The notes under the pieces are model-generated. The model was not told the DNA's origin and did not search any database. It saw nothing but the letters and a program-made list of their open reading frames with translations. DNA of 64,000 nt, from the NCBI GenBank assembly GCA_033964015.1, contig CM066912.1:14357399-14421398 (forward strand), in the 5' to 3' direction. Position 1 is the first letter of the stretch; each line of letters opens with the position of its first letter. The translations under genes and the position numbers were made by a program. Source of the DNA: Scolanthus callimorphus. Lineage: Eukaryota; Cnidaria; Anthozoa; Actiniaria; Edwardsiidae. This document shows, one piece after another, positions 1 to 64,000 of this stretch.

Positions 1-830
1 CAAATGTTCGTATATCGAGCCTGGAGAAGTTTTTTTACCCGCGGCGGGGCTTCGACTTTTGTTTACAGTGTTTACATTTTTATACCAAACCTACACGATC
101 CGGTTCTCATCACAAAATTGATTGGCATAATTGACGTTTAGCTGTCGTCGATTTTATTCAGGGATTATTCACAGTCCAGGGTGAGAATGATGTATTTGAC
201 AGAAAAAAGCCAGGTTTCTGAAAGGAGTGTCCGCAGTCCCTTCTTTCGGCGTTTTCCCCCCGTGGCGCGTCTCTCCCTCTCCTGAGTAACTTGACACTGT
301 AAAACAAATCGAAGCGCGCCGCAAGGAAAAAAAGTTCCCTCGATTTACGGACGTTCGCCGAAGAAGGGGCTGCAAGCAGTCTAAACAATTTTGAGCTATC
401 AGAATTGTCAATATATTTAATATAACTTTTTAATAATTTATGTATTTTATATTATTCATTATCTTTGTATCTACCATTATCCCAATATTTTATTGTATAT
501 ATATTTTAAATTGTACATAATATGTGAGTTAGATTATATTAATAGTTAGATACCGTGTAATGTGCTTTTGATCATTATATGATAAAAAGCGCACTATAAA
601 TCAAGAAATTTTTATTTATTACTATATAACTCAATATATACTGAGCATACATTACTGCCAAGATTTTTGTGATTGCATCTAGAATTTAGGTTCTGGTCAT
701 GTAAGTGGAAATATTTTTTGGCAAAAAGATGTCAAACAAGTAACCTTTGGAAAAATGTAAACAACCAAATCATCAAGTACTGTTTTACCCTTGAAATGAC
801 AGATTAAAATGCTTCAAATCTTTTTTCAAT
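1..830. other. Non-coding stretch, nothing recognised
   Basis: The first 400 bases are more GC-rich and the rest is strongly AT-rich. Open frames of 70-80 codons occur here, but none shows splice context, domain motifs or repeat structure. I see no RNA gene or mobile-element end. Confidence 0.5.
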
Positions 831-1000
831 GTGTGCTTCCAGAAAATACCCCCCTCCCTCCCTCCCCTCCACACACACACAGAGCAGGTGTTGAAAAAGT
901 GATCTCCTACCCATCTGATATTTCCAAAGGAGTACTTGTATGGAAGAAATCAGGTAATTGACCTGCCCCCACCCCTCTTGAATTTCCTGTCCTTTCGGTG
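831..1000. repeat. Hairpin MITE, GTTCC/ATCC-type copy 1 (eroded)
   Basis: The left edge (GTGTGCTTCCAGAAAATACC followed by a C-rich run) matches the ends of better-preserved copies at 2193-2339, 37575-37765 and 60824-61009. The middle keeps the shared CAAAGGAGTACTTGTATGGA / CAGGTAATTGACC block. The right terminal repeat is lost or diverged. Confidence 0.55.
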
Positions 1001-2192
1001 GTGATGCAATTTGCATCCTTTACCATGTCAAGCATCCCGGTTCTTCTTCTCCATGGACATCTCTTGGCCTCCACTCTTTAACATTCCTTAATATTAATAT
1101 CTGATGTGCCAATACAGTAAACTGGTTTTGATAAATCCTTGAAATAGCATACTTAGCACTAATGCACTCTAATTTCTTTGTTCTCTAATGTGCTGTCTTG
1201 ACTACTACACTTTGAATATTATATGTCTTCACGGGTCTAGGAAAACCACTCTGGAAACTGAACGAGATGGAATTAGTCGATCATAGACAAAACAATTATA
1301 AATCATTTCATTCATTCTTGATTTCATGAAATCATCACTAAAATGTACATGTATAGTATCCAATTAGCGATGCATGGTATTATTTAAGACTGGAAAATAG
1401 AAGATTTGTCTTTAAGCTTCATCAGACTTATTGCTTTTCTTATATAAATAGTATTACATGGACTGCAGAACAGAGTTTGAAGTTCATAAGAGACTATGTA
1501 TGGCAATGGGAGATAAGAGGGAAAACGTTACAGAAAACAGTGGAAAGGGCAAGGGCTACCCCCTCCCCCCTCTCCTCCCCCTGCCATCCATGAATTAGAA
1601 TACAATATGTAATGGCATCGCCTTGTCTCCTCTTTCCTTTCCAAGTTTACATTTATTACACTTTTTAATACTTTATTGTAATAACGGCACATGCATCCCA
1701 TGGTGTACTGTCACAATAATGACTATCTATGTCTATGTCTATGTATTATTATTTCTAAATACTTGTCAAGAATCAGTTTAATGCATTTGCAGTGCTTTTA
1801 TTATTTAAGGGGATGTAAATGCATCAACCAACTTTGTCTACAATTAGCCTATGCCAGCTAGTGAGAATGCAATGCTGCTGCAATTCAATTATAGCTGAGG
1901 TACTAAGATGATATTATACATAAAAATTAGTATAGCCTGCTCATGACTCTGTCTTGTGTTTTTGAAAAGAAAATGTATCCATGATTGTTATATCATCTGG
2001 TTTGTGAACATTAAAACAATAGATTACTTGCTCTAGATTTCCATGAACTGAAGACTCCTCATTTGCACCATATAAATCTCCAGCTTGTTAAAATCTTTTG
2101 TTACATAATTGTGTTAACCAAATTAACCATACATCATACATGGTGGGTTTTGAACATAGGGTAGGTTTTTTTTTTTTGGGATTTTCAGCAAA
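1001..2192. other. Non-coding stretch, nothing recognised
   Basis: AT-rich sequence with a short C-rich tract near 1560-1585 and a TCTATG repeat near 1720-1743. No credible exon, RNA gene or paired repeat end was found. Confidence 0.45.
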
Positions 2193-2339
2193 GTGTGGTT
2201 CCACAATATATCCATACCCCTCCCCCATGGAAATTCTGGAGGGATTGGGATCAATTTACCTGATCTTTTCCATACAAGTACTGTATTTTTACCAACCTTT
2301 CGAGAGGGAGGGGTATGGACATTTTCTTGGACCACACAA
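2193..2339. repeat. Hairpin MITE, GTTCC/ATCC-type copy 2
   Basis: The ends are inverted: GTGTGGTTCC ... ATATCCATACCCC on the left and GGGGTATGGACATTTTCTTGGACCACACA on the right, split here at GGGGTATGG. The central TACAAGTACTGTATTTTTACC block is shared with the other copies. It has no coding capacity; frames across it are by-products of the G and C runs. Confidence 0.7.
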
Positions 2340-4109
2340 TTTTAAAAAATGCCTCTCATGCGTCTTTTAGGAAACATCCATGTAATGTGCATGGGATCGA
2401 CTAGGAAAGGTACAACTCTTCACTCACCTTTGTGTAATGTTATGTTCCAAGCCCTCCGAGAACAATTCCGTAACTCATAAAGTGGTAGCTCTTAAAAGGA
2501 CAATTAATGAAATGGAAATGGTCCCTCCCCTGAAAAGCTCACGAATTGGGATGGCCGTTCCCTTACCATTCCTTCCCTTACCATTGGAATGTCCAATACA
2601 TACAAAGCAGGATAAATACAAATACAAAAATTGACAACCAACTTTTCTGAATTGCTTTGCTCATTCCATGGTGGGTATTTTCTTGAATCTTTATGAATAT
2701 ATTGACAAATGAAAGCTTTTCTCTTTATGGTATGTTTGTGCTTTGTTAGAATCATTCATTGGGTAGGTTATAGTCTTCCACACAGCCAGTCCACAGTGAC
2801 AAACAATGAACCCATGACAACCATGTTTTATTCTCACGGGAAACATGTAACCGGGAGCTCCGCTTTTAGCCAGTGGCTAAATCTATATATTATAGTTTAT
2901 TGTGGAGTCTCTATTGGATATGTTTGTGTGTAATCAATTAAAATGGCTTCAGCTTGAAGAACATAACTAATCACCCTTAAAACCGATAACCAACACCTTT
3001 TCCTCACACCAAACATCTATTTTTAGTTCCAATACTCAAGCTTTGGTATTATTTAAAAATTCAGAACTAAAATATACGCTAATTTAAGTAGTTAATAATT
3101 TAGCTTTCGTGTTTCATAAATTCAGCCAATAAATTGTTTCTCTGGTTTTCGTCTTGAATGGAAAAGCGTCTCATTTTAAACAACAGCTTTACCTGCTTCA
3201 ATTTCTTCATAAGGAGCCAGAGCTCCTTAGTTACCAACTTTAAGTGCCCTGGATCCCGCAGAGATGTGGATTTTTTTTTCATATCTCTGCGGGTGGCACC
3301 CAGCTTTCTAGTGAATAACAACATTCCAGCCCAACGCCTAGGCGTCGTAATCTCCAAGTGTGAACCACTTGAACCGAAAAAAGTGCGTTCTATCTGTCAG
3401 CATTGCCATTGTTATATTGCCTCTAGACCAGGAATGTTTCGCAACTATAACGCTCGTCGCACGTCGCTTCGCAAGAGATGTCGATTTGGAAGTCGACTTT
3501 TCCGAATATCGGGCCATTGCTTCGTTGTAATAAAAGCTATACCCCAGGCCGTCGACGACGGACGACAGATCTAAAATGAAGACAAACAGAAATTTAAAAA
3601 TGGGCATTGTAGTAAAGAATCAGACATAAATGTACTCCTTTAGATTTTTAGTTTCCACTAAAAAGTACAATGAAACCGCAGTTTTACGGCATTCCCGATT
3701 TTACGATAACGCTTTTGACGTATAGTTAAATGTGTGAAAGAGAACCTGATCTGGTAAGAATAACGGTTCCGGCAATCTTCATACTGTATATGGTTGAAGC
3801 ATAAACAGAAACTTAGCAATCACAAACGCTTTGTGTTCTCCTGTTGCGTTTCCTAACTGAAGATTTAGATTTAGATTTGGAAAATCGTTTCCCGGTCACA
3901 TTGCAACTTGCAACAATACAACCCTAAAAGTACGAATTTTCGCGGCCCCGTGGATATCGTAAAATCGCAGAGTCCAACGACTTACCTTCAGACGCGCTAT
4001 ACTTTCTTACAAAAAAACCTAGACAAGACCAACTGAAAACCAAATAAACCTGAAAACTGAAGCCTTGCTTTAAGAAGTCAACGGACAGCATGCACAACTG
4101 TAGGAAACT
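2340..4109. other. Intergenic, one unassigned CpG-rich block (about 3240-3580)
   Basis: A 138-codon plus-strand frame (3158-3574) and two overlapping minus-strand frames (3100-3607) cross a CpG-rich block. A hairpin, GCAGAGATGTGGA...TATCTCTGC, lies at 3259-3288. No frame has recognisable domain motifs, and the minus-strand pair would need a frameshift to join. It could be a decayed exon or a promoter island; I assign no gene. Confidence 0.35.
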
Positions 4110-5480
4110 TCATTCTGTATCCCAAGGCATTCAGCCATGCAATCATGACAGATCCTTTGCCGGATAAACCAGCTAAGATACAGAGTCCAGTTTTAGATAA
4201 TTATTTGTGCAAGCCTTAAAATTTCTGTATCCCAAGGCATTCAGCCATGCAAGCATGACAGAGCCTTTGCCCGGATAAACCAGCTAAGATACAGAAAATA
4301 ATTTATGATAATTATTTCTGAAAGCCTACAAATTTCTGTATCCCAAGGCATTCATCATGCAAGCACGACAGAGCCTTTGCCTGGATAAACCAGCTAAGAT
4401 ACAGAGTACAATTTAAGATAATATTTCTGGAAGCCTTAAAGTTCTGTATCCCAAGGCATTCAGCCATGCAAGCACGACATAGCCTTTGCCCGGATAAACA
4501 GCTAAGATACACAGCGTAAAATTTAAGATAATTATTTATGAAACCCTTCAATTTCTGTATCCTAAGGCGTTCAGCCATGCACGCACGACAGAGCCTTTGC
4601 CCGGATAAACCAGCTAAGATACAGGAAACATTTATGATAATTATTTCTGAAAGCCTTAAAATGTCTGTATCCCAAGACATTCATCATGCAAGCACGACAG
4701 AGCCTTTGCCGGATAAACCAGCTAAGATACAGGAAACTTTTATGATAATTATTTCTGAAAGCCTTAACATTTCTGTATCCCAAGGCATTCATCATGCAAG
4801 CACGACAGAGCCTTTGCCTGGATATACCAGCTAAGATACAGAAAACAATTTAAGATAATTATTTTTGAAAGCCTTATAGTTTCTGTTTCCCAAGGCATTC
4901 AGCCATGCAAGCACGACAGAGCCTTTGCCCGGATAAACCAGCTAAGATACAGAAAACAATTAAAGATAATTATTTCTGGAAGCCTTAAATTTCTGTATCC
5001 CAAGGCATTCAGCATGCAAGCACGTCAGAGCCTTTGCCCGGACAAACCAGCTAAGATACAGAGTACAATTTAAGATATTGATTATTTCTGGAAGCCTTAA
5101 ATGTCTGTACCCCAAATAATTCAGCCATGCAAGCACGACAGAGCCTTTGCCTGGATAAACCAGCTAAGATACAGGTCTAAAGTCCTTAAAATTTATGTAT
5201 CCAAAGGCATTCAGCCATGCAAGCACGACAGAGCCTTTGCCCGGATAAACCAGCTAAGATACATGAAACAATTTAAGATAATTATTTCTGGAGTGGAAGC
5301 CTTAAATTTCTGTATCACAAAGCCATACACAAAGCATTCAGCCATGCAAGCACGACAGAGCCTTTGCCCGGGTAAACAAGCTAAGATACAGAGCGTACAA
5401 CTTATTTCTGAAAGCCTTAAATTTCTGTATCCCAAGGCAATCAGCCATGTAAGCACGACAGAGCCTTTGCCAGCCAAGAT
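4110..5480. repeat. 13-copy satellite, ~110 bp unit
   Basis: About thirteen head-to-tail units. Each has a conserved ~70 bp core running from CTGTATCCCAAGGCATTCAG to CCAGCTAAGATACAG, followed by a more variable AT-rich linker (TTTAAGATAATTATTTCTG, AAGCCTTAAA). The core begins CTGTATC and ends GATACAG, so every unit is bounded by a 7 bp inverted repeat. Linker length varies most, for example shortened near 5170-5195 and 5395-5415. The 196-codon and 122-codon frames across it come from the repeat and are not genes. Confidence 0.92.
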
Positions 5481-6486
5481 ATCGATCAACTATATCATCC
5501 ATATCGATCCAATCTCCATCAGAATATTTCTCCTTAAAATGTTAAGAATCTTCAAACTAATTTTATCTCGTTTGGTAGCGCAATTCCATCGCTCTAGGCT
5601 TCGGCGGCCATGTTTGTTTCGGTTTTCGCGCGGTCCCAGGAATGACTTCCAGACCAAGAATCGTAAGTCTACATCAGCCATCTACCCTTGACAGGTCATT
5701 ATTATTCCTCTGAATGGTAGATGACCAGAATCCATGGTGCCTTTGCATCGTCTCTAGCCGCCGCCACGCGGCCAAATATCACTGGTCAACAATTATACGT
5801 TTACAAATTCCTATTGTTAGTAAGTCTTTCTAGATGATTTGATTGTTCATACGTCCCGGATAACTTGTTTGATGATCAAAGTTAACTCCGTGAAGTGTGG
5901 TTATTACGGGTACTCTAGAAAGTGAATGCGAGCGAACGCCGCTCTAAGATCGTTCCCCTCATTTAACCTCGTGATTCACATTTCAGCGTGTGTCCTCTGA
6001 AGTGCAGCCCTCGAAATAAACATGATAAACAGAGGTTCGCTTCATGGCCTGATACTGACACTGTAGTAAACACGCAAATCTCATTACTAAATGAAACCGC
6101 AAATCTCCTACTCGAAGACATATTTTTTATTGGATTATGACATCAGCCATAACAACCGTAGTGGGCAAAAATCGAACTTCCGGAAACGCTCTGGCTCGTT
6201 CAGTTTCCTTCCTTGCTAAACGCCTGTAAAGGATTTCGATGTAACGGGTGGCATAAAGTTCCATAAAGTTCTATGGCCTTTTCCCATCTAATGTTTATCC
6301 GGGAATCAGCATGCACAAAGTTCCTCTTATCAAGTGAAATGTTTTTCTCGTCGAGCACGCGTGAAGCTAAAGAGTCGATTGTTGAGTTAAATCCTTGTTT
6401 TGGACAACTTAATCCCCTACGTTCTTTAGTTGAAACAATCCTGTGCAAATTCTTGTTCTTCTCTTTGCAATCAAAAGCCGTTCATA
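5481..6486. other. Intergenic, no gene seen
   Basis: The satellite fades out at 5480. A CpG-rich stretch at 5560-5660 contains a minus-strand ATGGCCGCC context, but that frame closes after a few codons. Nothing else is recognised before the Tn-A terminus. Confidence 0.4.
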
Positions 6487-7055
6487 CACAGGAAAAAAAA
6501 GTCAATTCCCAACTTGGGGCATCCCTGGGAATTAATTCCCAAGGTTGGGGATGGCTTGGGGCTAACATGGGGGGAAACTGAATTGGGAATCTGAGATGTG
6601 CTTGCCCGAGTTTGAGCCTGGGTCAAACTTGGGGTAGATGGGTCAAACTTGGGGTAGACTTGGGGCAGGACTGATAGAAATACTTGCAGAATCGAAGTCA
6701 ATACACTTCTAATTAGCAACTGGGTCTATTTGGTCCGAGTATTGGGGAAGTTGCTATGCAACTGTGTCTATTTGGTCCCAGCATTGGGGAAGATGCTTTG
6801 CAAATGGGTCTATTTGGTCCCAGTATTGGGGAAGCTCTTCAACAACTGGGTCTATTTGGTCCCAACACTTGGTGATGATATAAACATCAATACCCTGTTA
6901 CTTAGCAACTGGGTCTATGTTGTCCCAGCATTGGGGAAGCTCTTTAGCAACTGGGTCTGGTTGGACCCAGAATTTGAAAGTTACTCAGAAGTGGGTCTAT
7001 TCGGTCCGAGTTTGGATTTTACTTAGCAACGCGATGGTGTATTTGGTCCTAGTAG
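6487..7055. repeat. Tn-A left terminus and subterminal word array
   Basis: After the terminal repeat come variants of CTTGGGG and CCTGGGAATTAATTCCC, then seven to eight ~50 bp repeats (from about 6714) of the form GCAACTGGGTCTATTTGGTC + CCAGTATTGGGGAAG. These repeats give a spurious 98-codon frame. The TTGGGGAAG / CCCAACTTGGG vocabulary also appears at the right end. Confidence 0.85.
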
Positions 7056-7531
7056 TTATTTTCACCTCAGCATGTCTAAAATAAGAATATAGCAAAAACT
7101 TAAAGAGCCCTAGTCAGCCACTCCTTTGTTATTGTTTTCGTCCGATATTGCATCTAGAAATCTCAAAATAAACATCTACAAACAAAGTTTATACTTCATT
7201 TACCTAATTCGATCGAAAATATCGCACCACATTCTCTAAATCAGCCGATGGAAATGGATGCTTTCTCTGACTCGGTATGTTGCTAGGCCGACAAATGGCG
7301 GCTGACTGAGGTTCTTTGAGGCACAAAAACAACTTTTACACACGTTTTATTGCAACATCATGAGTATAAACATCTCGTGATGTACTATTATCATATCTTT
7401 TCCAAAATCCGAATGTTTTGAAAGTAAAGAGCGTCTTCATCAAACAAAAGATTCCATTAATGTTAGGAACGATTGTCTAAATAGAAGGTGAGAAAAAGTG
7501 GAAAGATTTACGAGTTTTGCGCATAATAAGT
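7056..7531. other. Tn-A spacer 3' of the transposase
   Basis: AT-rich sequence between the left word array and the transposase stop codon. No features identified. Confidence 0.4.
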
Positions 7532-10500
7532 CTAAAGAAGCTTCCAGCTGCCTCCAGAAATCCATTGTCCATCTGCAATACCTAGGATGCTTTTCCAGAA
7601 CACCTCCTCCCGTGCTCCATGTCTGTTATGCGTTTCTCTTACATACAGATGTCGACCAGGCCACCTGGCATTCTCAATATAAAAGTTAACAGTCACAGAT
7701 CTGCGTCCGGCATCCACAGCTTTCACATGACCAAACCATGTGTCGTCTGCATCTTCTCCTTGAATGTATAACATGTCACCAACTTCAGGGTAGCAAGGAA
7801 CAATAGCCGTGAGTGAAGTCAAGGCTGGACGCTGATAGTCAACAACAATGCTGGCATCACAACTTGGAGAGGCATCAACAGCGATTTCCTTCTAATGTGT
7901 GATAGCGGAAGAAAACACACGATGATCACGAGCAGTAGCTGACACCAGAGGAAAGCCAGTCCAGTAATGCCTATCTATTGTACCCTCAGTCACACAGTAA
8001 ACGAAATGCGCTGCCTTCAGTGCAATATGGACAGAAGAATCAACAGTTATGGCATGAAACTTTTCTGCAGTGAACACTCCCTCAGACCCATTATATATGG
8101 CAATGCAACTTTCCCCTTTTCGCAAAAGAAGATTACTGGCATCATTAATTGGAAGAAAGGCCCTTTTTGAGATAACAGAAGCCCTTGAAACCTGTCCTTC
8201 TTGTTTGTTGAACACAGCAGCTATCAAGTGGACATCATCTTCAGAAAGCTCATGTACTCTTTTTGCGGAGCCAATGATGCAACTTCTCATTTGCAATTTC
8301 TCCCCTTTGAGGACCTTGCAACACCCTAGATTAAGAGAAACTGATTATATTCGGAATAACGCAAAAAAATGTCTGACTTTTTAAAATATTTAAAATATCA
8401 AAGAAAAAAGAAACAGTGAAATGCGGACCAAGACAAGAAAGGTCACCATCCTTGCAATGTCTGAAACAATCATGATTAAAATTAAAGCAGACATCATAGC
8501 ACCAAAGCGGTGTGTGAGAGATTTGGATCAGCGAAATATATCATACCTTATATGCAAACGCTTTCACCTCCAAATGACCATCTTTCCCTTCATTTATCAT
8601 CTTCAGCACCTAGGTTTTTTCGATGTGTTTGCAATTGCTTGGCCTGCTTACATACTTCTTTACTGCCCTTTCAAAATTGTAACACCATTAGTTGTCCGAG
8701 GCGGAAAACCGCAAAAGATCTTCGTGAATGTAGTAGTAAATTATGGTTGGTGATGCGGCACATCTCAATCCCTTGGATGTCCTCTGATAAGATGTTGAAT
8801 TTGAGAGCAAGGTCACGATGCTGTGATATCATTTCCGTAGTCCAGCCGTTACGACCGCTCTCATAATGCAACTCCGTGAGTCGGGCTAGTGTGCACCATA
8901 CTTCATATTCGTCAGATGGTAACAGTGATTCGAGGATGCACTCAGATACTGGGAAGCAAAACTTACGATATTCCTCTGCTTTCCAATGTCCACGTCTTTT
9001 GTCAAACCCAGTAGGCAAACGACCGTCTTTTAGATCAGATGTCCATGGAAACAATAGCAGGTTGCGCTCAACATCTTTAGGGTTCAAAATAACTGTTTCG
9101 ACGAAACGATCAACTTGATTTTTTATTGCATTCAAGGGGAGCCCATGGTGGATGTCATATACGAGGTCTTTAAATACATTGAAACCATAAACGGGAGATA
9201 ACTGATGTAAAACCGACACACCCGTGTAGCCACTGTGAGATGACAGCTTCTTTCTTCTTGACTTTATATCTTCACACTGAATTTCAAACATTTTGCTAGC
9301 CTCAAGGTTGAGATCCCTTGTATCCCATGGATACCGTGCGTGTTTTCTGTTGTCACCATAATACATCTGGTTGTGATTTGCATGGGGTAGCGTATTACCT
9401 TGAACTTTACAGCGCCGACAAGGATTTCTGCCACCATTTAAGAACTTCCCCACTTCACAAATGGCCGGATAATCTCCGGTAAAGCATAGTAACAAGTGTC
9501 GAACTCTATTACCGATTGGGAGATCCCGTGCTTTATGAGCATAATTAACTTCGATACCATTTATAAAGCCTGCCTTGACGTCATCTACAAATGGCTGTAG
9601 GAATGGGTCTAACAAATGTGGATTATCTTTGGGAACTTGATGGAAAGGGACGAAACCAAGGACATAAACTTGCTCGACGTTCATTCTGTTACATTTTTTC
9701 ATGTTTGCAACTGTTATTTCAATGCTCCACAGCTGTGATTTCCATGCTTATATGGGCTCTAACCATCCCAATGCCCAATATAAGCTAAGTTTCGTGGGTC
9801 ACCATTTGCAAAGACTGGATGGTGTTCAAACTCTTCAAAGCACAAAGGGCACTCTAATACTACTTTATCACTTCCTCGTTGCGCATTGATTACATCAGAG
9901 ATCACACCAGCTGAAACAACACCCTTACAGCGATCGTCGGGACACATAGCTGGCAGCAGCCAAGATTAGTCTTTGTCCCAGAACCACGATAGTTCCCGAA
10001 ACCTATCGCCGTCCCAGATTTCCTTTCTTAGTCCCCATGGATGTTCTCTGTTAAGCCAGTGTTCCCTCTCCTCCCAATGACCAGGGTGTTTTTTTTACAT
10101 GTTTCGCTATCTTGGCACCACTTTTTTGACTTTTTCATTGATACCTAGATAGTAGTATCGTATTTTTCCATTACTTCCACAATGCCTACATTTTCCATCC
10201 TCGTTTTCCATTATGTCCCACTTGCCGTTGTAAACAGCCTTTCCCGAACTCTCGTTTTTTCTCCCTGTTTTCTTTTGACAGAAACATATAAATAATTATT
10301 TGGGATCACGATAACCATATTCTTTTAGAAGAACCTGTGTTTCGGCCCATCGTGTTGGCCACACGGCCTCTACCACATCAGAGTCGTACTGATCACCTAG
10401 ACCTTCACAAAACAGCTCCTTGCCAAATGACAAGATGTCCTCAAAGTTGTTTATTGAACCTTTAGTATCATGCATTATTTGCATAGCATTCAGGACTGCT

Positions 10501-10904
10501 TTCACAACTACTCCTCTCATATCACCAAAGGTGTTTTCATCTTCCTCTACATTCTCGTTGTGATCCTGTTCATTATGCCTATCAACCGGATCTAAGATGT
10601 CTGGAATTTCAACAGCTACTGCATGTGAGCCTTCAGCATCCATTTCTATATCACACAATTCTTCGTTTTCCGTTTCCATTGCCTCGACCTCTCTTTCTCC
10701 TGATTCCAAACATGAGTCGTCGTAGCTATCATCATCATTATTTTCGCTATTAGCAAAGAGCGCAACCTCACAGCTCATTTTCCAATGCCGAAGCTCGGTC
10801 GTCCGTGGCGTGGCTTTACCTTTGCACTTATTACAGGGACAGTGCACATGCCTGTATGTTTTCTCTGGGCACTTGCAGGTTCCTATATCTTCTCGAGGCC
10901 ACAT
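7532..10904 (-). pseudogene. Decayed tnp2-type CACTA/EnSpm transposase (Tn-A)
   Basis: Order on the minus strand: a Cys-rich N-terminus (10904 down to about 10820: CKCPEKTYRHVHCPCNKCKG) and an acidic stretch; a zinc-binding segment near 10165 (GKCRHCGSNGKIRYYYLG); then the catalytic core 9702-8671 with CRRCKVQG, YDIHHGLPLNAI (D-x-x-H) and HESGRNGWTTE-like blocks; after an intron, a C-terminal segment 8320-7532 including VGDMLYIQGEDADDTWFGHV. Lesions: TAA at 10296-10298, a frame slip in A-runs near 10100-10130, TAA near 9966, TAG near 9758 where the context suggests Trp, a one-base slip near 9725, TAA at 8671, TAG near 8610, TAG at 7892. It cannot make a full transposase. Confidence 0.85.
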
Positions 10905-11660
10905 TTGATCGGCTGTAGTTTATTCTGTGCACCGAAACAGACAAAATATTGAATCACAAAAAGTATTTACCTAAAGGAGTGGTCGTTAAATGAAATCGGG
11001 GCAAGGGCCTGAAACATTGAGAATAAACGCTAACTGATAAATCAAGATTGCCCTATTCTTCGAAGAAAAAATACTTATTTTCTGTCAAAAAGAGGTCCAC
11101 GCCCCATTTTTGACCTACATCAAAAGGACTATTTTGATTTAAGTTTTAAGGGCTCAGAACGTTAATAAAAGTGAAATTAAAGCGCCGCATTCCCCTTCTA
11201 TCAATCATTTTTTCATTTATACAATCCATATCATTTTACAGCTGTAAGCCAGGGATTGTTGTAAATATAGAGAACAAATTAAGTGAAAGTGCGAAAGACC
11301 CAGAACCCACGAAATTTAATCATTTATGAACAAAACTACCAAAAGGGCAAATAAAGGAAGTATGAACAACTTTTTGTTTTACTGTAAGCCAATTAATCTA
11401 AGCCTGTAGCGGAAAGAGTTAAAAAAAAAACGGAATAAAGTTAACCCCCTAAACCACTCCTAGTATCGGTAGATTAAAAAAATTCCATTACTTCTGCCGG
11501 CGCCATAATATATTTTACTATTTTAATTTCAGTTGTAAACTAAAAGCCAAATAATGTTATGGGATGGTTTGCACAATGTGCAACGTAAACCTTTTCAGTT
11601 GGAGTTTTATCTTTGTAGACAGTTTTCCTATTGGCATTAAAAAGGCCGACAAGACTTAAA

Positions 11661-11900
11661 GGGCTCTCACACGCTTGCCCATATATTCGTCCAGCATCAA
11701 ATGAATAAAATTGCAAATGCGAAAACACGATTTATATTTGCCCGTATGAATCAAAATAATCCAACAGATTTATAGAAAAACCTTTTCATTGTTACACATA
11801 TACACTTCTAAGTTGTTTGGACCTGTTATAAAGAGGATGGAATTGGATTGCGATTTGAGTTATTTTCTTGCCAGATAAGCGGCCGGCAAGTATGCGAGAA
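11661..11900. repeat. MITE, CTCGCACGCTTG family, copy 1
   Basis: Left end GGGCTCTCACACGCTTG and right end GCAAGTATGCGAGAA form an imperfect inverted repeat. The interior (ATTTGCCCGTATGAATCAAA, GGACCTGTTATAAAGAGGAT, GGAATTGGATTGCGATTTGAG) recurs at 12061-12275 and 13162-13417. Confidence 0.75.
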
Positions 11901-12060
11901 AAAAGTCAAATTTTCCATAATAGGGTCAGTTAAATTCAGAAAGGTTTTTGTTCTTTGCATAGAAAATCCTTATAATTATTTCTAAACTATATGATTATCA
12001 TATAAGGATTCTCCGTATGCAAATATTGATTCTATCTGAATTTACCTGACCTATTAAAAA

Positions 12061-12275
12061 GGGGCTGTCGCACGCTTGAATATTCGTCCACTGTGGACGG
12101 ACGTACACTAAATAAAACATATAATCATTTGCCTGTAGTAATCAAAATAACCATCAAGATTTAATGAAAAGCATTCCAGGTTGTTTCTAGGTTGTTTTGG
12201 CTTGTTATTAAGACGATGGAATTGGATTACGACATGAGCTATTTTCTTGTAGCGACCATCAAGCACGCGAGAGCC
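12061..12275. repeat. MITE, CTCGCACGCTTG family, copy 2
   Basis: Ends GGGGCTGTCGCACGCTTG and CAAGCACGCGAGAGCC are inverted. The interior shares TTTGCCTGTAGTAATCAAAA and GGAATTGGATTACGACATGAG with copies 1 and 3. Confidence 0.75.
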
Positions 12276-13161
12276 TCTTTAAATCTTGCCGGGTTTATTT
12301 TTTTGTATGTTGCATACCTCGTTAATGGTGCTCGATGGTCTTTATCGATCTTTTAACCCGCTAGATAAAATATTGACTTTAAAATCTAATGAATTTGCGC
12401 CGAAACTCAACTCTTGGGAAACCTGACTTGGGAAACCTTACTGTCGTTCAGGTTTCCCATGCCCGACATCTAAAAATAAACCGTATGACTGACAGCGGGC
12501 TGTCAATGTCGGGGTACACAGTCACAGAAAGACGATCGCTGTCCGTCGTTTGATCACTGTCGATTCTGGGATTAGGACAAATCACGCTCAGTAAGAAATG
12601 AGGTTTGGTCTCTTTTTCGAAAGATTATAATTTTATTAGTTCTAAGAATTCGCTTAAAAGTTGAAAATTGCCACGCCCTGTTGCGCTCGTGCGGTTCCCT
12701 TTGTAAGAATTTTCCCACGCCCGGATACAATGTGTGGGTACCACGTGTGAAGGTTTAACCAATCAGCGGTTCGACTGTTACAACTTCTGGCGCGACACTC
12801 CTTTCACTCCTTTCACCCTTCCGAAAAGCGAAGCTTGTTTAGCCTTTACTTGCGATCAGTCTTAGAAGAGCGAAGGCTGTTCTCCTTTCCTCGCAGTCCT
12901 AGAAGAGCGAAGGCTGTTCTTACTTTATCGCAGCCCCAGCTAGAAGAGCCGGCTATGGACAACGAAGGAAATCCTGAGGCTATATGTGACGAAGGGGAAG
13001 CCGATGTGCTAGTCCCGATAGAAAACTGGGATGTCGAAAAGGTGTCGAACTTCGTTGGACGCATATTCGGACAAGAGGTTGCTCGGAAATTTAGAGGTAA
13101 ACTTCAACTAAAAGTTTTTCCTTGTACTCGTGTCCCCTTTGCTAAATTCGAGCGCTGAAAA

Positions 13162-13417
13162 GGTTTCTCGCACGCTTGTGAATAGATTCGTCCACAGCGC
13201 GCGGACATAAAATGACTGAGTAAAATTGTATTCGAAAACACATCTATATTTGCCTGTAGCAAACAAAATGATCCTCCAGATTTAAAGAAAAATATTTCAA
13301 TCGTCAGACACATACACTTCTAAGTAGTTTGGACCTGTTATTAAAAGGATGAAATTGGATTACGATTTGGGAGTTTTTTTCTTGTTAGAGATGCGGCCAG
13401 CAAATGTGCGAGAGCCC
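13162..13417. repeat. MITE, CTCGCACGCTTG family, copy 3 (intron of SAM gene)
   Basis: Ends GGTTTCTCGCACGCTTG and GCAAATGTGCGAGAGCCC. The interior matches copies 1 and 2 (TTTGCCTGTAGCAAACAAAA, GGACCTGTTATTAAAAGGAT). It sits in the intron between the two SAM exons. Confidence 0.75.
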
Positions 13418-13858
13418 TCTTGTTTGCAGAATTCATTCTTGAGCTCTTAGGCGGCAAAAAACTGCGGAACGATGAACTATTATGTCATTTAAAATCAAGT
13501 GAAACTCCTAGCATTTATCACAAAGAAAACCTAAATCCTCCTTCTAGGAACCCGGCCTTGGTGGGAATGCATTGATTTTAAACGTGTTTCTTATATCTAC
13601 AATTATAGATGAAGATATAGACGGCAACGGTCTCCTCGCTCTGCACAGAAAGGATGACGATAATGCAATCTTCCAGAAGCTCGGACTAACGTTTGGCAAA
13701 ACAGTTACTCTGAAGCTAAAAGTGCAAAAGTTTTGCCTTCCTCATCCAGTCCCGCATCACAAAAGAGGACAAATCCGAAACCTTCTATGTCAGCGCTAAC
13801 TCCTGAACAACAACTGTTGTATAAATTCAAGTAAGTAACCTTTTTCTCATGCTATTAC

Positions 13859-15387
13859 TTGGGCACTTTTTATTATTATTATGAGAAGCAATTTGGTTTC
13901 CGCGAAGGGCATTCTACTTTACATGCTGCTCTACTTATTACTGATCGTATTCAAAAAGCTATAGAAGAGGGCCAGTACTCCTGGGTATCTTCCTCGATTT
14001 TTCCAAAGCATTTGACACGGTTAATCACAATATTCTTCTGAAGAAGCTTTCTCATTATGGAATCAGGGGTATTGCCAATCAATGGTTTGCCTCCTATCTC
14101 TCAAATAGAAGACAGTCTGTTGCTATTGGTAATACCTACTCAGAAAATCTAAGTGTGTTTCATGGAGTTCCACAGGGTTCAGTGCTAGGGCCTCTCCTAT
14201 TCCTCATCTATATAAACGACTTCTATAGATGTAGTCGCTTTTTTAATTTCATATATTTGCTGATGATACAACCTCTTTGCTTCTCATACTAGCTTACAAA
14301 CACTAGAAAAGGGCATCAATGAGAATCTTACATTTGTGTCTAATGGCTTACAGCCAATAAACTTTCCCTTAATATTGATAAAACCAACTTGTTATATTTC
14401 ATCCACCTCAAAAAGCCTCTAATTATGATGTACGACTAGTGATCAATGGACAGTCTATTAAGAAAGCTAAGTGTATTAAGTACCTTGGGATTCTCATTGA
14501 CTCTCATCTTAGCTGGAAACAGCATATATTGCATATTTCAAAAAAGGTTAAGCGTTGTGTGGGCATTCTCTCAAAAGTCAGACATTATGTAAATGCTGCC
14601 ACTCTTTCCATGCTATATTATTCACTAATTTATCCTTTTCTAACCTATGCAGCTGTGACATGGGGGAACACCTACACAACCACCCTAAGGCCTCTTCTTG
14701 TCCTCCAGAAGAGGGCAATTCGATTAATGACTTTTTCGGAATTTAGAGCTCATTCAGATCCAATCTTCCATGCCCTTGGTCTACTTAAATTACCTGAAAT
14801 AATATTTTTGCATAATGCACTCTTTATGTATGATTTCTATTCAGATCGTCTGCCCTCTGTTTTTGATTGTTTCTTCTTATCAGTCAACAGGATACATCAA
14901 CACTATACCAGACTAGCAGCTAAGAAAACGTATTTCCTTCCTAAAATAAGAACTAATTATGGAAAATTTAACATCCGCTTCCTAGGCGCTAAAGTCTGGA
15001 ACTCAATTTCTGAAGAATTCAAAAGTAAACCACGACCCTCTTTCAAGAAACTTTTGATTGACTCCTTCATCAATTCATATAATACTAACTAAGTTTTCAC
15101 CATTCCTCCTAGTTATATATATCTAGATAATCTTTAAGCCACTTTCCCTTGTTCGTTTTGTATTAGTGTTTTTGTCCTGTATCTGCTGCCCGTGTATCTT
15201 GTTGATGTATCTACCTACAACTCTACAATTAATTTTTCCTATAGACCCTAGGCCGAGGTACTTGGCTCGATTAGTCCTGACTATTTCCAAGTGCCTTGTG
15301 CTCCATTAACCTGTAAAAACAAACTCATAAATCCTGTATCTTTTTCTTACGAGTGCTAAATAAAGTGTGTTGTTGTTGTTGTTGTTA
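13859..15387 (+). mobile_element. 5'-truncated non-LTR retrotransposon (LINE), RT C-terminal half
   Basis: Reverse-transcriptase motifs in order: QFGFREGHSTLHAAL, motif [14 protein letters not shown], motif [20 protein letters not shown], motif C FADDTT (in a shifted frame near 14262), then an intact 217-codon tail (14439-15092) of the CR1/L2/Jockey-type C-terminus (KYLGILIDSHLSWKQHI). The 3' end has AATAAA followed by a (GTT)n tail ending at 15387. Slips near 13985 and 14245 and the 5' truncation make it dead. It lies within the SAM gene, between its exons 2 and 3. Confidence 0.88.
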
Positions 15388-15702
15388 AATGTTTTTTTTT
15401 TCATTGCATGGTTTCAAAAAATATCCATAACCTCCAAAGGAAGGGTGTTGAAAATCCAGGGTGGGTAAACAAAAATAAGAAATTTGAGGGTGGTCATGAA
15501 GAAATTCACTGGAATCCCAGGGAGGGTAGGTGTCACTAAAATTTTCCACAGGGTGAGTAGCTGATACTTGGGTCCTTAAAGGTAAAGGGGGATGCAGATT
15601 TTTTTTTGTGACTGCCTATTTTTTTTGTCTGTTTGTGTACTTTGTGGTATGCTGTGTTATGATGAATTGACGGCCAGCTTCTCAAAATTTTGTTCTATAT
15701 AG
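15388..15702. repeat. Diverged MITE copy (GTTCC/ATCC type) after the LINE tail
   Basis: The stretch 15405-15545 contains TGGTTTCAAAAAATATCCATAACC and GGAAGGGTGTTGAAAAT, split here at ATCC, matching the hairpin MITE family but with eroded right-hand repeats. The rest is unassigned intron. Confidence 0.5.
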
Positions 15703-15930
15703 GCGGTCTATGATAAACCAAGCTGCAACCGAAAAGTGGCCGGGAATCAATTTCCCAACTTCCGCCTTCCTGAAAACCGAAGGGAGCTACAGAAGCTGGC
15801 AGAAGAGCTAGAAGAGCGCTGCAGTATGGCAGAGATTGGTTTCGGCTTAGATGGGATTAAGGAACACATCAAGTCTACTTTCTGGGAGCGGTCACGCTCC
15901 AGAAAGAGAGATGGCACAGATTATGACCAG

Positions 15931-16770
15931 GTTTGTTCTAGTTCATATTAAAGATAAAGCTATAGGAATCTTGTATTATGGTTATGTAAAACAACACAAG
16001 AGTAAGTTAGTTAAGATTGCACAGAAAGTTGAACATCTGACAATGCACTAGTGGAAAATTCCTATGAAAGACCTGCCCCTGTGGAAATTTTCGCTGACTA
16101 TTTTCCCCTTTGGAAATCCATTGGTTGATATTGAGAGACCCTATGGAAATTAAATCCAGGGTCCAATTCAAAGACCCTTAGGAAATCCAGGGTCCAAAAT
16201 GTAAAGACACTGTGGAAATCCAGGGTCTACAGGGGGGTTATGGATAAAAAATGGAATAGCCCTAGTGTATAGCCAGGGATGGAAAACTTAAATCCAAGAA
16301 ATCCAAAGTGGTAGCTGAAACTAAGATCTTGAAGAGGGGTGCAGATTTTTTTACTGCCCAATTCAAGGGGAAGCTGATGGAGGTGTGATAAAAACAAATA
16401 TTTCCAAATGTTAATGATTAAATGTTTATTTCATTTGAAGCTGTTAATGTGCTCAATGTGCAGCTGTTATACACCTATATGAACAAAAGGTTGCCCTCAC
16501 TAATGTGAAAAACAGAAACGCAACACTAAAAATCTCTTCAGAGAATGTTTTAGCAATACTTGCAGTTTGAATTATGTCATTCTGAGGTATTTAGATGTAG
16601 ACCGCTTTTTCAAAAAGGATGACAACATGATCAAACCCTCAAAGTTTTGTTTAAAGATTCCAAAAAACACTTTCCGCATGCTCACGTTTTTCACATTACC
16701 ACAAAGAGAGCACCTTTGATAACAGCAATTGCTTGATTACACATTCATTTTCTTTGTAGCCTGACAAGAG
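15931..16770. other. SAM gene intron, repeated TGGAAATCC words
   Basis: An intron between supported exons. It contains several short repeats of ACCCTGTGGAAATCCAGGGTC type at 16070-16240 and no reading frame of note. Confidence 0.45.
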
Positions 16771-17002
16771 GAGAGACCCAAAACAACAATAAACATCAAC
16801 GACAGTCCTCCGGGTGATGATAAAGGAAAACGAAAGAAAGGGGTTGTCCCGTCCAAGGAAATAAAGCAGCTGGCAGCAGCAGTGAGGTACTCTCCTCCCC
16901 CTGAGGATTCTGAGTCAGCTACTGACATTCTTGAGTCTACAGATGATGAGGAATCATCTAATAGCTCATATAATCCATTTGAAGAGGATTTCTCCAGCTC
17001 GC

Positions 17003-18433
17003 AAAAGCCAGAGCCAGCTACCAAGAAAAAAAACAAAGGCTCCACCTCCCCAGCAGTTATTAAAGTAGAACCTGCTCAGCTTTCAGACAAAAGTGCTGAA
17101 GTTATTCTTTTGATTTTCTGTTGCGAGAAAAGTATGGAGAATATTTCAAGAGAATGCTTACTTGAGATTCTAAAAAAGAATGGGGTGAAAATGTCTCTTG
17201 CCAAAACACTCGAAAAAAAAAGTCTTGTGAAGACTGCTGCTGTTAAGCTCATTAATAGGGGAGCCATTAATATAAGTCAGCGCGCAGACTTAAAAATCTA
17301 AGGAGGAGCGAGGTAGCTGTCTCAAAGCTGGAAGGAAAAAAAAGTTCAAATTAGACTTTGGTCTGATGCTTGATCTGTGAGCTTTAAAGCCTGAAGTTAC
17401 CAGTAGAGCTTGCTCTGCTTTTGGACAAAAGTGCTGAAATTGTTGTGTTGATTTATTGTAGTGATCGAAAAGTATAGAAAACAAAAGCCAGAGCCAGCTA
17501 CCAAGAAAAAAAACAAAGGCTCCCACCTCCCCAGCAGTTAAAGTAGAACCTGCTCAGCTTTCAGACAAAAGTGCTGAAGTTATTCTTTTGATGCGAGAAA
17601 AGTATGGAAAATATTTCAAGAAAATGCTTTACTTGAGATTCTAAAAAAGAATGGGGTGAAAATGTCTCTTGCCAAAACACTCGACAAAAAAAGTCTTGTG
17701 AAGACTGCTGCTGTTAAGCTCATTAATAGGGGAGCCATTAATATAAGTCAGCGCGCAGACTTAAAAAATCTAAGGAGGAGCGAGGTAGCTGTCTCAAAGC
17801 TGGAAGGAAAAAAAAAGTTCAAAATTAGACTTTGGTCTGATGCTTGATCTGTGAGCTTTAAAGCCTGAAGTTACCAGTAGAGCTTGCTCTGCTTTTGGAC
17901 AAAAGTGCTGAAATTGTTGTGTTGATTTATTGTAGTGATCGAAAAGTATAGAAAACAAAAGCCAGAGCCAGCTACAAGAAAAAAAACAAAGGCTCCCACC
18001 TCCCCAGCAGTTAAAGTAGAACCTGCTCAGCTTTCAGACAAAAGTGCTGAAGTTATTCTTTTGATGCGAGAAAAGTATGGAAAATATTTCAAGAAAATGC
18101 TTTACTTGAGATTCTAAAAAAGAATGGGGTGAAAATGTCTCTTGCCAAAACACTCGACAAAAAAGTCTTGTGAAGACTGCTGCTGTTAAGCTCATTAATA
18201 TAAGTCAGCCATTAATATAAGTCAGCGCGCAGACTTAAAAAATCTAAGGAGGAGCGAGGTAGCTGTCTCAAAGCTGGAAGGAAAAAAAAGTTTAAAATTA
18301 GACTTTGGTCTGGTGCTTGATCTGTGAAAAGCTTTAAAGCCTGAAGTTACCAGTAGAGCTTGCTCTGCTTTTTTGGACAAAAGTGCTGAAATTGTTGTTT
18401 TGATTTATTGTAGTGATCGAAAAGTATAGAAAG
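17003..18433 (+). repeat. Tandem triplication (~475 bp unit) of the SAM gene 3' exon and intron
   Basis: Three head-to-tail units start at AAAAGCCAGAGCCAGCTACC (17003, 17483 and 17957). Each includes the basic exon segment, the NGVKMSLAKTL block, a GTGAGC-like donor and the intron ending GATTTATTGTAGTGATCG. Units 2 and 3 are nearly identical and read MREKYGKYFKKML. Unit 1 differs by a short insertion at that point. The copies carry different one-base slips. Confidence 0.88.
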
Positions 18434-18494
18434 CATTTCAAGAGAATGCTAATTACTTGGCATATTTACAGTTGTTTTCAGAAAACTTTACCCG

Positions 18495-18738
18495 GTTGGT
18501 TCCCAAATTCCCAACTAGGTTCCAAAGTTCGCAACTTTGGTTCCAAACTAAAGTTTGTAACTTCACATCTGTTAGACATTTTGTTTAGAAAATATAAATG
18601 TTAGCTTTTTATCCTTTTGTGGCTGTGGTCTGTCAAAATTAAAATTTTAGCAGAATATTCCATCTGAATTGGCAATTGCTAACTTAGTTGGGAACCAAGT
18701 TGCGAAGTTAGGAACCTGTTGGGAATTCGGGAACCAAC
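18495..18738. repeat. MITE with ~29 bp imperfect terminal inverted repeats
   Basis: The left arm GTTGGTTCCCAAATTCCC...AGGTTCC pairs with the right arm GGAACCTGTTGGGAATTCGG GAACCAAC. Inner GTTCGCAACTTTGGTTCC / GGAACCAAGTTGCGAA also pair. Non-coding; inserted downstream of the triplication. Confidence 0.75.
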
Positions 18739-19323
18739 TTTGCAACCCTGAGCGGTAGGTATTCTGAAAACAATAAGAATGTTTGCGTCAAAATGGCACT
18801 TACCTAAACTCTCGACAAAAAAAGTACTGTTGAAGCTAGCAGCGCCCTTGCTCTGACAAAAGTGCCAAGCTGTTATTGTTTTGGTTTTATATTCTAGTGA
18901 GTAAGTATAGAAAACATACATTTCGAGAGAAAGCCTTCCTTTTATTAGGGGAACCATGAAAGGACTATTAGTCTAAACAAAGGCTGAAGAGAAAAAACTT
19001 TCAAAAGACTTTGGTCTGATGCATGATCTGTGAGTATATTACATTTACAATGACATTTGAAGAAGATATCAGGTTAAAAGTGGTGATTCCCTACCAGCAG
19101 CTATCATATTATATATCATTGCAAAGCTTTAATGCATGTTAGGAAATGATCAAATGATGTAAGTTGACATAGATTTTATTTTGATTAAATCTCAAGTGCT
19201 GGACATTATGATATCGTGTATGACGTTTTCTTTATTTTGTTCTAAACTTTTTTCCTGGTTCACAGGTTAGGGAAACCACCCCTAGGTGCAAAAGTTCTTT
19301 GGGTTTTAGAATTATATTCACTT

Positions 19324-19630
19324 CTACTCTTCCCAGTAGACCGTTACATCTCTTGAGTTTTCAGCCCGCCGGCGGCTGTCTCAAATTGATTGCGTGATCG
19401 CCTTTTCATTTACCACGTGATGAGTTGTTTCTGTACCACGTGATTACCTTTGTGGGCATAGACGTTGTTGGAAAGCAGCAAGATCGACAATGTGGCACAC
19501 CAAACTCTGAAAGTTTACACCGACAGATACTGATCACATGGTACATAAAAAGGTGATCACGCGATCAATTAAAGACAGCCATCAGCAGGTTGAAAAATCG
19601 AGAGGTTTAACGGTCTACTGGGAAGAGTAG
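19324..19630. repeat. MITE with perfect 23 bp terminal inverted repeats
   Basis: CTACTCTTCCCAGTAGACCG (19324 on) is repeated inverted, ending at 19630. The inner GGCGGCTGTC and GACAGCC stretches also pair, so the 307 bp unit can fold into a long hairpin. It lies between the SAM gene and the right word array of Tn-A. Confidence 0.85.
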
Positions 19631-19635
19631 TAAAC

Positions 19636-20043
19636 CCCCAGGTTTAGAAGTGCTTGGTGTAAGCATACCCCAACCCTGGCAATGCAACTTGGGTATTGCA
19701 CATTCCCCATAGAAGTGAATACAGGGTCACTTTACCCCCAGGTATGGAAGTGCTTGGGGCTAGCATTCCCCAACCCTGACAATTCAATTTGGGAATTGTA
19801 CATTCCCCATGTAAGTGAATACAGGGTCACTTTACCCCAAGGTATGGAAATGCTTGGGGCTAGCATTCCCCAATCCTGGCAATACAACTTGGGAATTAAA
19901 TATTTCCCTATTTTAATTACCCTGGGAAATTGGTATCATTTTTACAATGTTGGAATTACACACTTCCCAACTTGAAAATACAGTCTAGCCCCAGTACTTC
20001 CCCAATTTACACCCAAGTTGGGAATTGACTTTTTTTTCCTGTG
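19636..20043. repeat. Tn-A right subterminal array and terminus
   Basis: Three and a half ~106 bp repeats contain CCCCAGGTATGGAAGTGCTT, GCATTCCCCAACCCTGG, CAACTTGGGAATTGCACATT and GAATACAGGGTCACTTTACC. They share CCCAA/TTGGG words with the left end and lead into the 32 bp inverted terminal repeat at 20012-20043. Confidence 0.88.
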
Positions 20044-20357
20044 ATGGCGTGATTAAACATGTGAAGTTGTTGATTTTCTCGTCGATGCTTCACAGTCTAC
20101 ACTTCAATTTCATTCCACTCTGCCAACAATCACGATCAAAAACGTCGCTGACATGTAAAATATACACTAACGATTTTTGGCAGAAAAGTCGATTTACATT
20201 TGATTTTGCCATGAGAACTTGAAGATTTTCGCTCCGACATCTCCTGGCTGTGTTGGCAATGGGGCAGGCTGAGGAACCTGGCCTGGGTACACACGCAGAC
20301 CACGTCCGCGATACTTAGACCAGCGGCTGTCCATCGGAAATTATAACCACGCGAAAT

Positions 20358-20455
20358 GTGCTCGATGGTTACTTTTATTTCATTTTTGTTTCATTTTATT
20401 TCATTTTGTTTTAATACCACACATTAGCCTATGGGGCTCCACCAGAGCTCCGCTA
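20358..20455. repeat. ~100 bp direct repeat, left copy
   Basis: GCTCGATGGTTACTTTTATT through CTCCACCAGAGCTCCGCTAT recurs in the same orientation at about 21732-21832, bracketing the satellite at 20585-21180. Confidence 0.75.
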
Positions 20456-21180
20456 TAAGGGGATTAAAGGATAGCTGCCGAGAGTGTTAACTGATATATC
20501 GCCATACTTCGCAGCGCAAAAGCTGTAATCAACCTAATGTTTTCAAGTTATAACTTTGGTATGTTAGCGCAAAAGTTTTGGCCAAAATATAGCATCTGAA
20601 AGAGGCATACAGGTAAGTTAATGCCCCAGTATTAAGCGACACTATAATATAGCATCTGAAATAGGCATACAGGCAAGTTAATGCCCCAGTATGAAGCGAC
20701 ACTATAATTGCATTTTCGCAAAAACTTTTAAATAATACTTCGATATGTTAGCGCAAAAGTCTTGACCAAAATATAGCATCTGAAATAGGCATACAGGCAA
20801 GTTAATGCTCCAGTATGAAGCGACACTATAATTGCATTTTTCCATAACTTTTAAAGTCTTACTTTGGTATGTCAGCGCAAAAGTCGTGACCAAAATATAG
20901 CATCTGAAATAGGCATACAGGCAAGTTAATGCCCCAGTATGAAGCGACACTATAGTTGCATATTTGCATTTTAAAGTATTACAACTTTGGTATGTCAGCG
21001 CAAAAGTCTTGACCAAAATATAGCATCTAAAATTAGCATACAGGCAAGTTAATGCCCCAGTATGAAGCGACACTATTGCATTCTTTGCTTTACTTTTAAA
21101 TCATTTCCTTTGATATGCTTCTATAAGCGCTAAAGTCAGGCAAGCTAATGCCCCAGTATGAAGCGATACCATTGCATATT
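20456..21180. repeat. ~123 bp satellite, five to six units
   Basis: Units carry AAAATATAGCATCTGAAATA, GGCATACAGGCAAGTTAATG, CCCCAGTATGAAGCGACACT and GGTATGTCAGCGCAAAAGTC. The GCATCTGAAA mark occurs near 20592, 20652, 20776, 20900 and 21023, so the second unit is half length and the others are about 123 bp. A minus-strand 123-codon frame through it is a repeat artefact. Confidence 0.88.
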
Positions 21181-21731
21181 TACTTTTGATATCTCAGCAC
21201 AAAAAGTCGTAGCAATTTCCAGGTGCTAGGTTAGATACAGAAGTACTTCGCAGGTGAAGGTGAAGTCGAAAGAAAAGCGAAAAGCGACAAGGATTCATCA
21301 TTTCTCTCATGTGAAAGATACGTGCTTGCATGTAGCTTTCCCGCCACTATGCTCTGTCTATTGTGGTAGGAAGGCAGTTTTGAGTCACTGAAATACTTAC
21401 TTGGGAATAGCAACCTTACCGTACCACACATTGTTACAATGACATGTTTTACACGAGCTAATACCGCCTGTTGTACGTAGTGTCGGTAGTAACATTGTAG
21501 CAAACCTCGTGGACTAGAGAACTGCCGCCACTATCCCGCCATTTATTTACTGATCGAAATATGCAAATTCATAGATTCTGCAATCCTATCCCGGTTTTTA
21601 CTGACAGATGCGGGGTAGTAGGCAACACCTCTGCTGATTCATACTTCCCGTTTAGTGTGTTGTTGACAACTCTCAATGAAAGATATGCTCATTAAATGTG
21701 ACGTCATACGAGCGACCTAAAGCTCCTCATG
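21181..21731. other. Intergenic, no gene seen
   Basis: A 90-codon minus-strand frame (21231-21503) has no motifs and no splice context. It is not called. Confidence 0.35.
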
Positions 21732-21832
21732 GAAAGTTGCTCGATAGGTTACTTTTATTACATTTTGTTTCATTTTATTTCATTTGTTTAATACCGCACA
21801 TTGGCCTATGGGGCTCCACCAGAGTTCCGCTA
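21732..21832. repeat. ~100 bp direct repeat, right copy
   Basis: Matches 20358-20455 with few changes (GCTCGATAGGTTACTTTTAT ... CTCCACCAGAGTTCCGCTAT). Homopolymer C and A runs follow at 21870-21935. Confidence 0.75.
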
Positions 21833-22611
21833 TTATCTTGATGGTCAACTAGCATTTCTGAAGTTTCAACCCCCCCCCCCCCCCCCAAATACCCTCTGGA
21901 TTTTTCAAACCCCCCCCCCAAAAAAAAAAAAAAAATCTTTAGAAATTCATGCCCATCATAAAGAACATTTTCCTTTTTTTAGACAACATCAGTCAAAACC
22001 ACACACGGTAATGATCAGGTCTGACTGGATTAATCTCAAATCTCAGGTGTGTTAAGGCCTGACTTGGGGCTTGTACGAAGGCAAACAATAGTATTGCAAA
22101 TATTTATCTCTAATACGAAAATGGCTACAGGACCAAACTTTGCATCAACGTTAATTGTTGTTCTAGCAAAATTTTGACAGTTGATGTTTCCATGACAACC
22201 AAATTAAAGGGACGTTCACCATATTTGTCCTTGTTGGGGCATGACTTAAAATAAGGGCTCAAATTAAATTTTCACTGGAAATTGGTTAGGGGACAGGATA
22301 GGGGGTCTTTGGGTAAATTTCTGTCCCTCCCCATCTTTTACACTTGTACTTTCTAGCATAATATCCACATTATTTTACTTTCTGCCCATAAGCATCTGAT
22401 AGACTTATGGGGACAAGTAAAACATTCACAATACTGTAGTCAATAACAAAAATTATGTGAAAGCAAATTTCCTCTTTCTAAGCTGTGGGATCAAAAGCCC
22501 AAAACACAGGCACTCCTGAGAATTCCAGGGGTGAGGGGCTAAATTCACCTGTTATTTCCAAAATAATTGGCTTGCTTTTTACCGTACAAAGTCAAATATA
22601 TAACCTCTTAC

Positions 22612-22677
22612 CTGCTTGGCAGGGTAACACCCCAGCTATCCTCTCTGCCACACCCTGTTCTATTCTATTTCCAGTTT
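22612..22677 (-). CDS. Repeated small exon (ETGN...CQAG), unknown protein
   Basis: A 66 bp minus-strand exon with acceptor TTCTTAAG and donor GTAAGAGG, phase 1 at both edges. It encodes TGNRIEQGVAERIAGVLPCQ. It is homologous to exons at 23458-23526 and 52019-52084, which keep the same splice sites. The function is unknown. Symmetric phase allows duplication without frame change. Confidence 0.45.
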
Positions 22678-23457
22678 CTTAAGAAAAATAAAACTAAAAT
22701 TAATTCATAAATTATTGCCCACATTTGAACAAAAGTTCCCAAGAGAAAGAACATTTTCAGAAAGGATCTATCAAAACCACACACAGTACTGATCCGTCCT
22801 GAGTTCTCTCAACTTGTGTAATTACAGAAAAGATCAATTTTTACCATAACAGTTTTTACGTCATCATCGTCGTATTTTTTTTTTGCTGACTTGACACTCG
22901 CCTGCTGCTTGTGCATCCACAACATTTTGATGACGATGATGACGTAAAGCGTGGTAAATAAGAATCCAGACAACACTGAACCTCTTTCGATTTGTTAGAT
23001 GCATGCAGTGACAAAATTAAAATTCCAGCAGATAAGGGCTCAATCATCACCACTTTTTCCTTACATGTAGTTTACAGTCATGTAATTTTTCAGTGAAATT
23101 GTTTAGGTTCAGGATGCCTGGGTCTCCTTAGGTAAATTACTGCCCCCTCCTCTGCATCTTAGGTGTATGGATTATTTTCTTAAACTAAACAGTTTGCTAT
23201 CTTTGCCATCTATGACTTGTGCGCTATAGTAAAAGTTATACCAAGGCATTTCAGAAAAAAAATGGCTAACTAACAATAAAATAATTATATTGCTTCAGGT
23301 TGTTGGTGAGGCTTCATTTTGAGAACAGATCCATACTCCCACCACTGAGGGAATTGAGAATTCCAGGCGGGATAGGCTCTGCAATTCACCTCTTTATTCA
23401 CCTGACTAACAGGCTTGCTTTTTACTGTTCAAAGTAAAATAATACCACCATTCTTAC

Positions 23458-23526
23458 CTGCTTGGCAGGGAGTCACTTCAGCTCCTGTGTTCTCTGCCAC
23501 ACCCTCTTCTACTCCACTTCCAGTTT
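23458..23526 (-). CDS. Repeated small exon (ETGS...CQAG), unknown protein
   Basis: A 69 bp minus-strand exon with acceptor TTCTTAAG and donor GTAAGAATGG, phase 1-1. It encodes TGSGVEEGVAENTGAEVTPC followed by QA. See the related exons at 22612-22677 and 52019-52084. Confidence 0.45.
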
Positions 23527-23845
23527 CTTAAGAAAAATAAACAGGTTGCCAATATTTGATCCTATTACAAAAAATGCACAAAAGGATGATCATTTTCTCT
23601 TTTTTTTTTTCAGACAGGATCTGTCAAAACAGTACTGCATCAGGCCTGAGTTCTCTAAAAATGTTTAATTACAGAAAAGATCCATGTCCATGAGAGAATT
23701 AGGAATTTCCAGCATTCATCTCTTACATGTTTTTCCTTTACACCCATAATTTTTTCCACTGCAAATTATTTACAGGATGGGGAGTAGTAATTGAGGAGAA
23801 ATACACGAACAAATTGCAGATTCAGCACCTTTTGCCAAGTCGACA

Positions 23846-24245
23846 ATGGTGATAAGAACTCTTCAGAAGTTACATAGCAAGATATTACGGAAACTTCATC
23901 GTAGTCCAAATATGTGTAATCCATGGAGAGGAGAAGTGGAAATGGATGTTCCTCTGGAGGTTTTTGATGTGATTAACAAGGATATCATTAATAGAACGGG
24001 TATGGCCATACGCAAACCGAAACTGCTTCAGTCGTCACTATTACTGTCACTGATATGGGCAAGGCGAAGTACATCTTTTACAGGATGAATTTTGATGGAG
24101 AGGAAATACCGAAGGAGAAGTTATTGACGAAACAATTTACAGAGGACAAGGACAAAGATGAAAAGTGTGAAGTCATTATGCCAATGACATGGAGGTACAG
24201 GAAGAACTTTGAAGTGCTCACCATTTCTTTTTCATATGGTTACTG
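23846..24245 (+). pseudogene. Broken coding fragment of unknown family, cut by the Tn-B left end
   Basis: Two overlapping plus frames read like parts of one protein: VPLEVFDVINKDIINRTGMA in the first and TASVVTITVTDMGKAKYIFY...FDGEEIPKEKLLTKQFTE in the second, with a frame change near 24010-24030. Residue use is protein-like (acid/base alternation, few stops), but I do not recognise the family. The second frame runs straight into the Tn-B terminus at 24246, so the transposon may have inserted into it. Confidence 0.35.
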
Positions 24246-24800
24246 CCCGTACCAAAACAACCCTATTTTAAAACTATTTTAAAACTATTTTTTACGATTT
24301 AAAAAAGTCAATGTCTATTTAAAAGCTATTTTGTACTATTTTAAAACTATTTTGTAAGATTTCAAAATAGTAGAAAACGTTTCTTACGCCTATTTAAAAT
24401 ATATTTTAATTATTTTATTTCTATTTGGCTTATTTAAAGTCTATTAAGCAAACTCAAAATAGAAAAAAAATATTTCTCAGAATATATTTTTTTTCTATTT
24501 TTTAAGTTTGTGATTCACCAAAATGAAGAAAATAGGTTTAAAATAGAACGGTGACAGTTTTCCGTTCAATAAAATGTTGAAAATAGAATTAAAATAGTGC
24601 GTTCGTTTTTCCTAAGAAACTTAGATAGTTTATTTAATCTCTATTTAAAAAAACATGGTGTTCTGGAAGCTTTGAAATTTTCGTACCCTATAACGGAGCT
24701 ATTTAATATCTATTTTAAAAGCATACAATTCAAGATAGAGTTTAAATTCAAAATAGAGTTTAAATATGTACTCTTTGAACCCCCACAAAAACTTTTATTT
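24246..24800. repeat. Tn-B left terminus and AT-word subterminal array
   Basis: Directly behind CCCGTACCAAAA come repeated CCTATTTTAAAACTATTTT words with variants such as CTATTTAAAAGC and CTATTTGGC. The word density falls off after 24800. It is the mirror image of 44985-45727. Confidence 0.85.
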
Positions 24801-25149
24801 TGGCAGTAGTCACAGCCTTTTTTACACTTCATTTTTGTTTGTTGCTTTGATGCTATTGTTAGTTTCTATTTTCATAATTACATTCAAACCACTATCCATG
24901 TGTTACTTAATTGACACATCTTTCATTGTTGCCATCTATCATTTCATATTTCTTTTTAAGCAATTTGTTTTGCCGTTGGCTCTTGCTTTAAGGTCCAAGA
25001 TGGCGTCGGCCAAATTGGGATTTTTTTACATATTCGTCAACAACGGCAGCAGCGGCAAGGCGCGTCTACACAAGGAAATATTGAACTTCTATTACATGGA
25101 TTAGGGTACAACAAAGTACTTTTTCCATGATTGCCGCAGTACATGGTGC

Positions 25150-28100
25150 TCAGTCCTTTTCATACACATTTGGAACTTTGCAGATAAATACCTGGGAGCC
25201 CACGTCAACCCTTAGGCACTTCTCTTTTATGGCAAAGAGTGGAATGAAATCAGTTCGATTCGTTTCCTTGAAAGGCTGAATGTGACTAACTACATCTATT
25301 CCATGATACTGCAGTAACGGGGCTCTTCCTTTCTTCAGCTTATTTATTACAGCAACATACCTCAACGCCACATTGCAGTCGCATTTTTGAAGAGCAAGAC
25401 AAGAGGCTTTCTTACACATCTCCTCGTATTTAATGTATTTTATCAAAGAGCCATAGCGGAACTGCTCTCCTTTTTCATAAAGAACAGTGAAATTATTCCT
25501 GGCTCTTGACTTCACATATGACTTGCTTTGCAGTTCCATGTCACGAACCAAAGCTCTTCTGAACACCCACAATTTCCTTGCTTTTATTTCTTCTCGTTCT
25601 TCTGCGGTGATGAGAGAGGAGTTTTCCCAGACCCGATCTAAGGATCCGACCACATGGATGCCATTTGAGATCTCTTCTCCAACAGTCCTAAATATAAAAA
25701 CCGAAATTCACACTAAGGGTTTAAGAAAATAATAGACCAAGTCATGATTATGATTTGACAATTAGTCGCCCAAGGCGACATAAATATCGGCGAATAGTCG
25801 CCGAGACGAAGTCGAGGTGACTATTCGTCGATATTACGGAGCCTGATCCCTAATTCTTTCAAAATATTCCGAACGTCTCGACCAATCACGGCACCGAATT
25901 GCTTAGTAATTATACTAATGTTTATTACTCTATATAATATGATTAAACCGTCGAGTTCCCACAGGAGACCACGGATCCCAGTATTTGTAGCTTACCTGCA
26001 TTGGCGTGATTTGTAAAGGAGGTGCTGGTAGAGTTTTTCTGCTGGGGAATCGTCCTTTAGGGACTGAGCCAGTTGAGGTAGGCTTTGGTGCACACAAACC
26101 GACTTGATAATCTTTGGATAAATTGCAATTTTATGTTAAAACTTGAAAGACAGTGATGTAAGTCCTGGAAAGGTTTTCCACTTGTAGCTGTCAGTTGACA
26201 ATACTCATTTTTTTTTAATTGCAATGGCTATATTAGATCTAGATAGAAGTTCGTCCAGATCTATCCGGATAATTCCGAAAACGGAGATTTTTTTCTCAGT
26301 TTTATGAAAAAAATCCATGTCCACACAGACCGTATTTAAATCGTATTTGCCCGTCCACGCGTATACGCCAACACAAACGTGTCCAACACAAACGTGTAGC
26401 AAATTACCATAACAAAACAGCCATAATCTCATTGCATGAAGTACACTTTAAATGGTATAATTTTTGTTATCATTCGAGCCTGTCAACTACACAAAAATAA
26501 CAAATATTCGTCTGGCGATCCAAATTGGGTAGCAACAAAATATTTAATACTGTTAGTTGACCTTTATCTAGAGTGGAAGTCTGTAAAGAAACTTTAAACA
26601 TAATTTTTCCATACCTGACCCTGTACATTCTGGCTGCCATGGTAGTATCCTTTGAAATCCCCATTGTATCCTTCAAAGAAGAAGCAACAGAAGTACCACA
26701 ATGGACCGAGTTCTTGGACTGTGTTCTTCAGATGTAACAGTTGGTGTACATTAAAGGTCTGGAATCTCTTACCTAAAGAAAAACAAAGTTTTTGAATTTT
26801 CTATTGCGTGTCTGCGCTTGCATTCTAGTGTGAGCCACAAAAGGGAAATGTATGATTTTTATATCCTTGTGGTTGTGCTTGCATGCATGCTTGTGTTCCA
26901 ATGAGAACCAGCCTTTAATCCGACTTGAAAAATATGATTTTCTCTCAATTGGTCTTGCTATTAGAAAAATCGATTAATTATTGATTATCAAATGAAAGTA
27001 CCCTGGTGTGCTTACTTAAGTTAATTGAGTAAGGGGCATACTGCACTACATATACATTAGCGTCTGTCTCCCATGCAATTTCAAATATATTGGCATGTTA
27101 CAATTTCCATTATACATCTACAATTTTGATTTATTTGAATTTAAGAGTATATTATGGTATACCATGAAAATAATCAATGTGACGATAACCCTACACATAT
27201 AACCTACATTATTGTTGAACTCATAATTGCAAATCTGATTGGTTGAGAGCAAACAACTCTCAATGCCGCATGAACTTGAGATGGTAAATGAAATATCTGT
27301 AGTAGATATTGCATTTAGCACGTCAAGTTCAAAATCAGTCATTTCCCTTGTCAAGCCCCTTGTCCCTGTTTTAATTTTAAAATTGAATAAAGTCTTTTGG
27401 CATCGTTTCAATTTGTCCTCTTTAAAATGTATAATAAAACAAAGTGAATTTGGTTACCACATGACATTGTGAGTAAGCAAAACCTAGTGCCTGTGTTATC
27501 TGCCTCAGCCTTCGGCAGATAACAGGCCCTGGATTTGCTAATAGACGATGGCATGCTCAAGATCATCCAATAATTGCTTAAAGTATGCAAACATACCATA
27601 AATATCTGGAGCTTGGGCACAGTACAGTTTTAGAAGTGTTTCTGCTTCCTTCAGTTCAGCCTTGGAAATACTGTCCTTCAATAGACGGTGCACTGAGCCC
27701 ACCAGGAAAGCAAAATGCAGTAAATATTCGTCATTAACATTGTTCTGCAGAAGAGGAATGGCATAGTACAACAGGAATGCTCTCTTCTCATTAGCTAAAA
27801 AGAAAATGAAAATCAACAAAAATAAGTCAATATTATTTCTTAAACTCATTAATTATTCATCAATCCTCAACAAAGAAAATTATAAGCGTGATATTTTCTT
27901 TCTTTTTATTTCTAGGTGTTACATAAATTATTCGCTCAATCCACTTCTCAGCATGTTTCATGCTGTACTCAAATTTATGTAAATCACATGCTTCTACTGT
28001 AATGTACATGTATATTGATATAGTACCCTAATGCTATTGAGATTGGTCCATCTTTATCATTGGCTGTCACAGGAAACATTTTTCTAAAAACCATTATGGT

Positions 28101-31100
28101 TTTTATAGTGGTTTTTGTTGGAAAAACCGTTCAAAACCATGAATGGGTTTGGAGAACCAAATCCATTCATGGGTTTTACAACAAAAAACAAATCCAAATT
28201 TGGATAGAAAATGTTTTAATAAGCAATTAAATCCATTCATGTGAAAACTGGTCTAACCATTTATGGGTTTTGCGTAAAATCCAAATTTGGATCAAAAATG
28301 TTTTTTGTAAGCGATATTCATGGGAAAACGGTAACCATTTAGGGGTCTGCGCAAAACCCATATTTGGATCGAATGTTTTTTGTAAGCGGTAATCCATTTA
28401 TGGGAAAACAGTAACCATTAATGGTTTTTATGCAACAAATGGAAAAACCATAAATGGTTTTCATGGGAAGTACATAAAAACCATTATGATTTTTTGGAAT
28501 TTTTCCCTGTACATGTCACATGTGCAGTAGGTGATTGGTGAAGTAATTAAATTCACATGTAAGTAAAGTTGATGCTCCAATTCCCTTACCGTTAATCTAC
28601 TGTATTACCTTTCCATGAATGCCAGTCAAGAAGGCTACGGGGCCTTTTGGTCACATCAGATGTTGGCCTTATCGAAAGAAAGGTGTGATCCATCTCCTTG
28701 ACTTTTTTGCCAATATAAGCAGGGCTTGACTTGTCCTCAAACCAGGCCTTCAAGTGCTGTTCCACCACTCCTTCGCACACACAGTGCATATAGTCTACAG
28801 CAGTACCAGATATCACATCATGCAAAGGCAATGTAAAGGCCCAAGAAAGACCCATCACGCCTTCCTTGGGAGACTAAAATAGATCAAACACATGTACATT
28901 TAGGTTACTTCCCTTTAATTTTTTTAAAATTTCCCTTTTAAATTTGATTCAAATTCCAGTATTTGGGCTTAAATACAAGGCAGAGGTAAGGGTCATAAAT
29001 CACATTTTGCAGTTGGTAACACACACAAAAAAAGAAGATACAATAATGTTTTACCGAAACTTTGCCCTTTAGTGCGATCTGGTCCATGGCAACTAAGGCC
29101 TGCTGCTTGACAATTTCATGATTCCGTCTAGGCGCATGGCCTGTTGTTGTGGCATAATCTCCATTGAAAGGATATATGTGGCACCTTCTTCTAGCATTTC
29201 CTCTTCCAGGCCCCAGATCAAGCTGCTCTCCAGGTTCAGTGCATTTTGTACAACCATAATAGCCATTGTATTGTTTCATGTTAAGCCAAGAGGCACGTGC
29301 TGGGGAGTCCATTGTAGTGGCCAACATAATCCCTTTAATGGTTTGGTCACCCACTTGGATTCCTGCAGCACATCACCGCAGCATGTTGATTTTAAATGAT
29401 TGTTTTGTGCTGCACTGTATCAGTTTTAAATGGATTGCTTAAAGTTACACTGTACCAAAGGGGAACAATCCTGACAACAAGTGGCAGGCTAGCAAACTGC
29501 CTGCTCTCTCAAAGATTTAGAGTGAGAACAAATCAAAAGTTTGAAAAAGAGGCTTGAATGAATAAATAATCAATTAATGAATACTCAATTAATAAATCAC
29601 CTATATAATAAATCAATCATTTAATTAATTAATTGATCAACCAATTAATTAATTAATTGATACTCAATTAATAGCATACTCGGTAGAGTTCATTAATTGC
29701 TAAAAAGCTTACCATCATTATACAAAGATTGTATACTTTTGCAGAATGGCTTCATGAAAGTAGGCATGTGTGGTTTTCCTGTAATTTGAAATAATATCCA
29801 ATAAGCAAAATTCAAATAAAAAAACAGCAAGATTGCATGAAAACAATGATTTGACTTTACCTTGTCCAAACCATAACCCTGCAAACAACCTGTTCGATCT
29901 ATTGAATCTACAATAAGTTTAAGGAGATAAATAAAACCAATTAATTCAGGAATGGCAAGGCTAGCAAATACATGTAATTTAGCCCACAGGGCACCCAAGA
30001 TCAATATTTGTGTTTTAAACCTGCTAAATGTTGCTAATTTCAGGGTAATTTACTACAAACTCAAAATGTAGGGCCTTCAAAAGCTGTATGATTTTTTTCA
30101 GCTGCCACAAAATCAAATCAGAATACAGCAAGTTGGTTGGCTGCTGGCAAATTTGTAGGTGGTTGCTGATGCTTTTATTGGTCACATATGCGTATCAAAT
30201 CTGGCATCAGATTGAAATGTGACCCCTAAAAGTAGGAGTTCTCTACACTGAGGGATGCCAGCGGTAGGTGCTATGACAATGTCTGTGCAACCCCTCTTAA
30301 AAAATGTCAGTTCTTTACATTTACTGGGGTTACAAGACATGCTATTGGCCTGTGTCCACAAATGCCTACATGTATTAAGAACTTTAAGAAAAGAAGGGTA
30401 TAACCAGAGAGAGATCGATCACCTATTTAAGAGTATAGTGTTACCGAATTTAACTTATGGGCTCGCTGTTTACGGCGCTTTGGAGGCTGAACTTACCGCA
30501 GTGCAAAATTTTTTAGACCGTTGTTCCAAGCGCCGTTATATTTCTAGCCAAATTAGTATTCATGAAATTTTAGAAAAACAAGATAAAAAAGTATGTAACA
30601 AAATTAGAAACCTTGATGGCCATCCTATGCATAACTTTCTACCTAAAGCTAAGGAGACGAAATATAATTTAAGGAAAAAAACATCATTAAGGCCTAAGGT
30701 AAATACCGAACGATACATGAATACTTTTGTAAATAGATTAATTTTTAGATATAACTTAGCTATATAGATTTTAGAATTTTACCATTTTACCATTTTATCT
30801 TTTATATTTCATTTGTAAACTCGCTTTTTATCATACATAGGATATGTATTTTTATCATATGGAAATAAAGACCTATTATTATTATATTATTATTATTATT
30901 ATTACATCCTTACTTGCAAGATATACATTAGGTACTAATCCATTTAATATCCATTCTCCCAACTCACCCTGGCCCTAATACACTGCTTCACTGCCATGTT
31001 CAATGACATCAGAATTCAAAGACTCAACAAGAAGGCTGTATTTTTGTCAGTGTAGCACATACCGCGAGAAAAACTTATTAATACCGGTAGTCAAAAAAAA

Positions 31101-34100
31101 AAGCAATATGCATTACGGGCAGGGTGAGTCAGCCCCTTAAAGGATATTTGAATTTATATAGACGCTGTTATTTTTGACCCTGGAATGTTTACAGATTAAG
31201 TATCATGAAAATGGAACTATGTAGGGCAGTTTTTTTAACAGCCCATTCTTTTACTCTAACCTTTCAATGGAAAATTGCTTACAGCTAGGATAGAAGAAAA
31301 ACTAAAAGTTCTTAAAAATGTGTCCATATAATTATTTGGGCTTTGGGGAAATACTTGCCTTTCATTGGGGGGAAGCTCATTGATCACATAGTAAACAGGC
31401 CAAACACTTGCTTTTGAAGAGGTTATTAGTGCTACACCATCTGTGTTTCCAAGCAATGAAATGTGAAGGGGGTTGTTTAAGAAGTTTCCATCAGATGATA
31501 ACATTTTATAGACTGAACCATCATACACATCTTCAATGGCTTCTGGGTCACGTTTTTGTCTTTGAAACCTATAGTTTAGCTTCTCCAGTGCACCAGGAAC
31601 TGCAAGAAAACATAGACTGTCTTATATACATATCATTGTTGTAGATAGCTATTTCTATTAATAGTGTAGCCTGCTTGCTGGTGGCTGCTTGTGTTGTTAT
31701 CCCAAAAAACCTGACCCCTTAAATGATCGGGCACCATCTTGGATTTTGAGAGGTGTGCGGTCCTGAGGGCAAGCGCTTCTCCCCTACATGACTCTGTGTG
31801 CCTTTCAAGATGGCACCAAATCATTGAGCGGACCAGGTTTACAGGGGTAAAAACACCAGCAGCTGCCTTCAAGCAGGCTATACTAACAGTGCTCATGGAA
31901 CCATGCTTCATATGACTAGAAGTATAGGACTAGAAGACAATGAAAATATTCCATATGCTGAAATTCTCATCGCATATAACCTACTTGCAATCCATGTATC
32001 ATGGACCATTGCATCAATGACTTGCCTTAGATCACACAAGTTCATGTCAAATTACCTTACCACAGTTTTCATAATTCTGTGAACTCTTGCTATCCATTTC
32101 CAACCGGAAAACTGCCTTCTGGCTTCCGTCAATCAAACTTTTCGAGTCACAACGAAGAGACTCGGGAGTTTGATTGGCAGATGCCAGAAGCCGGTTTGAC
32201 GGTTGGAAGTTGTTAGTAACACAATGTCATATATTGAGTATTCTTACTGGACACTGTTTGGTTGGTCCCTACCCAAGGCAAATGGTAACAATCAATAGAG
32301 TCCTGAGGTGAAGACGTCACAAATAACAAATGTTCGATTTAGCAATATTTGTCCCTTGATTTCGAAGGGGCATGTCGAATGAAAGGTACACACCAAAAAT
32401 GAAGAAAATCAGTTGAAATGCAAATGAGATATGTCCAGCTGAATACATAATTTTCTTTAACAAATCACTGTATTTTTTCTTCAGATCCAAATTGTTTGGA
32501 ACTGAGTCCAAAATGCAGTGATTTGTTAAAGAAAATTATGTATTCAGCGGACCATATCTCGGTCACGTTTCAGCCGATTCACTTCATTTTTTCCATGCAA
32601 CGTTCTTTGGAGTTGGTCTTTCGTTATTTGTGGACAAAAACATGACTTTCGAAATTTTTCAAATTTGTGACGTCACACGTTAGGACTCTATAGCACATTT
32701 ATGATAATAAGAAATATATAGCTACCTGACAAGACTGCTCTGAGTTGATCTTGGACAGGAATCTCGAGAAAGACAGCTTCTTCTTTAATGTGCATCCCAC
32801 AAACATCACAACTTGTCTTTTCATTTATTGATGAACCTAGGTAGCTCTGACAGACTTTGTTGTGGCAGTAATAATGTCGTACCATTCTCTGGGAGTGATA
32901 CTTTTGAAAATAGGAGTAAAGTTCATTGGATTCTTTTGGCATCTTCTGGTCCTTTGGGCAAACAAGGTTAATGAAAGCTAATATATCTTCAAGAGCCACA
33001 CTTGTAAGATGATGTCTTGCTACTAGACCAAGGAGCAATATTACAGACTCTTTCACTGTTAATTGGGAGCCATGGAATAAAGGGTCATTCATACCAGTCA
33101 TCTCTTTTGGTGGCTCATTTGTTTCTAGTACTGCTTCTTTTAAATCTTTTAACTCATTGATCAGTTCTAAATCTTCCAGCAAATCAGTTGAGTCACAGAT
33201 GTTATCACTATCACTTTTTTCAGAGATGTTTTTCTCACAGGGTACACTTTTCCACCACTCAGAATAATCCTCTGGAAAGCCTATAACAAAAAAGACAAGC
33301 TTAGAATTTCCATTCATGATTGATTGCATTAAACAAAATAACAAGGATCTATTCTGTGATGATCTGGATATACTTCTTAGTATAATTACTCAAGTGATCA
33401 CAAGATTGAAAGGATTGGGAGTGCATGTGAGAGTTTTGTAATGATCGTGAAACTGGTGAATGATAGGGCGTATTCCTGATGACCGTCATGAGAAATTCAC
33501 AATTACTTTCTATTACTCAGACTATAGGATTTATTCAGAATTTGTGTAATTACTTTGCGATTGGTTTCACTAACAGTGATATGAAAACCGCTCTAATCAC
33601 ATCACCTTTGGCGGCTAATTGTTAAATAATACTTAAAGAAACAACGGTGGGCTGGAAAGGGACTAATACACTCTATTATATGGCAGCCACTACTTCCGGT
33701 GAAATTCACCATGTTATTGCAGCAGAATTTCAGCCCAGGCAGGAAATTAGCACCCATGCTGAAAAAAATATGGACTCTCATTGGCCGAGAGCAGTGCAGT
33801 TTTTAGGTAACAAAGTGCCAAAGAAAAGTTAATGCAAATGTTCTTTCGAAATAGGTTTACAAAATGTTTTGGAGTTGAGTTATGGAAACATAACTGCTGA
33901 CAAGTTGTCAAGTTTTGGTCCAGATTTCAATCAAGGAAAAATGTGTGCGGCTTGTTCAGTTTCTAAGCAGATTTGTGAACGACTACTTAGACATTTTCAG
34001 AATTCATGTGTATTATTAAAAGGAAATCATACGACTTTTCTCGTCCAATTTTGAAAAAAACCACTCGTGCACATTTATATTCCAAAATTGAACTCGAAGT

Positions 34101-34822
34101 CGTGTGATTTCCTATCAACTTATTATTACTTAACTTATTGCGCTGACCCCATTGCAATATTAGCATTATGCTAAGTGCAATTACTTAAATTAAAGATTAA
34201 AGACTAAACAGCAAAATAACATGCACTTAAACTTAAGTAAGTTATGTTAAGCTTTTAAAATTTGCAAGATGGCCCCTTCATGTAATCTGCCCCTTAGACA
34301 GGTAATTTCTAAGTTTTCCTGCTGAGCAAAATCAAGTAAAGGTAAAACAAGTCCTCTTCTTTAGAGCGTTATTTCACCTAATATCGCGAAGAAATAATCG
34401 AGATTACAAAGGGAAAACAGCTCACGACTACGTGCAATGACAAAATCAAACTCACCAAAATCAAGTTCACGCGGAGTCTGATACTCTAGGAGTTCACCCT
34501 CAGTCTGATATTCTTCGTGGTCATATTCTTCGTGGCCATTATCGTGGTCATCATCGGGGGATTGCTCGCTTAAGCTCAATACATTTATGTCTTCGAAAAT
34601 TGACGTTTTCTCCTGGTGTTCTTCTCCCGTTGGTTCGTCGGGGTTCCCGCTTTTTCTGCCGTCACGTGTTGTAGAGTGTGATCCATTGCAGTTAGAAATC
34701 CGCTTTTCTAGGCGCGTTTCCAATAAAAATGAAGAATCTACTTCAAGATCTTGGCGAAAGAGCTGTTTACACGGTTTTACTGGACTAAGATCACCGACGA
34801 GAAGGCGTTTTGCGCCCAACAT
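25150..34822 (-). CDS. 12-exon tnp2-type (CACTA/EnSpm) transposase, 951 aa, apparently intact
   Basis: Exons on the minus strand, from the ATG at 34822: 34456-34822, 32726-33280, 31359-31599, 29995-30020, 29861-29878, 29713-29778, 29055-29362, 28609-28873, 27597-27794, 26615-26772, 25996-26111, 25150-25687. Every join keeps frame, and the sum is 2856 nt. Residues 1-122 are charged and unrecognised. Cys 261, 266, 280 and 283 (HYYCHNKVCQSYL, CDVCG) look zinc-binding. The RNase-H-like core has SLLGNTDGVALI (D361), VINELPPNER, GLWFGQGKPHMPTFMKPF (~397-414), TTMDSPARASWL (D443), CTKC (462-465), VDYMHC (D554, H557), FNVHQLLHL and CFFFEGYNG. It is the presumed cut-and-paste enzyme of Tn-B, acting on its termini in the nucleus. 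The exon 3 donor is GC. The start is the first in-frame ATG after TAG. Confidence 0.85.
25783..25835. repeat. Hairpin in transposase intron 11
   Basis: AATATCGGCGAATAGTCGCC pairs with GGTGACTATTCGTCGATATT across a 13-base loop. It is probably the core of a small MITE. Confidence 0.65.
27463..27553. repeat. Palindromic MITE, TGAGTAAGCAAAACC type, copy 1
   Basis: ATTGTGAGTAAGCAAAACC and TTATCTGCC pair with a partly decayed right arm (GGCAGATAACAG, GATGGCATGC). A better copy is at 61397-61496. It lies just beyond exon 9 (27597-27794) in the following intron. Confidence 0.65.
28068..28511. repeat. Non-autonomous CACTA-like MITE with AACCATTTATGG words
   Basis: The left end CACAGGAAACATTTTTC and the right end GGAATTTTTCCCTGTA are imperfect inverted repeats starting with the same CACAGG as Tn-A. 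The 440 bp interior is almost only variants of AAAACCATTTATGGGTTTT and AATCCAAATTTGGAT. It has no coding content and lies in a transposase intron. Confidence 0.7.
30310..30905 (+). mobile_element. Non-LTR retrotransposon 3' fragment
   Basis: The plus frame ending at 30767 has a LINE-type tail: CVHKCLHVLRTLRKEGYNQR, DHLFKSIVLPNLTYGLAVYG and FLDRCSKRRY. It is followed by a short 3' region, AATAAA at about 30863 and an (ATT)n tail. Only the C-terminal ~150 residues remain. It sits in the intron between transposase exons 3 and 4, opposite in strand. Confidence 0.7.
31663..31885. repeat. MITE in transposase intron 2 (terminal GTGTAGCCTGCTTG)
   Basis: ATAGTGTAGCCTGCTTG on the left pairs with AAGCAGGCTATACTAA on the right. 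Inner GGGCACCATCTTGGATTTTG and CTTTCAAGATGGCACCAAAT also pair, giving a ~220 bp hairpin with TA at the edges. Confidence 0.75.
32068..32215. repeat. Imperfect hairpin (CCAACCGG...CCGGTTTGACGGTTGG)
   Basis: The arms TTCTGGCTTCCGTCAATCAA and TTTGATTGGCAGATGCCAGA, plus CGAGTC/GACTCG next to the loop, fold back. It lies in transposase intron 2. Confidence 0.6.
32296..32690. repeat. TA-flanked MITE in transposase intron 2
   Basis: TAGAGTCCTGAGGTGAAGAC with GTCACAAAT at the left is mirrored by ATTTGTGACGTCACACG with TTAGGACTCTA at the right. The centre TTTGTTAAAGAAAATTATGT is also repeated inverted at 32448-32467. It ends in TA on both sides. Confidence 0.78.
34023..34112. repeat. 90 bp hairpin in transposase intron 1
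   Basis: GGAAATCATACGACTT pairs with GAAGTCGTGTGATTTCC, and CCAATTTTG pairs with CAAAATTG. It is a small inverted-repeat element or a MITE remnant. Confidence 0.65.
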
Positions 34823-34960
34823 TAGTTTGCAAGACTCTCGACTCACATAAAACCTCCTTGCTCTGTAGACTACCTAACGCGGGATCTCGAAGCGTGCAGC
34901 GGCTTTCTTAATTCACAGAAGCGCCGCGCATGCTTAAAAGTAGTCTACCAATCAGATACG
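34823..34960. promoter_or_regulatory. Shared bidirectional promoter of Tn-B
   Basis: The interval between the transposase start (34822, minus) and the leader exon of the BEN-like gene (plus). It is GC-rich compared with its surroundings, contains the inverted 9-mers GTAGACTAC (34865-34873) and GTAGTCTAC (34940-34948), and has a CCAATC at 34948-34953. No TATA box is evident. The promoter role is inferred from head-to-head gene layout. Confidence 0.55.
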
Positions 34961-35100
34961 CGCATTTGTTTGGTTTTTCCCTCGTATCATATTTCAACGT
35001 CTTGCTACCGCATATCGAGGAATCGATCTCCATCGTGGCAAAAAAAGCTCATTTAAAACCTTCTTTGGAAGCGCTATCCTTCGTTGACAATAGTCGTAAG
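34925..35100 (+). other. Probable 5' leader exon of the BEN-like gene
   Basis: Ends at TCGTAAG/GTAGGT, a good donor (35100/35101). The next supported acceptor is CTCTACAG at 35582, one base before the ATG at 35584. A frame starting at 34930 does not continue into exon 2 (it meets a stop), so this exon is read as untranslated, possibly with an upstream ORF. The left boundary is a guess. Confidence 0.4.
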
Positions 35101-35583
35101 GTAGGTAATATACCTTTGTTACTTAAGGGCCGGAAAGAGAGAAGAAAACACTTATCAAAGGGGAGATCAGGAAGCTTAAATAATACTTTGAAAGGACCAT
35201 TTGAACATGCAAGCATATTGCTCGAATAACAAGCCGCTACCTTTGCCTGATACTCTTCAACGCTTGAACTTTTCTGAGCCAAATTCAACACATCTGTACC
35301 GGAATGGTAATTTCATAATATTGGCGGTCTGATAGTGACTATCAATAAGAGATCGGGCTAGAAGTTGAATTCCTGCGTCTCACAGAACCACGAGGCTCGA
35401 TGAAATTTGATGCGCGTTCAGTGCTGAGTCGTACCTGGTACCGCTGAACGGTGGACTTTATCATTACGGCTAAAAGTTTGTGATATTGATTTGGTTATTA
35501 AAGTTGACCGAATATTTAGAAATGCTCGAACAATTTGAATCTGCTGATTACAAGTATTTGACTATTTTATTGCACTCTACAGG

Positions 35584-38500
35584 ATGCCATATGCCGTTGT
35601 TTCTTGGCACACTCGTGGAGGGACTAACCTACCATCTGTTGCGGTGGAAGCATTGGCCGTTAACAAAATCTGCGTAGATGGAGGTGGTGAGGCAGAATCG
35701 GATAAAAACTGCTCAATGCAGTACAGCCAACAAATCTGGCAAGGGGTAGTGGTATCTGTCCATGGTAAATACAAAGCAGTTACCGCCTTTCATTATCAGT
35801 AAATGCCATTCATTCCTTAATCACGGCTCATGCAGCTCAAAGCCTGATCCAGGGGGATCCGGATGATGCCCAGAAACTCAAAAGTATGAAACTTATTGAG
35901 TCAGGCTTTAGTAAAAATTTATTCTGTGGCATGTATATGTAATGATTTTTCACATTTCTGTTTTTTGTTTAGCATCCCAGAAATTGGCCAATGAAGCTCG
36001 AGACTCCTTTGTCTCTGATGATCCAGGTGAATATACTTATAATTTTGAGGGTTACTAAAAAAGGTAGCAAAATATAGCCTAATTTACTCTAATACAGGAA
36101 GTGTGCTGGGTACTTACACTTTCACATTAAGTTTTTCAACTACAGCTGTGTTTAAGCTTTCCAAAATACAACAATTGCAAGAGCCCTTTTCATCCACAAG
36201 TTTTCTCTAAGCTCACACCATTTTGTCACTTGCGTGTCTCAGAAACGACATTTGTCTGCAGAGGCTACTTTTGCATAGTTGAAAAACACAAGAAAACACT
36301 AAAATCAAAAGAAAACACAGGGAGATAAAAAGTAGCCTCTGCTCGCAGGGAATATTTTCTGCTATCAAAATTTCCCGCTTGCATGCCCCCATACCCCTGG
36401 AAGCCACAAAAACTTCCAGTGGAATTAGTTTCATTAAATGTTTTTCAACTTTACTTTTATTAGAATCGGACAGAGAAGTTAATGCAGAAGATGTGGAGAA
36501 CTGACAGTAGATACTGCACCCCCAGACAGGAGCCTGTCAAATGATTCAGGTACTGCCTTTCTTTAGTCCAAAAAGGCAAGAAGCTATTTTTATATACTGG
36601 TAGCTCTGTGGTACAGAAGAGCCTAGCCAACGAACCATTATTATTATTATTGTTATTACTATTAGTCTAGCAGATATTCTTTAGGCAATTGATCTACAAA
36701 AGGGAAGGATCTAGGAATTTGGATTATACAGAAAAAACGTTGCAGCTCTGTCCTTTATAACTCCAATCATTTTTGCAAACTAGTACTGTCACCTTTTAAA
36801 GTTAAGAAACTTAATAGTGTACACTGCAGACAGAGGCCTCATTTTTATGTATTGCCATTCCAGGCAAATACAAGAAAAGAGTGTTCTTCCAGCTGGTTAG
36901 AACAGCGCTTTAAACAATACAAAACATTCAATATTACAGAATAGTTAATACTTTTTTGCTTCACAAAGAGTTTTTGTGCATTTCTTGGGTATACTATGCT
37001 ATCAGTTTGTATTTTTGAAACTAATAACATTTACTGTCTGAATTATCCACAGAAACTAATGATGCATTTGAAAAAGGCTTACCTAATAGTGAAGGTACAG
37101 ACAGAAAATGATTAAACTTTAGACTTAATGGGTTGTTGCTGTTTCTTTCATTGAACAGCACATACCAAAGATTGAGTCACCTAAGGTCTATCAAATGATA
37201 TGAGTAGTTGTATAATAGATAAAAACTTATTTCCAGTCTCAAAAAGACAATTTTCAAGGAAACATTTTTCCCTTCAACAGAGTCTTCTGGTAAACAAAGA
37301 CAGAATGGTCCTCGCAGTCCAAAGAAGCGAAAAAGAGGAAGTTCCAAGAATAGTGAGAAAGGTATGTAAATGTTTGTCAATGAACAGTATGTTTTTAAAA
37401 ATCTTGTGTCTGAATACACACACTACAATGGTTGGCTATCTTTAACAATTTTTTCACAATTTAACTGCAGGCAAAACACAAGCCAAGCCTGCTAAACCAA
37501 AGTCTACTGGTAAAAAACAAGCACAGCCTAAACAAGCTAAGAATCCAAAGAAAGGTATGTATTCCATTAGTATTGTGTGTTTCCTAAAAATATCCATACC
37601 CCCCCTACAGAAGGGATTGGAAATTCCAGAGGGGTGGGGGGTCAATTTACCTGATATGTTCCATACAAATACTGTATTTTTCTTCGGAAATTCCAGAGGG
37701 GCAGGGGGGGTCATTTCTCAACACCCTTCCATGGGGGGGTATGGATATTTTTTTGGAAACACACATTCTAACAAAAAAGAATTCCAGAGGGTGGTAAGAC
37801 AATTTATTTCAAGGTTGTTCATGAAAAGGTCACTTTAATCAAAGGCCTGATGGCTGAAACAGGGTGCGCTACAGGATCTTTTTTGTGGCTGCCTACCAAA
37901 CAGGCCATCTTTATACATTTTAATTTTTACTTTCAGGGGAAAAGCAAGCAAACAACGTGAGGAGAAGTCCAAGGAAAGGTACCAGACATCTTAGTACATC
38001 ATACAGTATTGTATAGGCAGTTTAATTCAGTGCATGCTAGGAACCCATCATCTGCCAGCTTTTTTTTTTTATGACAGATGGCAAAAACATGCAAGTGTGT
38101 CAAACAGGATTCTTTGCCAAGCTCTTATTTATGAAAGGATAAATGTATGGGAGTGTACAAAAATTAATGGGGAGATCTGACAAGACCTCTAAGTGCAGTA
38201 AACTCCAACAAAATGCAGGAGACTCATATTTTTTTGGCTTCATGAATCACTATTTTAATGTGTGTTTGTTTTTGTTATAAATAGTTTCCAAGAAGCAACC
38301 AGAAGCCAAGAGTCCAGGTATGTTCACAAATTGTGTATTTCTTTATTTGCTATCAATTTTAAGCAAGTTTGTTAGGCCAAGCACTGCAGACAAGACTTGT
38401 ATGGCTTGTAAGGTCCCATACAGATGTTTCTTCTCTCATACCTTTCTTTTTAAAGATCCACAACAAAAGTTGTCAAGGAAACTGGTTGAGGATATCCTCT

Positions 38501-41500
38501 ACCCCCTTACGGCCAGCCATAGTGATGCATCAGATGATTCAGATGAGGTTCAATGTGTTGAGGGTGGTCAGCTGTCAGCCCCAAGACCTCAACAACACCA
38601 ATGCTACAGTTTAGCATGTGCCAAACAAAAAGACGACTTAAGAAAGGAAATTGGGGCATTGACGCGGGAAATTTTAAAGTGTAAGTTAAGAGACAATGAA
38701 TCTGTTAGCCCAAATGGTAGTTTCACTGGCATGGTATGTGTAAATGGAGCGAGTGGACGGAATAGAAATATTTTTCAAGATGTATACATCAAGGCTTTAA
38801 AATTTAAAATCAAGCAATCAAAGTTTGCTCCAATTCATAATCACATCTGTAATTTGTGTTACTATGCTGTGTGACTATGTCACAGGGAGGGGGATTTTGT
38901 TAGAAAGCCAATCAGAAAGAGAGTACAGATCAAAGTATTGACTTTCTTGATATCTCAGGCATTGAAATATTTGCTTTTCTCTGAAAATTGAGAAAATTAT
39001 GAGCAGTAATCGCTTTTAAAACACTAAATTACTCATTTACAGCTGTTTCAGGTAAAACACGGCTATGTGTGTTCAAAACATTTTTGGCAGTTGGGTTTTT
39101 CTGCAAAGTCAATCAAATTGCCTAGCGCAGTGAATTGGCTTCGGTTGCGACATGTCTTGCAAGGGAAGCCAAACAAAAGCACTGGGCAAAGGATTTGATT
39201 GGCTCACACGGATTGCATTGATTGACAGCGCAGAAAACCCCAACTGCCAAACTCCAAAAGAATCTGACAACGACAAAGTTGCGTGTTACCTGAAACAGCT
39301 GTAAGCCAAACTTAGTTCAGGTATTAAGTTAAACTTAAAGGAAATTTCCTTAAAATGGTTTGAATCTCTGAATGCAGACAAAGTTTTTATGGGATGGCCC
39401 AGTTGACATGGTAATTGACATAATATTGCGAGACAGCTCTTTAAATTAAAAATCTGAGATTTCAAGTATCCCCAAGAATTTGTGAGATTTTGCATTATGT
39501 ACTTCCTGCAATATATTTTCTAGGGTAAACATACTATTTTTCAGCAACATTGTATATGGCTTGGGTATTCAGAAGACTGAGCCATTGGTTAACATATAAT
39601 AGATATTCAGACCTTGACCTTCCTATTACATGGTATTTTAGTGAAATCTGATGAAGGTCGAAGTCAGCCTCTCAATATACAAGCAAGGAGGGAGGTTGCA
39701 ACACATGAAGGGCCAATGATGGCACAGGAAGCCAGCGACAAGGGGGTGATTATAAATTATACTACTTTTAGTTTTAACTTTTGCTGATTTATTGTAGCTC
39801 CAAGGAAAAGGGAGGATTTCTTCCTTGGTGGCTAGCTAACCTCTATAACCACCTTGTAACCTCACAGGGGACTCTGTATGTGACAGCTATTAATTGATGC
39901 ATGTGCAAGATTTAATACAGCTGTCCGCTTAGAGATTAAGGAGAACTTTCTCCACATATGCTACCGGTAGAAACATTCAAAATCAGCCAATCAGCAATAC
40001 CCTCAAATATAAGCTGTCACCAGAGCCTTCCCTTCTGTGAGGCAACCAGCCATGGAGCAATTGTATGAGCACTAACAAGAAAATCAAAACAAAAGTTGAG
40101 AAATAGAAACTACATGGAATGAAACTGCAGTTTTTGTAATTCTGCAAACTTTGGCAGACTGAATAAAACCATGGTTTTGGCTTCCATCACAAAAAAAAAG
40201 AGTGAACTGAGTTCTGTGATTTCACATGGCTTTGAGAGTTTTTTTAACTACCGACCTATGCTCCAGGAGACTTTGATTTGAAATTCCAAAATTTGATGAA
40301 AAAATTCCAAAGTTTGTGTTTTTCTATACAACTTGCTTGGCACAGCACTCTGGGATTCATTTTCCATATTAAATGCATAATCAATTAATATGCTAATACG
40401 TTCATATTTAATTATCTGTTTCAGTTTTCTGAAATTGCAACTGGGGTGTGGTGCTGCCCAGTGAAAGTGAAGGCACTTATTAACTCCTGCAAGTCAAGGA
40501 GGCAGCTTGCCACATCAATGCTTGGCATCTTTTTTGACCTTAAGGGGGTAGATAAAGGCAGGCGGCTGTCTGAGCTTGACAGCAATATAACAACGGCAAT
40601 CATAGGTTAGTTGCAAAAACCATCACTGCTGGTTAGTGCATTGATCATGTTTATTATTGGCAATACCGGTAAATGTAATAAAATTCCAAATAACCCTGAA
40701 CAAAGACCTTGCATGGAGTATATTCTGACTGCAGTAATTGCTTTTTTGTTCGTTTTTCCCTGCATGAACTTTCCCAATTTTCATTGTTTTAAATCATTTG
40801 TTCTTTCATACCTGACCCTCTCCTCTCCTTCCCCCCCCCCCCCCCCCCCTTCATTTATTTATGCAATGTGATGTTTAGGACTGCTTTTGTTACCTTTTAA
40901 TAGATTTTGCAGTGGTGGCAAAAATGCCTGAAGGGATTGCCTCGTGCAAGCAATCTGACGTACGGCAAGCAATGAGTGTCAGGCTAAATGGCTATGTGCA
41001 CCAGAAAAAACACCCTGGCTACCATCAAGGTAATTTCATTATATTTTGTATAACTTCACTGTAATAGGATCGAGGTTTGGTGCTTTTTACTAAACTCCAA
41101 TTTCTCCTAAAATAATCACAAGTAAAGTTCCATGCATTTAAGCCACAAAAAAAAAAGAAAATTCATAGGTTCACGTTTACTGTATAGCTTCCTTATCAAC
41201 AGGACTTTGGCCAGTGTGGGAGTCTAGGATCCTTCACACTGCTGTCTCCTGAAAAATTGCTAAAACATTGTTAATAAAAGCTTGTGTTTTTCCCATGTTG
41301 ATTTATTATTTCTTGAGATTTACTGGCCTGGACTTTTTTGAGTTTTTTACTAAAAGTATTGCCATTTCACTGATCACTTCATTATATTACATGCAGTCAA
41401 GTGAGCAGTAGAGTGAATGTGGTGTACAATCGAATTTATAATGTTGTTTGCAAATATTACATGAAACTTCACTCTTCCATCAGCCAAAATATATAAACTT

Positions 41501-41699
41501 AAATCCAAATTCCAAAATATGATTATGATATTAAATTATGAGAGTTTAATTTCTATCATTTTTCTTTTTCGCAGAACGATACAAAAAGAATAAGCGCCTG
41601 CGTGGCAATGACGAAGGCGAGAAAAAGAAGAAGAAAAGAAAGAAGCACAAGAAGAGCAAGAGATCTAATCCCGAAGACGAATGCCCCATGCCACAGTAG
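35584..41699 (+). CDS. BEN-like DNA-binding protein, second gene of Tn-B (13 exons, one frame lesion)
   Basis: Exons: 35584-35764, 35973-36026, 36464-36549, 37053-37094, 37281-37361, 37471-37554, 37937-37978, 38285-38317, 38456-38680, 39642-39745, 40425-40605, 40904-41029, 41575-41699. Nearly all joins are phase 1. The N-terminus (PYAVVSWHTRGGTNLPSVAV...IWQGVVVSV) looks like a small beta-rich reader domain. Next come short Lys/Pro/Ser exons (SPKKRKRGSS, KTQAKPAKPKSTGKK), a coiled segment (LRKEIGALTREILK), then a BEN-like domain (~312-413: KVKALINSCKSRRQLATSML, FDLKGVDKGRRLSELDSN, DVRQAMSVRLNGYVHQKK) and a basic tail. Exon 3 is 86 nt, one short of the phase-keeping 87, so the frame breaks after AEDVE. 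Total about 454 residues if corrected. BEN domains bind DNA; reading Tn-B's end words is inferred. Confidence 0.7.
37575..37765. repeat. Hairpin MITE, GTTCC/ATCC type, copy 3 (best preserved)
   Basis: The left end GTGTGTTTCCTAAAAATATCC leads to ATACCCC, and the right end GGGGTATGGATATTTTTTTGG leads to AAACACAC. The inner TTGGAAATTCCAGAGGGG and GGAAATTCCAGAGGGGCAGG also belong to the fold. It is 191 bp, in an intron of the BEN-like gene. Confidence 0.82.
39037..39304. repeat. MITE with ~23 bp terminal inverted repeats (TTACAGCTGTTTCAGG)
   Basis: TTACAGCTGTTTCAGGTAA at the left mirrors TTACCTGAAACAGCTGTAA at the right. Inner GGCAGTTGGGTTTT and AAAACCCCAACTGCC pair. It is in an intron of the BEN-like gene. 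Confidence 0.82.
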
Positions 41700-41878
41700 G
41701 TCTCTTGCTCAGGCTTTCCTACAATGTAGATGGAGCATTTGAATTTTGGAGGGGGGAGGGGGGATAGGATTTAGACCTTACCAAGTTTTTTGTCTTTCCA
41801 TATAAATAGTTGCCCGTGAAGAGAAACCCACAACTGATGGCAATGGAGAGAGCACTTTGAAATTTGTAAAATTGCAGG

Positions 41879-42037
41879 GGCGTAGCCAGGGGGGTCCAGG
41901 GGGGCCGGGGCCCCCCTCTTTCTAGGAAATTTTCCCATACATTTACTGTATTTGCTGGAGAAAATTTGAGCATTTTCGTCCCATGTTTTCACTATCCCCC
42001 CCCCCCCCCCCCCCCTTCAGAAATTCCTGGCTACGCC
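41879..42037. repeat. MITE with GGCGTAGCCAGG ends
   Basis: GGCGTAGCCAGG at the left and CCTGGCTACGCC at the right are perfect inverted 12-mers around a G-run/C-run interior. Ends of this form are common among short non-autonomous elements in animals. Confidence 0.8.
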
Positions 42038-42563
42038 GCTCAATTGCATTGTCTCACCACAAAAATCTTCAGAATTCTGAGCTTGGCAGCTATGCTACCA
42101 TAATGCACAGCGTCACCACCATTTTTGATACCTCAAACCTAATTATTTTTGTCAGTTAAGGGCATCATTTAACCCCCCAAAACGAAATGAATCACGTAAA
42201 CAGAAACCAGCAATAAAATATCACTGGGTCATTAACATTATACATAAAATAAGTTTAAATGTCAGACCATGTTTTGATCTTTGTAATTTTCGAGGTGCCC
42301 TTTCTAGCCATGCATCTTTTAGCTTTTTCTCATTTTATCTTGTTTTTATAATTGTATATATTATATTTTTATGTTTGCTCTATATTAAGTTCAATATTAT
42401 TAAGACTTCAGCTCGCCGCATGCATTATTTATATATTGACAAATTAAATATTGATTGCAATGGAACAGTAGACAAACAAATGCATATGATAATTACATAT
42501 ATATAATCCAAATTGTGAGTTTTTTATGTATATATATATATATATATATTTTATGGTATACTT

Positions 42564-42755
42564 AAGCAATAGAGAACTTTTTCCGTGTCTACATACTCTG
42601 ATGCAAACACGAGGGGAGGTTGGGAGAATTCGAGACAGTTATGCAGCCACGAGACCGAAGGTCGAGTGGCTGCATAACCTGTCGAGAATTCTCCCAACCT
42701 ACCCGAGTGTTTGCATCAGAGTATGTAGACACTGGGAAAAAGTTCTCTATTGCTT
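42564..42755. repeat. 192 bp near-perfect palindrome
   Basis: AAGCAATAGAGAACTTTTTC ... GTTATGCAGCCAC is followed after a ~16 base loop by its reverse complement, GTGGCTGCATAACCTGTCG ... AAGTTCTCTATTGCTT. Arms are about 87 bp with a few mismatches and gaps (for example GAGGGGAGG against CCTACCCGAG). Confidence 0.88.
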
Positions 42756-44002
42756 TTATAAAATATCTTTCACTTTTTGAAGCGAAAGATTTAAAATTAA
42801 TTTATTTCAACATTTTATCTGAATATATAAATTCTCCTTACCGCGCGACGGTCTGAACGGGCCAATCAGAAGGCGTGTTATATCGCATGTGTTTTAAAAA
42901 CGTTTTTCACTCAGTTCGCTGCAAGTTTTGCGAAGGGGAGGCGAGAGAAAACTGCTTTCTTAAGAAACATTTCACGACTTTATTGACCTCTTCTATGGTG
43001 TTTATGGTAATTGAAGCATAAGCGAATGTCAATGAAGGGATGTACGGGTTAAGAATTGCAAAGCCGAAGGAATTTTCCATACAAGAACGGCCTTCATGTT
43101 GATTTGCCGAGTTTTGGAAAGGCGAATTCGGCATCGAAAAAGCAAAAATAGCGTGTGTCTTGTTTCGATCTTCAAATCAAGCAAAATGTTAAATACCAGA
43201 CTGGAATAATACTATGAAGGCTTCAATTGTTGCTGATGCCATGAACGAATGTCCATGAACTGTCACTCGATGGTATTGAATTTTTGAAGCAAGTCAAAGT
43301 TTCGTCGACAGTGCCGCCGGTGTTCGCCGATCGCCGGTAAGAATTTCATGTTTTGTTAATGCTTCAAATCTTGTTAACTTGCTAGCAAACGACTTTTTAC
43401 CTACTCGGCTTGTGAAAGATCATCATTTTGAAAAATTGAATAGGAAAGTAATAAAATAAATTGTGATTTATTCAATAATTTGGTCTTCGTTGTTCTTTTT
43501 CATTTTGGCTAGCCGATTCGCCGAAAGTCTCCAAATCCATAAATTTAGTTGGGTCGCTTAACTTGATTTGTGTTGTTTTTCTCCTCTTAGTACGAGCTGT
43601 ATACTTTTAAAAAGTTCCCAGAAGTCAAAGAAATCGTTTCATAAAGGGAGGGAAGAGGATGTCGGAGGACAAACATATCATGTATAATCGTACGAAAATG
43701 TTGACAATCCTGAAAATTTACACGCGTTTGACTAAAAAAGTCGAAGACAAGCCAATTCTTTGAACTTGTGGTTAAAGGATGGGACGACAAATGATAGCTA
43801 AAAAGAAAACAGCACTGCTTTCACAATTTCATTGCTTCAAGTGTTTGGATAAATTTTTGTCCAAATGTATAAAGAATGAAAAAAGAAGACAACGCAAACG
43901 TCGTCCCGGGCGTGACGTCACAACCGTGTTTATATACTCTCATATAAACACACCTGTCGACCAATGAGGGCGCGCGTACTATCTTAGTTATTTTATAAAC
44001 TG

Positions 44003-44070
44003 TAATAATTGTCTGAGACCTGGTATTTGATTCTGGGTCTTAATCAAATATCTGTCTCAGACAATTATTA
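44003..44070. repeat. Hairpin TAATAATTGTCTGAGAC
   Basis: TAATAATTGTCTGAGAC and TATTTGATT pair with AATCAAATA and TCTCAGACAATTATTA. It lies in the Tn-B right arm. Confidence 0.75.
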
Positions 44071-44984
44071 TAATACCGTTCTGATCTAATCGATCATCAC
44101 ACTCTGTGTCGCAAGGACCCTTGAAGTATATTTTATAGTATTTTTCAAATGAAAGTTGTTATTAATTAATTATTTATTAATTATTTATTTGATTGTTCAT
44201 GTTACAGATATATAACCTAATCAGAAATGAAAAATCAGAATTCATTGGCAATTGATGAACATATAATATAACATGCTATATTGTTAAGGTTGCTCTGCGG
44301 ACACCTCCCAAATGGCTAAAAATCAAGTAGGATCGTTTACAAACAGCATCATGCTTGTGAAAACATAATATTGTATTATGAATATGAAATAAGAAAGATG
44401 AATTGTGTTTTAATAGAATAAATGATATTTACTCGACAGACTGGTAGTATCATTGTCTTGTTAATGCTGCATTCAAATTGTTATCCCAGGCTACTGTGCG
44501 TCAACTTCGAACTGTAAGTACAATAGCATCTCAAAAGAAATGCTGTTCTCCAAGAAAACAAATCAGTATCTTTTATGAATGTTGATCAAAGCAATATTGT
44601 CACTGTTGCTGTGTACTAGTGTTCGATAATGATCCGCTGTATGACGATCAGCAATATCACTGCCAACTCTCCAGGTTTTTTAACAAATCTCCCGGTCTCC
44701 AGCAGGTTAAAGCATCAATATCTGCAGGTTTTTCAACATTGTTCTTATACACAGTCAGACACAAAAAAGTCAACCGAAGTCTGCGCCATAGAGTTCGGAC
44801 GGTTTTCGGAAGAAAGGTTTTGAAAAGACTCGGGAAAACGAGATGGTTCCGACGAATTATCCAGGTTTCAGAACGTCTGGGGTTGACGTATGCAATATTG
44901 ATTTCCTTTATGCTTTTGTTCCTTTCCTGAAGCTTTGAGTAATTGGTTAATGTTGATAAATATCGTTCTAGTGGTATTATCTTC

Positions 44985-45727
44985 AAAAACTAATAATAAC
45001 TATATTTCTATAGTAGTTTTTTTTAAGTTTAAAAAACATCTTATTCCAGGATTTATACTCTATTTTAAATTTATTTTTGTGGTGATAGTATACTATTTTA
45101 TGCTGTTTTTTCTCTATTTTTATTGTATTTAAAAGCATTTAAAAACTATTTTCTGCCATGTTCTTCCAGGAAGTCCAGCTTTCACTATTTTGAATTTTTT
45201 GTCTATTTTAAGGCTATTACAAATAATAGAACTTTTACTATTTTAAATGATTTCGAGATTCTATTTTAACTCTATTTTTTGATCAACAAAAAACTTTTCT
45301 CTATTTTTATTCTATTTAAAAAGCATGGAAGCACAATTTTATTCTTTGTTTCTCCAATTTTTTTAGGAAGTCACGCTTTCACTATATTTTTAATCTATTT
45401 TGATCTATTTTAAAACTATTTAAACCAATGAGACAATACAGCTCTTCACTATTTTAAATGATTTTGAGATTCTATTTAAACACTATTTTATATAATTATT
45501 TAAAATAGACAAAAAATAAATTTAAAATACATTCCAACCACCTTTAAAATAGGTTAAAAATATTTTACAACCATGGTTAAAATAGTTCGGTGTCTCATAA
45601 CCCCTTGAAAATTAAAATAGTGAAAAATTAATTTTGATAGCATTAAAATAGCTATTTAAAATAGAAAAAAAATTACAATTCAAATAGTATTAAAATAGCT
45701 TTTAAATAGAGTTCATTTTGGTACGGG
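44985..45727. repeat. Tn-B right AT-word subterminal array and terminus
   Basis: Dense TATTTTAAA, CTATTTTTAT and TTAAAATAG words, mostly the reverse complement sense towards the end, lead into TTTTGGTACGGG (45716-45727), the inverse of the left terminus. Confidence 0.85.
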
Positions 45728-47212
45728 TCATATTTTTGAAATCTTCTGTAAGTTGGAAATAATCTTACTTTCTTTCAGTATAAAACCAGGGCTTATTGAA
45801 ATTAATAGAAAAAAGGGGTATAACATCTAGGGACATTGTTTCCATGATTTCATACTTGCAATTAACCCAGTAATGTAAACCACTGATTATTTTTTCAAAT
45901 AAAAACATGGACATTGTTAACAAATATGTATTTAATGAGAATAGACCAATTTTGATAATTTAAGAATATAATTCGAATACAAGGCTCATGGTGAAAAAAC
46001 AAAACAAACATATTCGTTTTTCGATGCCAATGAGATTTCTTTTGTGTTAGTCCCCCGAGCCTCAAAATCAAGTAAGAATTTAAATTATATCGAAATTGAA
46101 GAGGTCTCCGATACCCCTGGTACCATTGACTACTGGACCCTAGGGCTGGCAGAGATTTTTATCCAGTGAAATAGTGCCTCTCATTGGAAATTTCCTGTTA
46201 TACTGATGGGAAAATGCAGCTGTTATAGCAAGTGTTTGAAATTTAAGGTTGGTATGACTGCTATATTTCCCTGTCTGGTCCTGGGGATTGGGGGCTAGGA
46301 TTTTGATTGGCTAGTGCAACATTGGCTAGTGCAACCTTCGACTTGACTTGTTAAATAGAGGGCTGACTCTCTTAAGACCTTCAGTTCGGTTTTTCTGAGT
46401 TTGTTTGACACATGATTACCTGATTGGTAGACGAGAGCCACTGCATGTCCACTCAAGTGGAAAAAGTGTGTTCTCTTACAGATGCTGTTAACATGCTGCA
46501 GTCCTTGACGCAAAACCAGACCTTTCTTATCAAAGGAAGTGGAATTTCCAGAGCAAGGGATCTGGGTGTCCAGAATGTTTTTTAAATTATATACTCTTTA
46601 AAACAGATAGGTAGGCGGATCAAATCTCAACACTCTTTCTTTAGTGGGGTATCAATATTTTCTGGAAAAGACTTTACCAAGAACACGACATGAGCTAGCA
46701 GCCTCCAGCCCTATGGGCCTATGTGGAATTGCCTCAACCTGTGGAATTCTAGAAATCTAAGTAACCCGTCACCTCTTTTTATTTCATTCCAAATACTAGA
46801 GGACTTTAAGCAATATACTCTGAAAGCTTGGGAAAAGCAAATTGACATAGAAATGTCCAATTATTTCTATTTAATGTTTAAAAATGATCCGAAAAGTGAT
46901 TCACAATTGCTTTGTGTAGCTTTCAGTGTCTCTTTATGAAGTACAAGAAATACCATGCACAATGTTTAAAATCATGAATATCTGACTTTATTTAATGTAC
47001 TGTCTATGTAAAATGCTACACTTATTTTACTTATTACAACACCCTTAAGAATTATGTGTCAAAAGCTTTCCAAAAAGAAAACATACTTTCTGTATCTATT
47101 AAATTTACAAAGGAAACCCTAGAGAAAACACCCATACTATTCAAGAAAAAGCAAAAGCAGAGAGCATTTGTATCTATTCAAAATACTTGCTTTGTGTGGC
47201 TATTCCAAGGGT
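45728..47212. other. Intergenic with a MITE remnant
   Basis: No supported gene. Sequence near 46535-46675 (GGAATTTCCAGAGCAAGGGA, GGGGTATCAATATTTTCTGG) is a diverged copy of the GTTCC/ATCC hairpin MITE. Two 72-codon frames (46295-46513 minus, 46721-46939 plus) lack motifs. Confidence 0.4.
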
Positions 47213-50200
47213 TCATTTCTTGAACAATGTCTTCAGCTGTCCATGCACTTTGGCATTTTTAACACTAGCTTTGACAAGGGACATCAGGTCACTTTTACAA
47301 AGCTCACATGCAGAGTCTGTCTTGTTTTTGCTCAAACCACAATAGCAAAAGCTAGCATCTTTTATGCAATGGTTTGGAGTGAACATTTGACAAGTTTTGT
47401 TCCTATGGAACCACAGCTTGGTATGCTTTTCTCTGAGCCACACAGAGCTCACAAATTCATGTTTAAACACACTCAGCCAGCGAGCATGGTGGGAAACAGA
47501 GGGGGTGAACTCCATGAATTTTTTCAGCTTGACATGCTTGGCTTCTCTCCCTTGCATACTATTTAGACCTAGTCCATGACCTAGCTCATCAAAAAGCTGC
47601 CGAGCATGAAATGGAACAGCATAACCGATTGTCCATGTTGTTGGTGTTACATTACTTAAAAACAGTGACCAGGCATTGAAAAATTCTTTTGCAGTAAGCT
47701 CCAGCCGTTCAATATCTGTAAGTGTTACTTTGACACGGCTAAAAACAGATGCAGAATCTCTTAGTTTTAAGGCCACATATGCTAATACATGGAGTTTGAC
47801 CTTTGTTTTTGTATCTGGTGCAAATGGCAAGAAGACTTTAACTAGCTCAGCAAAGTACCAGGCACACTGTTTAGATTCTTTGCCTGTAAATCTATAACTT
47901 AGTTTCTGGTTGGTTTTCCTCCCATCTGCAAACCACCTACATATACACTTCCACAGTCTGTTACATTTGACAGTGTATCTAAGACAATGCATAAACATGG
48001 AAAATGGACTGTTAGTGGGCAGGTAACTAACATTTGTAGAGGCGTTGAGAAGCTGATCAGGTACAAATGACATTGCCATGGTCACCAGAATAAGGAACCA
48101 CTGCTGTCAAGCATTATTGCTGTTATGCAAGGGCTCTGACTTGCAGTACTTTACAAATTTGCCTAGTGGTGGGACACATTCTTGCCTAGAGCCTTTCCTG
48201 GCAATAAATTGAGTCACCTGTGCCCTCTGACTCTTGTCATTTGGATTTGAGAGCTTTTTCTTGAGCTTCTCTACTTGTTGTGCTGTAGCAATTCTGTGAT
48301 TATAGCTCCAAGGCTGCCAGGTGGATTTTTTGGGATCTAATCCAATGCTCCCATTTCTGATATCCATGTTTTTCTTACTGACATTAGCAAATGGAGAGAA
48401 ATATGTAGCAGCATTATTAAGTTCCCCTGACATGTCAGAGAGCCACTTCATGTCTCCAGTAATTAACTTGAATGTGTATCTGCAAGTGAAAACTATGTCA
48501 TTCACTTCAATGGAGTACTCCTTTAATTCTATTTCCTCCATTTCTTTCACAAGAGCCTTTGTGTATTCTAACAGTATTGCATCAGATTCACTACAGCTGG
48601 CACCAAGTAAAAGATGATTTTCATCACAACTGTTCACTTTTTTCAGTAAGTTTAGAAAACTTACAAGATAAGCTGTTGCACATTCATCTCTCCCAAATGG
48701 AGCACCATCTGCCCCAAGGGCAATTAGAAACTCATTTTCTTTCCCATTAAACCAATGGAAGATACTTTCATCAGGACTAGAACTGTCTACTAAAAAGTAA
48801 AACTTGGTTAGTCTCAAAAGACATGGCTCAAGCGTTCTGTAAACACGGGGTGCAGCTGGTACATTAACTTCTTTTGCAAAATCTTCCAGGCTGTACAGCC
48901 CTCCTATATCAGCCTTGGTATTTATAGATGACATAAGTGCCTTGTATGGCATAATTTTTGGGAGAGTTACTTTACTGTCTGGCAATACTGGTAAATCTTT
49001 AGAAAGTCTCATGCCACTATATTTTCTCTTACTTATAAGCCCCCCATTGTACAGAGTTTCTAAGCTTCTGACCATATTATCATCACTTTTCTTTAGATCA
49101 TCTAAGCTTTCTTGATTATGTTGGGAATTACTTTGGTCATACAAAACTTTGAATTTTGCAAATACTTGGTCATTTGCTCAGCTGTTGTGTTTTTTACTAG
49201 TGTTACCCACACCCCATCATTTACAGATGGATTTATATTTTTCTCATTATTAGCACAATGGATGTCCTTGAGGCTGTCAAGTGTGCTCCTCCTTCTTCGT
49301 CTTGCCTGTCTTTCAGACAATGTTAAAATCTCACTATTTCCAGGGGCTGTTTTGCTTGATGTCGATGGAGATTTTCTTTTCTTTTCAGGTTGAGACTTTT
49401 CGGTGTCACTTAAATCAGCTAGCTGCAAATATCATTAAACAGCAGGACCTTTACAATGCTAGAATTATTATATTATTCAAGTTGGCTAGTACAATTGCAC
49501 AAAACCAGCATAAGGGACAGGTTCAAGTCAGGAAGTAATATAATGACAAGGGGATAGCTCCAAATGACAGACAGAACACTAGCTAAATGCAAGCAACTGG
49601 TTCTCTCCACCATACAAATCCATTATCCCAGTCAGGCACTAAACTGGTTCTCTCCATGACACCAAGTTATTATTCCAGTCAGGCACTAAATGCAAGGGAC
49701 TGATTCTCTCCATAACACCAAGTTATTATTCCAGTCAGGCACTAAATGCAAGGGACTGGTTTTCTCCATAACACTAAGTTATTATTCCAGTCAGGCACTA
49801 AATGCAAGGGACTGGTTCTCTCAATAACACTAAGTTAATATTCCAGTCAGGCACTAAATGCAAGGGACTGGTTCTCTCAATAACACTAAGTTATTATTCC
49901 AGTCAGGCACTAAATGCAAGGGACTGGTTTTCTCCATAACACTAAGTAATTATTCCAGTCAGGCACTAAATGCAAGGGACTGGTTCTCTCAATAACACAA
50001 AGTTATTATTCCAGTCAGGCACTAAATGCAAGGGACTGGTTCTCTCAATAACACGACGTTATTATTCCAGTCAGGCACTAAATGCAAGGAACTGGTTCTC
50101 TCCATAACACTAAGTTAATATTCCAGTCAGATACTAAATGCAAGGGACTGGTTCTCTCAATAACACAAAGGTATTCCAGTGATTGGGTGACACTCCTTTA

Positions 50201-50505
50201 TTTAACTCCAGTTGAGCATTATTGGCATTCCCAGGCATTCTCATACCTTTCTTTTTTTTATCCTTAACCTCTCCGTTACGGCTTTATAATTGTCATCCAC
50301 CTCCTTGATGGTCTTGGACGATTCCACTGCCTGGGCTACCAGCTTCTCCCTCTTTGCCTTTTTCTGCTCGTCTAAGCTTCCCAATTGGAAAACGTGCCCT
50401 TTTCCCACATACTACTGGGTTTCCTCTGTCTCCAGAATTTCCAACTATGTCAGTGTTCTCGTTCCCTTCAGGATTTCCCCCTACAGCACTCATGGAACTC
50501 AGCAT
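47213..50505 (-). pseudogene. Decayed two-exon gene of an uncharacterised transposon-type family
   Basis: Exon 1: 50247-50505 (MLSSMSAVGGNPEG..., then a lysine-rich coiled stretch LVAQAVESSKTIKEVDDNYK, donor GTATGA). Exon 2: 47213-49422 (acceptor ATTTGCAG). It encodes FHWFNGKENEFLIALGADGA, HLLLGASCSESDAILLEY, DMKWLSDMSGELNNAATYFS, RKGSRQECVPPLGKFVKYCK, SEPLHNSNNA, then a long tail ending in a CYCGLSKNKTDSACELC zinc-like segment. I recall similar uncharacterised cnidarian proteins; a D (GADGAPFG) and E (SEPLH) could be catalytic, but that is a guess. Lesions: a frame slip in an A-run near 50400, one near 49140, and an in-frame TGA at 48107-48109 with the same frame continuing to 47213. A 56 bp minisatellite fills the intron. 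Confidence 0.7.
49590..50175. repeat. 56 bp minisatellite, about ten copies
   Basis: The unit is ATTCCAGTCAGGCACTAAAT + GCAAGGGACTGGTTCTCTC + AATAACACTAAGTTATT. Spacing is 56 bp in most units; the first is shortened to 46 bp. It lies wholly inside the intron of the gene at 47213-50505. Confidence 0.92.
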
Positions 50506-51378
50506 TACTGAAAGAAATAATTATCAGGTAACAAACAAACCTTTTTGACAGAGTCAAACAAAAGCAATGTGCCCTGCATCCTCATCACTGAGCAAGACTG
50601 GAACATTAGGAGAAGAAGTTTTTTATATTTCGCTTTTTCAACTAAAAGGGAATCTGTTTTTTAACACCTTTCACTGTCTGTGCTAGTAAACGCAGAATAA
50701 ACAGCGCGCGAAATCGAATTCTAATTTGCACATGCTGACAATTTTTTTCAATAATAAAGAGAACAAAATTAAGTAACTTAAGCCTTAATTGACTAAAACA
50801 AGCTTAAGTAAAATGGATAATGATTATTACAGTACAATACAAATTTAATTTGACACTCCATCCTGCTGCTCCATCAGTTCATTCATTCGCTTCGGGTTCT
50901 GTTCTGTTCGGGTCCGCATGATACAGTCTTGACTTTGACTTTTGAGACATGAAAAGCGTTCGAATCATTCAAAGCTGTTTTTCAAACGAACAAAGGAAAC
51001 CCCGAGCGCTCAACAAAGTGCTTCATCTAATTTTCCGAAAGAAAACATCAGCTAGCCAAATACACCAAATTTTTAATATTGAATGCTTAGGTTCTAATCG
51101 TATCATTTTGGATTTTTGAATTTCATTTTCTTTCGGAATTTATAAGAAAGGATAATAATGAAAAAAAATATTACCATAACAGCCTCAGAATAGCCTTTGA
51201 AGAACCTCAAAATTGGATAAATTTCCACCGCGAGGAATCTGTCACAACGCTGCCATGTCCGATGTCGTTGTGAAGCTACGAGACCGACGATGCTATTTCC
51301 GTTCACATCTCTGATTGGTCGGCTTTCTATCGGAAGATATAACTAAATTCCGGAATGCCCTCGTCTGACCGGAAATCC
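50506..51378. other. Upstream region of the 47-50 kb gene, no gene seen
   Basis: AT-rich with a modest GC rise at 50870-50960 and 51220-51300. It could hold the promoter of the minus-strand gene, but no specific site is identifiable. Confidence 0.35.
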
Positions 51379-52084
51379 CTATGGTTTCCTACCCAGTGTG
51401 CATTGCGCGCCGTTTTCGCCGCCATCTTTGACAGTATTACATGGCCGCTTTTCTGACGCCCAGACCCCAGCGTGTTCCTTTCTGTCCATTAGAATCTGCT
51501 GAAACTTATGGGTACAAGTAAAACAATCACTACACTTGGGACCATAAAATGATTCTTCCTTTGGGTAGTTACAACAATTGTACATTTTTTTCTCACTCGA
51601 CCGCATGCATGAGTGTATGTGCAGAACTAACAAAAGTATCCACCCAAAGGAATCCTCACATGATCTGAATTGGGTCGCAACAAGATGTAAACACTATTGT
51701 CCGCTTTGGTCTATAGCAAAAATATTGTGAAAGGAAATTTCCTCTTTCTCAGCTGGGATCCGTGGTAAACCCGACACACAGGCAGAGTCCCGAGGCTCCC
51801 CACAATTTTCAACTGCGATATAGACAAGAACCATACTTTCAACTCTGAGGGAGTTGAGAATTCCAGGGATGAGGGGCTAAATTCACTTGTTATTCCCCAA
51901 ATAAAAGTTTGCTTTTTACCTTTCAAACAAAAATATAATAATAATAATAATAATATACATTTATATAGCGCTTATACGACCGTTCTAAGCGCTTTTGCAA
52001 ACTATTGCAAGCTATTACCTGCTTGGCAGGAAATCACCTCAGCTGTGCTCTCTTCCATGCCCTGTTCTCCTCCACTTTCAGTTT
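51379..52084 (-). pseudogene. Partial copy of the duplicated exon unit (incl. exon 52019-52084)
   Basis: The minus strand reads CSDCFTCTHKFQQILMDRKE around 51470-51550, with a weaker homologue near 22380-22440. Next come the ATTTCCTCTTTCTCAGCTGG and GAGAATTCCAGGGATGAGG intron blocks, then exon 52019-52084 (ETESGGEQGMEESTAEVISC, donor GTAATA). An (ATA)n tract and TATATAGCGCTTATACGACC at 51936-51990 look like the tail of a retroposed element inserted in the intron. Coding status is uncertain. Confidence 0.45.
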
Positions 52085-52746
52085 CTTAAGAAAAAGAAAA
52101 CATGTCGGTCCAACCATATGCTGCTTAAGAGCGGATGTCTGTAACGGTCGACTCCAGCTGGAAAAATGGATTTTGACATTACATGTCAGAATGAAGCCTG
52201 TTATCAGCTGCTTCTAACGATATATTTTTTATCTCGTTGCGATTAATATTTTCGGAGAAATCCGGCCGAGTTTAGTATTGGGTCGAACATGGGGTTTGGG
52301 TAGCCTTCCGAGGCCGTTTTTACCGCACCAATAAAATATCAAAAATAAAAACAAATGCAAGGCGCTTTGGAAAATTTAAGCAGGCAGAACTCAAGAGCAC
52401 ATAATTCTTGTCACTTTAAGCAGCTTTTTATTTCCCAGCGTTGAAAATTGAATATTTTACGAATTTTTAAATAATTACACTTTTTTGGAGCCCCCATCTA
52501 TAGGGTATCTTTGACGTGCTTTATCGGGTTGATCCATGTACATTTGACAACTGAAATTTACTCAGGGTAATAGAGCGATGATAGATGTTTACAAATATCA
52601 AATAACTTTTGTGGGCAAGCTACTTTTGTAACCAGAAGGAGGCGGTAAAAATACCTTGACATGGCGACTAAAGATACGGCATCACACTGTTCACTTGACA
52701 AGCGTGGAGGGAAAATCTTGCAAAATTCTCTGTTGAAACGAGAATA
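52085..52746. other. Intergenic, no gene seen
   Basis: AT-rich; ends at the TA that borders the 2.0 kb element. No frame above 70 codons. Confidence 0.4.
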
Positions 52747-54780
52747 ACACTACTGGAAGGAACCATGTGAAATTCATGTGAAATGTGTGTGAAATGGCCA
52801 TGTGAAAATAAACCATATTTCACATGGTATTTCACATGTTAACCATGTGAAATGATGGTGTGAAATGGATGTGAACTGGGCTGATCCTTTTCACATCATA
52901 AAAACATGTGAAATTCATGTGAAATTTCTGGTTCTAGATAGACTGGGTATATGTGAAATTGGTGTGAAATTGTTTGAAAGGATGTGAAATTCAGAGTTTG
53001 ATCCAGACCTCAGCAGGCTGGAACACTAGAACATCATTCTAGTTCTGTTTAATCATAAAAATTATTTAATAACAGTTCCACAGTCTAATGTTAAAAAGCA
53101 TAGGATAGGAGAACAATAAAAGCATCACACTGTAGAAGTTGAGAAAATTATAAGTATGTGAAATATTTTTCCATGTGAAAAAAAACAAATTACACTACAA
53201 CGATTTTGCCACTTCTGGAAATTATACTTGTTTCCTATATAAAACCACTGGTAAAGGCATGGTGTCCATGATATGATGATAATTTCTTTAGAGTTTTACA
53301 TAACATAATAGGTATGCACCGGAAACGTGATCATGTCAATTTCTCAGTTTGGAGCTGTGTGAAAAGTGTCAAAATTTATATAATACACGCTTTACAAACT
53401 GATGCAGAAATTCATAGCAACAATCATGCAGAATGTAGGAGATATTAATCAGTTATGGCTCACATTCGTAAGGGCAATTGTTCAACACAATTATTCAGAG
53501 GTGAGAGACAACATTTTATGAAAAGACCTAATGCCGACATCGCCGGATTGGCGAGTTCAAAATAAAACCTACGTATAAGCGTGTTTCTGCATCAACACAC
53601 TCTCATTCCGATAAACCAGAACAAAAGGCTAAGTTTCTAGTTTAACAGTGCAATGAATATTTAGAATCACCGGTAACTTATTTGCACAAAGGGCACTTCA
53701 AAGTGTAAGTTATAAACAAAGGTTAAATTAACGTTCGATTCACATTATAACTAGCCGCGGCCGCCGGCGCGTGGCTCGTGCGAATACGAAAGGACCGCGA
53801 TCGATACACTTTAAATGAATACAGATAAGGTGAAATAAACTGCTTCAGTTTTCAACGAACTGACTTCTTCAAGTTAATAGCTTCTTATTTTATAAGTACT
53901 CTTCATATTTATAAACACAGCCGAAGTATAATAAGCGCTGAAGTGATAAGATTGCATCACGAACTCTGTGGACTCACCTTCCTCTATACCGGAAGCATTG
54001 CCTCAGCTTTTCTTTGGTAGTACAATCAGGAAAACACAAGACGAAATCGCGTATCTAGACGATGATCAACTTTGTGTGTCAGGGAATGAAGTTTGCCAGA
54101 AATAGTACTGCCATTTTGAGAAACTTCGATGATGCTGTGTGTAGGATGTTCGTTATTGAAATACGATCCTAAAATGAATTCGGCGGCCTTTTATACTAGC
54201 CAATTAGATGCGAGATTGACCGGTCCAGGTCCCGCTCGGACATTTCACTCAATCGATAATAGTCAGCACAAAATATTCTATTTTTGAAATAGCACAACAT
54301 AAAAAGATTTAGCCTTTCTGTGATTTATCATTTCTGTGATTTATCATGGAGTTATTATGCACATAATAACTCTATGGATTTATATAATACTTTTTCTTTA
54401 CACTTATGCAAAGTCCCTTAGTTTTACTTAGCTATTGCAGCTAAACACATTCAACAAAGTTTTCATCAGACAATGTATTCAGGATCGAGGTAATTGAAAT
54501 TTAGCAAAAAAATGTTTTTTTGAGGAATAATTCGAGAAGCAGTGAATGTTCAAGTTTTGTTCTTTTTTCTAGAAAAAAATCCACAGTAATTTCACATGAT
54601 GATTATCATTTCACATTAATTTCACAGCATGTGAAATAAGACTTCTCTTAAGAAAAATATTTCACATGCATTTCACATGATTTGCCATTTCACATCATCA
54701 GTTTCACATGCTTGATTTCACATGTTTTGTGTTTCACAGTAAGTTCACATCATTTTTCACATGGTTCCTTCCAGTAGTGT
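52747..54780. mobile_element. Non-autonomous TA-flanked transposon with CATGTGAAAT word arrays, 2034 bp
   Basis: A perfect 26 bp terminal inverted repeat begins ACACTACTGGAAGGAACC and runs into CATGTGAAA. TA stands on both sides (52745-52746, 54781-54782). Each end has an array of CATGTGAAAT words (52761-52990) or their complement ATTTCACATG (54590-54765). The middle (53000-54560) has no long frame and includes a GC island, GCGGCCGCCGGCGCG, near 53757. The CACTA start and word-array ends recall Tn-A and Tn-B, but a TA duplication would also fit other superfamilies. Confidence 0.88.
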
Positions 54781-55065
54781 TAGAGTCTAACAAATATCCT
54801 CAGACAATAATCATGGTTTCTCGCTTGAGTTTGAATCTGCAGAGATAAAATCAAAGCTCTCGAGTTTCAAAATTGTTGTTTACATCTCGAAACACTAGAA
54901 CCATGTGTGTAGATGTTCAGGCAAGCCTGTGGCCGCGTAGCACTAAGTTCAACAGAGTGGAGATAAGGAATTAACCTTGTGTGAAAGCTAACGTGCTAAT
55001 GAAATGGTCCCATGTGTGCTTCTGAGCGTTAGCCCTAGTAAGCGGAGAAAGAGAAAAAATCTCTG

Positions 55066-55139
55066 ACCCCGAGAGGGATTCGAACCCACGACCTTCAGAA
55101 TTGTACATCCGATGCTCTAACCAGCTGAGCTATCCAGGT
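55066..55139 (-). tRNA. tRNA-like sequence (SINE head or tRNA pseudogene), copy 1
   Basis: The minus strand has an A box TAGCTCAGCTGGTTAGAGC and a B box GGTTCGAATCC at normal spacing, with a plausible acceptor stem (ACCTGGA against TCGGGGT, one mismatch). The anticodon stem TCGGA/TCTGA leaves an 8-base loop, TGTACAAT, so no standard anticodon can be read. There is one T-stem mismatch. It is more likely a tRNA-derived repeat than a working tRNA. Confidence 0.55.
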
Positions 55140-55357
55140 CAGACTGGGAGCAGGTCGGGGTAAATTAGATGTTATGTTCGCGGTAATGAAGTGAATGTAT
55201 GTAGATGTTCAGGCAAGCCTGTGGCCGCGTAGCACTAAGTTCAACAGAGTGGAGATAAGGAATTAACCTTGTGTGAAAGCTAACGTGCTAATGAAATGGT
55301 CCCATGTGTGCTTCTGAGCGCTAGCCCTAGTAAGCGGAGAAAGAGAAAAAATCTCTG

Positions 55358-55431
55358 ACCCCGAGAGGGATTCGAACCCACGACCTTCAGAAGTGTACAT
55401 CCCATGCTCTAACCAGCTGAGCTATCCAGGT
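55358..55431 (-). tRNA. tRNA-like sequence (SINE head or tRNA pseudogene), copy 2
   Basis: Same as copy 1, 292 bp away, differing by a few bases in the anticodon arm (GGGATGTACACTTCTG). The loop is again 8 bases. Both copies share the same odd loop, so the change predates the tandem duplication. Confidence 0.5.
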
Positions 55432-55594
55432 CAGACTGGGAGCAGGTCGGGGTAAATTAGATGTTATGTTCGCGGTAATGAAGTGAATGTATGTAGATGT
55501 TCAGGCAAGCCTGTGGCCGCGTAGCACTATGTTCAACAGAGTGGAGATAAGGAATTAACCTTGTGTGAAAGCTAACGTGCTAATGATTGGTTGA

Positions 55595-55631
55595 GCTACT
55601 AGTAGGCTATAAGTTATAGCCTACTAGTAGC
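55595..55631. repeat. Perfect 37 bp palindrome
   Basis: GCTACTAGTAGGCTATAA and its exact reverse complement flank one central G. Confidence 0.95.
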
Positions 55632-56235
55632 GAAAATTGTCGGATTTGAAAGCCAGAAAATGCCAAATGACCAGAACAAAAACACTTTTTTGGCAATACA
55701 AATTGGACTACGTGATTTGACTAAAATAATTATTCCTCCACCCCTCATGGCCCGGAGAGGGAGGGGGTACTCCCTATATTGGACTATACAGGGGTGCTTG
55801 GCCTGAAAGGGGTAGGGTTTTCAGGCTGGAGGTATAAGAAAGGGGTAGGGTTTTCAGGCTTGGTATAAGGAAGGGGTAGGGTTTTCAGGCTGGACTGGGT
55901 ATCAAAAACAGTAGGGAAAATTGCAATTCTGGTATAAAAGAGGGTTTGTATTTCACCAGTTTTTCAACCACAACGCGGGAGCAAAACCGTTTCTTTTTTT
56001 AACAGAGCACAAAGTCGATTCTTCAGGCTTGGTATAAGAAAGGGGTACCTTTTTCGGCTTTGGTATAAGAAATGAGTTACCTCTTTTGCTCTAAAATTGG
56101 TATACAGAAGGGTAAGGGGTCCAGAACCTGGGCCGAGCATCCCCGTACAAAAGTTTTGGGAGTTCCCCCTGGGCCTCATGGCTTCTGAGTCAATAGCCCA
56201 TTCGGCCTTTGGCCTCACATGGGCTATTGACTCAG

Positions 56236-56268
<33 letters not shown>

Positions 56269-56278
56269 GCCATCTTAC
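55632..56278. repeat. Short tandem GGGGTAGGGTTTTCAGGCT repeats and a hairpin
   Basis: Repeats of GGGGTAGGGTTTTCAGGCT with GGTATAAGAAA recur at 55797-55915, with looser ones to 56110. At 56186-56234, TGAGTCAATAGCCCAT and ATGGGCTATTGACTCA form a perfect 16 bp stem. No gene. Confidence 0.75.
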
Positions 56279-56500
56279 CTGCTTGGCATGTAGTCTCAGC
56301 TGTGCTTTCTGCCAAACCGTGTTCTATTCAGCTTTCAGTTTCTTAATATAAATAAGAAATAAACTTAATACATTATAAAGTACTGTAGGTTATCCACATT
56401 TGATCCTAGTAAAAAATCCAAGAAGAAAGAACACAGACATGATCAGTCAAAACCACAGACAGTAGGCTTACTGAGGTCTGAGTACTCTCAAAATTGCGTA
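56279..56500 (-). pseudogene. Degenerate copy of the CCAAGCAG small exon and its intron
   Basis: 56279-56341 aligns with the exons at 22612, 23458 and 52019 (same GTAAG donor, same TTAAGAAACTG edge), but phase 1 gives E-T-E-S-stop. The adjacent intron sequence (GTCAAAACCACAGACAGTAG) is shared with 21990 and 22760. Confidence 0.5.
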
Positions 56501-56621
56501 ACTTACAACAAAACATCAAAACTAACGGTGCATTCTAAAAGTGGAATAAAATAAACACGATTTCTTTGGAATGAAAAGTGGTTACATGTAGTCAATCTGA
56601 CTATTGACAGTCCAAGCTCAC

Positions 56622-57387
56622 CTGCTCTTTTTTCACGTTGTTTTCTGCGCCGTTCGGCCTGGCGAAATCTCTCTCGTTCTCTATACTCTTCCGAATAATT
56701 TCTCCTTGCTTGCCTTCTTCTTTCATTCACCGTTTCTTTAACTGACAAGTTTTGTCTAGCTTGTCTTTTCCTTTCCCTTTCCAGTTCTCTCTCTTCTCCC
56801 GTAGCATTTTGACTCGCATCCCTCTTTCTGCTACGTTCATTCTCTCTCTCTTCTTCCGTAGCATGTTGCATCGCATCCCTCGTTCTGTCACGTTCATTCT
56901 CTCTCTCTTCTTCCGTAGCATGTTGCCTCGCATCCCTCTTTCTGCCACGTTCATTCTCTCTGTCTTCTTCCGTAGCATTTTTCCTCGCATCCCTCTTTCT
57001 GCCACGTTCATTTTCTCTATCTTCTTCCGTAGCATTTTGCCTCGCATCCCTCTTTCTGCCACGTTCATTCTCTCTGTCTTCTTCCGTAGCATTTTTCCTC
57101 GCATCCCTCTTTCTGCCACGTTCATTCTCTCTGTCTTCTTCCGTAGCATTTTTCCTCGCATCCCTCTTTCTGCCACGTTCATTCTCTCTATCTTCTTCCG
57201 TAGCATTTTTCCTGGCCAAAGCTTTTCTCTCTCTTTCTTGTTCCCGGATTACTTCATCGGTGCAGAGGCTTCGCCTTTTTCGCTCTTTTTCTCGTCTCAA
57301 CATCTTCTCTTCGTTGGTCAAAATTCGCTTTTTCCCCGCTGCTTTCGCTACTTCGTCTTCTTCCTCAGAATATACACTTGACTCCAT
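56622..57387 (-). CDS. First exon of a protein with 20-residue charged repeats
   Basis: Minus-strand ATG at 57387 (MESSVYSEEEDEVAKAAG), ending at GCAG/GTGAGC, a strong donor at 56622/56621; about 255 residues. Residues ~60-200 hold seven to eight 20-residue repeats of ARKNATEEDRENERGRKRD type (60 bp DNA repeats, 56800-57230), then RRRQARRNYSEEYRERERF. The composition predicts a long single helix or coiled coil. Similar Arg/Glu repeat leaders occur in some Helitron/PIF1-type and STPR-type proteins, but no helicase or other domain is present here. Downstream the small-exon units (56279, 52019) could belong to the same gene. Confidence 0.55.
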
Positions 57388-57811
57388 TATTCGCTCGTTT
57401 TGATATTATTTCCAAAGAGATGATACAAAATACGAATTTCAAGTGTTAAAATAAAAGCAGTTTTTGTGAGTTGTTTCCTTTGTAAAATTATCTTGTAAAA
57501 TTAGCTTGTAAAATTATCAACTGCGGAAAAAATGTATTATTATAAAATAAGCCGCGTGCGCGTCCCAATTCCCGCCAAAAGTACAAATACACAGGGCTCC
57601 CAAGTGTAACATTGTTCCAAATAGCATTAAGATAACGTCACATCACGTCACCATGGTAACATCCGCTTGCACTCTCTGCTAAAACTACCTCGTATCTACA
57701 TAAGATGGTTTACTGACGGCCTTCCCTTTAATATTTAACTTTAAAGAAATGACAAAGGGATGTCATGTGTACACGCACGGACGGACGACGGACGATCTCT
57801 TCACGAGATAT
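57388..57811. other. Upstream region of the charged-repeat exon
   Basis: Contains AATTATCTTGTAAAATTAGC-type short repeats and a GCCGCGTGCGCG patch. It may include the promoter of the minus-strand exon, but no site is defined. An ACGG-type microsatellite starts near 57773. Confidence 0.35.
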
Positions 57812-58362
57812 TGATTTTTCAAGCATAGATGACGTCATCGATGGCGTCACAACACTTGACCACTTAGTTTCGCTCACCTGGTGACCTGGACTACATTACC
57901 CAAGTTTGGTTGGTTTAGAGTATTCCTTTCATGAAATATTGATTTTTCAAGCATAGATCACGTCATCGATGACGTCATATCACCTGACCACTTTATTTCG
58001 CTCATCTAGTGACATAGACTGCACTACCAAAGTTTGGTTGTTTTAGAGTCTTCCCTTCACGAGGCAGTTAATTTTTCAAGCATAGATCACGTCATCGATG
58101 ACGTCACATCACGCGACCACTTCATTTCGCTCATCTGGTGGCCTAGACTACACTACCTACCAAGTTTCGTTGTCTTAGAGTCTTCCCTTAACGAGACTTG
58201 ATTTTTCAAGCATAGATGACGTCATCGATGACGTCATCACGTGACCACTTCATTTTGCTCATCTTGTGACCTAGACTACACTACCAAAGTTTGGTTGCTT
58301 TAGAGTCTTCCCTTCACGAGATGTTAATTTTTTAATCACTGATGACGTCATCGATGACGTCA
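57812..58362. repeat. ~128 bp minisatellite with CRE palindromes, five copies
   Basis: The unit contains TTTTTCAAGCATAGATGACG, TCATCGATGACGTCACATCA, CTTCATTTCGCTCATCTGG, GACTACACTACCAAAGTTTG and TTTTAGAGTCTTCCCTTCAC. Marks lie at about 57820, 57949, 58078, 58208 and 58333. In the last two units the centre is the perfect 20 bp palindrome TGACGTCATCGATGACGTCA (58217-58236, 58343-58362), two CRE/ATF sites back to back. Others have one base changed. Confidence 0.9.
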
Positions 58363-59747
58363 CATCACGTGGCCGTGTTACAGCACGCCCCTTGTGGCAT
58401 AGACAAAATATCCCAAGTATGGTTGTCTAAGCATGTTCCCTTGAGGATATATAACATATCAAGAAAGTGCTGTCGTTTTTATGGCAAATCCGCGGGGGTT
58501 GCCTGTGGTGTTCAAAACGTGACTCAGGCCCCTCGGCGGGGGGTAAAAACAAAATGGCTACCAAGAGAAGGATGTTTCTCGAGTATCTGCAAGTTTTGGT
58601 CAATTTTCCTGCTTTTTTCGCTAAGATGTGAGGAAAAGTACTTACAGACCTTCCAAATAAGGTAAGGGGGATTTCCTAATAAGGAAGTTTTGCAACGTCG
58701 GCAAAACGACAGCTTTTGGCGAAATTTTCTTGATATGCTTTTTCTTTGCATACCACAGGGTTCCCATGTGTACACGGACGGACGGACGGACGGACGACCG
58801 ACGGACGGACGGCGTACGCTATAGGTTTAATACCAGAAAAATAAAGAAAAAAGCATATATCCTGAAGGGTAGCTTCTATAGATTCCAAACTTGGACAAAC
58901 TTTCAAAGAACATAAGAGGAACTCTACTCCAAAGTCACGTGCCCTTACGTCATCAATGAGGTCATCAAAATGATCCATAATGCCCGTGACGTTCAAAAAT
59001 CAATTCGATAGTATACTATACGTTTTTCCCTTAGGTATGGTGCTCCGCTTGCTAGCTCCGCTAATATATAGATTTAGGCACTGCCTAAAAGCGGAACTCA
59101 CACGGCGACAATAATACACACAACTTCACTGACCATCTGGCCAATCACTGGAAAAGGTGACCCTGTAGTACCTACAATTTTACAACATTTTCACTCAGTT
59201 ATCTAATTTGCACGTTCTGTAACACCCCACCAAAACTATAGTGGTTGAAAATAATTTTATTTTGCATTTGTTTATCTCAGGTAAACAAATTTTGAAGCAC
59301 ACATAGACACAAGCTTTTTGTCCCACTTTCCTTTTATTTCTATTTTTTATTTATAAAATAAGTATGATGGCATTGAGAATAAGACGATAGTAAAGTGTTG
59401 TTAAGAAAACGATGAGATGTGTAGGTGTTTTTGAGATATTCTCCTCTAAATGAAATGCCACATGCAACTCTGGTAAAATTTTCCTAATTTAATAGTGCTT
59501 ATTGCTTGAGCATCAGCCAACAATCATGCCCCTCCAAAAACCTCAAAAACAGGACCAATAGACCAAATTCTATATTACTAAGTTCCTACTTCAGTGCAAG
59601 AGTCAGGAAAATAAAACAAAATACCTCACATCAGCATCGAAAAAGGAATAATTTATATCCTTTGTTTTATTCCCCTGAGGCTCGTTTAATTACTGAGGCA
59701 GAGCCGACCTTTGAATGAGATTACCTAAAAAAAACTTCCTTCGATAT
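58363..59747. other. Intergenic with (ACGG)n microsatellite
   Basis: An (ACGG)n tract is at 58772-58815. Frames of 83-107 codons (58342-58996) overlap on both strands without motifs. GCTCCGCTTGCTAGCTCCGC near 59043 resembles sequence near 2855-2880. No gene called. Confidence 0.45.
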
Positions 59748-59850
59748 TGTGTGGTTCCAGAAAATACCAGGGAAGGGTGTTAAAAGTGACCAACTCTGGA
59801 ATCCCCCCCAAAAAGAAAGGAAGATCAGGGAAATTTTACTGTATTTCAGG
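59748..59850. repeat. Hairpin MITE, GTTCC/ATCC type, partial copy
   Basis: GTGTGGTTCCAGAAAATACC with GGAAGGGTGTTAAAAGTGAC matches the left half of the copy at 60824-61009. Confidence 0.6.
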
Positions 59851-60823
59851 CCCTGTGCTCACACCAGGGCCTGCAGGCTTTTTAAATGGTGCCTCATTAA
59901 CATTATGAGTTATTTTACTTGGCATTCCTGTTGTGCGACTACTCAAACCAAGGCTACCCTGCTATGATCAAGCATATGATCAATAGATACAACACATTTG
60001 TGTGTTCACTGCTAGCAGAGGCTTCTTTTCTCTGCATTTCGCTGGCTGAGGTTCGCGAGGAAAAGAGACTTCTGCGCTGGGTCGAAACTCCCTTTGTTTT
60101 GCAGCTGTCCACAACCTCACGAACCTGAGATTGACAGCCAGCGAAATGAAATTGACACACCCCATCCCTAAAATAAAACCTTGCCTTATATGCATAAAAT
60201 AAAGCATTTAATTTTAATTCAATTCAATTCAGCCAAGAGACACATAAATTTTATGCTGGTCTTCTTGTCTTGAATAAAAAAACTTGTGTCACATAACATC
60301 CTTAAAACGAAAAGCCACGCTGGTCAAAGAGAATTCACTGTAATTCCAGTGAGTATGGTTCAAATCCAAAATTACCAGGAAGGTAGATCAAATAGCATCA
60401 ATCAGCAGGTAAACGTAAAAAAGAATAACAATATAAGGGCATGCCCCTCCCCTGAAGTGCACGGGAAGTGTGAATCACAGGAACCAATAGGCGATTATTT
60501 CTGTGACATCATTTGCAGAAGGAACAAAGAATCAGGCTACTTGGCAGAGAAAAGATAGAGAATAATAGAGAATAATATGCTTTGAATATCAATAAGATGC
60601 AAAAATTAGATTATGAGCACTGCAGTAAGGCTGAATTTAGAGAAATCAAGTGGGCTAATGAGCATTTTCCACCAATGATTTAAAGGCTGCGTATAAGCTT
60701 TGAAAACATAATGAAAAGCACAGGATAAGTTCATTTGTTAATTTTTATTCTTGTTGAGGCTTTTTCAAAACCTCATGAAACCAATTGGGCAAAACGCTTG
60801 TTAGCTCACCTGTTTTTTAAAAT
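59851..60823. other. Intergenic, no gene seen
   Basis: Includes a weak inverted pair, TTCGCTGGCTGAGGTTCG (60038 on) against CGAACCTGAGATTGACAGCC-type sequence (60119 on), and an AATTCAATTC run at 60215-60230. Confidence 0.35.
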
Positions 60824-61009
60824 GTGTGGTTCCAAAAAATATCCGTACCCCCCCCAATGGAAGGGTGTTGAAAAGTGACCCCCCTCTGGAATTTCTGAAG
60901 AAAAATACAGTATTTGTATGGAAAAGATAAAGTAAATTGACCCACCCCCCACCCCTCTGCAATTTCCAATCCCTTTGGGGGGGGGGGGATAATTTCTGGA
61001 AACACACAA
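60824..61009. repeat. Hairpin MITE, GTTCC/ATCC type, copy (well preserved)
   Basis: Left GTGTGGTTCCAAAAAATATCC then a C-run; right G-run then TAATTTCTGGAAACACACA. The centre GAAAAATACAGTATTTGTATG is the inverse of the copy at 37575-37765, so the two insertions are in opposite orientation. Confidence 0.82.
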
Positions 61010-61396
61010 TTAGAATTAAAAATCAGTCTGCAAGAAAATTTGCTTTGGTGGCCTTGATTTGAGTAGTTGCACTTTAAGAAGACAATTTTATACAATTTGC
61101 CAAATGACTAGTATTCAAATGGCTTTGTTCCCTTTCAAAATCCAAGCATGGACGAGCGGCTTGGGAACAACCGACTTTGAACTTAACAAGCTGAATGTGA
61201 TATCTTTAACATGACATTGAATATTTTATTGTTTGCTTTCGCCCAATCAGATTTGTCATAGTGAGCTCAATGTATATGAAAACTGTTTTAGGCACTGGTA
61301 CCATCTCAATAACTATGATTTATATTTTACCCATCTGATTGATATTTTTGCTATGATTTCACCTCGCGTTCATAAGCAATTATTGGTTGAGGTTGA

Positions 61397-61496
61397 GCAT
61401 GACATTGTGAGTAAGCAAAACCGAGGCCTGTGTCATCTGCCGAAGGCTGAGGCAGATAACACAGGCACAAGGTTTTGCTAACTCACGATGTCATGC
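61397..61496. repeat. Palindromic MITE, TGAGTAAGCAAAACC type, copy 2
   Basis: GCATGACATTGTGAGTAAGC pairs with GCTAACTCACGATGTCATGC. The inner GGCCTGTGTCATCTGCC pairs with GGCAGATAACACAGGC. It is a 100 bp hairpin related to 27463-27553. Confidence 0.85.
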
Positions 61497-61642
61497 AAAA
61501 ACTGAATTCAATAATTGTTTTATTATACTTAAAAAAATACAAATTGATACAATGCCAAAATGGATTTGTTCAAATTGAAAATGAAGACATGGATGAGGCG
61601 CTTGGGAACGTGCGGACTTTGAACTTGACATGCTAAATGCAA

Positions 61643-62744
61643 GTTGTTGGGGTAGGGGGAGTATTGGTACCCCGGTACCAGATGTATGTAGAACAAAACC
61701 GCCTAAACGGGGGGAGTATTCGGACCGTAACATAAGGAGTGAGCTTGTGTTTGTTATAAAGGACGAATGAGAAGTACACTGTAAGACGGAAAAAGAAACA
61801 GGAAAAAAGATGCACTAAACGAATGACGCGATGTTGTGTGATACACTGTGTGACAACAACTGCTTGACAGGAACGGACTATTGTGATAACCCGGAAAAAA
61901 GGGAAAGGTTGCGTGATACCTTACGCGTAATACTTACGTGTTGCTGAAGTATTCTGATAAAACAACTCAAACAGAGTTAATGCAATTCAAAGTGGGGAAA
62001 AAAATGCTTGGGTTATGATAATGTCATGTACATGAATTGAATGCGAAACGTACGTAAACTAGAACATAGAATGAATATAAAATATAACAATAAGTATATA
62101 AGCTACAGAGAAAAGATAAACAAGAAACCTGAATGAGCTCACTAAGGTAATAAGGCCAACACGTTAAGCTAGGTGGTTTTATATGTTGTCATCGGGAGGC
62201 GAGCACTACCACCTAGACCTATGGGGGAGAAAAGTAGCGAGGTGCCGGGGAAAAGAACTTAACCTGAAGTAAATAAAAGGCGAAACAAACTGCGCTCTTT
62301 TAAACTGGCGCCTGAACTAGTGTGGTAGGGGTCGAGTGTTGTAAGGTCCGCTTGTGTTTCGAAATATAAGGGAGCACTCCACAAATATCTCGCCTCTACA
62401 CAAGCTGCTATGACGTGTTGCCAAAGAATAGAGGATACTTCAGCAACACGTAAGTATTACGCGTAAGGTATCACGCAACCTTTCCCTTTTTTCCGGGTTA
62501 TCACAATAGTCCGTTCCTGTCAAGCAGTTGTTGTCACACAGTGTATCACACAACATCGCGTCATTCGTTTAGTGCATCTTTTTTCCTGTTTCTTTTTCCG
62601 TCTTACAGTGTACTTCTCATTCGTCCTTTATAACAAACACAAGCTTACTCCTTATGTTACGGTCCGAATACTCCCCCCGTTTAGGCGGTTTTGTTCTACA
62701 TACATCTGATACCGGGGTACCAATACTCCCCCTACCCCAACAAC
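61643..62744. mobile_element. Fold-back element: inverted LTR-like arms with primer-binding site
   Basis: The left arm 61643-61953 and right arm 62434-62744 are inverted copies of 311 bp with about three differences. The outer edge reads TGTTGGGGTAGGGGGAGTAT. In the 480 bp centre, 62306-62317 is TGGCGCCTGAAC, close to the tRNA-Lys type primer-binding site of LTR retrotransposons. Read on the plus strand this gives a ~660 bp LTR (61646 to about 62305), a primer-binding site and a leader, then a partial LTR inverted. No gag/pol is present. The expected CA end of the LTR is not seen, so the LTR reading is tentative. Confidence 0.7.
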
Positions 62745-63180
62745 ATATCCACTGCAGATATTGCATTTAGCATGTCAAGTTCATGTGACATAGAGAATTG
62801 ATTGTTTGCTCTCGGCCAATCAAATTTACGATAGTGAGTTATAATAACAGTGTTTATTATATCCATTTCGAAATCACTAGCAAATCCTGAAATCTGATTG
62901 GCTCTCAGCAGTGCGATTTCAGCACGAATCACATTATCTGGAGCCCGAATCGCATCTTTATCTTAGCCAGAAGAATGAATGTTACAGAATGTTACACTAG
63001 AAAAAAATTAACCAATCCGATTTAAGTATTACAAGGCACTGAGCAATTAAATTTGCAGGAAAATAATAGCAGAAAAACAATTTTCCTGCACTTTTGGGTG
63101 TGGAATCTTCCCTTTCTCCTTTTGCTTAATAACAAAAATCACAATAAAACAAAACTTTGAATAACTTCCATTATTTACAG
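62745..63180. other. Intergenic
   Basis: Continues the host repeat into which the fold-back element was inserted: ATTGCATTTAGCATGTCAAG (62759 on) has inverted counterparts at about 61620 and a direct one at 27308. No gene. Confidence 0.4.
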
Positions 63181-63324
63181 TACCTTGAAGAATATTTTGA
63201 CTTTTCCTCAGGCAATTTTCCAGAGTTTGAGATCAGTTTTCCGCACAACATTGACAGTTTTGAAGCAAATAATCCACCACATCCTGCACCAAATCCAAAT
63301 CCTGAGTCCAGCGAAAAAACATGA
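63181..63324 (+). CDS. Possible terminal exon, unknown protein
   Basis: After TTATTTACAG the frame reads YLEEYFDFSSGNFPEFEISF, then PHNIDSFEANNPPHPAPNPN, ending at TGA (63322-63324). The acidic/aromatic start and proline tail look protein-like. The acceptor fits, but no upstream exon is visible in the window. The minus-strand frame over the same bases (63233-63553) has no motifs. Confidence 0.25.
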   Translation, partial: YLEEYFDFSSGNFPEFEISFPHNIDSFEANNPPHPAPNPNPESSEKT

Positions 63325-64000
63325 GGCTCACAGGACAATCCAAATGCCATACGAAAAGGACATTCTTTGCGTAAAATGCTCCAGCACTTGAAAATAGATT
63401 GAGTCGTAATTGCTGTTGATTGTCTTGTCTTCTTTCCTGGGGTTTAAGAGCCCCTTCGAGCATGGAATTCAATGTTGTTGTTGCACGAAAGGGTTTGTTG
63501 GGAGTCAGACAAGAGATAACAACACTAGATTTCATGCCTAAAAGGGCTCTCAAACCCTAGAAAAGAAGACAAGACAATCACCATACAAACAAGGCACAAT
63601 TACCTTTAATATAATTTCTAGTGCTAAGTATTTTTCTCAAAAAGTGACCTCTCTCAAGTCCGATCAGCTCCCTCCGCCATCTTGAAAATCAGGATTTTAT
63701 GAAAATGCCATGCCACCCAGCGAGTTAGATAAAGTTCTTGGCAAGTTTTATGCAGAAGTAAAAATAATGGCGAAGACTATGAGCCAAAGTCCCTCAAGAT
63801 CATGCCAAGCACAATAGAGATGTTTTTGAAGGAGAACAACAATCCACTCAGTATGTTTTTCAAGCCACAAACTCTCCAATTTTCCACAGACTTTTCTGCA
63901 TACATAATGAACTGTTTTGCATACAAAGAGATGTCCGGTGTTCCTGGTTTCTCCTTTTCGAGGAAAACCATAAAATAGAGCTTATGAATTGATCGATACC
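63325..64000. other. Window end, no gene called
   Basis: A pair of blocks, GTCTTGTCTTCTTTCCTGGGGTTT (split at CTTTCC) near 63421 and AAACCCTAGAAAAGAAGACAAGAC near 63553, are inverted and about 110 bases apart, suggesting another small inverted-repeat element. A 64-codon minus frame at 63777-63971 has no motifs. Confidence 0.4.

Follow-up and report, generated by a model that had tools for sequence, protein, structure and literature searches.

The 64,000-nucleotide stretch of Scolanthus callimorphus DNA analysed here (the window; C2:14357399-14421398 of a 596.8-Mb assembly) holds two long genes that diverge from each other between inverted ends. The models of both genes were built from reading frames, splice sites and relatives, and the features of the locus are as follows:

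24246..45727: whole element as present in the window (copy W), 21,482 bp, or 20,045 bp without a piece seen in W only; delimited by two near-identical full copies with unrelated flanks
24246..24257, plus strand: left terminal inverted repeat CCCGTACCAAAA, exact
45716..45727, minus strand: right terminal inverted repeat CCCGTACCAAAA, exact
24246..24780: left subterminal array, 535 bp, 13 CTATTT and 7 AAATAG
45040..45727: right subterminal array, 688 bp, 18 CTATTT and 9 AAATAG
25150..34822, minus strand: tnp2 (Transposase_21) transposase gene, 952 aa, 11 coding exons, from phases, splice sites and Pfam
34822-34456, 33280-32726, 31599-31359 (GC donor), 29907-29861, 29778-29713, 29362-29055, minus strand: transposase exons 1 to 6
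28873-28609, 27794-27597, 26772-26615, 26111-25996, 25687-25150, minus strand: transposase exons 7 to 11
34823..35583: 761 bp separating the start codons, presumed to act as a two-way promoter
35584..41699, plus strand: partner gene, 439 aa, 13 exons with GT-AG sites, modelled in part from coral relatives
35584-35764, 35973-36026, 36508-36549, 37053-37094, 37281-37361, 37471-37554, 37937-37978, plus strand: partner exons 1 to 7
38285-38317, 38456-38680, 39642-39745, 40425-40605, 40904-41029, 41575-41699, plus strand: partner exons 8 to 13
42562..43998: 1437-bp piece in W only, either a nested insert or a piece lost from copies A and B

The inverted terminal repeats claimed in a preliminary description of this DNA are present as exact copies of CCCGTACCAAAA, and the mirror-image arrays of AT-rich words that it had noted are equally borne out: CTATTT and AAATAG together reach a density of 38.4 per kb across both ends, against 0.74 in the element interior and 0.85 in the remaining window, and each word occurs 7-18 times where dinucleotide shuffles of the end DNA give means of 0.45-1.0. 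The outer 120 bp of the left array carry seven CTATTT and no AAATAG, and the outer 230 bp of the right array mirror this with nine AAATAG and a single CTATTT. Subterminal repeats are also a feature of plant CACTA / Spm elements. On inspection of the flanks by eye, ends lying outside CCCGTACC did not fit. The length of 21.5 kb given earlier holds for copy W, whereas the mobile unit is taken as 20.0 kb, since 42562-43998 is missing from both other full copies.

Both genes are open throughout, with 761 bp between their start codons, in agreement with the earlier claim of two long, divergent multi-exon genes. In the transposase model the phases agree, there are no internal stops, and the donors comprise nine GT and one GC (n=10). 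Pfam recovers Transposase_21 (PF02992; 1.5e-10, 41.1 bits against a cut-off of 28.6), with DUF1258 slightly over its cut-off and DUF4218 under its own; the tnp2 assignment and the open frame of the earlier account therefore stand, and its 12 exons become 11 coding exons. The residues D361, D444, C463xxC466, H692xxxH696 and E716 can be placed along the protein, which is predicted to be a DDE enzyme of the RAG1/Transib fold, the fold having been shown for a relative; the aligned rows of the RAG1, BbRAGL and Transib transposases show 10-12% sequence identity, and neither RSS-type ends nor a RAG2-like partner came to notice in passing.

Nature of the partner protein

The partner is predicted to be basic and to contain a compact, helical domain, possibly BEN-related; structure leads suggest that the exons at 40425-41029 may encode a BEN-like domain. 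The earlier naming of this protein as BEN-like found no backing in Pfam, which lists no BEN match for the first-draft protein (E 0.1), its relatives (E 1) or its domain (E 10), the latter two scans being limited by filters that discard most matches above 0.1. PDB sequence searches gave no matches in one case and two weak ones, neither of them BEN, in another, and Foldseek comparison of its model with PDB and BFVD returned nothing below E 0.6, a result that excludes nothing because the model is poor. Among the titles and abstract openings listed in searches of open-access literature, none connects a BEN domain with a CACTA/tnp2 element. The Pfam and PDB results, together with the lack of a Foldseek match below E 1, favour the alternative that the partner is a coral-specific helical protein of another kind, DNA-binding or structural; we place this alternative close to an even chance. 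The fuller reading, in which a coral TRC/CACTA lineage has a BEN-type chromatin protein of its own that would read the CTATTTTAAA arrays and move the 20-kb unit with a RAG1-fold transposase, is in our estimate doubtful. If the partner were such an end-binder, animal BEN proteins would have a source or a sink encoded by a transposon, the gene pair here would parallel TNPA and TNPD, and a BEN-type partner would link an animal chromatin-regulator family to DNA transposons.

Full and short copies in the genome

The CCCGTACCAAAA 12-mer occurs at 101 sites in the genome, against 68 for the reversed control. Among the 100 sites listed, 44 form 22 inverted pairs of 0.7-4.5 kb (the short copies) and six form three pairs of 20-21.5 kb, namely W and two further full copies:

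C2:1203707-1223738, opposite strand to W: full copy A
C2:15004643-15024695: full copy B

The ends thus flank both genes elsewhere in the genome, as the preliminary description had proposed to check, with CCCGTACCAAAA at both ends of A and of B (2/2; copies chosen by that pattern), and its claim that a single CACTA-related transposon holds both genes is well supported. Identity among W, A and B is 99.93-99.95% across 20.0 kb, with 10 substitutions between W and A, 14 between W and B, 12 between A and B, and 23-26 gaps per pair, many of them one base long; no match between copies was seen when roughly 2 kb of flanking DNA to the left and right was compared. We propose that the element belongs to the TRC branch of CACTA/EnSpm transposons and was recently mobile, a reading to which we assign a probability of about 0.85. 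Counting against it are the location of all three copies on one contig (C2) of a single assembly and the 2 bp flanking W (TG/TC) and A (GT/CG), which are not exact duplications, leaving B (TG/TG) as the one exact case among the three full copies. The left and right flanks of B share inverted stretches with each other at 77-89%, so B sits in some other repeat.

A further set of unfavourable observations concerns the transposase itself. Directly behind the last catalytic E, W, A and B all carry G717, where D is found in 14/14 relatives that span this position, and two one-base deletions break the frame within the transposase exons of copy A. A relative on C3 near 27573476, 88% identical across the first 203 bp and 91-96% identical in four stretches spanning the last transposase exons, is apparently older and broken, and the 23 kb examined there gave no match to the partner, which likewise counts against the preferred reading. 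G717, the frameshifts of A and this broken relative would fit an element that is no longer autonomous, its transposase impaired and an unseen relative supplying the activity in trans for its last moves. We judge this unlikely, as the transposase reads through without interruption in W and B, which differ by two residues, and the partner does so in W, A and B; that no better source copy was seen counts for little.

CCCGTACCAAAA ends are exact in 22/22 of the short copies (chosen by that pattern); the right end of the 20-kb unit matches 21 of the 22 at 84-88% over 220-283 bp, and its left end matches at least 19 at 73-76% over 184-194 bp. An exact 2-bp duplication flanks 17/22, offsets of 1-11 bases giving 0-4/22, and a search of the same 22 for duplications of 3 to 10 bp found none (0/22 match at 3 bp). 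No short copy matched the transposase (tblastn, E 1e-3), the partner (tblastn, E 1e-2) or the interior DNA of copy B (E 1e-10), so that they do not resemble derivatives of the 20-kb unit produced by simple loss of its interior. The same machinery may mobilise these 1.5-kb copies. Their median pairwise substitution is 1.05% among 16/22 (six of unusual length omitted), and they are young; two of them (L022 and L029) differ by no substitution, yet have different 2-bp duplications. A partial member of the 1.5-kb family (L094 201-1416, from C2:1191757), 99.3% identical and ending after 1218 of 1531 bases, sits 12 kb beside full copy A. The unpaired exact end sites listed number 50, of which 20 have family-like inner DNA by BLAST, in some cases limited to matches of 29-45 bp, and the other 30 lack it; given the 101 sites against 68 in the reversed control, a share of these is expected by chance.

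Empty sites were sought by comparing 24 joined flank pairs (those of the 22 short copies, W and B, not A) with the examined loci only, giving one clean case, one weak case and 22 without a match. In the clean case the L009 flanks, joined minus one GT, align unbroken at the junction with 83% identity over 252 columns to a repeat of related sequence lying upstream of copy A, L040 and L095 both denoting this one place; the weak candidate, L026 against window positions 51556-51714, extends only 22 bases beyond the junction. The joined flanks of W and of B gave no match among the examined loci, which we also count against the preferred reading. That the three 20-kb copies arose by segmental or assembly duplication instead of transposition, as their shared contig C2 and the missing exact target duplication in two of the three might suggest, is very improbable, since the likeness stops at CCCGTACCAAAA on both sides with nothing in common between the flanks, B has its exact 2-bp duplication, and the short copies with identical ends obey the same 2-bp rule.

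Placement among CACTA elements and mode of movement

TRC elements, in the cited part of the account by DeMarco and co-workers (PMC1636069), have a Transposase_21 domain, CCC ends, 2-bp repeats and lengths of 4.5-9.2 kb. The element described here shares the domain (PF02992, 1.5e-10), CCC-starting inverted repeats in 3/3 full and 22/22 short copies (chosen by that pattern), and the exact 2-bp duplication in 17/22 short and 1/3 full copies, W not being exact. Based on these features we file it as TRC and not as a new superfamily; the element, which the earlier account suggested could be an undescribed family, fits a known branch of animal CACTA. A further trait of the TRC branch is a set of spliced transcripts that includes one for a non-transposase protein, for which the present element offers two predicted gene models. 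Furthermore, C(2)C and H(3-4)H motifs lie between the second D and the last E, the arrangement given for the CMCT group (CACTA, Mirage, Chapaev, Transib) in the cited passage of PMC12730594. The CCC termini and the 0/22 matches at 3 bp in short copies do not fit classical plant CACTA. The pattern set P0001 gave no match against viral contigs.

The cited passages on SmTRC1 of Schistosoma and the TRCs of Tribolium and Aedes describe, as here, Transposase_21 and CCC-starting inverted ends, of 54, 27 and 10 bp versus 12 bp in our element; SmTRC1 has 2-bp direct repeats at the ends in 7/14 copies, matching the rule found here, and also a second protein besides the transposase (PMC1636069). The second proteins of SmTRC1 come from alternative splicing and are there said not to be detectably conserved, whereas the partner here is a separate divergent gene of 13 exons with coral relatives (PMC1636069). 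The element departs from TRC in its size (20.0 kb versus 4.5-9.2 kb; PMC1636069), its divergent two-gene layout (24 coding exons) and a partner without a known family. Plant CACTA / Spm elements resemble it in having a tnp2 transposase, a second protein and inverted ends, but carry CACTA ends and 3-bp duplications in place of CCC and 2 bp (PMC4158355). Their transposases have 1-6 exons in 64 studied, with up to eleven cited for maize, so eleven exons are not unheard of, as far as the cited text goes (PMC4158355).

Among cnidarians, Spongebob_HMa / EnSpm-4N1_HM of Hydra has CCC ends and a 2-bp duplication and was assigned to the TRC of CACTA; it is 5,836 bp long, and according to the section cited stops or frameshifts prevented its exact transposase from being found, in contrast to the intact genes of the 20-kb unit here (PMC4298943). 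It is the sole other cnidarian TRC in the cited passages of these papers, and its transposase is spoiled (PMC4298943). The present genome contains two copies whose reading frames are both open, a sister copy that is nearly identical, short relatives, a 2-bp rule and an empty site of a short copy, a set that makes possible an end-to-end mobility test of a RAG1-fold relative paired with its own accessory protein.

The element is predicted to be autonomous, and cut-and-paste movement catalysed by a DDE enzyme is what its ends, its target rule and the fold of the transposase suggest. The minus-strand transposase of RAG1/Transib fold would cleave DNA at the CCCGTACC termini and attach them to a target cut with a 2-bp stagger; we infer that the protein is made and cuts. 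TNPA of maize Spm binds subterminal repeats, bringing the element ends together. The dense end words and the co-encoded basic helical-domain protein suggest a comparable helper here, and we tentatively posit, at somewhat less than even odds and by analogy, that the two ends are drawn together by the partner, bound to the numerous CTATTTTAAA words that lie within both of them. In some CACTA families a second ORF is described, in the cited text, as aiding excision and transposition (PMC4158355).

Other features of the window

A second CACTA-like element occupies 6487-20043, with a perfect 32-nt inverted repeat from CACAG (6487-6518 and 20012-20043), subterminal repeats and ATA/ATG flanks. Its minus strand holds tnp2-like frames (Transposase_21 4.7e-6, 26.4 bits, slightly under the cut-off) and its plus strand coding-like exons at about 12960-17300, a layout that looks divergent too; the start of these exons resembles what we take to be a SAM domain. 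Reverse-transcriptase frames at 13945-15092 (RVT_1 3.6e-14 in 13945-14292) form a LINE-like insertion within this element, located between its plus-strand exons, and 3' of those exons a coding-like stretch is apparently repeated, by eye, at 17300-18260. Two adjacent long minus-strand frames (297 and 356 aa) at 47213-49177, with no Pfam match at E 0.05, are perhaps another transposon gene. A long minus-strand frame at 56503-57405 contains repeated NATEEDRENERGRKRDARK-like units.
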